Below, piece by piece: positions 1-64,000 of a DNA stretch of 64,000 bases. A model generated the notes under the pieces. That model ran no database searches. It saw only the letters and a program-made list of their open reading frames with translations, and was not told the DNA's origin. Origin of the DNA: Macrocystis pyrifera (Eukaryota > Sar > Phaeophyceae > Laminariales > Laminariaceae); NCBI GenBank assembly GCA_031763025.1, contig JASSKH010000026.1, positions 1,178,001 through 1,242,000 of the forward strand, read 5' to 3'. The position numbers were made by a program, and so were the translations under genes. Position 1 is the first letter of the stretch, and every line of letters starts with the position of its first letter.

Positions 1-535
1 GCTGCCGCTACCGCCCTAGCTGCTGCTTCCCCTGCTGCCCACGCTGCAGCCTTCACCGGCGGTCAGTCGTTGTTGACGTTTTCCCTTGTCGCAACAGTCC
101 CACTGGAGAGGAGGGAAAGGGAAGGGGGGGGAGGGGGGAAAGACGGAGGTGTAAGCTGCGGGCAAGGCCGGAGGGCGTATCATGATCATCTTAAAATGCG
201 GCAGGGGCGTGGTGGTTTGTTATCATACCTCGGCTGTGCCGGCCTGCGGCACTCGATCGTCACAAAGTGGAGAAAGCCGGCAGCTACCGTCAAAAACACC
301 CAAGGCTTCTTTTTCCGATTAGCGCCAGATCCCTCACACCCCGTCGTCACCCTTCCTCAACACTCACATAACACACTCAGCGGACTTGGCCCACGCCTGC
401 CCACGTCACGAGACATATATCTTGCGGGCGACAGCTTCGCTATTCTCCGATCTCAGTCAACCTCACCTTGCTGTCACTCCCTTCTTCTTTCTCCCCCCCT
501 TTCTCCACAACGGTCTCGACAGCACATCTAAACTT

Positions 536-556
536 CCCCCCCCCCCCCCCCCCCCC
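536..556 (+). repeat. Poly-C tract (21 C)
   Basis: Uninterrupted C run in a pyrimidine-rich stretch (480-940). It is one of several long C/G homopolymers in the window. Confidence 0.9.
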
Positions 557-574
557 TCCGCTTCCATTCCCTCC

Positions 575-1194
575 TCACGCTCCGGCCCTCGCGCCCTCCC
601 CCATCTCCACCTCCACCCCCGTCCCCGCCCCCCCTTCCACTTCCACCCCTGCCCGTGCCTCCGACCCCACCTCTACCCCTGCCCCTGCCCCAGCCCCCGC
701 CCCCCCGTCCATCTCTACCCCTGCCCCCGGTAGCGCCCCTAGCATGCTGCAGAGGGCCATGGCGACACTTTCCCTCTCTTTGTGCACCCGCCGCCCCTCC
801 CACTTCCACCACTTCCCCCGTCCCCGTCCCCGTCCCTAACATGCTGAAGAGGATCATGGCGGCGCTCTCCTTTCTTCGTTCCCCCCCGCCGCCTCCACCG
901 CTACCCATGCCCCCGCCCCCGCCCCCCCCCTTCAACCCCTGACCCCGCCGTCGCCTCTAGCATGCTGAAGAGGGACATGATGGCACTTTCCCTCTCTTCG
1001 TGCTCCACTACCTGGTGGAGCTCGTAGAAGACCCTGTTGACTTGCCAGGCAGGTGCCGTATGAATCGCCTCCAGACGGATGCAGGCCATCATGGCCGATT
1101 TAGTGGAAGCTTTAGCATCTGCCGCGGCCGCAGCCCATTCCACTGGGTCCAGCCCCATGGACGTTAGGATCGAGCAGGCCTCGTCCTCCTTCAT
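575..1194 (-). other. Decayed coding repeat (three RESA-M-LFSML-type units)
   Basis: On the minus strand a 97-residue reading frame (901-1194) begins MKEDEACSILTSMGLDP and has a normal amphipathic composition up to EERESAIMSLFSMLE. It then runs into a Gly-rich tail. Related segments follow at about 839-885 (RKESAAMILFSMLG) and 742-785 (RESVAMALCSMLG), each in a different frame and each followed by Gly-rich sequence. This looks like an exon or repeat protein with about 100-120 bp units that has decayed by frameshift. I do not recognise the family. A pyrimidine-rich CTCCTCCAG lies just upstream of the ATG on the coding strand and could be a splice acceptor. Coding status is uncertain. Confidence 0.3.
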
Positions 1195-1283
1195 AAGAGG
1201 AGAGCAGGGGGCCTGGAGGAGTATGCCACGAGGCCGTCAGGCGGGAATGGTGGCGAGGGTGAAACGGGGGGGGGGGGGGGGGG

Positions 1284-4200
1284 CGTACTCATTTGTTGCT
1301 TGCCTTAGTCATTAGACCATTGACCACGTATCCCTTTCGACACGGAGCACCGTAACTACTCCTAATAGAGACACCTCCAACAGTTGGGCGCTCATTACGT
1401 TGTTTCCATATACTAAATAGAAACTTTTTGCTCATCTTATCCCCTTCCTGTTTGGCCGCCTGTGGCCACCCTCTATCTCCTCGGATAGCGATCGTTTTCT
1501 CGCTGCTATCTAGAGTATCAAACTCCTCCATGTTACATTTGTCTACTTCCCTCATGTCTTCTTTAAACACATCCCGTTCCTCCTTGTAAAGTTCACATTC
1601 TCCTACTATGTGAGTTCTACTCTCTATTGTTTTGCCTCAAGGGCACATCTGTGCATCTACTTCCTCCTCCTCCCGGCTACTGGTATACCTCCTTCTTCTT
1701 TCTGGCAGGTCCAAGTCACCCACACGAAAGCGCATTTTCAGATTTTTCGCGAAGTCCATTGGGCCGTGCAAATACGTTTTCATTCCTACTAGTATTCCTT
1801 CAGTCAAACCCCCGTATATCGCTTAAGTGTTTTCCCGATTCCTCCTTGTTTCTTAGCGCTAGCCTTTCTCTTCCTTCTATACTTTCTTCTACTTCTGCCT
1901 TGTACTTCCTAAACTTCCCGGAGCACATCACCTCTTCTTGGTCTCCCCCTATATCCTTCCATACTTCCTCAACTACGCTATACCACCTTATTCCAGCTCG
2001 CCCTTTTGTTACTTTCTCTCATACAGCTCTATCAACTATGGCTGGCAACCTCTTTTTCGGCTTGTCCCTTACTTTATATTGTCATTTCAACTTTCTCATG
2101 TCTCTATTTGTCTTGAGTGGTACATTCCCAGTTCTGTTCTTAATACAGTATTACTAGACGTACTTGGATTTTTTTTAGCTGCTGTCATCTGTACTGTTTC
2201 CAACTGTTTTACGAGCTTCGCGTTCCCTTCCCATACTTCTCCTGCATATTCTAGCTTTGGTACTATCACACTCACTAGGATACATCTCCTAATCCTAGTG
2301 TCAAGGTGTGAGTCTGTTAGGATCGCATCCATCTTGCCTACGTGTGCTTTATCCTCTCGTATGACTTTTGCTACATGTGTATCCCAAGAGCAGTCTATTG
2401 ACATCTCTACGCCGAGGTACGTATACTGGTCTACGATCGGCAATTCATCTTCGTTACAAACAACTACTGCGCATTTCTTGACGTTCGCCGTCACCCCACA
2501 TTTCCTAGTGTATTCTAGCGCCTTCTCTATTTTTGCTGCAATCTTTCGGGTATTTCTGATATCTCCACGAAGATATCCGCAAACATCAATCCCGACACCG
2601 TATCTTGCCCCACCGTGACTTCCTGCCTTGATGCTTCGACTGCTACTATCAGGTCGTTAATATATATCTTGAATAGGTTAGGCGACAACGTACATCCCTG
2701 TACAACTCCTTGTAGAATATCTACATACTTCGATATTTCCCCGTCCAGCAATACAGCACTTCTCGCACATTCCGTCATCTTTTTCATCATTCTCCACATC
2801 TTTCCTCTGAATCCTATTTCCCACAACTTTTGCCACAATCCATTTCTCCATACTGTGTCGTAGGAATTCTGGACATCTAGAAAGAAATATACGTTGTTAG
2901 ACCTATGCCAATGGAAACGCGAAGTCCGAAAGTTTTCTTTCAAAAACATTGCTATAAAAAAACAGCCGAAAATAGCCTCGTACCGCCGCTGTGGGAAAAA
3001 AGGGAAAAAATATTTGATTTTTTCTTTTTTTTTTTCTAACGGCTGCAGGCGGCGTAATTTGTTTTCTCTCGTTGCAAATTGTCAACACGCTGATAAAAAT
3101 CAGCTCGTGCGACGATAGATGCTCGATCTCGATATAGACTCAGCCCAAGGCCAACCCGCTTGGTGTCGGGCAAGGCCAACGAGTATAGATGACAGCATCG
3201 AAGATAGAAAGTGAATACATGCTCTAGGGGGCGACAGCTTGCCGGCGGCGTCCTGCGGTATCCTCCCAAACCTGAAAACAACCGTGTTTTTTGCCATTCG
3301 AGACGGATCGAGAAATTTTGTCTTCTGTTTTGTACACACCAGCGGCTATTTGTTCTTTATCGTACGCCTGGCCAGCGCCTGCCACACGTCAATGGCCATT
3401 GTGTGAAGACGTTGACCCAAGAGTGGGTCGGTCGGAGCCCCTAACGAGCGCACTCTGTTCAGAATTCATGACGCAATCGTTGGTTTTGTTGGTCGATGTC
3501 TGTCGAGGACTCGGAATCTCGCCGCTTCGAACCAAAGATCGGCCCGAGTTTTCCTCAAGCCGATCTTGGCCCAACATCGGCCCCAGATTTGCTTTTATCG
3601 GGCTTGTCCAAATGTTGGGAACTTTTTTTTCTAAACATGCCCAATAGGAAGCGCGTTCTAAAAAATTTTGGCGGGTATCTTTGGAATGCAACATTTTTAT
3701 TGATACTTCGCTTTCCCATTGGCATAGGTCTTAGTCCCGCGTCTTTCCTACCTTGGATTATCTTACCTAAGGTGTATACACGATCTACGCAGCTACGGTT
3801 TGGCCTAAACCCTGCTTCCCCTTCGCTTATTTTGTCTTCCTTTTCCATCAATGTTCCCATTCTGTCGTTCGAAATCTTACAAAATGTGTTGCCTACTGTG
3901 CTTAGTAGCGTTATCCCTCTATCGTTCCGCGAGTCAGCCATATCTCCTTTCTTGAATAGGTTACTACTACTCCTTCTCTCCACCTCCTAGATGCGTACTC
4001 GTTTTTTTTCCACATCCAGTTATACAACACAACCATCATGGTATGCATTCCTTCTCCCCCGTCGTTCATAAACCCATTCACTATTTGGTCTGCCTCTGCT
4101 GCCTTTCTATTCTTAAGTTTAGCTACGCACTTATTTACTTCCCGTGTGAACTCTCTCTGTAACCCTCCTGAACCACTGTCTTCCCTTTCTGATGCACCTA

Positions 4201-4868
4201 CGTTCGCCTCTGCCCACGCGTTGATTTCCTCGAAATCGGCGTCGAACGTTTCGTTGGCTGTGGGTGTTCCTAGCTTGCGGTAATGCTCTACTAGTACTTC
4301 TCTTTCCCTCTTCGAACTACAAACCATTTTACCGTTCTGTGATCTTAAGGTAGCTATTCCCGTGTCTGCCTCTCCTGCTTGTTTGCCCAGGATCCCTTTG
4401 GTCCCTACCCACATCTGCTTCTTCCCACCCTTGAAGTCTTCATTCGTTTTATATACTACGTCTTTCCATATCCCTTTCTTTTTATCTACCATCTCTTTCA
4501 CTTTCTTGCTAGATATAGCATATTCCTCCCATCCTGTCGTTGTTTTACTCGATGTATACATCTCGCGTGCGCCTTTCTCCTTACTCTCAGAGCCTCTTTC
4601 ACTTCCTCATCCCACCATTTTACTACTATGTTGCATTCTATCAACTTCTTCCCTATTACTTTACCTGCTGTGGTCTTGACCAATTACTCCCATCCTTCTA
4701 TTATCCTAGATCCTGCATTATCCCTCTCTATATCATTCCTTGTTGTACCTATTGTTTCTAACAGCTCGGAAAATTGCTCTGCATTTTTGGCCATCTCTTC
4801 TTGGAACTCTTCCCGTTTTTCTTTGACTTCCAGTTTATCTATTCTCCATCCGTACAATTTCCTACCTC
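1284..4868 (-). pseudogene. LINE reverse transcriptase ORF, broken
   Basis: Pieces in order on the minus strand: linker (4684-4868, KLYGWRIDKLEVKEKREEF; 4498-4683), N-terminal RT region (3911-4561, then in another frame 3733-3983 with RGITLLSTVGN and GFRPNRS). After the inserted element it resumes at about 2896 (FFLDVQNSYDTVW, motif A; VVQGCTLSPNLF, motif B). Motif C reads LMFADIF where copy 2 has LMFADDF, so one catalytic Asp is lost. The YTYLGVEMS motif follows at about 2400. The last segment (1289-1570) matches the 3' end of copy 2. At least three frame changes plus the insertion make this a pseudogene. Confidence 0.85.
2900..3730. mobile_element. TIR element (PIF/Harbinger-like, non-autonomous) nested in LINE copy 1
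   Basis: The ends form an inverted repeat of about 27 bp with two mismatches. The left end reads GACCTATGCCAATGG and the right end is its complement, at 3704-3730. TTA flanks both ends (2897-2899 and 3731-3733). LINE copy 2 supplies the empty site: GAC-TAA-CAACG is continuous at about 35178-35190. A 3-bp TTA/TAA duplication is the hallmark of PIF/Harbinger elements. No transposase reading frame was seen in the 831 bp, so it is a MITE-type derivative. Confidence 0.85.
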
Positions 4869-5052
4869 GGGGGGGGGGGGGGGTTAACTCCATTGGGGCA
4901 GACCTGGATTCCTCCTGCTCGCTTTACAGCAGGAGAAGAAATGCTTGACTACAGTACAAGAAACCGAAAATTCAAGCGCCAGGAACCACCTTTTCAAACT
5001 TCAGCGACGAGGTCCGCCCCGAAGGAGGACACGAAAAGTGCTGTCGCTTTGA

Positions 5053-5226
5053 CACACTCACGGGAGTGCACCAAGGAGCTCATATCCGCTCTGCCAAATT
5101 TTGGCTCGATGGAAACGTTCGGAGCTAGAGCAGAAAACGAAAAGTCCTCAGGAAAAAAAACGGCGGCAGACGTGCTGCCAGTGTCTTTGTTGTCGGGACT
5201 TTTTTTTTTGTGTTTTGTGGGCAGTG
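5053..5226 (-). mobile_element. SINE-B body, headless copy
   Basis: Inverted relative to 48600-48809 and clearly homologous. Shared landmarks are CACTCACGGGAGTGCACC, AACGAAAAGTCCTC, ACGGCGGCAGACGTG, CTTTGTTGTCGGGACT and GTGGGCAGTG. The tRNA-like head of the 48.5-kb copy is not recognisable here. Confidence 0.7.
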
Positions 5227-5951
5227 CAACTCGCAACACAGGTGTGAGATGCAGACAATCCGTTTGAAATTTCCGGTCACCGACAACCCAGCTGAAGAAC
5301 GCCTGACGGTGTACAAAACGTTTTTCCGGTCGGGTTCGAATATTCAAAACACAGCAAACGGAGATTGGGTTATGTTTTCTTGAAATATCAGGTACAACAA
5401 CTGCAGTACCTGGTACGTCCGTAATGGCCATTCGATAGGGCGTGCTATGTGGCACGGTCCTAGGTGCTTGATTGCATCGTCAGGACGTGAGAGATCTGAG
5501 GTGCGAGCTCAACCATGAGCCAGATTATTGCTCGATATATACTAGATGCTTGAAATCGAAAATTCGATTTCAAAACATGTTTCGTCTACAGGAAACGGCA
5601 GCGACTAGTCACGGACGGCGGTCTAGACCTACTGTACTACAGTAGTTTAAGTGTGGGAGTTCCTAAAGCTGTGACTGACGACGCCGTCTCCCGACAAAAA
5701 CTTGCTTGACATGCGTGTTCGAGTGTTCGATCAGTGCGCTCTACAAAAACACGGGTACGTACGTACTGTTTCTGCATGTACAGCAGCCCCTCTATTGTGC
5801 CGGTTGAGTAATGCCGCTCGCTATATGTGCCTGTGGAGTCGCTTGGCACATATGAGATTCATCAGTGCGGTAGTCTGCGGAGTAATTAGTGCCGGTTGGT
5901 TGGTTGCCGCTATAGTGCCAGTATTGTTGGCTTCATTTTTTTTTTCAATCA
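5227..5951. other. No gene recognised
   Basis: Short reading frames on both strands without recognisable domains. Scattered CTGCTGTAC-type words are present. Confidence 0.5.
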
Positions 5952-6256
5952 CCTTTACTTTCCAGCCCAACTCGTAGGAGGTTTTTACCCTCAGCGGTCT
6001 TCTTCTGGACAAGCCGCGGTCACAGGTCTCGTCCCTTCTCCCCCCCGGTACGTGCCTTCATTTTTTGTCGCGCATAGGGTTCAGCATTCCCACCGCTCGT
6101 CGATTTTCATCGAAGTAGCTAACTCACGCTTTCGCGCTTTCCGCTAATCATTTTTTTATGCAAGAAAAAGTCCGTACGAGTATGCACTCGGTGAGACTTG
6201 AACCCACGAAATTGATCTTAGTAGGCACGCGGACCACCTACTAAGCCACCGGGGAC
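5952..6256 (-). mobile_element. SINE-A copy 1 (tRNA-derived)
   Basis: A repeat of about 305 bp shared with 17001-17306 and 42413-42724, all in the same orientation. The minus-strand 5' end carries a pol III box A (TGGCTTAGTAGG) and a box B (GGGTTCAAGTCTCACC) about 45 bp apart, with T-stem pairing GTGGG/CTCAC. Acceptor-stem pairing is absent, so it is a tRNA-derived SINE head and not a tRNA gene. The body contains CGACAAAAAATGAAGGCACG and ends near GGGCTGGAAAGTAAAGG. Confidence 0.85.
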
Positions 6257-7734
6257 GCCGGGGCTAGGCTGGCGCATACCGGCACTATAGAGGGACCATT
6301 ATTACTAATTCTACTGTACATGGTGCGTGAACAACCGAAGAGTGCGAAAGGCAAAAGCTCAGTCAAGGTGGTTGAAGGCACTACATGCGAACAGGGAAAA
6401 ATTATACTCATGTACGAGTGCTGCTGTACTACGGAGTGTATTGCTTGCATGTGGTACCCCCAGTGGTATACGTGCTGATGATGACTTCGAATTGGTTTGA
6501 CAGCACAGGATGTGATTATCTTACAGCAGTACTTGCTATACTGCTGCATACTGGCTGTATATCGTCATGTTGCTTGTGCTGCGAGTAATCTAGAGCAGCA
6601 GCAGCAGACAGCAGAGTTCCGGTACTCGTATCGTACATGCTGTGGCTACGAATCGGGTCGCGGAGGAAACCTACTGTATGTACGGTATTCAGATTCAGTA
6701 CTGCAGTAGGTACCATGAGAAGCCAGAACAAGTGCTCAACTGCTCTTATCTGCTGTAGTGAGCAATCTATGGTTTTTAGCATAGACGGGACATGCTGATT
6801 GGACCGACTATCTGCAGGGAGGACACCGAATTATCTTATCATCATGGGATACTACCTACCAGCTATAGGCTACCTACAGCAGATACATCAGCATGTGGAG
6901 GACACGCGATCGACACACGACTACACGACATCTCCATCGCCCATCGTCCATATCGCGGCGCAATCAACCGAGTCTGAGGGATGATGAGGAAAGAAATGCG
7001 GCGCAATTACAATCCAAGGAGAGTGCAAAAGCAAGGCGACTCACGAGCGCCAAAAGACAGCTCTCACTGGCGTTAATGCTCTTCTCTGACCACCAGTAAA
7101 GCCCCCGACATCGTGGCGATGGCCTAGGCCTGCTCCTTTGTCGGCCCGGTACGTCTGCGCTGTTCGCGCGGGCCCAAGCTGCCGAGAACTTTCCGAGAAA
7201 CGTTATCACACAGCAGGCACGCTTGGGTCATTTCGGCGAACACGCAGAGGGTGGGGAGCCAGCCGCAGACGCCGCAAAGCGCTGGATTGCTGCGAACACT
7301 ATGCCACCAAAAAAAAAACACAACAGGATGGACTCGTGCCAACCCTCGATCACAGGTCGGGATACTTCTCATACATGCATGGTGTTGTTCGGTGATTGGG
7401 TCTCCTCCTTGTTAATTGGGTAAATCGTAAAGCTCTGATCTCTGATCACTCTGGAGATCGAGCACCAACCAGTGCTGTTCAGCGATCGTATCCACCGGGT
7501 ACCCATAGTAGTAGCAGTCTCAGCAGGAGGTCCGAGGTACACGAAAGCACGCAAGGATCCCCTTTCTGCCAAGACAGAGACATACAGGAAGGCAGTCGGG
7601 CTCCGAGCAACCCGGTATTCCTGCTGTACGAGTCGAGCCAAAATATGTGTAAAACGCGGTGGGACTGCGTTCTCTTACGTAGCTATTTTGCTGTTCGTCA
7701 TTCGTCATTCTTTTTTTTTGTATATAAATTTTGA
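6257..7734. other. No gene recognised
   Basis: No domain, splice-supported exon or element boundary could be supported. GC-rich and CAG/CTG-rich words occur. Confidence 0.5.
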
Positions 7735-8290
7735 AAAATACGTCAGCTGTGAGTTCGACTGAATAGTTGATACTCAACTTTGCAAGCTGCGTAATACGCC
7801 TCGTCTATATTCCATTTTTACCGAATTTTACATAATTTTGAAATAAGTCGGGTTATATAGTGCGCAGAATGATTATTTAAAATTGTCCCGTTGACCCGGG
7901 CAGCATCCAGGGGAGTCGCTGGCCTATATCTTTGACAAGGAATCACATATAGAATACGCGCGCTCGGTTTATCACAATAATACTTGTAAAATTCGGTAAA
8001 AATGGAATTTAGACGAGGCGTATCACGCAGCTTGCAAAGTTGAGTATCAACTATAATAATTTTTGAAATACGTCAGCTGTGAGTTCGACCGATTAAATAG
8101 TTGAAGTAATAAATTTTGAAATACGTCAGTTGTGAGTTCGACTGATTAAATAGTTGATACTCAACTTTGCAAGCTGCGTAATACGCCTCGTCTAAATTTT
8201 TTGAAATACGTCAGCTGTGAGTTCGACTGATTAAATAGTTGATACTCAACTTTGCAAGCTGCGTAATACGCCTCGTCTATATTCATTCTT
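7735..8290. repeat. Tandem and inverted repeat cluster
   Basis: A unit containing TACGTCAGCTGTGAGTTCGAC, then TTGATACTCAACTTTGCAAG and TACGCCTCGTCTA, occurs in direct orientation from 7737, 8068 (partial), 8122 and 8205. It occurs inverted at about 7985-8052. The inverted pair 7762-7835 / 7985-8052 could fold into a long hairpin. Diverged pieces recur at 9090-9120, 15815-15850, 25066-25160 and 46820-46850. GTGAGTTCGACT resembles a pol III box B. Confidence 0.75.
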
Positions 8291-8371
8291 TAAAAAAAAA
8301 ACTAAGAAACGTCAGCTGTGGTATACGGTTCTGACGCCCCAAAGATCCCGCCGTTCAGAGGGGGGGGGAGA

Positions 8372-9363
8372 GTGTTGTAAGGATTACCCTGGGCTGGGGG
8401 TAATTGACCGACCTTTTACCCCAATAGCTAGCTCAGTAGGTAACACCTTCACAGGTGCATATGATACACAGGTCCTGTATATACCTGTACGTACTTGTTA
8501 TGGAAATGTTAGCACATGGCCATGTATGAGTCAATGTTCAAGTAGCACCGCTCTTGTGTCGTAGATCATAGTCTATGTACCGTTTCGGCTTGTAACGTAT
8601 ATTATGCGGAGGAATAGCAGCCGTATCGTCCCTGCTCGTAGGACTGAGTATCGTAGCCGTATCGTCTCTGCTCGTAGGACCGAGTATCTCACTCTCTGAT
8701 GTGACCTTTATCCGGATCGTGATGGTATCCTAGCTGTCTCTCCATCTCTGGAAGCTGCCGTCGTCTGGACTCTTGCATTCTCTGTGGAGTACATCTGTGT
8801 GTGTTGGCCATCTAAGCGCCAGTGTTTACGTGTTATCACGTCTTCTTCTCTCTACAGCACGGGAGTATCTTACTCCCCGGGCCATCGCTAGCCCGGTGTC
8901 ATATCTCGGGTACACACCAAGGACACAGCCTCTGTCTACATTGCCAGGGTACAACGCAATTATCCATAATAGTACTACTACTGAATGTAAATGTATGTAC
9001 GACGAATATATACAAGGTACTTGTACAGCATGACTTCCGAAAGATCCGACCAAAAAAGCCGAAAAGGGCAAATTACGAAAACGCGCGCGGTTCACGCAGC
9101 TTGCAAAGTTGAGTATCGACCGATCTGCCGATCGGTTGAACTCACCGTGATACGTCTGTACGCTGACCTACCCGCTTCGTTTCATTGCCTGGGGAACCAG
9201 GGAGATGTGTTTTTAGGCACGCGCGAGGGTTTCTATGAAAGAAACGTTCGAAGTGAGGTTCGGACCCGTGACCTGGACGACGTCAAATGTGAAAGTATTA
9301 CCTACTGAGCTATAGCGGTAAAAGACCGATCAATTACCCAGCCCAGGGTAATCCTTATAACAC
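8372..9363. mobile_element. Inverted-repeat element with tRNA-like arms
   Basis: Arms of about 75 bp, 8372-8447 and 9288-9363, are imperfect inverted repeats. Both carry AAGGATTACCCTGGGCTGGG, TAATTGA and TAGCTCAGTAGGTAA. The last word matches a pol III box A. On the minus strand the right arm also has a box B-like GGGTCCGAACCTCA near 9268. No open reading frame of note lies inside. Either two SINE heads in head-to-head orientation or a foldback element would explain this. No convincing target-site duplication was found. Confidence 0.6.
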
Positions 9364-9721
9364 ACCAGGCATGTTGTTGTTGTTCTCTGCTTTCCACGTA
9401 TCATATCCTATCACCAACATGCCCAACAATGGAATACGTAGCGACAGCACAGCAAGAAGCTGGCAACGAGTCGTCCATGTCCGTCCGTCGTACAGACAAA
9501 TTCCGCGGTCAGTGACTACGTATGTATCACTCTGACGAAAATATAAACTACATTACAATTATTATTATGCTTGCCTTCTGACAAAATAGCGTAGATGCCG
9601 TTCCTATATAAACCAAATATCCTTCCTTAAATCAGTAGTATCTCTCATACACTTCTCTTCCTGTCGTTTCCAAATTCCCATTCCCCACAACATTTCATTT
9701 TAGCTACCAGTATAATATATT

Positions 9722-10470
9722 CTATTCCTCATCGACGTTCCATCCCCATGTCATTGGCTGCATTCCTCCGGCTTCTTCCTCCCTTCCCCTAGCGGTCTCG
9801 CGGTCCCTCTGGGCAAGTTTATACCTATTTACTCTACGTGAAATTGCGATCTGTGTAGTCACGGAGATGATCTGGAAGAGGCGTCCTTTGCAGACGCTCT
9901 TCCGCCCCAGGGACGACCCGTCCGTCCCTCCAACTATGCTTGTCGCCAACTGATCAATTAGATCGCTGCCTTCCTTTCCGAGGCGCCCAAAGCTTTCCAC
10001 CGCGAGGGTGGCGAGTTTGTAGCTGCGCTCGTCGAAGGACACCTGTCCCGGACGAGCGTAGTGACTGCGCTTGTGCGCCTCAGAAGTGGAAGCAGCTGAT
10101 CCGTCTCGGTCAGCGCTGCCTGCCCGCATGTGGATCCCCGCTTGTGGATCCGCATACGTGACGTCGAGGAGTATTGCTTTATCGCGATACTCTGATGCCG
10201 TAGCATCTCGTAGTCCTCCTGCCTCGATGACGATGTCCATGCGGAGATCCCTGTTTGCGTGGAAAGGGGCTCCGCTTTCCATTTGGTGGCGGATGGACAT
10301 CCTCTTAAAGGTGCGGGAGAGCGCGTGCACCAGAGGCTGGTGCTGGTTTACTTGCGCGCCCGATCGATGACATAGTCGTGCATGTCGCGTATTTGCCTCC
10401 GCTGCACCGCAGCAGGGGCACCTTGCCGCTAGGAACTCCTTAATTGTGCAAAAATATTAACAAGTGTGCC
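9722..10470 (-). pseudogene. C-terminal fragment of an RLE-type non-LTR retrotransposon
   Basis: One frame is open from about 10470 to the stop at 9722. It begins with a zinc-finger-like CPCCGAAEANTRHARLCH (C-x2-C ... H ... CH) and continues HALSRTFKRMSIRHQ. It reaches AILLDVTYADPQ, which fits the D-V-T strand of restriction-like endonuclease domains of R2-like LINEs. FDERSYKLATLAVESFGRLG and the remainder resemble, from memory, C-termini of oomycete-type RT proteins. The RT itself is not present upstream, so this is a 5'-truncated relic. It is unrelated to the poly-C LINE copies. Confidence 0.6.
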
Positions 10471-11235
10471 ATATATTTACGATTAGACTGACACCTGTAC
10501 CCGGTGTGTGGTAGGGCCTGTAGGGGGCAGATGGAAACAAAATCATCGAAAACAAATCGTGGTACGATTTTTTTCGTAGATGCCAGGTGTAGCAGGTACC
10601 TGTGGTGCGCAATACACCAACAGAAACAAGCCAAACAAGAAAGTATCAAAGTCAAAATTGCTCCCGGCAGACTTTATTGGCTCATCATACTCATCAATCT
10701 TGACGGGGTGGAAAGGGGACCAGGGGGGAGTGGGCAAACGGCGCAGCACAGGGACAGAGTACACGGAGAAGGGCCAGGAGAAAAGGGCAAAGCGAATTCA
10801 ACAGAAAAAGAAACCCGCTGCGAAGTAAGTGCAGCAGCAGCACACCTCCTCCGCTTGCATCGAAGGTGGTGATGGACAAGGAACGTAATAACAAAGCCGT
10901 TCCATGGGTCGGCTTTTTATGGTATAAGTATGCATTAATTACTGGAGGCTGGAGGCGCTCAGGAACTCGGTAGAAGTGAGTGGGGGGGGAGCAGTGAGGG
11001 GGGGGCGGGGAGTAGGAATGGAAGTGGGGGTGGGAGTCGGGGTGGGAGTGGAAGCGGCGGCGGTGGCAGCGGCGGTGGCAGCGGCAGCGGAGCTTTGGTC
11101 TCTGGCGTGAGAAAAAAAATGATTTTCCTCCCTGCGTTCGCATGGGTGCGCGTAGCACCAAGATGTAACTGGCCACGAAGACGAGCACCAAGATGAGGAT
11201 AAGGATGTACTCGTGGAGAAAATGGGGGTGAGTAT
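10471..11235. other. Low-complexity DNA, no gene recognised
   Basis: Contains GGCGGTGGCAGCGG-type trinucleotide runs (about 11050-11095) and G-rich stretches. The Ser/Pro/His-rich minus-strand frame here is explained by composition. Confidence 0.5.
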
Positions 11236-11625
11236 GGTAAGTTCAGCGGTTATGGTGCATGTCCAATGCAGTAACAAGTCACTACCTGGAGTTCGACTCC
11301 CCCTATCGTCCTCCGACTGGCTGGCTGCTAGCTCAGTGGTAATGGTGTATACAGTACGTATATCTAACGAAACACGATATGTGACTCGAATCCCACGATC
11401 GTCCGTCGACTAACTGCTAGCTCAGTGGTTATGGTGTACAATATACCAGGTACCTTGAAGCTAACTTAACACAATGCGTGGTTCGGACCCTCCCATCTAG
11501 CTCAGCGGTTTTGGTGTACACCTAGTGCCTGTAGCTATAGTAATACCAGTAGCTAAGTAGACATGGTGTACATCTACTGCCTGCAGCTAAAGCACAATGT
11601 GGGGTTCGAATGTTCGAATCCGCCC
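11236..11625 (+). repeat. Tandem array of tRNA-like units
   Basis: Five box A-like words are spaced about 55-90 bp apart: GTTCAGCGGTTATGG (11240), TAGCTCAGTGGTAATGG (11328), TAGCTCAGTGGTTATGG (11418), TAGCTCAGCGGTTTTGG (11497) and TAGCTAAGTAGACATGG (11551). Box B-like words sit between them: GGAGTTCGACTCC, GTGACTCGAATCCCAC, TGGTTCGGACCCTCC and GGGTTCGAATGTTCGAATCC. No unit has a matching 7-bp acceptor stem, so these are tRNA-derived repeats and probably not functional tRNA genes. The last two A boxes share one B box, from an internal duplication. Confidence 0.7.
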
Positions 11626-11843
11626 ATCTTCTTATCTTGTTTGATAGAAGTTGCGGATGTATAGTACACACGTCAAAGGTCGTGGTCGTAGGCTTCCGTC
11701 CATCCTTCTCGGATACCCCGTACTGTAAATGGTGATACCGGAGTCGACGCAGACTTTTTTCACCGCGTTTGACGTTTAATTGTATCGGGCGGGTGGATCA
11801 TACCAGGCGTACAGCAGCACCGGCAATAAGATTATACTATTAG

Positions 11844-11930
11844 CATCGATGGTTGGATCATGTTGCATCGGCGGTTGGATCGTACTGTGCCGATGGTTGG
11901 GTCATCATATGGTAAACCGATGGTTGCATC
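11844..11930 (+). repeat. Degenerate minisatellite (GATGGTTGGATCATG)
   Basis: Repeats of a 25-30 bp unit with core CGATGGTTGGATCATGTTG, three to four copies. Related words occur at about 19165-19225. Confidence 0.6.
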
Positions 11931-11935
11931 ACTAC

Positions 11936-14900
11936 CGAGGGCAAGACGCGGAGTTTCCGCCAACTTAGGACCTCCCTTGTCGGTGCATGCTGCTGTATTT
12001 CTGGCTGTTTTTTTTTTTCTGGTGTGTGTCGCTTTTGCGATGACGAGAACGAACAAGAATCAGCCTTGTCGCTGCGGACAGCAGCGCAGGGAGTATCTTG
12101 TGTCGGCAGCAATACTATCGTTGTGTGCTGACATAATTACTAGCGTTTCATGGTTCATATAAGCTTGCGTATCCAGCCATCTTTGGCGCGACCCGAGCGC
12201 ATCCCTGCCAAATCGTCTTCCTATAGACATAGCGATTTTCACTTCATACGTAGCACGCGCGAAACAATTGGCTCGCAGACCAACAGTCCACTCGTAGAAG
12301 AAAAGAAAAGAAAGAATGATAAACATATGATATAGCCAACATAAATTAATGTGGAGGGATTTAACTACCAACTCCCTCCTTTCCAAAACAGGCCAAAAAT
12401 GCGCATATACCCCCCCAAAATTGGTCGCTTGCAAACCAAAGCAAATTCAACTAAAATTCGAATCTAAAACAGATGGTCAACGTAGCCCCCTACACATACA
12501 AAGGTATATATAATAACCCTGTATTCGTTATTTACGAGACTGGAAATACCTATTTTCAACCGCCTTCACAGTACTGCACAAAACCCACACATCATATTGT
12601 GTTGTGCTTGCACTACAAATATCCCAGCATATACAAATATCTCCCCAACCCCAGCAACTTGTAAAGGGCACTCGCGCACCAGCGCTCAACTACGTTGATA
12701 TTTAAGAATAGCTACAAAGCCACAAACCAAAGCTAGAGAGGAAGACATTCCCAAGCCAAACAAAAATTGCAATCAGAAAAATTGACCAATCAGAAAACCG
12801 TGGGCACGAAAAGTCTTTCTCTGCTACTCGTACACGAAGCTCAACTACACCGCCATGAAACAACAACAATAGCTACATAGCTACGTAGCGTAATCGTTGC
12901 AGCCCAAGTGCTGTCAGATATACGCCACGTGCCGTCTCGTTTCGCGTACCGAAGCAGCTTCGAAATTCCGTTGTACCTGGTACGGCTTAGAGCTGTGGCG
13001 GCATACGTACGTACACAAGAGGGGACGGGCTGTCAAAATCTACATTAAAAGGTATCTTGCACCTAAACTGGCTCACAAAAACGCCCTGGGTGTTGAAGAA
13101 CGGAGGGGGGGGGGGAGATAACTATCGCAACGCAGACAGTATGACCCCCCGAAGATGCCAGGTAAGCCATGAGAGGGTGGGAGCGGCGATGGCACGGTCG
13201 CTCCTCACCTCTATGATACGATGTCGGGTGGGAGGTGTCTTCCTTTCGTCAAGGCCGAAAGCACAGAAAATCGTGCGGCGAAACAAGCATCACCAAGTTC
13301 ATAAAAAATCCTGGCGACATACTCACCAAAATCCTGACGGTATACTCATCAAAATCCTGACGATATACACAACGATCGAACCCGAGCGCAAGTGTATAAG
13401 CGACAGCTAAAAATGAACGGGCTGGCCCCAAAATCCCGTTAAATCCCACCCCCTACACGAACACCACCAAGAGGACACCCCAAAGCCACATGGTGTTCAC
13501 GCCTCTTCCTCCACAGATGGAGCCGCCCAGGCTATACCCAAGACTGACTTACTACATCGGTTCCCCTTTTTTCATATATAATAGTATACACGCACGTCTT
13601 GAACACCCGATACGGAACGATAACCACCGACTCCGATAACATCGTTCTGCCCTCACGAATTTTCACCAGAGTACTACGGCGCGCGCACATTGTTCAAGGA
13701 AGGTACGAGTACAATCAAAAACGCCTTCGAACGTATCGTAACCCCTCAACACATAATACCCAAATCACATCCATCACGTGTCCCTTGACAACTTCTCAGG
13801 TTCCATGCTCCCCTACTATTGTACGTACACAATGCCAAGACGCCACGTATCAAACACACGCCATGGACAAACAACATACGAACACAGAGTTCATCGGGCG
13901 CACACACATAAGTAAAGTATGCACGCGCATTCGTTTGTTATTGGTATTTCAGTTTTGTAGCACGATTTCCACCCCTTTACCCCTCGTCTCAACATTGAAA
14001 CGGCAAGTCTCCCCCCCGCCTAAAGGTCGTGACCAATCACACAAACCTTAACAGGGACATCATCAAGGCACCAATATTAGCACGCATTTTGCGGTGGGAA
14101 GTCCGTGCTGCCGAAGGGAGCTATGTCTTCGCCTTCTTCGCCTGGCCCTGGAGGGGTGCGGTTCACGCCGGAGAGGGAGGAAGGAAGGAAGGAAGGAAAC
14201 GCCGTGGAAACCGTTGGGGTCGGGAGACCGTTGATATCAGGGGCGGGGGGGGGGGGGGGGGGGGGCGAGTCAGATTTTATTTTCTACAAAACAGGTTTGT
14301 CTGTCTGTGATTCAGGTTTGCCTGCCTCTGTACAGTACTACTATGTGTAAGATTTAATAAGGTCACGGAGGATCTTACCCACCTACTCTCATCGCCGGAT
14401 TTCCGGGTAATTCTGGTAATAATAGTGTATACTGGTAGATGTTATTTCGGTGCAGTCAATCGCGGAGCTATTTTCACACGCTGCGTTTGGACCCTCGGCT
14501 GGTTCGTGCCTTACCAAAGAGCGGGTGTATCAGTTTACTGTATCATCTACAGGAGCTTGCCGTTATCTCCAGGTTAGGCATCTGGTCTTTGTCGATGGAG
14601 TTCTACACCTCGACTTTGGGGTGCTGGAGTGCTCGAAATTCGGAAGACATTAAATCGTGCGAAAAGAACCTTTCAACTGGACCTTGCACTTGCCTTGCGG
14701 ACAGCTACAGCTAGCTAGCTCCTCACAAGCAACCACGGCCCGAGAAATTAAGGCACGCTCCTTTCGAGGGAGTGGGTGTGGGGGCGTCGGGTGCGCCAGA
14801 CAGAAGTCGTAGGCAGTCAGAAACGACCCACGAGGTGTTTTCGTGAACCCTAAGTCGAGCCAGCAGCTGAAAAACCTCGCAACACTAATGTTAACATTAT

Positions 14901-15177
14901 ATGCTTCACGCGCCGGTGCCTAGTACCATGGCTATATCGCCGGTCAAAAAAAAATATTTCACCGTACGTTTGCCGGTTTCCTGGCGTTTTTTTTTTTTAC
15001 TAACGTAGGAAGCTGACGTACCCCAAAAAAAGGAGAAAAATATTTTCGTTCCCGTGAAAGGTAGTAAGTTACTGGACCCAAAGAGAACAAAGAAGAAAAA
15101 AGGGCTAAAACGCTCTGGATTCCTGTTTGTGCGCCGAAAACTCCTGAGGGGTCCGCCGTGGTCTTAACTATGAATCC
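11936..15177. other. No gene recognised; G tract and short repeats
   Basis: Holds a (GGAA)n stretch near 14180, a G21 tract (14245-14265) and G-runs near 13105. Reading frames are short, with no recognisable domain. Confidence 0.5.
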
Positions 15178-15720
15178 GAGGTTTGCCTAACCATGAGTTT
15201 TCACTGTCTGTCTCAAGAACAAACTTTGCCAATTTACGAATAAATGTATCTATGAGTCAGGTTTGTTTGTGTCTGTCCGTGAATCAGGTCTGCCTAGCTT
15301 TGACTGGGCTTTGCCTAACTATGAACAAGGTTTCGTTCGTCTGCCTACAAACCAACGTTGCATGCACATTGATCGGATTTGCCTACCGGTACACATATAT
15401 GAATCAGTTTTGGCTTCCTATGAACCAGATTACACCGTCTCTGGATTGGGTTTACATTTTTTTATAGCATCTGCCTATTTATGAGTCACGTTTTCATATC
15501 TATGAATTGCCTCACTATGAATCAGGCTTGCCTGACTACAAGTCAGATTTGCCTGTCTATCAATCAGGTTAGCGTATTCATACATCAGGTTTGTCAGACT
15601 ATGTGAATCAGGTATGCCTGTCCAAGAATTATGTTTACCCATCTATAACCAGGTATGTCTATCTCTGAATTTGCTCGCCCATCTGAGTCTGAGAACCAGG
15701 TTAGCCTATCCACCAAACAA
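15178..15720 (+). repeat. Degenerate tandem repeat, about 24-bp period
   Basis: About twenty diverged copies of a unit approximating CTATGAATCAGGTTTGCCTG. Two more units occur at 14290-14330. Frame and spacing vary, so it is non-coding. Confidence 0.75.
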
Positions 15721-16154
15721 GACCACCCGGGATGTATCCAGGGTAAAAAAAAAGGGTACAATACGAATGAATCCAATCATCCTGTGTGCTAAACCTACGT
15801 ATAGAACACGTATGCACAAAGTATCACGCAACTTGCGAAGCTGACCATCAAGTATTAAATAGCGTATGGATGGATTCGCACCTGACACGATACAGTTTTT
15901 TAGTAAGTTGGGCAAAAAAACAATCAACAAGGTTGACGTCAGTGAGGACGGCGGCGAACGCACACCGCAGTATTGATTAAAAAAAATGCATGCCAGGTCC
16001 ATCGCATCGAGCGGCTCCTATTAACACATTGGCCTGGCATTGGTACTGGCCTTGGCCTTGGCCCACCGTACACGCACCTCTACAGGACCCTCCTCCTCCT
16101 CATTCCCGTCTGCCGACGATCGGCGCCTCTTTTTGGCGTCGCAGCTGCTGCCGT

Positions 16155-16300
16155 CACCGCTGCTGCGCCGCCGCCGCCGCCGCCGCCGCTGCTACTTCCA
16201 CCACCACCACCGCCGCCGCTGCTGCTGCTGCCGCCGCCGCTCCCACCGCCGCCGTCACCACCGCCGCCACTGCTGCTGCTTCCGCCGCCACTGTTGTTCC
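16155..16300. repeat. GC-rich trinucleotide repeat
   Basis: Interrupted (CCG)n/(CTG)n/(CCA)n sequence that opens frames on both strands (poly-Gly/Ser, poly-Arg, poly-Pro). The long frames at 15973-16832 depend on it. Confidence 0.8.
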
Positions 16301-16746
16301 TACACACCCCAAGTAGGAAGGCAGCGTCAGAGCGCATAGCCTCAGGGCTGATACAACAGTCCGTACCTCCTCTGATGTGGAACTGTAGTTGGACATTAGG
16401 AGCAGCTTCGGCGCGAGCAGAGCGCTTCCCACTCTTCTTTCTGCGGCGGGGCGCGCGACGTAGACAGCTGGGGGCGCGTGCTAGCAGCTGAAGACGCCGA
16501 TGATAGCGACGCCGAGGACGCCGAGGACGGTGTCGCTGACAACGCGGAGCCAGCAGCTCCCCCGTTCGTTGATCCCCTGGCAGAAGCGAAAAGCTGACGT
16601 CGTACGAATGTCTAGAGGTAGAGAACGACGGGAAAAGGCCGGCGGAAAGTGTGCGAGTAGGGCGGGAGAGCGCTCGAAAGGATGAAAGAGCCTGAAAGGC
16701 GGACGGAGTCAGACATGAGCTGGTTGAAGTATGTTGCCAAATTATG

Positions 16747-16754
16747 TATTTATA
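16747..16754 (-). promoter_or_regulatory. Possible TATA box (TATAAATA)
   Basis: Minus-strand TATAAATA lies about 40 bp upstream of an ATG at 16716-16714 that begins MSDSVRLSGSF and stops after 34 codons. A spliced gene is possible, but no exon chain could be supported. Confidence 0.15.
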
Positions 16755-17000
16755 CGTATACAATGGATACCGTGAGCTATGCGGGGCCAAAAGGCCACTT
16801 CCGTCTCCAAATCCACAAAGCACACCAGGCAACGTGAAGGCTGTTTATTGTCGATACCTGGTGGCACTTTTTATTAACTGTAGTGCACCCAACCTCTGGG
16901 GCACAAAATACTCGGAAATAGGGTGGGACGCCTTTTTTGCAGGCTCATATCCCACGTATTAAAAGTAGAGTAAAGGGGTTGACCTACCGAGGCAACACTT

Positions 17001-17306
17001 TCACTTTTACTTTCCAGCCCAACTCGTAGGAGGTTTTACCCTGCGGCGATCTTCTGAACAAGCTGTGGTCACAGGTGTCGTCCCTTCTCCCCCCCGGTAC
17101 GTGCCTTCATTTTTTGTCGCGCATAGGGTTCAGTATTCCCACTGCTCGTCTATTTTCATCGCATGCAGCTAACTCATGCTCTCGCGCTTTCCGCTTGTCA
17201 AGTTTTAATGCAAGAAAAAGTCCCTACGAGCATGCACTCGGTGAGACTTGAACCCACGAAATAGATCTTGACAGGCGCGCGGACCACCTACCAAGCCACC
17301 GGGAGC
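17001..17306 (-). mobile_element. SINE-A copy 2
   Basis: Same architecture as the 6-kb copy. Box A reads TGGCTTGGTAGG and box B GGGTTCAAGTCTCACC on the minus strand. Body landmarks CAACTCGTAGGAGGTTTTAC and GGTACGTGCCTTCATTTTT are shared (seen on the plus strand). Confidence 0.85.
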
Positions 17307-17938
17307 ACAATGTGGCATGTTATTTCGGCTATCACCCCCAAGAGGTTGAGATAGCGGAAAAACGACAGGAAAAGTCGGCGAGTACACAAGTAGCCCCCTC
17401 CCGACCAAATCTACCACACCACACACCACTTCGCACCTCGGCAGCCTGCGCCTCCTGCGGGGGGCGGCCCGTGGACAATATCATCAGCATAGCCACGGCA
17501 ATACCCTCCTGCAAACGGCGGCAGATGATACAACAATCGGGCACGAATGAGGAGCGCGGAAAAGGTTTTTAATACCAATCACGCGCTGCCGTGGTGCATC
17601 CGTCATACGACCATCCGGTTTAAGGCCATAGCATGGATAAAACCAGGCGGATCGGCTTGTCACGATAAGAACTACCTCGAATCGTACAGATTAGTATCGG
17701 ATCATTTTTCCAGTATCAACATGTATTAGAGATAATATCGCGTTTATTGGCTCGATACGGGGTGGAGTTACTCGAAATGGTTACACCACTATACGTGTAA
17801 ACACATACAAGTACAAGCCAAGGTCAACATCAAACGTAAAGTAATATATCATATTTCATATTGAAAAACAATAAAACCAAACAAAAGCTGTGCGATCGAT
17901 TTTTTTCCCTAAAAACTTGCATTGCACAAGCGTCGCAG

Positions 17939-17941
<3 letters not shown>
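17307..17941. other. No gene recognised
   Basis: A minus-strand frame at 17332-17544 (MPDCCIICRRLQEG) is Cys-rich at its start but has no recognisable family. Confidence 0.4.

Positions 17942-17977
<36 letters not shown>
17942..17977 (+). repeat. (GA)n microsatellite
   Basis: Eighteen GA units. Confidence 0.95.
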
Positions 17978-17979
<2 letters not shown>

Positions 17980-18224
17980 CCCAAGTCGATTTGTTGCTTA
18001 TCTTTCGCTCCACAATACCCCTGCTGTATTACACGACACGTTCTGTCTCGTGGAATTCTACCATACCAGTACTGCGTATGGTCTTCCTCACCGGGTCATC
18101 CTCGGAATCCTTGTCGGCGGGTCGTAGGGCCGGCCCGGAGGTCGCGGCTCGGTGAGCCAACGATGGCGCGTAGTCCGCCCTAGTTTCCGCGTACGATAGG
18201 TTCCGGCTTCTCTTGGGTCGAGTG

Positions 18225-18810
18225 TTGTAGGACATGATCCTGACATTTGACGCAGTTTTGGCAGAAGCGAGAAGTAGCGGGAGGACCAAGTGAGGTGTCT
18301 GCTAGCTCACCATGCCATGCACATTTTCAGCAAGCAACACAGCCAACTGAGCTGAGCTGACCCAGGAAATGCGTACTGCGTACACTTACGACGGTGGTGA
18401 GTGATTGAGGTTTGCTACGCCGTTCGCTTGGATTTCCCCAACCATAGTTGTTGCGCCTGCCCACACTTTTCGCACTATGAAACCAAAACCGTTAATACTA
18501 GTACTGCTGTACGTGCAGTTGAGACGAAGATACAAGGTGTAGCAGAGGCGTCCGATACACACGATTTTTAAAGATAAAGGAGTGCCGAAAATCATCGTTA
18601 CGATTGACTTGACATTTAGTACAATCTAGATTGGACAGGAAATCTTCGCAGGAGATGCACTATCGACTGCTGTACTCTAGGTCATGCCAAGACACACGGC
18701 GTGCAGCAGTAGAAACGTTACATACGGTCGTGCTTCGAAACCACTTTATTTTCCCCTTTCCAAAGACGCCGCCACGAAAACAAACAAGTACGTACCTGTG
18801 GTACAATACC
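18225..18810 (+). repeat. Dispersed repeat R, copy 1
   Basis: Direct repeat of 19455-19726 plus 20098-20450. Shared words include TGTAGGACA, CCTGACATTT, GAGGACCAA, CCGTTCGCTTGGA, TTGTTGCGCCTGCCCA, ATCTAGATTGGA and CTGCCACGAAAAC. At 18478 it reads CACTATGAAACC without interruption, which is the empty site for the SINE in copy 2. Confidence 0.75.
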
Positions 18811-19454
18811 ATATAAACAATGCCCCGCGAGTAATGTAGTGTGCAGACAAGGGGAAACCGGTGCCGATGTTCTTGGGCCAGCTGACGAGAAAACGAAACT
18901 TCGACCGCCAACAGTACGCTAATACTCGTGGCAGCGTCTTTGGATACTAATATTCGATGTTCCGCTTCTATCGGGGTACATGAAAAAAAAAAAAATGGCA
19001 CGCACACAGAGAAAAAAAGTGTCGAAACTGCAACCTACAGCAGTAGGGAGATAGGGGGGATTTGTGACGCGCGCGCAGCATGATGGTGTTTGTAGGATTG
19101 CACAGCTATCCTTGCAGTACGGTTGTAGAAGGTCGATAAATAAAGGCCGCACTTACTGATCTGGCGACTAGATCATGCTCTATCGCCGACTGGATCATAC
19201 CGTTTTGCATCGGTGGTGGTTGGACAAAAAACTACCGTGCGTGACGAAAATGATGAGCGAACATAACCTCGCTTTTGTCCTCCACCTGATTGTCGCTCGA
19301 TCAAAATTGCGTAAAATGTCGGGAGTCGAAGATGCCCTGCAGCACATGTCCTACAACCGCCCTAGGAGGAACCGCAAACCTCAAGTACGCGGCCAGCAGC
19401 ACTGATTACGTCCATTACCCCTGCTGGCCACGTAGAGATGGGGTTGTGTGTCGT

Positions 19455-20450
19455 CCTGGGGCGGTTGTAGGACAGGTCATGCTGTTAATCCTGACATTTC
19501 GCGCATTTGTTACTTAGCGAGAAACAGGGGGAGGACCAAAGCGAGGTGTGTGTTATCTCATGATTTATTTTTTAGCATGGAACGCGGCCAGCTCAGCTGA
19601 CACGGGTATTGCAGTATTGAGCAGTGCGTACAACTCGGGCGATGGTGGTTGAGGTTTTGCTAGACCGTTCGCTTGGACTTTGCCACCCATGGTTGTCGTT
19701 GCGCCTGCCCAGAGTTTTCGTACTATACCTGGTATATTTTCTCGTCTATATCTATATTTTTTTTGGCAGTTTTCCATTCCATTTATTTTTCTTCGTTCTT
19801 CTTCTCGCTCTCTCCTACTAATACTCGTAGCTCAGATCTAGGGCACTCTTGCCTTGCATTTTTTTTTTTTCGCGTTCTACCCCTTTCTTCCCTCGTCGAC
19901 TCGCATCGAATTGCGTCTACCCACGATACTATTAATAGACGCTCTCAGCAGGTGACTCCGTTATCTATTTATTTATTGTTGCAAATAAACTCTACTGAAA
20001 ACTTCGACTGACCCACGTGGGATTCGAACTCCAGATCCAACTCCTAGCAGCATTCGAGGGTATCACTACACTAGCCCTAGCCCACCGGGGCGTTCGGCTA
20101 TGAAACCAATAATATTCCTCTCAATGGTAATGCATGCAGTTGAGATGAAGCTGTAAGATGCATATCAACATAGGCGTTCGATACCTACGATATTTCTAGA
20201 AATAGACGAAGAGCACCAAGCTTCATCGTCGCGACTAACTTGGCATATGATATGATCTAGATTGGAGAGGAAAACTTCCCAGGAGGTGCACTACGAGTAT
20301 TGACTCTCGGTCGTGCAAAAAGAAACGCGGCGTACAGTGCACCTGGTATGTACACATTACAGCGTTCGTCCTTCGAAAAACTCGTTTTCCGCTTCCAAAG
20401 ATGCTGCCACGAAAACATACAAGTGCCCCACTTCGTACTGTACCGTACTA
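19455..20450 (+). repeat. Dispersed repeat R, copy 2 (interrupted)
   Basis: Homologous to 18225-18810 in two blocks, 19455-19726 and 20098-20450, separated by a 371-bp SINE. An inverted fragment of its left end lies at about 19305-19365. Confidence 0.75.
19727..20097 (-). mobile_element. SINE-C inserted in repeat R
   Basis: On the minus strand it starts with a tRNA-like head: box A region GGTGGGCTAGGGCTAG, box B TGGAGTTCGAATCCCAC. It continues into a body related to SINE-A (the plus strand shows CCCTCGTCGACTCGCATCGA and TACCCACG). CTAT flanks both ends (19723-19726, 20098-20101), and copy 1 of repeat R gives the uninterrupted target. Confidence 0.8.
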
Positions 20451-20632
20451 TTAATAATAAGGTGTGCCTGGTACGCACGTACAGCATACCTGGCGGGTAC
20501 GGCATTCAATACCAATATTGGACATGCAAGCTTCCGTGAGGGGCGGCCAGAGCTACCGTCTATGACAGTGCATAACACACCCCGGTAATATTTTGAGTTT
20601 TTGGAAGTTTACTACCCAGGGTAGTATACCGT

Positions 20633-20715
20633 GGGGGTGTGATATACACCGTACCCCGGGTGATAAAGTGAGCGGTCGGTTGGGACTTTAGAACAAGCAT
20701 AACCCGGGTGGTATA
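20633..20715 (+). repeat. Dispersed repeat S, copy 1
   Basis: Direct match to 22039-22122: GGGGGTGTGATATACACCG, CCCCGGGTGATAAA, ACTTTAGAA-AAGCA and ACCCGGGT. Confidence 0.7.
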
Positions 20716-20775
20716 CTGCTGTAGGGGTTTAGATAACAAGGGGGGGAGTACAGAAAAGTTTGCTGCCACGTTCTA

Positions 20776-20880
20776 TTACAGGGGTCCATAGTTAACGGGA
20801 CCAAATTTTGTTAGTAAAAATAAGAAAATATATAGGTTTTTATGTACACCATAAGTCCTGTTAACTATGGACCCCCGTAA
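20776..20880. mobile_element. 105-bp MITE, copy 1
   Basis: Near-palindromic ends, TTACAGGGGTCCATAGTTAA and its complement. The interior has GTTAGTAAAAATA and AAATATATAGG. It is flanked by TA on the left and AA on the right. The length equals the copies at 22520 and 46902. Confidence 0.85.
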
Positions 20881-22038
20881 AAGGCAGTCGGGGGAGTGAT
20901 AACAACGGGTGTGATAGCAGCGGTTGCAAGTTTTCGCCGCCGTACCCGAGGCAGGCAGAAGGAGTGTGTCACATAATGGGGTGTGGCAGAACTTCGGCTT
21001 GCCGGTAGTTTGCCCCGGCTTCGCAATGCACAGCTGATTCTCGCACTCTCGTTGGCGGCAGACCAGGAGCGTTGTTGTGGGGGCTTTAGCATCAGGCGCG
21101 GTGGAGGCACAGACAGATTACAGAATGTGATCTGTGCGCAGCGGTAAACAAAAGGCGTGATCGAGCCTGGAGTCGCAGCAGTGGTCGGAGCCGCAGACTT
21201 AGTTTTCTCGCTGCAATGGGTCACTCGCACAGAGGCTCTGTCCATCTCCCACCTCGATACTGCTGGTCTCCATACGGTATGCTGTGGTACTCTCGCATAT
21301 CATACCTGGTGTGCTACTGCTGCTGCGCTTTACTCGTTTTGTCGATCGCGGTACGCTTTCGTCCTCGGGTGTGTTATGATGCTGCCTAAAATGAGGCTGA
21401 AAGTCCGGTAATTACCTGGGTTCAAGTATTGGGATCGTATTTGTAGCGTTTGAGGTATTCACTTTTCGCTTTTCCATGAAACTTCCTCGCCCTCCCCCCC
21501 CGTTGTCGGTGGCATGGCGATGGCTTTCGTTGATGCTTCATTCCAGCCCCTGAGGGCTAGGCCTTCCTTTCTTTCTTTTTTTTTGGCGTACCTTGTCGGC
21601 TTCGTTATCTCGACGTTCAGAGGTGTGGGAGTGGGTTTTGAGGAGCCGCATCTTCGACTCATGTTCTAGTTCGTGGAATCGGGGTTTCCGTGAATTTCCC
21701 ATAATTCTGCATATACGGCTCATCAGAGTGGGCTAGTGTTATGACACTGCCTTGAATGAGGCTGAAAGCCCGGTAATTAGCTGGGTTCAAATATTGGGAT
21801 CGTATTTGTACTACTTGGGAGGCGTATCGTAGATGGAAAAGCAGGGTTTTTCCCAGCGAGTCACGAGCTTGGCTCGCAGTCTCCGCGTGCACGCAAGGAA
21901 TAAAGCTAGTCTTCTTCTATCTCCAAGCAAACAACACACGTCAGTACCAACGAGTACCGACTTAATAGCCAGGGATACAAAGTGTCCCGACCCGGATCTT
22001 AACAGGTGGGTGTCATGCTGAATATGGGGTGTTGCCTC

Positions 22039-22122
22039 AGGGGGTGTGATATGCACCGAACCCCGGGTGATAAATCGGGCGGTCTCTTCGTAGTACTTTA
22101 GAATAAGCACCACCCGGGTACT
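22039..22122 (+). repeat. Dispersed repeat S, copy 2
   Basis: Partner of 20633-20715. Confidence 0.7.
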
Positions 22123-22519
22123 ATTATGTGGAGACGCGGTATACAAGGCGGGGTGTTGGACAAGGGCGTGTTTACCGAATGATACGTGCCAGGGAATAAC
22201 ACACTCTTGTATACTGAGTACACACGCAGAGTCAGAATGAATCTTGTGGATCAGGGCGTGTTTACCGTATGAGATAAGAGAGCACACCCACAAAAGGTGG
22301 GGTGTGTTATACGATATACTCTTGTCATATATCACACGGCGAACGCGCTCTGATCCACAAGATCCATACTACTACTGTACGTACTACTTGTGTACCAGCA
22401 CCCCACCTTGTATAGTTCTGTTATCTCTGTTATATATCAAAAAGGTAAACACGCCGTTGTCTTTTCGTTTTGCTTTTCAGTTTATTCCCTTCGCGCCCTT
22501 CTTTTCCCTCTCCCTCCTA

Positions 22520-22624
22520 TTACGGGAGACCGTAGTAAATAGGACCTATGGTACACACGAAAGCCTATATATTTACCTACTTTTACGAACAGTATTTGGT
22601 CCTATATACTATGGTCCCCCGTGA
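22520..22624. mobile_element. 105-bp MITE, copy 2
   Basis: Ends TTACGGGAGACC and GGTCCCCCGTGA, flanked by TA on both sides (22518-22519, 22625-22626). The interior is in the opposite orientation to copies 1 and 3 (CCTATATATTTAC). Confidence 0.9.
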
Positions 22625-22639
22625 TAGTCGTGACTCAGA

Positions 22640-22795
22640 TCCGGGGTCACAGCAGGCTCTTTCTCCTCACCCCTCCCCACTACGGTTCGTGCCTTCGCTT
22701 TTGTCGCGAGAAGACTCGAGCATTTTTTTCCCTCGTCGCCTCGCGTCGAAATTCGCCTACCCACGCTACGACGCGCTCTCAACAGTTGTTTTCCT
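22640..22795 (-). mobile_element. SINE-C/A-related body fragment
   Basis: Shares CACTACGGTTCGTGCCTT, CCCTCGTCG and TACCCACGCTACG with the SINE-C body and with 24722-24845. No head was found. Confidence 0.55.
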
Positions 22796-23325
22796 TTCGT
22801 ACGTCAAGTATACTGCTTGTGTACTCGGTAAACAAGGTGGGGTGTGTTATACTCTTGTCATTCATATGCGGTAAACACACCCCTGTCGACAAGCTACATA
22901 TTGTAATATACGTACGTTTACTATATACTACTTGTGCACCACTACGTCCGAAAATATAAGGGACGTTTAACCTTGATATTGATACAAACAGGTTTTGCAT
23001 TTCCGGACAGAGCGACACCTACAGCAATCAAGCCTGGTTCTGGTTGGTAGACGTGATCAACGATATTCAATCATGAACGTCTAGGTTGGTAAACGTGATC
23101 AACGATATTCAATCATGAACGTCCAGACTACAGCACCATGGATCATACTAAAGTATTAATAGTACGATACTCTTATGCAAGCGATGAATGAAAACCAGAG
23201 TATATATAAGAAAAGCAACCAAAACCCTCGGTAACTGATGTACCAAGAGCAAAGTCGAGTGGGACTCCAGAGAGGGAAACCATATACCCTCGACCTTTGC
23301 CGGCACCAAGCGCGTTCTCTGGACG

Positions 23326-23817
23326 TTGGTACGTACGAAGTACCAGGTACCTGATGTGAGTCTACAGCGCGCCGCTTCTGCTGCTTGCTGCTCTGTGATT
23401 AACTCCTTATACGTTTGCAATGGTACCGGAACGCGGAGACAGGTCGGGTGTCACCATCAGACAGTACAGCATACAACCCACCATCATCAGGCCAGGCCGG
23501 TACGTAAAGAGTTTGAACTTGGTGCTCCACGAGTTATCATAGCACACGAAATGGAAGTGAAGGACGACGGTGCACAGGACGATAGGGTGGGGCACCTCGA
23601 ACGCCTACCTAGTGGCATCTATCTACAGCATGTGACGCGAAGCGTTGGTTTTGTTTCGACTTCGTTCAACCTCCCACGTGGTATACAAGAACAAATGCTG
23701 CAATGCTGCAATCAACCGACCCTATGCCTACCGCTGTACCTCGAGGCATTTTTGTGTCACCTGAAAGTCGAAGATGACAACACGCCGATGGCCTGCAGCG
23801 AAGGGCTATCTATGTAG
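23326..23817 (+). other. Unassigned 163-residue reading frame
   Basis: Begins MVRTKYQVPDVSLQ. His/Gln-rich middle, more hydrophobic C-terminus. No domain, splice signal or homologous copy was recognised, and it may be chance. Confidence 0.12.
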
Positions 23818-24721
23818 CGAAGGGAAGGTCGCGCGAAGTGGCAGATTTCTGAACTTGAGACACGAGAGCACCGGTATCTTGAGCCCGCCCCTGCAGCGTT
23901 GTTGGGTAGTCGAAAATAAACGACTCGGCCCTAGAGTCTTTCGTACAGCTTCTCACTTGCAGTAGAAGCACCTTTGTCGCGGATGTACAGCAGCACGCGT
24001 GCAAACACGAGAAGCCCCTCGAATTACGAATCAAAAACACCGCAAGCACCTCAAGCAGGCGGCGACTGGGATCGCCGATACAAATCTGTTGTGCGTCGAT
24101 AGCGAGGCAGCTGGCTTCTGACTAGACGGGGGCCGTCTGGCGGCGGTCTTATCTCAATCGTCTGCGGGTTTTAACGGACTGCTGTTGAACGAGTAGAGAT
24201 GCAGGCTGGTGCTGTGTGTGTACATACCAGGTACGCTTTAGTTGCTGGTTGCTACGTAAAAAAAAAAATGTTTTTTTTTTTGGTCCGTCCACCAGTATCA
24301 TGGATGATGGATGATAATTTTTGAGGCGTTACAATGCGGGAATCGCCGGCCAATCAAAAGAGAGACGGAGACGCCATGATACTCAAGATATTCGTTCGTG
24401 TCTCGTCGGCCGAAGCGCTGGGCTGGCTACGACGAACGACGAGAAGCGGACCGCATATAGCACCAGCTTTGCAACAACTGAAGCAGCTGCAAACACAGCA
24501 CAGCACAAAACAAAACACACAAAACAAAACAACAAACATCTTTTGCTTTGGACTTTCTCCCGCATGCGTGCTCGCCTGGTTGGCAATCTGCTGAGCTGTC
24601 TATCGCAAAGCAACAAAATTGCGTCAATGCTCATATCACACGAGTACCAGGTACGTAGCAGGAGGTGTAACCTGCGTGTTGCAAACCCTTATTTGTAATC
24701 CATCATAGCTAACAATTAGAC

Positions 24722-24845
24722 GCGAGTCGACGAGGGAAGAAAGGGCGGCAGTCTTCTCTTTCGCGATAAAAATGCAAGGCACGAACCGTAGTGGCGAGGG
24801 GCGAGAGCCTATATATTAATATGTGATACCGGATCTGAGTTATTA
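24722..24845 (+). mobile_element. SINE-C/A-related body fragment, inverted
   Basis: Reverse-complement match to 22640-22795: GACGCGAGTCGACGAGGGAA, AAAAATGCAAGGCACGAACC and GATCTGAGT. Confidence 0.55.
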
Positions 24846-24992
24846 CAATTAATATTGATAGGATGGGGAGAGAAAAGGAAAGCGAAGATACTCTTTAATA
24901 CACGGGAATGGAAAAAAAAAAAACTATACACTTGTATATACTGTAGCTTGAAGTCAGGAGAGAAACACGCGGGAAACCTCAGACGCACTACC

Positions 24993-25012
24993 TCTAACCC
25001 TAACCCTAACCC
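24993..25012 (+). repeat. Interstitial telomere-like tract (CCCTAA)
   Basis: Three CCCTAA-type units, TCTAACCCTAACCCTAACCC. The tract faces a G-rich tract at 25237-25316 on the same strand. Confidence 0.75.
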
Positions 25013-25065
25013 CCATCCACACCCTCAGATGACTGCATAGATAGGGTATCATACATTACAGGTTT

Positions 25066-25147
25066 GCTACAACACGTCAGTTGTTAGTTCGACCGATAGA
25101 GTGGTTGCTACAACACGTCAGTTGTTAGTTCGACCGATAGAGTGGTT
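25066..25147 (+). repeat. Two 41-bp tandem units
   Basis: GCTACAACACGTCAGTTGTT followed by AGTTCGACCGATAGAGTGGTT, twice. Related to the cluster at 7735-8290. Confidence 0.8.
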
Positions 25148-25191
25148 GATACTCAATTTTCTATCTGCAGCGAATGCCCTCAGCAGCTATG

Positions 25192-25215
25192 ATATATATA
25201 TATATATATATATAT
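25192..25215 (+). repeat. (TA)n microsatellite
   Basis: Twelve TA units. Confidence 0.95.
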
Positions 25216-25236
25216 GCTGCTATCTGAGCGCACGAT

Positions 25237-25316
25237 TGGGGGTTAGGGGCAGAGGTAGAGGTAGAGGTGGTATATACATAAGGTTAGGGATAAGGTCAGG
25301 GTTAGGGATAGGGGGT
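25237..25316 (+). repeat. Degenerate TTAGGG-like tract
   Basis: GGGGGTTAGGGG, AGGTAGAGGTAGAGG, AAGGTTAGGGATAAGG and GGGTTAGGGATAGGG. It is orientated opposite to the tract at 24993. A smaller one lies at about 31160. Confidence 0.6.
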
Positions 25317-26589
25317 GCCTCTCGGCTCCTTCAGCTATGGGTTACAAATTATTTGTGTTCGCAACCCTGCGGCTTACGACTATTAATGGACGCTCCCAAG
25401 AAAACATTACAGACAGACTAAATCTAGCCCTGTGGGTCTGGTTAGTACCATCCCGACTTCTTGTTATAATAGAGGGTCGATACTGAATACGTACATACAC
25501 CAGGTATGGTCGCATGTATGAACTTATGGGCGCGAAAAAAGGCAAGAAACCTCAAAGTGGCCACACGACCCACTGCGTGTAGTGTGTGGTGAGTGATATA
25601 TTGTAGTGAACCCCACGCGGCGCGTTGGTTGCTCAAGCGACGACCGACGACCGCATCAACCAACAAACTCATCATATATGACGTATGATATAATATATGA
25701 TCTGCAGTTCGAAGTTAGGTGCTGCTTTGTACTGTTACGAATACAGCAGTATGTAAATACGTAAACCATACGAGTAGTATATATAAGAATCATCAGCGGT
25801 ATTGTCGCATGATTGATATTACAGCAGGAACAGCAAGTCTGTCGTACCTGTTGTTATTATGTCTTCCTTCGCAGGCGAACGGAAGGGCAAAGCCCAGGAA
25901 CACACACCGGAAATTCAGGTATTTTTATCCTCGAGGGATACCTGTCAAACGATTGATCCAATACCCACGATATCCCGCATACACCGTGGAAGATCGTAGG
26001 TTCCTATGGGACATCCGATGGGACGTCCGATGGGAGTCCCACGGGTTTCCGTGGGATCTTGCGGGATACCACGTGAACCCACGTGAACCCGAAGAAAGTC
26101 CCGCAGGAACCCAGCCAAAAAGACTACCCTGGTACCAGGTTCAGTCTTCGCGCCAAGGGCACAAGCCAACGGCGAGCAGAATATGAAGCTGTAGGGAAAC
26201 CATCCTGTCGCTCTCTCCCGTTCACCGGTTCGGTTGTAGAGGTGTGTGCGAACGGGCTTTGAGGCGCCGCATCTTCGACCCGGGTTCTAGTGAGTACTTC
26301 ATGGAACTGGTGACAAGTGGGAGGAGTACAATTAGCTCAAGCGAATCTGCTCAACCGGGGAGGTCGAGTGAGAGGGAATAAAAAGAAAGGTTTCCCAAGA
26401 AATGTGCGTAGTAGAGTACCTGGTAGTATAGGTCGGGCTCCACGAATTGACGACCACTGGACCATGGAGCTTTCTGGGCCCGCGGGGGGGGGAAGCTTGA
26501 AGATCCGTGTTTTGCCACACGATGGATGTACACCATGTATGTAAATGGTGTGGCAAACATTGGCCTTCAAACTATCTATCCTGATTGAC

Positions 26590-27490
26590 CTCGTATCAAT
26601 ACATCTCTTCGAAAGCAGGAAGGAGGCAGACGACAGGGTAGCAAGGTACCAGGCCGACTAGTGGGTACAACCTGTTGAAGCTACTCGTACCGCAAACCTC
26701 TGTGGCTGATTTCTGTCTTCCAGTATATTCTCAATTTTTTTATTTTATTTACGCGTATCACGTACCAGGTATTTGTTTTTTCTATATTTTTTGAGTTTTT
26801 ATTTTCTTTCGTTCTGTGCCTTTTGTGTTTGGCACGAAGATAAAAGCGAATTTGAGTAGGAAGCACTACACATTCGCTATCTGAGTGGCGTCCAAGGGAA
26901 TGGGAAAAGGGGGGGGGGGGCAGACATAAGGAGACGGTTTAACCGTGGTTGACGAAAGCAGGAAGGAGACGGCAGACAGGGTTGCAAGGTACCAAACAGA
27001 ACACTGTTTGTTGTAGTAGGTGGCACCTGTCTAGGCTACTCGTACCACTAACTGCTGCGGCTACCTGTAGGGTGTTTTTTTGGTGTGCTTCGGTGTGCCT
27101 GTCCATTCCTTTAATCGTTTCTAGTCCTTACTCTGTTTATACACAACATGTTGTATTGTTTGTTCGTTTTGTTTGTTTTGTATTGTCTGTCACATCTTCT
27201 CCTGGAGGGCACAATGTATATACACATTGTTTTGACTTGTTTGTATTTGTTCCTTTGTTTCCTCCGATTCTTCATCTGTGAGCGAATGCTACGTTGTGTA
27301 TGTCGTGCCTGTCGTACCTATTCCTGCAGTATTGCATTGTCCACTCTGCTTACTGTCTGACAATGTACAGTAGTGTCTCTGCGTCGTTTAGTGACCACAT
27401 AACTTGTTGTATCTCTCTAGGATTGAATAACCGCAAAGGACACTGGGTGTGCTGGATGTTGACGGGTAGAGAGAACGGTTTAATGTGAAG
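26590..27490 (+). repeat. Diverged copies of the intron-1 repeat family
   Basis: 26610-26700 and 26955-27075 share GCAAGGTACCA, CTACTCGTACC and CTGCGGCTACCTG with 43640-43725. 27145-27490 shares GTATGTCGTGCCTGTCGT, TGTATCTCTCTAGGATTGAA and GAACGGTTTAATGT with 42830-43150 and 44262-44548. Confidence 0.6.
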
Positions 27491-28171
27491 AGCACATATG
27501 CACACAAGCTACGAATTACACTACCCCCCCCATAAAGCTCTATGATTGCCAATCCCTGGAGCCCGAACTTCCGGTATGTTATATTAATACAGGTAAGCCA
27601 GCGGATCAATGTATTCCCTGTCACAGTCACTAGGCTTCTTCGTATTAGTAGGTATCTCGCTCGTCCAGCTTTTCTCACGTGAAAGTCAATGATACGAAAA
27701 TAATAAGATGTTGTACAAATATAACTTTATGCGCTCTTCTAATGAAGCAGCCAGCACACGTACGTACGTACGTTGGCAAAGCGGAACCCGCTTTTCATCG
27801 GAAAATCTGAAAGGGGGTACATACATGTGCGTCTCCAAGCGCCATGTACGGTCGATTATGACGAATCTATTGGTACGACACCATATACCTCACGCTATAA
27901 AGTGTCAATGTGATTTCCCGTCATTATGGAAGAGGCGTCAATCTCCCTCTTGAGTCTTGAAAAAGTTTTGGTCGCTTGTCGCGCGTCATGTATGTTCAAA
28001 GAACATCATCAGGGCGAGAAACTCAACTACTAATAATGATACCAAACGCGTACCTGGTAAGTGTGTGAGTGACCTATCGTAATTGACGAAAGAAACCATC
28101 TCAGGTGATATTTTTTTTCGCGTTCTGTTTTTTTTTCATCACCCTGGGTGATTTCCTGTGGTCGGGTCGTA

Positions 28172-28244
28172 TGTTATGAGGCTTAGATTGGGTAGGCGAT
28201 TGGTTAACCTTTTACCTTTAGACCAACGGACTAAGACCTTAACA
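28172..28244 (+). repeat. 5' LTR of mosaic element
   Basis: 73 bp, TGTTATGAGG...GACCTTAACA. It differs from the 3' LTR only by A versus C near position 50. Confidence 0.9.
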
Positions 28245-28275
28245 AATGGCGTCGACGGCAGGACATGGGGCCGAT

Positions 28276-28613
28276 TCGCCAAAAAAATAGTTCGAAAACT
28301 CCAAAGGAGGACCTGGGCAAGCGCGGGCCACGGCCAAAGGGCGGGGCGGCGCTGGTGTAATCTCATGAATTCTGTCAGGTCTGGTTGGGGTGCAGAATTG
28401 GTGAGAGGAGGCGGGGTGTGCCAACCCGGCCTCACTTGATCGGAGGGTGTCGCGAACGGCGGAAAGAGCTTTACCGAGGAAATTTTTTCCATGCCACCGA
28501 GAGGGGTCGTGAGCTTCGGGGTCGTCTGCCCGCAGACCGATGCCCCACACGGCATCAAAAGAGCTGGCCTCAGCCAAAATTTTGGTGCCAGTGTTCAATA
28601 GGTGCTGCTTCAC
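28276..28613 (-). pseudogene. Inverted NADAR C-terminal fragment
   Basis: Reads MKQHLLNTGTKILAEASSFD, VWGIGLRADDPEAHDPSRW and LGKALSAVRDTLRSSEAGLA on the minus strand. It corresponds to 59475-59815 of the full Ty3 element with a few substitutions. The N-terminal half of the domain (the Glu/Lys helix) is missing. Confidence 0.85.
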
Positions 28614-28620
28614 GCCCTCA

Positions 28621-28782
28621 CTGTCGCTTCATGAATAGGGCGTGGTGTTCACGAACGATGTCGTACGCGCGCTGCTGGGAGAGAAGAAGCTTGATTGGTC
28701 CCGGGTCGTCCAAATATCGAAGCAAATATACTCCATCCGTCGGTGGAGTTGCGCTGATTTTTCCGAGCCACCACAGACCGTC
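28621..28782 (-). pseudogene. Inverted Ty3 integrase C-terminal fragment
   Basis: DGLWWLGKISATPPTDG, YLLRYLDDPGPIKLLL and VREHHALF are typical of the C-terminal barrel after the integrase core in this Ty3 lineage (recalled family knowledge). Confidence 0.65.
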
Positions 28783-28905
28783 ACTGTCGCTCGCGTGAAC
28801 CGCCGCAACTCCGCCCTCTCCGACGCTCTGCGTCCGGTCCCCAAATTTGACGTTGGTGGTTGGGTGTGGGTGTACAATACGGCGGCCACCATCCGCCAGG
28901 GCGCG
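28783..28905 (+). pseudogene. Sense Ty3 integrase fragment
   Basis: LRPVPKFDVGGWVWVYNTAA then TIRQGAK, the strand-rich segment just after the integrase core. It joins at about 28905 to a gag-terminal sequence (CCCGAATGGACGCCAGCC). Confidence 0.65.
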
Positions 28906-29510
28906 AAACCCGAATGGACGCCAGCCAGGCACCTTCCGCGCCGGTAACTGACAGGTCGACGGCGGTTCGGCTTCTCCTGACCGCCCGCCGCCAGCATTGT
29001 CAGGAGAAAAAACCTTGATTTCACAAGATGCTCGCGTCCCAGGCTCGCTCAGTACTCCGCTCCCGCCCCGCGCGTTACTCCGTACTTCGGACCGACGCAG
29101 CGACTCAGCTCCACAGCTTTTTCCGGGGAGCCCTCGGGCGCCTTCCCCGACGTCGGGAGCCCGCGCCTCAAACGCCGCTCCCCTCAACCTGGGCACGAGA
29201 GCAGGCGCGATAAACGCCTCTCTCCCAAACCACGCACCGCGCAACACGACGGGTGTCGCGCCGTCGCGTCGTTTTTTTTCAGCGAGGGTGTCCCCCTCCT
29301 ACACCTCGCGGCCATGCGGTGGCGGTCGGTTTGAGGTGCGGGAAGGCAAACACCCTCGCTGAAAGTGAGGCCGGGTTGGCACACCCCGCCTCCTCTCACT
29401 AATTCTGCACCCCACCCAGACCTGACAGAATTCATGAGACTACACCAGCGCCGCCCCGCCCTTTGGCCGTGGCCCGCGCTTGCCCAGGTCCTCCTTTGGA
29501 GTTTTCGACC
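28906..29510 (+). pseudogene. gag-end/leader and post-NADAR segments
   Basis: 28906-29350 is almost identical to 58112-58554 (only scattered differences, for example a 3-bp indel near 29262). 29362-29510 matches 59665-59815. A short duplicated word CCTCGCTGAAAGTG marks the junction. Confidence 0.85.
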
Positions 29511-30000
29511 TATTTTTTTGGCGACATGCCGAAGTATTTGCCGGCGGGGTTGATGCAATACGTGCTCAATAATTTCTCCAAGAAATCCCTTCCGTACCAC
29601 GTCACCGAGGACGACGTTTCGACCCCTCTTGAACGACTCGAAGTGGAAAAGATTACTGAACATCAATCGGTTAGAGGTCGAGGTGGCGTCATCGCGGTGA
29701 TGTACGAGACGCACTGGAAGGGACTTTCCCGGCCATCCTGGGAACGGGAAATGGACCTTCAGCTCTCGCCACGCAATTTTGCGCTACTGGGTCGGCACCC
29801 CGAACCAACACCGCCAAACCAACCGCCTGTATCGCCGAATGAGAATTGGCGCGGCACAACGGGAGCTTTCCCGGAGTAACGGCGAGCGGTTTCTAGCACC
29901 CGGCTATGGTTGCGTATCGCACGCCGATTGGCTCCGCCGATACAGCAACACTGTACTTCCCAACGGGGCCCACTTTTGGTACAATGGCGACGACGGCAGA
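29511..30000 (+). pseudogene. Ty3 integrase tail with chromodomain-like region
   Basis: Sequence PKYLPAGLMQYVLNNFSKK, then ERLEVEKITEHQSVRGRGG, IAVMYETHWKGLSRPSWERE (chromodomain-like: a V-x-KI strand, then THWKGL and PSWE). After a frame change near 29780 it reads YWVGTPNQHRQTNRLYRRMR and GAHFWYNGDDG. This part lies beyond the window end in the full element, so the mosaic shows what that element's C-terminus probably looks like. Confidence 0.7.
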
Positions 30001-30044
30001 ACATGGGTCGTTGGTCGTGAGTTCGAATCTCACGTCCACCATGA
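29984..30044 (+). other. tRNA 3'-half-like sequence with CCA
   Basis: Contains a T-arm GTGAG-TTCGAAT-CTCAC followed by GTCCACCA. The 5' acceptor strand is missing. It follows the GDDG coding point, where the sequence also resembles the PBS region (TGGCG-CGACGGCAG-ACATGGG). Confidence 0.5.
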
Positions 30045-30178
30045 AATCGCTTTTTAAAGAAAAGTGAATTTCCTCATGTCAAGAACCTGAAAAAATACTT
30101 CTGGATCCCCAGAAATTGGAACCGCGTGTTGGTGTCACGCGTCGACCCGTATATCCGGTCGGTTCCAGGGCGGGGGGG

Positions 30179-30251
30179 TGTTATGAGGCTTAGATTGGGT
30201 AGGCGATTGGTTAACCTTTTACCTTTAGCCCAACGGACTAAGACCTTAACA
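30179..30251 (+). repeat. 3' LTR of mosaic element
   Basis: 73 bp, preceded by a G-rich tract and followed by CGTA. Confidence 0.9.
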
Positions 30252-30255
30252 CGTA

Positions 30256-33200
30256 TCTAACGAACCCTAGTGGGAACGGGCATGTATTATTCGAGTTTTT
30301 CTTTATTTTCAATCGGCGGTGTGGTTTCTCGTGGGGGAGTGATACCGACGGGGGAGATAACAGAAGTACACGATGGGTAAGATTTGGTACTCTTCGTACA
30401 CCCACGCAGGCAGCAGACGGGGGTAATAAAAAGGGAGGTGATACCCCAAGCCGGGATAACCGGCACCTTTCGGCGCTTCCAGAAAGGTACAAAGGGGAGT
30501 GATAGCAAGGGAGCCATAACCTAACCGTACTGCTTGCATGGCACTTGATCGGAATGAGCCAGGGGGGTGACAACAAGCAGGTGACATCAACGTGTAGCAG
30601 TATTTTCGTTCTGTTTGCGTATCCCCTGATATGAAAGAGCCCGTGGTCCTCATATTTTGTACATGCCCTCTATCGGCGATGAAAACCGGGGACGAACCCC
30701 GTTTGAAACCCGGGGATTCTAGCCAGTTGGACGTGCTTAATTCAGCAACGAATTACTAGGAGGTGCACTTCAGAGGCTCTCTCCCCGTCGGAAGGGCTCT
30801 GCCACTCTTCAATGCTGTCCTCCGTGTGCGGTGCCGAATACTACGGTGTTTGCACTCATCCCGGGTGATACTATTTTGTGTATTGTTCGGAAGGCGTGCC
30901 GGCCCAGAGGGGTGGCACATCTAACGAACCTCGGTGACAAACCTGCCAATTTGTTTTGTAGTTTTGCTTTTTTCATCAACGGAGGTGGTTTCCTGTGGTG
31001 GGGTGATATCTAAGACACGAGTGGTGTTTTACGTCAAGTACGGTAATCGTTTATTGATAGAAGTGGACAAGGAAGAAGTTGGGTGAAGGGTGTGGACACT
31101 GTACTGCTGTACGAGAAGTACCTACTTGATGACGAATCGGGAATGTTTTTCGACAAAGTGGTTAGGGTTGGGGCTAGGGTGAGAATGGGATAATATGCGA
31201 GTATATCACAGACATTCGTAATGAGAATCGAAGGAACGGAGATAGATATACCACGACAAACCTGAACAACAATACAGGCTTTTTCGGTTGGTTCCCTCCC
31301 TCCTGGGTTTTTTTCTTCTTCCTTTAAAAAAAAAAAACAGTTCGTATAGCTGCGGCTGTTTAGTAGTATCAATCGACGTTTGTTCATGTTTGTTTCTGCC
31401 TATGAGGGCTACGACAGAGCCCTTTATAAAAAACGCAAGTTGAGGTTTTGTGCTGAGAGGACACAGAGACCTGCCTCACAGCGAATCAAAACTGAACCGT
31501 ACACGGAGAACTTGGTAATGCCCGCAATGACCATGGCAAATGGCATACAATATGCCCTGTCAATCGCCGAAATATATGGTAAATCAGTTACGCTGGTTAG
31601 ACCGGGTAACCTACAGTACTTGATAGCTTAAACCAAGAGCGTATTTGTGACGGTGGTACTCGTTCGTGACGAGACAAGGCGAGGAAAGGGGTACACCAAA
31701 TATCAAGCCCTTTTTGGGTGCATAAGGCCCACTAGAATCAGAGCTCAGACAAACTCCGGTGGGTGATGGCATTGACCCGTGAGACTCACCCGCCAAGTAT
31801 AGCTACCGTATCCAACCGTGGTGCTCCTAGGTTCGACGCCACATTGATTCTCGCGAACGGTACCTCCAAGATAGACCCGTCTCGCCCCAAACACTGATCG
31901 TTAAAGGTATCCTCGCCATGCCGTCCAGCTTGCGTCTACCAACAGCCTGTTTTGTTGTAGCTCGGCACCTTCCTCACTCTTATCATGCCTGGCGCCAGAA
32001 AACCCCAGCGCCCTGTTGGTCCCACACCAGGCCCGCGCCAAAATACTTACATGGTACTTCTTTCGCATCCCATCGGCATGCGCCCAAGCGCGGGCCTTCC
32101 CAGTCATTCGCCTGTTAATTGGGATAATTGCATAGATACCACCAGCACATGGCACCCGTGGGTATCCGGTTCAGTGAGATGCCTCTAAATTGATCGCTTG
32201 AGTGGTTGGACGCTTTTCTTATCATACCAGCAGATAATAGATGCTTCATTAGATCGTACTCGTCGCTTCTTGGTCGGCATGTCATTCGCGGTATATATAC
32301 TGCGGTCGCCATGTCGGCGCATAGAAAACGTCTCGCTATTTATTCCTTTCAGTCAGTCGAAAACGATATTTTTCCCTGGAGGAGAAAACACGCACCGGAA
32401 GGGGTGCTAACGTCAGCATTGACGGCAGCTGTCAGCTATCAGCTACGTCTGCACTGCCGTCCGCACACGAAAACTGCACCACATCTATCAACCGTATCAT
32501 ACGTAGACGAGTAGTGGGGTATCGACTGCTGTACAGCAGTATAAACTCGTACGATACGTACAGCAGGCACATTTTTACTTGTAGTCTACGAGCTGTACAT
32601 TTTTGCCGAGACCGCAACAACAATCAATCCCGCGAGCATTTTTCCATGGGGTCAAGGGATGACAGGATTCCGGACTCGCGTGGATATCACGCCATTTGGA
32701 TCTACTTTCTATCCTACGAGTACGGACATCTGTTTCGTGATGCAGCTACGAAAAAAGCTGCGCTCGTTCGAGTCCCTTTCGTTCAACTAGCACGTATGAA
32801 TGTGAGAGTGTGGAGTGTAGTACGCGTGCCGAGAAAACGAGAGCTCGAAGAAAATGCCGTGAAATCACCGAAATCGCTATTAAAGCCGAGACATGAGATT
32901 CAGCGTTTGTACGCGTACGCCCTCCTCCTTCCCTCTCACTGAGACACGACCTACCTCTTGTTGTCGTCATGTACGAACTGCATTCTCCTGTCCTCCTGCT
33001 CCATGGCTTGATGGGTGGGCACGTAGTAGGCCGCAGGCGCAATGACAGTTTATGCGGACCTTCCGTCGTCAGTGGTTTCCCCGAAACGACACAAACAACT
33101 GGAGTTTCGCCGCACAACAAGGTCCAAGGTTCAAGGCTCAAGAGTGGAAGATTCAATATCCAAGATTCACAGCTGCTTCCTGCACGGGTTTAAGATCCTG

Positions 33201-35060
33201 GATCCAAACCTCGCTGTAAAATAAACCACCTCATGGTGTGTTATATCCATTACCTGGTAGTACGCGGGAGTGCTGTATGACCATGGACCACAGGTTGTAC
33301 TGTGGAAAAGATGCCCTGAGCATTCCCAAGCCACCGATGTACTATTAACAAAGCAGCAGCAGCGGCAGCGTAGTGTTTTTGCTGCGAGTACATCCACGTC
33401 TAGAGAAGGAAACAGACTGTGGTCGGCATGTTTACGTTGTCGGACGTGACGGTGAGCATGCTGCCGGGTGTCGTGAAGACACGAAGACATACAACCCATG
33501 AGATGTTTTGGGAACCCTTCATCGCGACATTGCCAGCGACGAGTAAGTAGTAATACCGTAGGTGTAAGACCGGTATTCGAGGGTACTGCTTATTTTATAC
33601 CCAGATTCCGGAGCCGGGGGGCACAAGGCGGCGTAAAGAGGGCTTTGGGACATGAGGCCATTTTTTACGCAAGTGTTCTTTCCGAAGGTTGAAACGTTGG
33701 AAACAGAGAGTGTCCTGCTCTACTTCGTCGAATTGCTGTACGGTACAGTAGTTATTCCATGTAGACCAAGGATGTCGGCCAGGGGCTCTTCTCGGAATGA
33801 GTCCAATTACTCTCGGCGGAGTAGCCTAGATCAGTTTCTCGCATACTCGCGAGGGTCGTGTTTGCAGTGTGTAGTATTCGGACTGCAGTATACAGCTCAG
33901 GTTTTAATTTCTTACCACCGAAAAAGTGACAGTTGATAAAAAAGAGGTCTCCGTTCGGTTGTAGCTTGTTTGTCCCTACGAGCCAAAGACGATGTCTTGC
34001 GGAGATCAAAGCCGCCGGCATGCCCTTCCCCACCGAGATTGACTGCCATGCAATGAAGCGCGTGCACCTTGTGTAAAAAAGTTCCTGGTACACAATCCCA
34101 TGTCTTGCCATGTTTCGTTGTGCACGTATAGTAGTGCCGTAGCACCACGACGTCGTAGACCGGAAGCGATCCACATAAGAGAGTCTGGGTGACATCCGTA
34201 AGGATAGTAATTAGGGCGCAGCCGGGCGCCCGACAACGCCGGACAATACGATACGGCGTCGAAGAGCGGGGGGCGGTGAGAGACGCGAAAACCGAAGTGA
34301 CTTGAAGCAGTTTTGATTCGCGTCGTAAAAATCCGGCCGTCTCTTTCGAGCATGTCTTTTCCTCTTCTCAAGTCGTCGTCAAGCAATACGCTTAATATAT
34401 ATACTCGTACGTAAGAGGAACAAGTATCGTGAGTTTCCCTCGGGCTTTGAACGATGAAATTGGAGGAGACTCACGGTCATATTGTGGAAGAGGTCTGTCT
34501 GTGTTCTCGCAAAAAAATGTGACTGATACCTGGGCTCGTTTTGGTGGGCAATCGCTGAATCCTTCGTGGAATGTCTATTCCGCATCCCACTGCTGTCATT
34601 GTCACCGCTGAAGCGGTCGAGTCGAGTCAAAACCACTGAACTCTGCCTGAAAGGCCGACCCGCCATCATCAGTAGTAAGACACCACGAAGCCACTCCTGG
34701 GCAACGTTCTGAATGTCCTTAAAATTACATGTTGAACGTCCCGAGGCAGCCGCACACCGTAGCACCTTGAGCTTTGGCCATGAGCTTCGTACAGTGGTTC
34801 GATTTTCGTAAAACACGTACGGTAATGATGTTCACACACGCCACGTATTCGTGAAAGTTTCGGCCAGCGCCGATGGGCAGAACCGTATGAAAAGCACCTA
34901 CTCTTCTGCGAAGTATTGGCGTAAGAAATCAGCACAATTCGACGCATTCCGACGAACGCGGGGAACGCTAAAATCGATTTGTTTGTTGCTCATTTAAAGC
35001 TCTAGGGCTCTTAAACCTTCCTCTCTGTTTTCGTCGGAAGTCAGGGCCAGCGTTCCTAAG
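30256..35060. other. No gene recognised; dispersed repeats
   Basis: The word CTAACGAACC and a later GGTGGTTTC-TGTGG-GGGGTGATA segment occur at 30255-30345 and 30918-31010, with a partial copy at 28105-28167, so the mosaic element inserted into a copy of this repeat. A tRNA-like fragment lies at 30670-30735 (minus; GGGGTTCGTCCCC). Reading frames at 31034-31387, 32514-32942, 33752-34195 and 34379-34816 show no recognisable domain. Confidence 0.5.
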
Positions 35061-35093
<33 letters not shown>

Positions 35094-36842
35094 ACCCTTC
35101 GCGGTTCAGGCCAAACCGTAGCTGCGTACACCATGTGTACACCTCAGGTAAGATTATTCAAGGTATAAAAGACGCGAGACTAACAACGTCCTGTTTGTTT
35201 CTAGATGTGCAGAAAGCCTACGACACAGTATGGAGAAATGGATTGTGGAAAAAACTGTGGGAAATAAGAATCAGAGGAAAGATGTTGAGAATGATGAAAA
35301 AAATGACGGAATGTGCGAGAAGTGCTGTGATGCTGGACGGAGAAATATCGAAGTACGTTGAGAGTTTACAAGGAGGTGCACAGGGATGTACGTTGTCACC
35401 CAACCTATTCAAGATATACATTCACGACCTGGTAGTAGCAGTCGAGGCAAGGCGGGGAGTCACGGTAGGGACAGATACGGTGTCGGGATTGATGTTTGCG
35501 GATGACTTTGTGGGGATGTCAGAAGCACCCGAAGGGTTGCAGAAACAAATAGGGAAGGCGCTAGAATACACCAGGAAATGGAGGGTGACGGCGAACGTCA
35601 AGAAATGCGCAGTAATTGTTTGCAACGAAGATAAGGTGAACCCAGTAAATTTCAGTTGGAAGTGGGAAGATGAATTGCCGATCGTAGACCAGTATACATA
35701 CCTTGGCGTAGAGATCTCAAAAGACTGCTCTTGCGATGCACATACGAAGTATAGCAAAAGTAATAGGAAAGGGTAAAACACACAGATGGATGTGATAATA
35801 ACAGACTCGCACCTTGACACTAGGATTAGAAGATATATCTTGATGAATGTGATAGTACCAAAGCTAGAATACGCAGGAGAAGTATGGGAAGGGAACGCGA
35901 AACTCGTAACAACAGGTGGAAACAGTACAGATGACAGCAGCTAAAAAAATCCCCAAGATGCTCAAGTACGGCTAGTAATACAGTATTAACAGCAGCACTG
36001 GGGATGCACCCACTCAAGACAAAGAGACATGAGAAAGTTGAATTGGCAATATAAAGTAAGGAACATGCCAAAAAAGAGGTTGCCAGGCATAGTTGATAGA
36101 GCTGTATGGGAGAAAGTAACAAAAGGGCGAACTGGAATAAGGTGGGATGGCGTAGTTGAGGAAGTATGGAAGGATATAGGGGGAGACCAAGAAGAGATGA
36201 CGTCCGCCGGGAAGATTGGGAGTTACAAGTCAGAAGTAGAAGAAAGGATAGAAGGAAGAGAAAGGCTAACGCTAAAAAACAAGGTGGAATCGGAAAAACA
36301 CTTAGAGATATACGGGGGATTGAGGGAAGGAATAGGAATGAAAATGTATTTGCACGGCCCAATGGACTTCGCGAAAACGCTGAAACTGTGCTTTCGTGTA
36401 GGTGACCTGGATCTGCCAGAAAGAAGAAAGAGGTATACCAGTAGCCGGGAGGAGGAGGAAGTAGATGCACAGATGTGCCCGTGTGGCAAAGCATCAGAGA
36501 GAAGAACTCACAGAGTAGGAGAATGTGAGATATACAAGGGGGAACGGGATGTGTTAGAAGAGATGAGGGAAATAGATGAATGTGACATGGAGGAGTTTGA
36601 TACACTGAACAGCAGCGAGAAAAGGACATCCTAGGAGATAGATGGTGGCCACAGGCGGCCAGACAGGAAGGAGATAAGAGTAGAAAAAAGTTTCTATGTA
36701 ATATATGGAAACAACGAAATGAGCTCCCAATTGTTGGAGGTGTCTTTTTTAGGAGTAGGAACGGTGCTCCGTGTCGAAAGGGATGCGCGGTCAATGGTCA
36801 AATGACTAAGGCAAGCAACAAAAGAGTACGCCCCCCCCCCCC
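35061..36842 (+). mobile_element. LINE copy 2, 5'-truncated, poly-C at both ends
   Basis: Begins with a 33-C run (35061-35093) directly joined to LINE sequence (GGCCAAACCGTAGCTGCGTA, equivalent to copy 1 near 3800). It ends AGAGTACG followed by 12 C (36831-36842). It is more strongly truncated than copy 1 but lacks the nested element, so it shows the empty site. RT motifs A, B and C are all present. Confidence 0.88.
35135..36640 (+). pseudogene. LINE RT and CCHC C-terminus, broken
   Basis: 35135-35776: FLDVQKAYDTVW (motif A), GGAQGCTLSPNLFKIY (motif B), LMFADDFVGMSE (motif C, both Asp present), then YTYLGVEISKD. Frame changes occur near 35770-36029. 36029-36634 continues with RKLNWQYKVRNMPKKRLPG and a zinc-finger-like CPCGKASERRTHRVGEC (CCHC). 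The N-terminal third of the RT and any endonuclease are missing, so it cannot be autonomous. Confidence 0.85.
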
Positions 36843-37861
36843 TCGCCGCTATGGCATACCCCTTCCACGTTTTGTAGAGATGGGGTCAGCGATTCCATCG
36901 CCCGTCAGCTCAAGTTGAACAGTGCTTGCTCCACGCCAAAGCTAAAAAACGATATATTACCCGTTAAAAACCCTTTCAATCGCTCTGCGCTTGGCAGTGG
37001 CCAAACGAAAAAAAACATAGAACATTTCCACCCAAGATTATTCCTATACTACGTACGTCTACCGCGTACCGCGCGAAGGGTTTGAGGAAACAACATCATT
37101 CCTTCCGTCACCGACTCGAACACAGAGATGCCAGGATGGCGCGGTTTGGTCCCTTGACTGACCGTATAATGTGCCAAGACCAAAAGAGGCCTTGTAGCAC
37201 CCAAAAAGAGTGCTCTCTCCATTGTTCCTTTGGACACGAACGGTCGTGCACATTCACAAAAGGAAGGCAGTAGCTGCGGTGAACCAGGAGGGGGGGGGGG
37301 GGGAGGGAGGGGGGGATTCTACCTGATGACCAAAGGTCAGCGTATGGCACTGAGACGGCAGGGGAACATCCCTATCAACCTCTTATAATTACAGCACATT
37401 TGCTTTGCTTACTTTCCGGCCGAGATATGGCTTCGTCTCCTGTTTCCTATTCTCGACCGAATCCCACTCAAAAACATCGTGCAGACCCTCACAGAACCAA
37501 TTTGTGCAAATCACGTGGTGCCACACAGCACTATAGAGTGCAAAACACGTGGCGTGAAACAGACGTACTCGTCCCTATTCATATCGATAGTGACAGGAGC
37601 GACGTAACGACCGACCAAAAACTTCCCTATAAGTAGTGTTCAGCCCCCCCAACAAACTGCATCCTCACCCCATAATCCGAAAACAACAATTCTTATTGCC
37701 GCATTATAGTTCACACCAAGCCCCATCGCCAAACTTCGTCACATCGCCTCATTTCCCGTAGAACACCCGGTACTCCACATGCTGAGCTACGAGCAAAATC
37801 ATACGTTTACAGTAGTAGAACGGCTTGGCCCAGCATGCGCCACAGAATAAATACAGGATAA
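36843..37861. other. No gene recognised
   Basis: Intergenic DNA downstream of the arginase gene, with a G-rich tract at about 37290-37314. Confidence 0.5.
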
Positions 37862-38071
37862 CTACAGGATACGACTGCCCAACGCGGAGGCCACCGCCTC
37901 GAGCCCAATCCGTACCGTCTCCTGCGCCGCCGAGGGATCGGCCAGGTCAGCATTCACCTCCACCAGATCCATCGAACCCAATCGCCCGGTCTCCGCGCAC
38001 GCCTCAGCAACAAATAAAGCCTCGCGGTAGTTGAGACCCCCACGGACCACCGTCCCTGTTGCAGGCGCAAT
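37862..38071 (-). CDS. Arginase terminal exon
   Basis: Reads [20 protein letters not shown], then [16 protein letters not shown] and ends ALGSRIL-stop. The acceptor is a pyrimidine tract ending CTCCTCAG at 38072. Confidence 0.92.
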   Translation of the reverse strand: MAPATGTVVRGGLNYREALFVAEACAETGRLGSMDLVEVNADLADPSAAQETVRIGLEAVASALGSRIL

Positions 38072-41000
38072 CTGAGGAGTGGGTTGGAGGGGGAGATCGG
38101 ACGGGAGGGAAAGCCCGCCATGGTGCGACACCGCGGTAGGGAAAATAATGCGCGGACGATGTTAAATGGGTCTGTACCTACCTGTTTCGTCGGTTTTCCG
38201 TCAAACAGGATATTGAAGCGTCTGATGGCATCTCCGGTGTAACTTCTGCATGCTGAACGTCTCTAAACCCGGCTCTACTGCCATATTACCACCCCGATCT
38301 AAAGGCTAAAAATAATCACTCTTGTTTGATTATGGATCAGGTACATATATCGTTTATTTCCTCTTTACGAAGAATAGCCACTAGATAGGATACGAGTGGT
38401 TACTGGTCGTACGCGGCGTTTTTGGCTAGGAGCGTTAAACGCTGACGAGAGGTTGCAAGCTGGTGGTGATCTGGCCAACTTGGGGGCGAAACCACTCGTC
38501 AGCTAAAATGGCGCGGGTTTACCGCCATGAAGTCCGAAGAAGTGGGTAGCATGGACACGATGAAGACATACAAGTACCTGTATATACCCTCGTTGGGCAG
38601 TTACGCATGACTACACAACGAAAATATGCCCGATCACGTCGATACACCCGCGAGCGCTATATAGGCGCCACTTCAGTGGCGGCGGGGTAACTTTGGTACG
38701 CACCACGAGGCGGTCGATACCACAGTGACATAGGCACTGAAACGCTAACAACTTATAATTCGTGTCCGACACATCGATGACGCCAGCGCTGCTGTGTTCA
38801 GCATGACGACCTGAACATTGCTCCGCACACCTCACATCGAACTATTGTCTAATGTAGGCATCCGTAACGCCACTAGCCTTCCCAAGAACGCCCGACACCC
38901 TGTGCACCCAACAAGGCCAACCGCAGTGTCTGCACTTAAGCCCGCAGCATGCGATTATCATGATGTTCTCACATCATTTCTCCGAAATCCAGCCAAAGGC
39001 CACCAAACCAGGCAAATCGTCATTGTTGGAGGCAAAACCAACACAAAACAATATGTAGCCGAGACCGCACCAGGCGAGGAAACGGTACTACGGGTAATGG
39101 TGTACCATCCCGTAATCACTTGCAAACAAAGTAAAAAAACAGAACACAAACATCCAAGTGGGTCATACCATACACCCCAAAGAAAGAAGAAGCTTTCATG
39201 CGTCGCATCGGGCGGACTGCGAACTCAGTTCAACTGCATTTCATATTGATGGTATAGCTTTGTTCCAGTCGAAAATAAAAAGTACCAGGCATATAGAAGA
39301 CCTCAGCGTTCAAAGAAAGATGGCACAATGGCATCTCCAACCTCCAACAAAAAACACAGCGTTCAAGAGAAAACTTGGCACATTTCCGTCTGCAATTCCC
39401 ATAAAAAAACTCCAGATGGCACAATGCCATCTCCAGTCTTCCGTAAAAAACCTCAAGCGTTCAAAGAAATGCGACACAAGCATCTCCAATATCTCTACGC
39501 GACGTGGAATACTATACCTGCGGGTCTACGCTGTCGATATCAAACGATAAGTGCAGGGAAGCCCCTTCGCTGGCCCCTTCCCTCGCCACGCCGAGCGCCT
39601 GCAAAGCCAGCTCCATCACTCGTCCAATGCCAAGCCGGTCGACGTCTTGCATGGTTGACGCGAAGAGCCCGTGCTCTCTCTTCAGGCGGTTCAAGATCTT
39701 CCTCTCGTACATGTCCACGTCGCGGAGTCCCACGTAGGCAAGCCTCTCCGGCAGCAAGAGAGGGGTGCCTCCCTCCCCCCGATCGCAGAGCCATTCCAGT
39801 CCTCGAACGGTAGAAGGGTCGGCCGAGCCCATGAGAAACGACAACGGCATGCCTGCGGCGGAAAGTGAGAGAACTTGCAATCAGAGAAACTATTTGCTGG
39901 CATGCGTACGGCAGAAGTGGGAAAGTCAGAAATCATACGAGCCAGTTAACGACGCGCAGACTAGACCACGACGACACGAGGGGACAACGTCACGAAAACA
40001 CCACAGCAGTGCATAGAAATCAGAGGAGCTATCTACCAGGCGGGATCCAAGGTGGTCAGAGGGCATACTGCAACGGAAGCAGCACTGCACCGAGGTAGAG
40101 CACTCGTCAACACCAGTGGTGAGGTGGTTGGTGCGCGGCCCAACGCTTGCGCTCACACGTCGTATGGAGCACACTGAACCTCTGAATGCTCGTCGCATGC
40201 ATTTTATTGGTATGCGCCCATGAAATATGTATGCCATACACTTGCATGTATCTCCTCTTTGGGCCACCCACCCACCCACCCACCCACCCACGACATTTTT
40301 AGGTGTCCATTGAAACTTCGACTTTTAGCCTAGTCTATCAGGTATTAATTGACACACAAGACTAGTCTCGTAGGCAACGACCGCCCAGTCGATAACGTCT
40401 CAGCAAGCATCCAAACCAGCGAATTGAGTAGTAGGAACACGGCTGCCAGTACTGTCTGCTTCGTAGTATACTGCTGTCACTCGTGACTCACGGGACGATA
40501 CGTACAGCAGCGGTGCGACCTTACGGCGATGAGAACATATCGACGACAAAACATCGAGGATACACTATCGATGAGATATTACTGATGAGATACTTCGGTC
40601 AATGAAATGTTGTAAGTTAGGTAACCACTAAATCGTTAACGACTCGTTTGTGCGTGAGTATTGATGCTATTTTACCCACTTACAAGAAGAAGTCCCATGG
40701 TTGTGACGATAACCGCTACGTATCACGCTTTCAGATCACACACGAATCAAACATTAGTCGAAAAATGGCGGGCTTCGACATCAAAGGACATACGTAGGCA
40801 ATATGAATATTTACCGTGCATGTTTCCCGAAGGAGATCCGTGCGGCGTGTTGATGTCTGCGTGGGCGTCCACCCACAACACGCGCGTGTCGGGCCTTGCC
40901 CTCAGCACTCCAGCCACCGACCCCATCGCGATGGAGTGGTCCCCTCCCACCGTCAACACGAAGCGCCCCTCACATGCCTTCGCGCAGACGGCGTCGGACA

Positions 41001-44000
41001 GTCGCCTGCAGCCCGCGCCCACCGCCAAGCTGTGGTGAGCGTGCCCCTCCGCTACGGCGGGGTCGGCGCCTCCCTCTGGACCCGTCATATCCTGGTCACA
41101 GATACACGGTATATATTCGTAGGTTTGTCAACTGGATAGGTAAGGGGGGAAAACGGCATAAATATATACCAGTACAACAATCTACCAGGTATGTACAGCA
41201 GTACCCGTAAACTACAATCAAGATCAGATCACACACCCCCCCCCCCCCTGTGACGAATTTTCGCGAGACGAATTTCTCTCCGAAACCAGGGGGGAGGCAG
41301 AAAAAAAAAAAAAACGAAAATGACGGGGTTGGGGAGACGTCGAGATATTTTTCCATAGCCATAGACACATCGCTCAGCGTTTGTTTGCACCCTCCCTGCG
41401 GTCGAGAATGTCAGCCTGGAAAAATCGTCCGAGGGGGCGCGTTGTCTTAAGTGTCCTCATTCTGGGCGTAAATAGGATGACCGCTTGGTCTTTCTTCATG
41501 TTCATGTCTGAACGGTCCTTATATTTCCGTCCAGGGTGGTACGCGGTATGCCGACGCAAAACAGGACTGCAAAACCCGAATGCAGCTCGAATCTCACGTC
41601 CTGCTATAAATAAGATCACTCTGGCACCTAATACAATAAGCGTTTATATTCTGGCGTGAACATGAAACGAGGACTGCATGCCCGGCGACAGTGGTGGGAT
41701 GTACGACCTACAGTATGTAAGTCGTACTACTACTGCTGTACTCCGTAGCTCGCTATGAACACCCGCAGGCACGGACGCCTCCACTAACCCCGGAGGGAAG
41801 AGAGAAAAAAAATAACAACTGCAGCACAGACTACACGAGGCAAAATGTGACGTACCTGGTAGCCTGTCGGGCTGGGGTATGGGTGGTCTACTTTCCGAAC
41901 TGCTGTACAACACCGTACCTGGAAAGTACAATACAAGGAGTTCTTCTACGACTCGCGCGCAGCATGACAGACTAGTCATCATGCTGCGGCGTGCTTACTT
42001 TACGAAGAGGCCGATAAGGCCGCACAACTCGATTGTTTTGGAGGGGGTTCGTGGGGGCGAAAAGGTTCCAAAATGGTTCATAATAGCAGATCACTCTGGG
42101 CCTAAATATAATGAACGCTTGGTCTTTCCACCTAGAGCAGTAATATTTGAGACGCGTCCGGGTTATTGATGACGGTAGCTGTAAACGCCTGACAGAGGTT
42201 GCGGGGGGGAGGGTTAGAGGATTCGTCGGCGGAAAGGAAGGCGGAGATTCTACAGATCGGACAGGTGATGATATGTTCATATGTTCCCCTTCGCAACCAC
42301 ACACAGCCGCATTTTCGGGGGCGAAATTACTTGCAACTAGAGCAACACTATTTTTGGCCCTCCGGTGAAAGTTTTATATACGAGTATAGACTACTGCTGT
42401 AGACTTTATCATCACTTTTACGTTCCAGCCAAACTCGTAGGAGGTTTTACCCTCAGCGATCTTCTGGACAAGCCGTGGTCACAGGTGTCGTCCCTTCTCG
42501 CCCCCGGTACATGCCTTTTTATTTTGTCGCGCATTGGGTTCAGCATTCCCACTGCTCGTCGATTTTCATCGAATGTAGCTAACCCACGCTCTCGCGCTTT
42601 CCGCTATTAATAGTCAATTTTTAATGTAAGAAAAAGTCCCTACGAGCATGCACTCGGTGAGACTTGAACCCACGAAATTGATCTTGATAGGCACGCGGAC
42701 CACCTTACCAAGCCACCGGGGACTGTACGTAGAATACTACAGCAGTTGTTGTTGTTTTCTCTACCCGTCGACATCCAGCACAACCAGTTCTTCGATCCTA
42801 GACAGAAGAGAGATACGGGGGGGGGCACGATGGTTTGTATCTTATATTTTTTTCTTGTTTCTTTTTCTCTTTCGAATTGTCTTCTTTGTTTTCGTTTTTT
42901 TTTTTTGTTTCGTTTCGTTTCTCTATGGCATGGAATATGTATGTCGTGCCTGTCGTGTGCAGTATAATGACATGGCATTGCATTGCATACGTGGCAACGT
43001 CGTATCTCTGTGGCGTAGCTTTGTGACCACAGAACTTAGCTTTGTGACCACAGAACTTGTATCTCTCTAGGATATCTCTCTAGGATTGAAGAGTCGGCAC
43101 GGGCACTTGTTGGGCTGGACGTCGACGGGTAGAAAGAACGGTTTAATGTCAAGAAAACAACAACAACAACAGATACAAGTTCTGCGGCCACAAAGCTACG
43201 CCATAGAGATACTACGTTGCCACGTATGCAATGCCCTGCCATGTCATCATATGTACTTCGTATAAACCACTGGTACGACATACACATGAAATAGAGAAAC
43301 GAGACGAACAGACGAAACAAAGAAAGAAAAAAAACAAAGATTACAGAAAAAGAAACAAGAAAAAAATATAAGAGACAAACCGTCGTGCCCCCCCCGCAGG
43401 GGATCTGGCAGACACTTCAAAGGAACGAGCTGGAAAAAAATGGAAAAAGAAGAAAAACACCACTACAAGTAGTCGTCGTCAACAGAATAAGACTAAGATT
43501 TCTTTCTCTTCCTTTCTCCGATTGAGAAGCCTTATTGAAGGAGTCGGGTGGCGTGGTTGGATGACGAGCCTGCTTTGCTTGTTTCGTATTGTCTGACGCC
43601 GAGGGGCCGGGCATAGTTGACGAACGCTGGACGGAGGCGGCAGACAGGATGGCAAGGTACCAGGCGGACTAACAGGGAGACCCTGGCTGTGCTACTCGTA
43701 CCATAAACTGCTGCCGCTACCTGGAGGATGTTTTGTGCTTTGGATTGCCTGTTATTTCCCTTGGCTCTTACTATATATATATAGTCTTACTCCGTTGACG
43801 ACGACTAGTGGTGTTTTTATTCTTTCTTTTTTTTTCCAGCTCGTTCTTTTCAAGTGTCTGCAAGGTCCCCTGCGGCGGGGGCACGATGGTTTGTGCAAGG
43901 TCCCCTGCGGGGGGGGCACGATGGTTTGTGCAAGGTCCCCGACTAGTGTGTGTGTGTGTGTGTGTTCTTCACATTAAACCGTTCTTCTACTCGTCGACAT

Positions 44001-46473
44001 CCAGCAAGCCCAGTGTCCGTGCTGATTCTTCGCCCTAGAAAGATACGAGCTCTGTGGTCACAGACTACGACACAGAGATAACACACCGTGATGCATTAAT
44101 AGCCTACGTAATACCATGCCTTCGCACTAGGTGCGGCCGACACACAACATACATACCTACGCCAGCAACCAAAATACACCACTAGTGGTGTTTTTCTTCT
44201 TTTTCCTTTTTTCCAGCTTGTTCTTTTCAAGTGTCTGCAAGGTCCCCTGCGGGGGGGGCACGATGGTTTGTCTCTTGTATTTTTTTCTTGTTTTTTTTTG
44301 TTTCTTTGTTTTTGTTTTTCTCTTTGTTTCGTTTCGTTTCTCTATGGCATGGAATGCGTATGCCGTGCCTGTCGTACGCAGTATGATGACATGGCACTGC
44401 ACTGCATACGTGGCAACGTAGTATTTCTGTGGCGTAGCTTTGTGACCACAGAACTTGTATATCTCTAGGATTGAAGAATCGGCACGGACACTGGTTGTGC
44501 TGGATGTCGACGGGTAGAAAGAACGGTTAAATGTGAAGAAAACAACCACACCCTGTACAAATACAAATACCAAATACAAATAATAGTTGCGTGTATTTGT
44601 CTAGGGGCAGTATTTGCCTGCAGACAAATATTTGCGCAGGTTCTCAGGAGAGTATTTGCCTGCAGGCAAATATTTGCGCAGCTTTTCAAAAAAGTATTTG
44701 CCTACAGACAAATATTTGCGCAGGTTCTCAAAAAAGTATTTGCCTGCAGACAAATATTTGCGCAAGTTCTCAAAAAAGTATTTGCCTGCAGACAAATATT
44801 TGCGCAAGTTCTCAAAAAAGTATTTGCCTGCAGACAAATATTTGCGCAGCTTTTCAAAAAAGTATTTGCCTGCAGACAAATATTTGCGCAGGTTCTCAAG
44901 AAAGTATTTGCCTGCAGACAAATATTTGCGCAGGTTCTCAAAAAAGTATTTGCCTGCAGACAAATATATTTGCGCATGCGGAGATATTGACCTCTTCGGC
45001 CTACGAGTACGTATGTACATATGCATACGTGATATGTATGTGGTCATACATATGTACATACGTATGCATTTGAGTGAGCCCGGTGTATTTGCAGCCGCAA
45101 ATATCAGTGGTCCTGCACACAACCAAATCAGCTCCCCACCACGACACGAGCAACTACCGCGGGCTGTGCATGTCAAAATGCCAGCTGTCAGTAGCGAAGA
45201 ATTGTCTCGGTTTGGCTTTGGTCTGGCTGATCTTTCTTATTTTTTTCCACCCCGATCAAAAGATATTTCAGATGCACGCTGAAGGGATTTGCTTCTGTAT
45301 TCCGATACCAATCTCCCATCGCATGACATACGGCTAGTCTCTCCCTCCTACCCTCTCCCCGCAGTAACAGCTGTTTTTTTCAAAATAGTCGTCAGGACAA
45401 ATACAATAATATTTGCGTGTATTTGACTAGGGCCAGTATTTGCCTGCAGACAAATATTTGCGCAGGTTCTCAGGAGAGTATTTGCCTGCAGGCAAATATT
45501 TGCGCAGCTTTTCAAAAAAGTATTTGCCTACAGACAAATATTTGCGCAGGTTCTCAGGAGAGTATTTGCCTACAGACAAATATTTGCGCAGCTTTTCAAA
45601 AAAGTATTTGCCTGCAGACAAATATTTGCGCAGGTTCTCAGGAGAGTATTTGCCTGCAGGCAAATATTTGCGCAGCTTTTCAAAAAAGTATTTGCCTCCA
45701 GACAAATATTTGCGCAGGTTCTCAAAAAAGTATTTGCCTACAGACAAATATTTGCGCAGCTTTTCAAAAAAGTATTTGCCTACAGACAAATATTTGCGCA
45801 GGTTCTCAAGAAAGTATTTGCCTGCCAAACAAATACCAAATAATGTATTTGTACAGGGTAACAACAACAACAGCAACCAAGGGAAAATAACAGGCAAACC
45901 AAAGCACAAAGCATCCTCCAGGTAGCGGCAGCAGTTTATGGTACAACTAGCACAGCCAGGGTCTCCCTGTTAGTCCGCCTCTGGTACCTTGCTACCCTGT
46001 CTGCCGCCTCCGTCCAGCGTTCGTCCACTATGCCCGGCCCCTCGGCGTCAGACAATACGAAACAAAGCAGGCTCGTCATCCAACCACGCCACCCGATTCC
46101 TTCAATAAGGCTTATCAATCGGAGAAAGGAAGAGAAAGAAATAAAATGAAAATCACAGAGGATCAGCGCAAGAACAAAAACAATAAATAAGAAAATTAAG
46201 TATTAATAGTAGTATTAATAGTAGCGAGAACGCAGGGGGGGTACAAGCCCTGCCATGGGATGGGAGCCACCGCTCCACAAATGGAGGCGTATATCTCACC
46301 ACGTCACCCATCTCTTCAACACGCCAACCCGCCGCGGCGAGACTCCTATGCAGACCAGCCGCCCTCAAGAGTTGAGGTCCCTTGTTCGTTCCGGCTAGAG
46401 GTTGCCCGAACTGCCCCGGCGCACCAATTACGGCCGCTGTGCGCGGTGACGCCAAGAAGGATGGCCATAACGC
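37862..46473 (-). CDS. Arginase, multi-exon gene
   Basis: Encodes an arginase-family ureohydrolase (L-arginine to L-ornithine plus urea, binuclear Mn). Recognised exons (minus strand): 46473-46300, 41091-40815, 39852-39518, 38071-37862, about 331 residues, close to the usual 300-345. Metal-binding motifs are in order: [20 protein letters not shown] and SFDIDSVDP. The substrate-loop sequence SGNMHGMPLSFL and the late [10 protein letters not shown] and VEVNADL fit true arginase rather than agmatinase. All three introns have GT-AG ends and phases agree (0, 1, 0). No in-frame ATG precedes exon 46473-46300. A TACTAAT...GCAG acceptor there points to an unseen 5' exon, possibly with an organelle presequence. 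Confidence 0.93.
38072..39517 (-). other. Arginase intron 3
   Basis: 1446 bp, GT-AG. No element boundary recognised inside. Confidence 0.85.
39518..39852 (-). CDS. Arginase exon (central)
   Basis: Completes GMPLSFLMG, then [13 protein letters not shown] and [13 protein letters not shown]. The acceptor CCGCCGCAG precedes 39852. Donor CAG|GTATAG at 39517. Confidence 0.92.
39853..40814 (-). other. Arginase intron 2
   Basis: 962 bp, GT-AG. Contains a (CCCA)n tract at about 40264-40291 and CTGCTGTAC-type words. Confidence 0.85.
40815..41091 (-). CDS. Arginase exon (first two metal motifs)
   Basis: Starts DMTGPEGG after a GACCAG acceptor. Carries [16 protein letters not shown] and [13 protein letters not shown], and ends in the Gly codon of SGNMHG. 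Donor GTAAAT at 40814. Confidence 0.92.
42413..42724 (-). mobile_element. SINE-A copy 3
   Basis: Same head (box A TGGCTTGGTAAGG, box B GGGTTCAAGTCTCACC) and body as the other two copies. It lies in the sense orientation of the arginase transcript. Confidence 0.85.
42727..44550. repeat. Complex of alternating inverted repeats
   Basis: One family occurs as + at 42825-43150, - at 43150-43440, - partial at 43970-44060 and + at 44213-44548. Shared words: CACGATGGTTTGT, TTTCTCTATGGCATGGAAT, TACGTGGCAACGT, GTGGCGTAGCTTTGTGACC and GTCGACGGGTAGAAAGAACG. The first two copies abut as a long palindrome. AAGGTCCCCTGCGG is tandemly amplified at 43862-43940, followed by a (GT)n tract. Confidence 0.7.
43497..43770 (+). 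repeat. Left arm of a long inverted repeat
   Basis: Reverse-complement match to 45880-46150: TTTCTTTCTCTTCCTTTCTC, GGAGTCGGGTGGCGTGGTTG, GAGGGGCCGGGCATAGT and CTGCTGCCGCTACCTGGAGG. Confidence 0.8.
44610..44975. repeat. 42-bp palindromic tandem array 1
   Basis: About 8.6 units of AGTATTTGCCTGCAGACAAA followed by TATTTGCGCAGGTTCTCAAAAA. Each unit has a (near-)palindrome ATTTGCCTGCAGGCAAAT. 42 is a multiple of 3 and has no stop, which opens several frames. Confidence 0.9.
45436..45828. repeat. 42-bp palindromic tandem array 2
   Basis: About 9.3 units of the same repeat, with the same lead-in (TTGCGTGTATTTG-CTAGGG) as array 1. This implies duplication of the whole module. Confidence 0.9.
45880..46150 (-). 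repeat. Right arm of a long inverted repeat
   Basis: Inverted partner of 43497-43770. It begins immediately beside the TIR element. Confidence 0.8.
46300..46473 (-). CDS. Arginase exon (N-terminal, probably exon 2)
   Basis: Codes [32 protein letters not shown] and [10 protein letters not shown]. The donor is GTGAGA at 46299. The acceptor CGCAG ends at 46474, with a branch-like TTACTAAT just upstream. The frame is closed by a stop at 46509-46507 with no ATG between, so initiation must be elsewhere or non-AUG (TTG at 46455). Confidence 0.8.
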
Positions 46474-46574
46474 CTGCGTATCATTAGTAAAGCCGGATGT
46501 CAGTCGTCAGCCGACCCCGTTAGGCGTAAGGTAAGAACACGAAGCTACGAGAGGTACGTATGTATGTAGGTTTC

Positions 46575-46624
46575 ATTCGGATTCAGATGCAGATTCAGAT
46601 TCAGATTCAGATTCAGATTCAGAT
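46575..46624 (+). repeat. (ATTCAG)n microsatellite
   Basis: About eight imperfect hexamers. Confidence 0.85.
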
Positions 46625-46901
46625 GTGGACGCTCGTCCGCCCTCACGTACGTGTGAACTGCTGGTTGAGTTCGTTGAGATAGCACCGGGCGAAATCAATT
46701 GGAAATCGAGCCTAAAAGTGTTATCGTCTCGCCGACCGTATTTTAGTAGCATCCAGGGGAGTCCCCGGCCAGTATTCAATCGCGAGGAATAATGGATAAC
46801 GCACAAACGGCCATCACGCGCAGGATGCAAAGACGAGTATCGATCGATCGGTTAACCTAACAGCTCATGTGCATTTTTGTACTTGTTTACAAAAATACCT
46901 A

Positions 46902-47006
46902 TTACGGAGGACCACAGTAAATAGGACGAAATATTGTTAGTAAAAATAGCCAAATATATAGGTTTTTGTGTGTACCGTAGGTCCTATTAACTATGGTCCT
47001 CCGTAA
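46902..47006. mobile_element. 105-bp MITE, copy 3
   Basis: Best preserved copy: TTACGGAGGACCA...TGGTCCTCCGTAA, TA on both flanks (46900-46901, 47007-47008). Interior GTTAGTAAAAATA as in copy 1. Confidence 0.92.
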
Positions 47007-47008
47007 TA

Positions 47009-48381
47009 CCACGACACAGATATTCAACATAGACTATTAATGGACTCTGAATGCAAGACCTACAACGGCTGTTCATCACATCTGTCTACGAGTATTATTG
47101 GGGGGAAATGCATCCTGCTGCAGCTGAATAGCCAAGGACACCTACGTGGCACGAGTTATGCTATTAATGTATTACTATTACGATTCAATGTTGTAAACTA
47201 TTAATATTAATGCAAGCACTAAAATGAAGCATACAGCATGTGTATTATATATAGCGCAAAAAAGAAACACCGACCCAGACTGGACTTCTTATTTGTTTGG
47301 GAAGCGGTGCGTTGGTTGTACACTACCTGGTACCTGGTAAATTCTTTCCGAACTCGTACAAGTGGTGCTATAAATACCGATTACCATCGACATCATATAC
47401 CTGGTAAAGTACATATTCTGTATTTTCATAGTTTCCTGCAAAATTAGGCTGACTTTCTGCCGTGAAAGTTGTACCGGTAAGTACGAGCGACAGCAACACC
47501 TCGCTGAATCAGCAGCACCTCACTAAATCGCTATACGTACAGCTGGACCAGATACCAGCCAGGTACTATTAATACCTGGTAGATATTAACTGGTACCACG
47601 TATGTAAAGTGTACGTTTACATTGACAGTCAGTGTTCATGTACGAAGATACTCCAAGTACCACAGATAGGACACACCCGGACAACACTACTTCTGACCTT
47701 CGAAAGGTATCAAATTGTTGCAGGGTCTAGACTCAGGTCTGCGGGAGAGCATATCTCACGCGGGAGGAGGGAGGGGCGGCTGTAGAAGCTCAACAGCAGT
47801 GACTCCCACGAACCGTTATCGAGAAGGACCGGTAGCCCGCAAACACAAATGCTGCACTGCTGCTGTGATATGATACGTACAGGTACGTGTCGCAAACTGC
47901 AAACAATATTATGACGCTCGATATAGCTCAAGACTCCTCTCTTGCCATCGATCGCGAGCGAAAAGAGAGGATAACGGAAACCAGGAAGACATAACTCGAG
48001 GTGTAGGTGTTCGTGTAATCGAGTGCGTATCCAGGTGCCGTGTAGTTGTGCGAGTGTTGACAATTAAATAATAGTGCCATCAGGTAGCAACACAGCAACA
48101 GTAATTTCGTGTTCAAGTTGCCGCACAGCGGCATCAAATCACATACATACCTCGTTGGTTTCGTGATCAGGATGAAGTTGTGTCAATACTCCGCGGACTG
48201 GACACGAGCCTGTTAGGTCCTTAGCTCCTCCTGTGATAAGCCTCGCACCCCTTCGCAAGCCAGGAAGAGACCACTGCTGTGCTGCTACAGCAGCACGACG
48301 CATGCTTTGCCGCCCTGGTTCTGGGCTATAATGTCAGTGAGCAGAGTGCAACATTCCGGTTCGAAGTGCTTAGTCATCATC
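47009..48381. other. No gene recognised
   Basis: A 69-residue minus-strand frame (47928-48137; MMPLCGNLNTKLLLLCCYLM) has a hydrophobic, signal-like start but no family or support. TACCTGGTA words are dense at 47325-47590. Confidence 0.4.
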
Positions 48382-48470
48382 CTATGATTCCCATTGGTTC
48401 GAAGCAATGGGAATGATATAGTAGTGTCATTCCCATTGGTTCGAAGTTTGTCATTCCCATTGGTTCGAAG
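48382..48470 (+). repeat. Three TTCCCATTGGTTCGAAG units
   Basis: Direct copies at about 48387, 48426 and 48452, plus one inverted CAATGGGAATGA. Each includes a box B-like GGTTCGAAG. Confidence 0.8.
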
Positions 48471-48527
48471 TGCAAAACTTCGAAAAATGGAACTCTATGA
48501 GAGAAGATAAAAAGAGCCAGTGCCACA

Positions 48528-48809
48528 GGGGCGCAGTAGCCCAGGGGGTGGTGACCTTTCGACCGCGTGTGTGTGGTGTTGGTTCTCCAGCCCTGTGCAT
48601 TAGCACTGCCCACTAAAAAAAGCTGATATTGCCAACAGTCCCGACAACAAAGACAATGGAATCACGTCTGCCGCCGTTTTTTTCACGAGGACTTTTCGTT
48701 TTTCTGCTCGGCTCCAAACGTTTCTACGTATATCATAGGGCCAAAAATTGGCAGACGGATATATATGAGCTCTCCTTGGTCATGGTGCACTCCCGTGAGT
48801 GTGCCAAAT
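48528..48809 (+). mobile_element. SINE-B copy with tRNA-like head
   Basis: Head: box A-like TAGCCCAGGGGGTGG (48536) and GGTTCTCCAGCCC (48584) at box B spacing. The body from about 48600 is homologous to 5053-5226 (inverted). Confidence 0.65.
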
Positions 48810-48815
48810 AGGGAT

Positions 48816-49180
48816 GTACATCAACTAACTCTTTTTCGTAGTATTTATTTGATTGTTGATTAATGTGGCTAAATCGGGTTGATCTAATCATGACTATTAT
48901 TAATAGTTGATTATAATCAACTAACTCAATCAACCCACGGCGACGATGTGATTTTATTCATAATGATTATTATTGGTTGATTATATTCATCATTTTCAGC
49001 TGCCACTATTCGCGTGCTTACCAATACAACAACGAAATGCGCCATACTATCTGCTAAAGTATGCATGCTAGATTGCCGCCATCCTTCGCTGCGCTGCAAG
49101 CAGTGGCCAGACGGGACCCTACAATTGACTGAGTGTTGGGTAGCAGTCCATTCAGAATGTCAGACGTCTCCTGGTCGGAC
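48816..49180. other. AT-rich DNA with GTTGATTA palindromes
   Basis: Repeated GTTGATTA/TAATCAAC words, including GTTGATTATAATCAAC (about 48906). The last part is ordinary sequence leading to the LARD-like insertion site. Confidence 0.5.
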
Positions 49181-49184
49181 CAAC

Positions 49185-49567
49185 TGTTACGGTCGCAGAC
49201 AGTCACAACCCTTTTCCACCCCTTCAGCTTCTTATATAGCTCATCTTGCCGCCGGCAGTGCCCCCCTACACCAGAGGAGTACCGACTGAGACAACTAGGA
49301 GATGGCTCAGGCGTATGTTCCGCTAGCGGGGTGGAACGACGGGAATGCAGGTGGCAGTCTTTGCATCGAACTGAAAGAGCTTGAGTGTGTGCATGTGGGA
49401 CGGACGGCCCAACGGCCCTATTTGTTCTGGGAACGAATTAATACATGATGTTTTGGAGGTGGGTGTATCTGAGCAGCTTTTCGAGGAATGTAAGCTATCT
49501 CGGCCGGAGAGCCCGACGAGATTACACCATCATGCATGACACGCGCGCACCGCTCGACTCTATAACA
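49185..49567 (+). repeat. 5' LTR (383 bp)
   Basis: TGTTACGGTCGCAGACAGTC...CTCTATAACA. Contains CTTATATAGC, a likely TATA element. Confidence 0.9.
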
Positions 49568-50116
49568 TGGTGGCCAATCCGATAGCATAGTCTGTGCCTG
49601 CAAACGACCGTGAGCGCCTAAAGGAGAACCCTCTTTGCAAGCTTTCTACTATATATGTTGCTCCTCCTGATTGATGTTGCTCCTCCTGCTGGTTGATGTT
49701 GCACCTGCTGGTCGGGGTTTCTCCTGAAGTGTGAGGGGGTTCTTGGGGACTTTCCTTCTCACCTGGATCACCATACTGTGTAGACTCGTACCGGGTATCT
49801 CTCAATACACTACAGCCGATAAGTAGCGACGCCACTAGAGAAACATTACACTGACGAACGGGACATGGTACAGCGGGCAATCGGCCACGGCGGCCTCCGG
49901 CATGCGGCGGGTTTGCTCCCCGTCCGCGTGTCGCTCGGCGCCGTGGCTCCCGAGTTTTCACAGAAGATATGATAGCACAGTACCCACGGAGGGTGGCCAC
50001 CGCAGAGGCGATGACTAGCCCCGAATCCGTAGGCTGTGCTGTGAGAGGTGTAGCACGAGTGAACGAGGGCTGAGTCCACACCCCTCAAGATAGGGCCGCG
50101 TGGTAGGAATCGTTCA

Positions 50117-50134
50117 GCAGAGTCCGTCCTCTGC
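50117..50134 (+). promoter_or_regulatory. Leader stem-loop 1
   Basis: GCAGAG-TCCGTC-CTCTGC, part of a 130-bp direct repeat with 50540-50680. Possible RNA structural signal of the LARD transcript. Confidence 0.4.
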
Positions 50135-50609
50135 CGAGCTTCGGTATGCACGAGTGTAGTAGTCTCACGCACATCTCACACGCGTCCGACGGGATGCTGG
50201 TCGATGGATTTTCCGGCATCCCGTGTATCGCATCATATTTCGGCGCCGTGTTTCGGCGCCAAGCCCACTCTGATTGATTCAGACGGGGGCGAGGTTGCTC
50301 TTGGTTCCCTATGCCGAATCCTAGACTAATACGCTCATAGACGCGGAGAGTAACCACAGCGTAAACAGCAGTAGTGAACCCTAGCTTTGAGCAAAGAGTT
50401 CGACGGTACGTGCAGCGGGGAGGTCGTGACTGAGTCCGTCGTTCAGAGGAACCTTCGGTAGGTCACGATCGGTTCGCACCACGGTCCCCAAGCGGGAACG
50501 CGGGCGGACACCGTGTGGGTCTTGCGGCTGCACGCCGTGGGAGGTTTAGTGTGGGTGAACGAGAGCTGACTCCGTCCCCCCGTGAGGGGGGGTGGCTTAC
50601 GCCTCGTTT

Positions 50610-50627
50610 AGCAGAGTCCGTCCTCTG
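50610..50627 (+). promoter_or_regulatory. Leader stem-loop 2
   Basis: Same loop and a 7-bp stem (AGCAGAG/CTCTGCT). It is again followed by GAGCTTCGGTATG. Confidence 0.4.
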
Positions 50628-50879
50628 CTGAGCTTCGGTATGCGTGAGTGTAGTAGCCCCACACACTCCTTTCATGTGTTCAACGCAGGTCTGTTTAGTG
50701 GATGGAGGTATCCTGCAGTCTGCCGCGGCACATAGTCTCTTTTTAGTGCGCAGCGCCCACCCCTCGTCACATGTGAGCTTTGCAAACTCAGGCGAGGGAG
50801 GGGGGGCTAGTCGCGACGCCCCGCTAGATGAAATAATGTCCCCCATGTGGATCATACTAAATCATATACACCGGGTATA

Positions 50880-52037
50880 AAGCATGAGAAGAAGACAGCA
50901 CCCGAGCAGTGAACCACACGCTCATTAATAATACAGGCGCCGTATTAAATACTACAGCAATTTATACAAAAAAAAACTATTACGCTAACCAGCAACAACG
51001 CAGACAATCTTAGCACACGAGGCATGAGAGCAGTCCCCTCCGTACGCCAGCGGGGGACCGAGGGGACAGGGCAGGGAGGTGAGAGGAATCGGTGAAAGAC
51101 TGTACGGCCGGTTTTCTCGCCAGAGGGCCCGCAGAGAGAAGCAGGGGGATGAGAAGAGACGAATAAGATCCGCTGCTGACGGCACCACCTACCGCATGAA
51201 CGTCGCTAACCCCGTCCACAAGCTGCATATTTCGTATCCATACTTGATCCCACTCCCATACAGAAGCGCTTGCAGTCCTACAGGAACCCGGGTAGCATGC
51301 GAGATACCTTATCTCGGTACTTCGGTATCATACGGCTGCAAGGACGGGTCGATGTCGCTTGCTCGTTTTAGTGATTCGATGTTTGACGGTCATGTAGAGA
51401 CGCAGGCAGTCATGCTCGCGGGGTTCGTCCGGATACGCATCGACTGTACAGCAGTAGTATTAATAGGACTCGGCGTGTTTTTCAACTTTCGTTGTCAGAA
51501 CTCGTTAGCCGCATGTGCGGTCAATTTTAAAACTTACCGGCATGCTGCGTAATTTGCAACAACGTCCAGTGTTGCACTTGTCTCGAACATACCGGCATGC
51601 TGCACGAAATTTCAACAACTGGTTACGTAGTACTGCATTGGTAATATTGTACTACAGCAGTATTAAAATAGCAGTCCTGGTGTTTTGTTTTTATGAGTTG
51701 TTGTCGTGGTTCTCACATTCAACTCATCGCCGTGGTCAGGACACGAAAATACCTTGGTAAAGTACTGGGTTAATCAGTACTCATGTATACAGCGGTATAG
51801 ACCCACCACATGAATAAGAACCTGACAGAAACAACTTGAGGCTCACTTTTTCTACGGACGCCAATAAATTGCATCGAGATGAGGCGCTCCGCGGAGAGTA
51901 CGTCTTCAATAATATATTATACCCGGCACCTGGTATGTGTTGTGGTTGCTTTGGGTTTTGTTTGGTTCATGTTGTGTTTTGTGTCCTCTTGTTTTTTCGC
52001 GTTATACCTTTATGCCCTCATGGTGTCAGAAAGGAGA
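50880..52037. other. LARD interior, no gene recognised
   Basis: Frames such as 51079-51552 have no recognisable domain. ACCGGCATGCTGC occurs twice (51537, 51590). Confidence 0.4.
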
Positions 52038-52725
52038 GATAGGCCAGTGCCTCGTGGAAAGCGAATAGTTTCGTCAACTAAGCTTACACGGGGTCTGTGC
52101 CAGTCCTACCTGTGCTTGCATTATGATGGATTAAAATAGATGGGCCTGTACCTCGTGGGAATGGTAGTGATGTATTTTCAGTCGTGGGAGACAACCACGA
52201 GCTTCCACGAGGTCTGCGCCTATCCTACCTATCTGGCATACGTTTTGTGTTTATTGGAGATGGGTCTGTGCCTTGTGGGGACATAGTTATGGTCTTGAAC
52301 CGAACCTCCACAAGGTCTGCGCCTGTCCTACCTGTACCTGTTGTTGGGATGGGTCTGTGCCTTGTGGGGACATAATTATGGTCTTGAACCGAGCCTCCAC
52401 AAGGTCTGTGCCTGTCCTACCTGTACCTGTTGTTGGGATGGGTCTGCGCCTTGTGGGGACATGGCTATGGCCTTGAGCCTCCACAAGGTCTGTGCCTGTC
52501 CTACCTGTACCTGTTGTTGAGATGGGTCTGTGCCTTGTGGGTACATGGCTATGGTCTTGAACCGAGCCTCCACAGGGTCTGTGCCTGTCCTGCCTGTGCC
52601 TGTTTGTTACTGTATAGAAGAGATAGGTCTGTGCCTCTTGGGAGTGGTGCTGTGTCTTTACCCGTCGTGGGAGACAGATACGAACTTCCACGAGGTCTGC
52701 GCCTGTCCTACCTACACGGTCTGTT
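52038..52725 (+). repeat. Tandem array, about 85-100 bp units with internal hairpins
   Basis: Seven to eight units. Each has GTGCCTTGTGGGGACAT or a variant and, about 40 bp later, CCTCCACAAGGTCTG, so CTTGTGG/CCACAAG can pair. GCCTGTCCTACCTGTACCTG ends most units. Outer units are more diverged. A different hairpin (GTTGCTGTC-CC...GAGA-AGCAAC) follows at 52810 and 53025. Confidence 0.8.
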
Positions 52726-54099
52726 GGTAAGCTCTCTACAATTTTACTTCGTTTATCTTGTGGGTGCATGCATAATGTTTGGCTTTGTCTCAGCCTGGGG
52801 GACCATTGTTGCTGTCTCCATCCGGCAGAGAGATAGCAACAAGGTCTCTGGAATACTGAAATGTTCGGCTGATATGCCCCGCCGCTTTCAGCATGCTGTG
52901 CGGGCAGCAAAGTTTTGTTTTGCTTTGGTTAGTTTGTTTCGTTTTCTTTTGTTTGTATCTCGCTTGTTTCCTTCTTGAGGCGGGGTGAATGCCCAGAGTG
53001 GTCGGGCCTGTACTTATTGGGACCGCTGTTGCTGTCGCCATGCTAAAAGGAGACAGCAACCAGGCCCCCCTAGCTCTGAGCCTTGCCACGGGGCTTGTTG
53101 CCTGTTTGTCGTTTAGTTTTATGTCGTTCGTCCGTTTGTTTGATTGCTCCTCTGTTTGTTCTTGTTTGTTCTGTTCGCTTTTGTTGTTTATTTGGTCGTT
53201 TGTTTGCTTGTGTATTTGTTTGCTGCAAACCCGCTTGCCCGTGCATCCGACCGCACTGGCTGTGACCTTTACTGGCGCCCGCACTCCGTGGCGTGTGTCC
53301 GGCAGTTCACTGCCGTCCCGTGTCCGCTGTGCGTGCGTGTCCATCGTGGTTATTGTTGTTCCTTATCACTATGTTCATTTATCTTCATGTTTTGGCGGGT
53401 GAAGGACACATCAAGGAAAATATTGCCCCGATATGTGTCTTATAGCCTGGACCTGACTGTTAGGCTCGCCAGTTGCGTGGACCTGACTGTCAGGCTCTCC
53501 AGTTCTCTTTGTGCCACATCCTGACACCGTGGCAGCCACGTTTTGCAATGCAGTGTTGCCTCACCCCGCCGGAACTGCCCAATGCACGGTAATCATATTG
53601 TTCCCCTGTAGCGCGCGATGTTTTTCTTTATACTATTTTCAACACGGTACCTGCATGAGGTGCAAACCCTTCCAGATGTACCGACCCGTATTTATTGTTT
53701 TGGTGTTGTTGCAATGTTCTCGCGCTGATACGGGCTGAATGACTCCGGTTCAGGGATGGACTTACAGAGTCGAGAAATTAGCAGTTGGTCGAGAAATCAT
53801 CATGGTTGGTATCCAGTCCACATACGTAGGTATTTTACAACCGATACCGCGTGTTCGTGCTATCCCTTGCGTAGGTAGTGCACAAAGGGGGGTGGCGAGT
53901 ATGGCTAGATTAGCGAGTGCAAGAATATGTAGCCGGGACAGCCGAGCGGCGGTTATACTCTGATAGCTACAGCAACAAGACTTTTCATGACATGAATCGC
54001 CTCACTCTTAATCGACTCGACCGCCCAGAAACTTACCATGAGAATCATGATCACGCCGCACGCCACCGAACCATGCTCGCAGAAACCACTCATGCTGAG

Positions 54100-54330
54100 A
54101 CCACGCCCGCCCCCTGCGCCCTCGCTGCTTGGAGCCCTTGTTGACAGCATCCCTCAGACTCACCTCGGCACCGTCTCCCTTCAGACATCTGGGGAAGGGG
54201 GCCTGACTGATAGACAGCTGGGCACCCTCACGTTTCACGACACGCCGTCTCCCGTTGGACATCTGGGGAAGGGGGCTTGACTGACAAGACAGCTGGGCAC
54301 CCTCGCGTTTCACGACAGGCTTGCCGTCAT
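54100..54330 (-). repeat. Two diverged units of about 83 bp
   Basis: CATCTGGGGAAGGGGGC, CAGCTGGGCACCCTC and CGTTTCACGACA occur twice. Confidence 0.7.
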
Positions 54331-54614
54331 GCTCGGGGCTTGCCACGGTAGGAATGGCCACGCCAGCGATGGCGCTTCGGTGATCGACACGGGCGTGCGC
54401 GCCGTCCGTGTAGCCCCGACCACGTGACTCGAGTAGTGCAGGCACCTCGGGCGGTGGCCCCGGCCCCTCTTTTCCGCACGGCGTCGGCGCGTTCGCCGTC
54501 GACGGTGGTGGACGGGCAGCGTCCAAGAGGGGGCGGCGGTGCAGAGAAGCAGAAATCGTCAGCGGTGTCCAACGGGCCGTGGGATGACCACGGCAGTACC
54601 CTGGGGTAGCTCGT

Positions 54615-55334
54615 TTGGACCCCCCAGTTCGCGCAGATGGCGTGGGGAGCGGACCAGGGCTCGGAGGGCACTCGACTATAGCAGCACCAATCAATGTACA
54701 CGCTACTAGACAGGAGGGTGGTCAGCGCTACCGAGGTCGCGAGATGGGGGTGCCGCGGCGGGTACCTCGACGGGGAGGCGTCACTGGGTCTCGGAGGCGG
54801 AGTCACCGGTCAGGAGGGTGGTCAACGCTACCGGGATCGCGATATGGGGGTACCGCGGCGGGCACCTCGACGGGGAGGCGTCACTGGGTCTCGGAGGCGG
54901 AGTCACTGGACAAGCTTCACTCCGCCGCAGTTGGACACGTTTCACGCGTGGTGGAACTTGTACGATCCGAGCAGCGAGCGGAGCCGCCCCGCAGCCCGAG
55001 ACGAGGGGGCGAGAAGACGCCCCACGCTGAGGAGAAAGGAGGCGCCGAGAAAGTTCGCGATCGGCACGAAAGTCAGCCGGTCGAGGGCGGAAAGGGGCGC
55101 GCGGGGCAACTCGAGCAGGTCTACGACTTTACTCGCCGTATTGGCGTGTCCCACGAGGGGATTCAGAGTGAGAAGGCGAGGGTGGGGCCGCGGGCGCGCC
55201 CTTCCGAAGATCGAGCAGCTCGTCTGGGGTCCATCTTCAAGTACAGCCGCGCGCAACACCGGCTAACCTGTCTTGGTGGTGTCGGCTTCGGAGCTTCGGG
55301 GGGGTTGATGGACGAGGAGCGTCTTACACTATAG
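54615..55334 (+). CDS. LARD reading frame, unassigned
   Basis: 239 residues beginning MDPPVRADGVGSGPG. It is Arg/Gly/Glu-rich and contains a 102-bp tandem duplication (54711-54812, 54813-54913). An alternative frame over the second half reads PPQLDTFHAWWNLYDPSSE, which looks as protein-like. A gag-type product is possible, but I see no zinc knuckle or known gag motif. Low confidence that either frame is translated. Confidence 0.25.
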   Translation: MDPPVRADGVGSGPGLGGHSTIAAPINVHATRQEGGQRYRGREMGVPRRVPRRGGVTGSRRRSHRSGGWSTLPGSRYGGTAAGTSTGRRHWVSEAESLDKLHSAAVGHVSRVVELVRSEQRAEPPRSPRRGGEKTPHAEEKGGAEKVRDRHESQPVEGGKGRAGQLEQVYDFTRRIGVSHEGIQSEKARVGPRARPSEDRAARLGSIFKYSRAQHRLTCLGGVGFGASGGLMDEERLTL

Positions 55335-56076
55335 CTCCGGGGGGGCGATTCTGAGAGCGCTTGTTCTAAGCGGGGGAGGATGAGCGGGATGCCGCTGGGG
55401 GGCGTTGTTCTAGGCCAGCGGCACTTTGGAAAAACCACGCCACTTAGCTCGGCAACAGCACTACGAATTTGCAGGAGTTCATTTTTGAGTTTTTTTTTTG
55501 GTAGGCGCCAGGTGATTACTATGTTGAAGTCATGCAAAAAAGACCCTGTCATCTCGCATTACCGTCGCGATCTGTGTATCTATGGCGGGAGTAGTTGGCA
55601 ATAGGAGACTATTGTCCGAAGGAACGGGGTTCCTTGCGATCTCTGACATTCTGTTTTTGCCTAGTTTTCACCTCGGAGGCGCGACGATTGTGATCTTTCT
55701 TATCGATTGGCACAATAGTGTTTAGGGGGAACTGTAGGGAGTTTAGGAGTCAAGGGAGCATTCAGGAACGTAGTTGGAGGGGATGTAACAGGGTACGCCG
55801 CGTTAAGAGAACAAGGCGACGCATGTAGTGTGCCTATTGGGGGAAGGCCTTCCCTATCGGAAAATAAAAATAAATTAGCCGGGTTTGCTTCCCTCGTTTG
55901 GCGGACATAGAATACCTTGGGTCCACCGTCTAGGATATCGCGTGGCTTGCCTTGTCCGGCTAAACCAGCTGGGGAGGATGTTACGGTGGTAATCCAAGGA
56001 TCCGAGGGGTTTCCAAAAGTAGACATGGCATTTAGGCAAAAGGGGAAATGCGAATTGAACCCGGAGACTGGGGGGA

Positions 56077-56452
56077 TGTGAGCAGACAGTCACAACCCTT
56101 TTCCACCCCTTCAGCTTCTTATATAGCTCATCTTGCCGCCGGCAGTGCCCCCCTACACCAGAGGAGTGCCGACTGAGACAACTAGGAGATGGCTCAGGCG
56201 TATGTTCCGCAAGCGGGGTGGAACGACGGGAATGCAGGTGGCAGTCTTTGCATCGAACTGAAAGAGCTTGAGTGTGTGCATGTGGGACGGACGGCCCAAC
56301 GGCCCTATTTGTTCTGGGAACGAATTAATACATGATGTTTTGGAGGTGGGTATATCTGAGCAGCTTTTCGAGGAATGTAAGCTATCTCGGCCGGAGAGCC
56401 CGACGAGATTACACCATCATGCATGACACGCGCACCGCTCGACTCTATAACA
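56077..56452 (+). repeat. 3' LTR (376 bp)
   Basis: Differs from the 5' LTR in the first bases (TGTGAGCAGACAG), three substitutions and a CG deletion. Confidence 0.9.
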
Positions 56453-56473
56453 CAACAGCCCCAGGCCTACACA

Positions 56474-58157
56474 ATGGCTCTGGTGGTGAGCCTTCGGAGG
56501 GCCCATGAAGCGTCTTCCACCACGGTTCAATGGCCGAGACCGGCCGCGTACCAGCTTCATTGCAGGCGGCGGTCGCGCGCTGCTCCCCAGGACCCCCCCC
56601 TCTCTTACTCGATCCCGGAAGCTGGACACCGCCCCACCTCCTCCAGCGGTCACCGGGGAACTGGCGACAGCTCTGTGGCCGGAGACCGCGCTCGCAGCCG
56701 CGCCGGCGACCAGGCCCGCCAGCGCACGAGGGTTGGAGGGGATCCGGCCGGTCCGGACGGCAGGCTCCGCCGGGGCTCCGGCGGGGAAACGGGTGGCAGT
56801 TCGTCTCGGCGCAACGGGACTGGACGGAGAAAAAAACGGTGGAAGGGGAAGGAGCGATCGGGTGACGGTCGGTACGGCCCGCGGGACAACTCTGGTCGAG
56901 CTACTTCCCCCAGCTCTTCCTCGGACGGCGACACCAGAGCCCCCGTTCCAGCGAAGCACGCAATCAGCAAGAGGTGTCGCGCACCCTCGCAGCAGGATCA
57001 TCGGGACCGGAGGCGTTCACGCTCCTCCTGAGGTTGCTGAGCAACCACTTTGACCGCACCAACACGGGGGCCAGCTACACCAAGTTGCATAATTTTGGCG
57101 TGGCTAACGGGACCCCTTTTTGCGATTTTAGTCGTGCATTGCGAGGGGTGGTGTCCGCAGCGACGGGGACTGAACGTGTTTTGGCACCGGGGGGGTGGAG
57201 GTCGTTTTGGAGGTAGTTCGGATGACAGTGAACGAGCAGTACCCTAGCTTGATGCCGACGCTGTACCCGGGAGTTTTGGCTACGGTATCGAGGCCGTTCG
57301 GCACCTTGGACGCCATGTGGTTAGCTTTCGAGACTCTTGCGAATAATAAGACACCTGCCGTCAACGGCGAAAAATATTTTTCTTGGCCTGCTTCTTCGAC
57401 GGGTGCGCGGTCATCCGCCCCGTCGGGGCCCCGGCCCGCCAATATTGGTCGCGGCCAGGGCCGGACGCTTTCCCAGTCGCCTTCTTGGCAGACGGGATCG
57501 CGCAATAATCCGCTTGTGATGAATGTCCACAAATCCATCCCTGACTGCCTCGACCCGTGGCTTGACACCTCTTCCAGCTGCTGGCCCCTTGAAGAACACC
57601 ACTATGCCGAAATTCACGCCGTATGCATGTCCATCCAAACCGAGGACCCTCCCCTCTGGAGCGGCCTACTTTCATCGTCCGCTCGCGCAGCCGCCCTCAG
57701 CGAAAACCGAGGACGCTGTTTAAACCGTCACAAAGACACACACTCTCTTCGACAGTGTAGGCACCCCTTTTTAAACCTTAGTGGTATCTTGAACCCCGAC
57801 CTCGGAACGCTCGGCGACGACGGCGAGGCGTTCCGTCGTTGGCAAGAACGCATGATCAGACACCGCCGCGAGAACATTTCACGACCGAACAAATACAACC
57901 AGAAGAAACACAGGCGTCGCCCCGGCCCCTCGCGTGGGCAACATCACGGTCAGGGTCAGCAACACAGACAAGGTGATGGCTACGACACACACGCGGCACG
58001 AGGACACCAGCAGTCTCACCCCGGCCATCATGGTGGTTCGACCGCCCCTGCCTCTTCCGCCCCGGCTCCCGTCTCGGGGGTTCGCTACGGCGCCTCGCAT
58101 ACCTCGGGCGGAAACCCGAATGGACGCCAGCCAGGCACCTTCCGCGCCGGTAACTGA
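56474..58157 (+). pseudogene. Ty3 gag, frame-broken
   Basis: Candidate start MALVVSLRRAHE at 56474. The Arg/Ser-rich N-terminus runs to a stop at 57031. The matrix/capsid-like part continues in another frame at about 57020-57190 (LLSNHFDRTNTGASYTKL), then in a third frame from 57195 (VEVVLEVVRMTVNEQYPSLM), the last change falling in a G7 run (57189-57195). The C-terminal part has a zinc-knuckle position, CLNRHKDTHSLRQC, in which the second Cys is Arg. LNPDLGTLGDDGEAFRRWQ and a basic, His/Gln-rich tail then follow to the stop at 58157. Confidence 0.75.
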
Positions 58158-58972
58158 CAGGTCGACGGCGGTTCGGCTTCTCCTGACCGCCCGCCGCCAG
58201 CATTGTCAGGAGAAAAAACCTTGATTTCACAAGATGCTCGCGTCCCAGGCTCGCTCAGTACTCCGCTCCCGCCCCGCGCGTTACTCCGTACTTCGGACCG
58301 ACGCAGCGACTCAGCTCCACAGCTTTTTCCGGGGAGCCCTCGGGCGCCTTCCCCGACGTCGGGAGCCCGCGCCTCAAACGCCGCTCCCCTCAACCTGGGC
58401 ACGAGAGCAGGCGCGATAAACGCCTCTCTCCCAAACCACGCACCGCGCAACACAACGGGTGTCGCGTCGCGTCGTTTTTTTTCAGCGAGGGTGTCCCCCT
58501 CCTACACCTCCCGGCCATGCGGTGGCGGTCGGTTTGAGGTGCGGGAAGGCAAACACCGAAACCCCGAGATCTCGGTTGAAGCTCGACTCGGTGTTTCCTC
58601 GCAATAACGGTGGCCGCTCCACCCTTTTTCCTAGTAAGGAGGAGTCGACAAGATTAGCTACCTCATCCCCCTTCCCCACCAGGTCTACAGGACGGAAGCT
58701 CTCTCCGGTGGATCCTTTGTTGCCCCCCGCCCGAGCACCGTTCTTGAAGACGTCTACAGGGTCTGCAGGCCCTCTTTCGTCTTCGCGCACGCCACTCCAC
58801 GTGCGCAGCGCTCCTACGGCTCCAGTGGAACAGGAAAAACCTGGCACTGTCCGTCGAGCCAGTGGTGACTCCACGGCCTCCGGTCAGATCACCCGGACAG
58901 CATACCCGTTAAATTCGGAAGAAGAATCGTAGCTCTCGTCAAGCAGAACGGGCTCAGAGCCCCCTGCCCCCT
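58158..58972 (+). other. gag-pol junction/leader, frame unclear
   Basis: Two overlapping frames (58203-58607, 58459-58932), Ser/Pro/Arg-rich without a domain. A T8 run at 58480 lies where they could exchange. Nearly identical to 28906-29350 over its first 400 bp. Confidence 0.5.
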
Positions 58973-60148
58973 TTGGTCCAGGACAGAGATCATCGGGCGC
59001 AGCAAGAGAACCTTCTGGCGATTTTTTGCCTACGGGCAATGGTGACACAGAGCCAGTATATGTGGAACGGGACTCGTCTCGTGCACCAGGGGCTCAGTGT
59101 TCTCAGAGAAGTACACTCCCCCCCCCCACACGCCGCAACTGCGGCCACCGACGACTCGGCACCGTCGGTTTTTGACCCTACTCTCGAGTATACAACCGAG
59201 CGGGAAGTACTGTTCTGGCAGCCCCCCTCTTATTTTTCGCATTGGTCCCCCTCGTCTTTTGTCGTCGACGATGTATCATATTCCTGCGCGGAGCAATATA
59301 TGATGGCTGAAAAGGCTCGCCTTTTCCAGGACCACGGCACAGCGGAGCGGATTATGGCCTCGCCAGACCCACGCGAGCACAAACGCCTCGGTCGAGGCGT
59401 GCATTACTTTGACTGCGCTATCTGGGACCGTGTTCGGGAAGACGCCGTCCTTGCTGGTAATTTTGCCAAATTCTCGCAGAACCCGGTCATGAAGCAGCAC
59501 CTATTGAGCACTGGCACCAAAATTTTGGCTGAAGCCAGCCCTTTTGATGCCGTGTGGGGCATCGGTTTGCGGGCAGACGGCCCCGAAGCTCACGACCCCT
59601 CTCGGTGGCGTGGAAAAAAACTGCTCGGTAAAGCTCTTTCCGCCGTTCGCGACACCCTCCGATCAAGTGAGGCCGGGTTGGCACACCCCGCCTCCTCTCA
59701 CCAATTCTGCACCCCAACCAGACCTAACAGAATTCATGAGATTACACCAGCGCCGCCCCGCCCTTTGGCCGTGGCCCGCGCTTGCCCAGGTCCTCCTCTG
59801 GAGTTTTCGACTTGTTTTTCTGACGCGCCGGCTGATCACAGCCCGGAGATTTTGGCTGTCGCACCTAGTGTCGACCCCTCCCTCGCGCTGCCAGAACACG
59901 GCCCCTGCCTCGTCGGGGGCACCATTACCCTCGATGACGCCTCTTTTACAACGAAAATCGCGATTCACAGCGGAGCTGGCGTTCTTGCACCTTTTGGTTG
60001 CGTGGCGCTTCTCGACACTGGCTCCCCGCAGACTTTCATCCCACGAGATGTTTTGGATCGCATGCACTCGGTTGGTGCGGCCTCCCTCGCGTGCGAGCAG
60101 AAAGGCGCCCCTCGTTCTTGGGGGGTTTTGGCGAACCGGCCCCTCTGA
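58973..60148 (+). CDS. NADAR domain plus retropepsin N-part of Ty3 pol
   Basis: 391 residues in one frame. Residues ~80-232 are a NADAR (YbiA/DUF1768-type) domain: FWQPPSYFSHWSP, CAEQYMMAEKARLF (Glu107 and Lys114 at the conserved E...K helix), NFAKFSQNPVMKQHLLSTG, VWGIGL and GKKLLGKALSAVR (the usual Gly-x-Asn is Gly-Lys-Lys). Then a Pro-rich linker and a retropepsin with LLDTGSPQTFIP (DTG at 348-350). The frame ends at a G6 run (60120-60125). NADAR enzymes cleave N-glycosidic bonds, including ADP-ribose on guanine. Within a polyprotein it would be released by the protease or stay attached. Confidence 0.85.
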   Translation: MVQDRDHRAQQENLLAIFCLRAMVTQSQYMWNGTRLVHQGLSVLREVHSPPPHAATAATDDSAPSVFDPTLEYTTEREVLFWQPPSYFSHWSPSSFVVDDVSYSCAEQYMMAEKARLFQDHGTAERIMASPDPREHKRLGRGVHYFDCAIWDRVREDAVLAGNFAKFSQNPVMKQHLLSTGTKILAEASPFDAVWGIGLRADGPEAHDPSRWRGKKLLGKALSAVRDTLRSSEAGLAHPASSHQFCTPTRPNRIHEITPAPPRPLAVARACPGPPLEFSTCFSDAPADHSPEILAVAPSVDPSLALPEHGPCLVGGTITLDDASFTTKIAIHSGAGVLAPFGCVALLDTGSPQTFIPRDVLDRMHSVGAASLACEQKGAPRSWGVLANRPL

Positions 60149-60813
60149 AGACTTCGACGAGTGTGCGCCTGAGCGTCCAATTTTATCGAGAAAATGAGCC
60201 TACTTGCTCCCTCGCAGTTTGGGCCTGCGTGGTCCCCCCCCCGGTGATGCAGCATGCTGTACTATTGGGCCGTGACAGCTGGATGCGCTTTAATAGCCGC
60301 TCCTACCGCTCTCTGCCACCTCGGCCGTCTGATCAACGCGTTTTTGGCGAGCTGGAGTTAGTTCACCATGCCCCCACAGGCATGTCCGTGTACGCCATCG
60401 ACTCCGCCGCTTTGGGTGGAGGCTTCCATCTACGCTACGAGGGCGCAGCAGGCGTCACCCTGTCAGACGATCCCCAGCTGCTTGCTGTTAATTTGGTTCG
60501 AAGCGATGGCTCCCCGGCCCTCACTGGACACTGCTTGGTCGACATGATGCCCCAGCCCGACCTACTCTCGGTCGAGGAGCACTTCGTCTCCTCCGGACGA
60601 CAGGTTCTTCCCCTCGTTGGAGTGGCGGCTCTCGAGCCGGTGGATGTCCTCGGCGTCGCCCACGCCCCACTGCTGAGCGTTCCGCTGGACGTTTTGCAGC
60701 AGGACAACCGAGCCCCCAGCCCTCCCTCCGGACTAGGTGAGGTGTGTCCGGTTTCAGCAGTTACTGCCCCCCCCCCTCGCAGCTCCAGCCTCGCCCTCGC
60801 CTGCACTGCTTGA
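60127..60813 (+). pseudogene. Retropepsin C-part/linker in shifted frame
   Basis: After the G6 run the sense frame is +1-phased: FGEPAPLKTSTSVRLSVQFY, VMQHAVLLGRDSWMRF (the retropepsin ILGRD-like strand), then LSVEEHFVSSGRQVLPLVG up to the C10 run (60767-60776), where it returns to the frame of the RT. Confidence 0.75.
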
Positions 60814-63520
60814 GCGTTTGACCTCAGAACAGCGCGCTTCGTTCCTGCGCGTCTGGGCACGCTTGCCCACACATCTGCGGGAGGTGGCTTTTGATCTCCA
60901 CGGCACAGGCTGGACCCCTGCCGTCATTGAACAGCTGGGGGACGTTCTCTGCGAATTTCCTGACGTTTTCTCGAAGTCCAAGTCGGATTTTGGTTCCTGC
61001 TCGTTGATGCCTTTCGTGATCTCGGTCCCGGAAGGAAACGCTCCTGTCACGTCCAGGCCGCACCGCATCAACCCCATCCTGGCCAAGGAAGTGGAGGCCA
61101 CCTTGGATCAGTACCTAGCGGCTGGTCTGATCCAGCACTCGACTTCTCCGTACTCGAGCCCGCTGGTGGTCATCCCGAAGAAGTCTGGAGGCGTTCGGAC
61201 CACCGTGAACTACAATAAACTCAACCAGATCAGCAAACTCAGCCAGCTGCCTATCCCTCGCGTGGACCAAGTCCTCGACTCCCTGGGGAAGGGACGGGTG
61301 TTTCCCTTCTTCGACTTGGTCTCCTCGTTCCACCAGATTACCGCGCACAAGGACACCGTCCCTCTTACGGCGTTCTGCACTCCCACGAGCCTTTACGAAT
61401 GGCTCGTCATGCCCCAAGGCAGCAGTGCTTCGCCCGGCTGGTTCGTCAAAGTGATTAACGAAGTCATTAAAGGCCTGGCACAGGTGACGGCCTACCTTGA
61501 TGATGTGATCGCTTTCGACTCTGACCCGACGACCCACGTCAAGACGATACGAGCCCTCTTCGAACGCCTGCGCAAACACAACCTCAAGCTCTCCCCCTCG
61601 AAGGCTCGCCTCGGCGCCACGGACGCCAATTTTCTGGGCCACTCTATTTCGCCCGCGGGTATAAGCCCTAATGCGGACAAAGTTTCGGCCTTGCTGAAAA
61701 TGCCCATGCCCAAGAACCTCAAGCAGGTCCGCGCCCTGATGGGCGGCGTAGGATATTATCGCAAATTCCTGCCCGACCTGTCTAAACGGATACGTCCTCT
61801 CACCGCCCTTCTCCGGAAGGGGGTCAAGTATGTCACGCCGGCTATGGAAGTTATCGTCCGCCAGATCCTCGCCGAGCTCGCGGCCCCACCGATTTTGGTC
61901 TTCCCTGACTGGGATGCCGTAGCCGATGGCTCCCGCCCCTTCCACGTGTACTGCGACGCCTGCATCGACGGTTTCGGTGCCGCGTTCGAACAAGAACAAC
62001 CGGACGGCTCGGTACGGCCCATTGCTTATATCAGCCGCGCTACCCTCGATTCCGAAAGGCACTGGACACCGTTGGACCTGGAAGCTGGCAGCATTGTCTG
62101 GGCTATCAAACGACTCCGAGGTTACCTGTGGGGCACGAAGGTTCGAATATTTTCGGATGCCAAAGCACTTGAGAGTATCGCCAAAGTAGGGGACCACAAC
62201 GCGCGAGTCCAGCGGTGGCTCGAGTTCCTCACCGCGTTCGACTACACCCTCGAATACCGCAAGGGCAGCGCCAACGGAAATGCTGACTTTCTCTCCCGCT
62301 TGCCAGAGCCCGCCACAGAACACGACCGCAGTCGGTCTAGCTGCCTCAACCCCGTCGAGGACGGTGGTATCTTCCTCATCCGGGCCTGCGGGCTTCGCAC
62401 TCGCTCTTCGCCGACCCCTGGTGTAGGTTTGGGTGGGCTGGTGTCCCGCAGTGAAAGTGCCGTCTTGGGTAGGCTACCTCTCGCCCCTTCGGATTTTCGC
62501 GATTTTCGCACACACGGGCCACGTATGAGGATTGACGACCTCTCTGCTCCTTCGGGGAGATTCGTCGCTTGTGTATCTGCCTCCGTCACCACCGTCGACC
62601 GCCGTCCTGGCTTGGGGGATTTTTCACCCCCCGCCACCGCCGCTTTCGCTTCGGTTTTTGTCGTACCCTCCGGGGGCGACCAGGGCTCTGCAAAAGCCCC
62701 CGCTGCAGCGACGATTGTCGCCCAGCGCGCTCCTCCCCCGACGAGCACTTTACAGATCGACGATTCCGTCGTGAGCACTGCTCCGGCCGCGTCTTCCCTC
62801 GCAGGCCAGGGCTCTGCAAAAGCCCCCGCTGCAGCGACGATTGTCGCCCAGCAGCGCGCTCCTCCCCCGACGAGCACTTTACAGGTCGACGATTCCGTCG
62901 TGAGCACTGCTCCGGCCGCGTCTTCCCTCTCAGGCCAGGGCTCTGCAAAAGCCCCCGCTGCAGCGATGATTGTCGCCCAGCGCGCTCCTCCCCCGACGAG
63001 CACTTTACAGGTCGACGATTCCGTCGTGAGCACTGCTCCGGCCGCGTCTTCCCTCGCAGGCCAGGGCTCTGCAAAAGCCCCCGCTGCAGCGATGATTGTC
63101 GCCCAGCGCGCTCCTCCCCCGACGAGCACTTTACAGGTCGACGATTCCGCCGTGAGCACTGCTCCGGCCGCGTCTTCCCTCTCAGGCCAGGGCTCTGCAA
63201 AATCCCCCGCTGCAGCGACGATTGTCGCCCAGCGCGCTCCTCCCCCGACGAGCACTTTACAGGTCGACGATTCCGTCGTGAGCACTGCTCCGGCCGCGTC
63301 TTCCCTCTCAGGCCAGGGCTCTGCAAAAGCCCCCGCTGCAGCGACGATTGTCGCCCAGCATGCTCCTTCCCCGACGAGCACTTTACAGGGAAAAGATTCC
63401 GCCGTGATCACTGATCCGGCCGCGTCTACCCCATCGCCGCCTGGCAACCCGGCGCCTCCGAACGTTTTGCCGTCTTCAGGCCGCATCTCATCGCGGACGC
63501 GCCGACGAACAGGCGCCGCC
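60737..63520 (+). CDS. Ty3 reverse transcriptase-RNase H
   Basis: RT: SPYSSPLVVIPKKSGGVRTT, motif A FFDLVSSFHQI (Asp193), motif B MPQGSSASPGW (225-235), motif C YLDD (253-256), FLGHSISPAGI and GYYRKFLPDLS. RNase H: YCDACIDGFGA (Asp407), DLEAGSIVWAI (Glu449), FSDAKALES (Asp474), GNADFLSRLP (Asp517); all four acidic residues are present. Domain order and YLDD mark Ty3/Gypsy. After residue ~530 a variable linker with six 42-residue repeats precedes the integrase. The reading frame changes near 63480-63520 and continues in the next frame. Confidence 0.92.
62682..63440 (+). repeat. Six 126-bp (42-residue) repeats in pol linker
   Basis: Unit GQGSAKAPAAATIVAQRAPP followed by PTSTLQVDDSVVSTAPAASS. 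The second unit has one extra codon and the last is diverged. 126 is a multiple of 3, so additional plus- and minus-strand frames (281, 414 and 246 codons) are open by chance here. Confidence 0.92.
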
Positions 63521-64000
63521 GCTGGCGCCGTGCCCCTGCTGTTGATTATGGCTTCGGGCCCGGTGGGACCCCTAGACCATCAGCCCGGCGCGCTACCACC
63601 CCGCTGCGAGCCCCACGGCCACGACCGCCCGCACCCGTCGTTTTGGCCCCGACTCCTGCCGCCTCGTCCGTCCCGACGGTACCCATCCCGCCCGGCCGCG
63701 ACCGCACCGAGCCCGTGGGAACTCCTCTGTTACGACTTCCGCCGCCAACTGACGCACCTCCCGTCACCTCGACCGACTTGGACGCACTCGGCGCAGCTGC
63801 CGAGTTTCAGTTCGGTGATTCCGCAGCGCGCTATTCGCACGCCGATTGGGCTCGGGAACAAAAGACTGAGCCCGCGTGCAATGCCGCCATGCGCTACATA
63901 GCCCTTGGCCGACCGGAAGTTTTGCCAGACGATTTTTTATCAGGTTTCCCTTCCCACCAGCGCCCTCCCCTTTCGGAAGTTCAAGAGCTGGCCACCAAAG
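63520..64000 (+). CDS. Start of Ty3 integrase region (incomplete)
   Basis: Frame 1 reads a Pro-rich linker, then DLDALGAAAEFQFGD, SHADWAREQKTEPACNAAMR, YIALGRPEVLPDD and SHQRPPLSEVQELA. This is the segment that precedes the HHCC zinc-binding region of integrases in this lineage (recalled). HHCC and DDE are outside the window. Confidence 0.65.

What the first reader, a model, noticed from the sequence alone, without database searches (positions are those of the whole stretch)
59210..59668. NADAR domain embedded in a Ty3/Gypsy retrotransposon polyprotein
A NADAR-type fold with its key Glu/Lys helix and WG-G motif sits upstream of the retropepsin in the same frame. Family members hydrolyse N-glycosidic bonds: YbiA acts on riboflavin precursors, and others reverse guanine ADP-ribosylation made by DarT-type enzymes. 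An element-borne copy could erase ADP-ribose placed on its RNA or cDNA by a host defence. The function is inference. I recall mention of NADAR near retroelements but cannot verify it.
Basis: partly seen in the sequence, partly recalled or inferred. Interest (0 to 1): 0.9.

Follow-up and report, generated by a model that had tools for sequence, protein, structure and literature searches.

The report
NADAR domain in kelp Gypsy retrotransposons
A family of jumping genes in a brown alga carries a complete copy of an enzyme domain known from other proteins to remove ADP-ribose; the arrangement was already reported in another brown alga, and what the enzyme does for the element is still unknown.

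Summary
Window 59213-59662 encodes a full NADAR domain (Pfam, E=2e-48) in one open frame with a retropepsin-like DTG motif, upstream of RT-RNase H. It is no chance transduction. The host genome (giant kelp by assembly statistics) has at least 150 NADAR hits; all 47 loci fetched from them (40 distinct) carry the protease downstream. NADAR occurs in 25 of 50 close RT relatives (21 of 24 with room for it) and 0 of 70 distant ones; NADAR and RT distances correlate (r=0.88). 11 of 13 ADP-ribose-contact residues are invariant in 9 element rows; pN/pS is 0.41-0.52. The lineage is published: Gypsy-12_Ec32 of Ectocarpus (PMC12477816). Added here: the kelp families, active-site conservation, selection, and a tree placing brown-algal cellular NADARs, not bacteria, beside most element copies. 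The window copy is broken (5'-truncated, split by a nested LTR element, frame-broken). Most likely mechanism, inferred: a particle-borne de-ADP-ribosylase acting on the element's nucleic acid. Counter-defence is plausible but untested. Structure prediction did not finish; the host DarT search did not complete.

The parts
59213..59662 (+). NADAR domain, residues 81-230 of ORF 58973-60148; YbiA subtype (catalytic Glu at residue 187)
   Evidence: Pfam PF08719 E=2e-48; TIGR02464; PDB sequence match 8bau/2b3w; contact residues mapped
58973..60148 (+). Open frame holding NADAR, Pro-rich linker and retropepsin-like start (DTG at 60014-60022)
   Evidence: protease by motif and by conservation downstream of NADAR in 47 of 47 fetched loci
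58459..58932 (+). N-terminal extension of Pol, in another frame than the NADAR ORF in this copy but continuous with it in L059
   Evidence: versus ORF of L059, compared by eye
59998..60813 (+). Continuation of the protease region in another frame (frame break in this copy)
   Evidence: compared by eye with P0016, P0028 and L059
60737..63901 (+). RT (about 61172-61648) and RNase H (about 61931-62239) frame; 126-bp minisatellite 62680-63431 follows
   Evidence: Pfam RVT_1 3.9e-25, RT_RNaseH 5.7e-28; repeats
56453..58157 (+). Gag region by position (no Pfam gag hit in ORF 57195-58157), frame-broken, lacking about 460 bp present in L069/L073
49155..49184 (+). 30-bp left remnant of the same NADAR element; no further match to the 800 bases of L069/L073 tested to its left (5' truncation)
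   Evidence: 100% match to L069/L073
49185..56452 (+). Different LTR element nested inside the NADAR element (LTR matches 49195-49567 and 56082-56452, 98.7% identical; outer ends placed by eye)
28172..30251 (+). Small LTR-like element (73-bp direct repeats at its ends, apparent 4-bp target duplication by eye) holding rearranged fragments of the NADAR element, including NADAR/linker pieces in both orientations

Best explanation
The window holds a decayed copy of a brown-algal Ty3/Gypsy lineage whose Pol begins with a YbiA-type NADAR domain. Shown: the domain, its fixed place before the protease, its presence in the near RT relatives and absence from the distant ones sampled, conserved ADP-ribose-binding and catalytic residues, and pN/pS below 1. 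Inferred: NADAR is made as part of Pol, so it enters the virus-like particle with RT. There it hydrolyses N-glycosidic ADP-ribose adducts (most likely on guanine, the activity measured for other NADARs including YbiA-type ones) on the element's RNA or cDNA, keeping the template readable. Whether the adducts come from a host defence or from ordinary host ADP-ribosylation is open. My confidence is about 0.97 for identity and lineage, 0.8 for an active N-glycosidase, and 0.4 for action on the element's own nucleic acid.
For: Profile and PDB matches. Copies: 150 of 150 scored own-genome hits exceed the Pfam cut-off, out of 1264 first-look candidates. 47 of 47 fetched loci (40 distinct) have protease downstream. 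RT search: NADAR in 25 of 50 near relatives (some partial; 21 of 24 with RT starting at residue 440 or later, a threshold I set after seeing the table) and 0 of 70 far ones. NADAR-RT distance correlation r=0.88, 21 proteins, 0 of 5000 permutations as high. Contact residues: 11 of 13 invariant across 9 element rows (two of them family A), p=5e-6. In kelp copies E43, R79, W89, R93, E125, D130 and W133 are kept in 27/27 family A and 14/14 family B, K50 in 26/27 and 14/14, K75 in 27/27 and 13/14. pN/pS is 0.41 (A) and 0.52 (B), against RT 0.51 and 0.22. Third-position excess in A p=0.006. Guanine-ADPr hydrolysis by every NADAR subtype tested there, YbiA included, is in PMC11125620; see also PMC11543638.
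Against: No direct evidence of activity, substrate, particle packaging or a host writer of nucleic-acid ADP-ribose. YbiA and phage NADARs failed to rescue DarT1 toxicity in cells although active in vitro (PMC11125620), so in vitro activity does not fix the biological role. Contacts D86 and R93 are not invariant. The third-position excess in family B is not significant (p=0.19), and family B NADAR pN/pS (0.52) is higher than its RT (0.22). 3 of 24 near proteins with room for NADAR lack a match. Copies analysed were the best-scoring or longest-frame hits, which favours intact ones.
Confidence: 0.4

Rival explanations
1. The domain is an active N-glycosidase but its substrate is a small molecule: damaged or reactive nucleotides, riboflavin intermediates as for YbiA, or soluble ADP-ribose signals. 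It would clean the nucleotide pool near reverse transcription or blunt a host signal.
For: TIGR02464 (riboflavin intermediates N-glycosidase) match above its cut-off; PMC9503650 proposes that phage NADARs mostly act on soluble ADP-ribose derivatives, though it assigns those in polyproteins of eukaryotic RNA viruses to macromolecular ADP-ribose (passages).
Against: Placement in a polyprotein with RT resembles the RNA-virus case. A small-molecule enzyme need not ride in Pol. Nothing here separates the substrates.
Confidence: 0.25
2. The domain works mainly as a nucleic-acid or protein binding module (packaging, RNA recruitment, interaction with host RNA factors), catalysis being secondary.
For: [quoted passage not shown]
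Against: Catalytic and ADP-ribose contacts are more conserved than the rest of the domain and kept in nearly all kelp copies examined. In SNA-3 itself, mutating key residues of domains 2 and 3 harms function.
Confidence: 0.15
3. RNA-end repair: NADAR removes ADP-ribose by-products of NAD-dependent RNA repair (KptA/Tpt1-type) from the element's RNA or its tRNA primer.
For: Proposed link of NADAR with RNA processing in PMC9503650; PMC12477816 suggests RNA processing for these elements.
Against: No KptA or ligase domain was found by Pfam in the element ORFs tested; the host search for PF01885 did not complete.
Confidence: 0.1
4. Neutral passenger: a host or bacterial gene transduced once by a copy and carried along.
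For: The window copy itself is broken.
Against: Present in three kelp families, in Ectocarpus and in other records, at a fixed place, with conserved active site and pN/pS below 1.
Confidence: 0.03

Closest known systems
Gypsy-12_Ec32 and its NADAR-bearing Gypsy lineage of Ectocarpus (PMC12477816)
   Same: [quoted passage not shown] among the listed RT relatives the nearest ones with an organism name are Ectocarpus proteins; the paper reports a C-terminal chromodomain for this family.
   Different: Host is a kelp. At least three divergent families (A, B, C) with 48-58% NADAR identity between them. The paper suggests possible acquisition by horizontal transfer from bacteria; the tree here puts brown-algal cellular NADARs among most element NADARs. 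The paper's figures and supplements were not seen, so residue-level overlap with its Fig. S2 cannot be excluded.
Phytophthora nicotianae NADAR (PDB 8bau)
   Same: Best solved match; E43, K50, K75, R79, W89, R93, E125, D130, W133 all matched in the window copy; removes ADP-ribose from guanine (PMC11543638). That 8bau is this protein is inferred: the residue numbers fit with an offset of 2, and the paper's text holds the code once.
   Different: Orphan protein, not in a retroelement; D86 is Cys and Y84 is Phe in the window copy.
E. coli YbiA (PDB 2b3w)
   Same: YbiA subtype with catalytic Glu rather than Asp or His.
   Different: Stand-alone bacterial protein; low sequence score.
NADAR domains in polyproteins of eukaryotic RNA viruses (PMC9503650)
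   Same: NADAR embedded in the replicase polyprotein.
   Different: RNA-dependent RNA polymerase viruses, no protease-RT-integrase order.
NADAR in ORF1 of Tx1 LINEs of the Pacific oyster (PMC12477816)
   Same: NADAR carried by a retrotransposon.
   Different: Non-LTR element, reported as divergent; not examined here.

Membership tests
NADAR superfamily | Profile match above curated cut-off | tested here: met
   165.2 bits versus 35.1
NADAR superfamily | Conserved E43 and K50 (Phytophthora numbering) | tested here: met
   E107 and K114 in the window copy
NADAR superfamily, YbiA subfamily | Catalytic Glu (E125) rather than Asp or His | tested here: met
   E187 in the window copy; 27/27 A and 14/14 B copies; definition from PMC11543638 and PMC11125620
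NADAR superfamily | NADAR fold | not tested
NADAR superfamily | N-glycosidase / guanine de-ADP-ribosylase activity | not testable with these tools
   Needs an assay
NADAR-Gypsy lineage of brown algae (Gypsy-12_Ec32 type) | NADAR at the N-terminal part of Pol before the protease | tested here: met
NADAR-Gypsy lineage of brown algae (Gypsy-12_Ec32 type) | Ty3 order protease-RT-RNase H-integrase | tested here: met
   Window ORFs (protease by motif only) plus integrase H2C2 and rve in adjacent L058 (rve 30.8 bits, just under its cut-off 32.6)
NADAR-Gypsy lineage of brown algae (Gypsy-12_Ec32 type) | RT close to that of Ectocarpus NADAR elements | tested here: met
   11 proteins named Ectocarpus with RT 53-72% identical, 6 of them with a NADAR match, then a drop to 27-36% for the far proteins; no RT tree was built
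NADAR-Gypsy lineage of brown algae (Gypsy-12_Ec32 type) | C-terminal chromodomain | tested here: inconclusive
   Chromodomain-like stretch seen by eye in L058; no Pfam match
DarT1-associated NADAR antitoxin | Asp in place of E125 | tested here: not met
   Glu in 41 of 41 kelp copies examined
DarT1-associated NADAR antitoxin | Linked DarT gene | tested here: inconclusive
   No DarT match among the element ORFs scanned with Pfam; the genome search for PF14487 did not complete

The most novel reading that the evidence does not exclude
The element brings its own nucleic-acid de-ADP-ribosylase in its particle because brown algae mark retroelement RNA or cDNA with ADP-ribose as a defence. This would be the first retroelement counter-measure of that kind. 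The brown-algal cellular NADARs that sit inside the element tree would be domesticated copies turned into host enzymes, or the donors.
Probability: 0.12. Interest if true: 0.85.

Novelty: new member of a known kind. Interest (0 to 1): 0.42.

Why it matters
If the domain is active in the particle, this lineage would be the first retrotransposons known to me to carry an eraser of nucleic-acid ADP-ribosylation, and would point to a role for that modification in eukaryotic genome defence, where to my knowledge it is poorly documented. Many near-identical and divergent natural copies with mapped catalytic residues make the question directly testable with purified domains. The tree also questions the published suggestion of transfer from bacteria.

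Tried and rejected
Chance match or single transduction: rejected. DarT1-type antitoxin: rejected as membership (Glu instead of Asp). The repeat at 56082-56452 was first taken as the NADAR element's own 5' LTR. It is the 3' LTR of another element nested inside it: the genome search (40 scored of 420 candidates) shows five further pairs 7.0-7.3 kb apart on one strand, beside the window pair at 6.9 kb and seven pairs 2.1-4.8 kb apart, by my count of the table; and a 30-bp remnant of the NADAR element lies on its far side. LTRs of the NADAR element itself were not found in the 17 copy loci of 10 kb (repeats over 70 bp and over 2.5 kb apart), so insertions were not dated. The IMG/VR scan gave NADARs 40-54% identical (27 loci); 16 were put in the first tree and 5 in the second. 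I did not check their neighbourhoods for retroelements. The prokaryote scan kept 79 loci of 171 confirmed relatives; 9 were used in the second tree. A separate origin of family B's NADAR is not excluded: it sits apart in both trees (100/96 with P0082), but a single element clade is not rejected (AU p=0.31; without B and P0082 p=0.37), and its protease is similarly divergent. The tree used 64 rows, hand-picked mainly from the 162, and is midpoint-rooted; three rows labelled as elements (P0030, P0069, P0123) had no downstream match and were so labelled for their NADAR closeness. A P0091-like cellular gene was sought in the kelp genome (151 matches from 1400 candidates). The places were not checked one by one; one was fetched (L155) and is an element copy, so absence of a cellular gene is not shown. 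Host PARP gave one exon-sized hit of 6 candidates; DarT and Tpt1 searches did not complete.

Full report
What is there. The open frame at 58973-60148 encodes a complete NADAR domain (residues 81-230, window 59213-59662; Pfam E=2e-48; TIGR02464 143.2 bits over a cut-off of 73.7). The solved structures matched by sequence are 8bau (8.4e-15) and 2b3w (1.6e-5). Downstream in the same frame is a retropepsin-like L-L-D-T-G motif (DTG at 60014-60022, motif only, no Pfam hit). RT and RNase H follow in ORF 60737-63901. Integrase H2C2 and rve follow in the adjoining genomic stretch L058 (rve slightly under its cut-off), with chromodomain-like and Tudor-like stretches seen by eye only.

Host. The window lies in a genome of 537,376,219 bases in 223 contigs; one contig seen is 26.5 Mb. 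Table 1 of PMC10498591 gives Macrocystis pyrifera 537 Mb, 223 contigs, largest 26 Mb (passages).

State of the window copy. Only a 30-bp remnant (49155-49184) of the element is found left of a different LTR element (49185-56452), beyond which the NADAR element resumes at 56453. About 460 bp present in L069 and L073 are missing near 56973. The frame breaks between the Pol N-terminal extension (58459-58932), NADAR/PR and RT. So this copy is decayed. Sister copies show the normal order: L059 has NADAR, RT and RNase H in one frame of 1694 aa. L155, a third family, has NADAR and RT in an open frame of 1663 aa that runs off the fetched stretch.

Not a one-off. In the whole genome 1264 first-look candidates were found, 150 were scored, and 150 of 150 exceeded the Pfam cut-off, 24 of them with one internal stop by my count of the table. 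47 of 47 fetched loci (the 30 best, plus 17 of its hits that I chose mainly for long open frames) had the protease downstream. They fall into family A (91-96% NADAR identity to the window copy for the eight 10-kb A loci) and family B (about 50%). After dropping 7 duplicate loci and adding the window copy, 27 A and 14 B copies were analysed.

Lineage. A search with the RT-RNase H part of L059 gave 149 proteins at E up to 1e-20 (only the 7999 best candidates were scored), 120 listed. 50 have RT at least 50% identical; the other 70 lie at 27-36%. NADAR was found by HMM in 25 of 50 near and 0 of 70 far proteins. Many near ones simply start after the NADAR position: of 24 whose RT begins at residue 440 or later (threshold set after seeing the table), 21 have a NADAR match, some partial, and P0243, P0252 and P0265 have none. 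NADAR and RT distances correlate (r=0.88, 21 proteins, 120-aa RT piece, 0 of 5000 permutations as high). Pairwise identities between A, B and C are 51/58/48% for NADAR (A-B/A-C/B-C), 56/63/56% for protease and 79/78/80% for RT. NADAR and protease therefore diverge in step, both faster than RT.

Selection and active site. Using contacts named in PMC11543638 section 12 and the 8bau alignment (chain index is paper number plus 2, my count), 11 of 13 ADP-ribose-contact positions are invariant in 9 element rows (two of family A), where 41 of 161 columns are invariant (hypergeometric p=5e-6, columns taken as independent). The exceptions are D86 and R93. Among kelp copies the positions E43, K50, K75, R79, W89, R93, E125, D130 and W133 are kept in 26-27 of 27 A and 13-14 of 14 B copies. 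In 35 element NADARs from the protein database with at least 85% coverage (the window ORF included), E43, K50, K75, R79, W89, E125, D130 and W133 are each kept in 32-34 of 35. Pooled pN/pS is 0.41 (A, 338 of 351 pairs) and 0.52 (B, 70 of 91 pairs); pairs with fewer than 3 synonymous differences were dropped. Beside it stand RT 0.51 and 0.22 and protease 0.48 and 0.75. Pairs are not independent, and the copies are the best-scoring or longest-frame ones, which biases toward intact domains; 7 of 27 A copies have a stop, those codons skipped. Third-position excess is significant for A (p=0.006) but not for B (p=0.19). A-B synonymous divergence is saturated.

Origin. In a 64-row midpoint-rooted tree 17 element rows, 3 family A rows and the 5 rows I took as brown-algal cellular NADARs form one group without bacterial rows (98/85). 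That they are cellular is inferred from their length and the lack of a downstream match. The quick tree shows the same grouping with support 87. Family B with P0082 stands elsewhere on a long branch, beside bacterial and viral rows, in both trees. Holding all element rows together is not rejected (AU p=0.31), nor is holding those without B (p=0.37), with the cellular rows outside. So acquisition from bacteria is not favoured for most of the lineage. Host donor, domestication from the element, or old shared ancestry remain open, and for family B a separate source too.

Known or new. PMC12477816 (section 5 part 1 and passages read; [quoted passage not shown] My searches for NADAR with retrotransposon (104 papers hold both, 20 listings seen), with Gypsy (2 papers), with LINE and retroelement (2) and YbiA with retrotransposon (1) showed no other paper whose listing is on this subject; 84 papers were not seen. 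I therefore file this as a new member of a known kind.

Function. NADARs of several subtypes, including YbiA ones, hydrolyse guanine-linked ADP-ribose in vitro (PMC11125620, results part 1 and discussion read; PMC11543638, section 12 and passages read), but YbiA and phage NADARs did not protect cells from DarT1. PMC9503650 (passages) argues that NADARs embedded in polyproteins of eukaryotic RNA viruses act on macromolecular ADP-ribosylation by the host. By analogy the best reading is a particle-borne de-ADP-ribosylase for the element's nucleic acid. A host writer is unidentified: PARP gave one exon-sized hit, and DarT could not be searched. The fold was not modelled because the job stayed in the queue.

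Noticed in passing
window 28172-30251: Small LTR-like element with 73-bp end repeats and an apparent 4-bp target duplication, built from rearranged pieces of the NADAR Gypsy element (NADAR/linker pieces in both orientations forming an inverted repeat); one match to the end repeat also lies in L066 at 2469-2541.
   Followed up: partly
window 49185-56452: A different LTR element nested in the NADAR element; its LTR has at least 40 matches genome-wide, some in pairs about 7 kb apart. Four ORFs of 180 aa or more between 49600 and 54600, none resembling Pol by eye, so perhaps non-autonomous.
   Followed up: partly
window 62680-63431: In-frame 126-bp (42-aa) minisatellite between RNase H and integrase, with fewer units in L059 than in the window copy.
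   Followed up: no
L058 3421-4011 (C207:1243421-1244011): Chromodomain-like and Tudor-like stretches after the integrase, by eye; no Pfam match. PMC12477816 describes the Tudor domain for a different Gypsy lineage.
   Followed up: no
P0091, P0105, P0177: Probable cellular NADAR proteins of brown algae with a Cys/His-rich N-terminal motif that sit inside the element NADAR group; possible donor gene or domesticated element domain.
   Followed up: partly
window 1272-2900 and 35180-36842: Long imperfect inverted repeat, about 87-88% identical, arms about 33 kb apart.
   Followed up: no
window 44495-45914: Two arrays of 42-bp tandem repeats.
   Followed up: no
P0115 (eukprot, MMETSP1389): Transcript-derived protein with what reads as two NADAR copies in tandem, both incomplete, by eye.
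   Followed up: no
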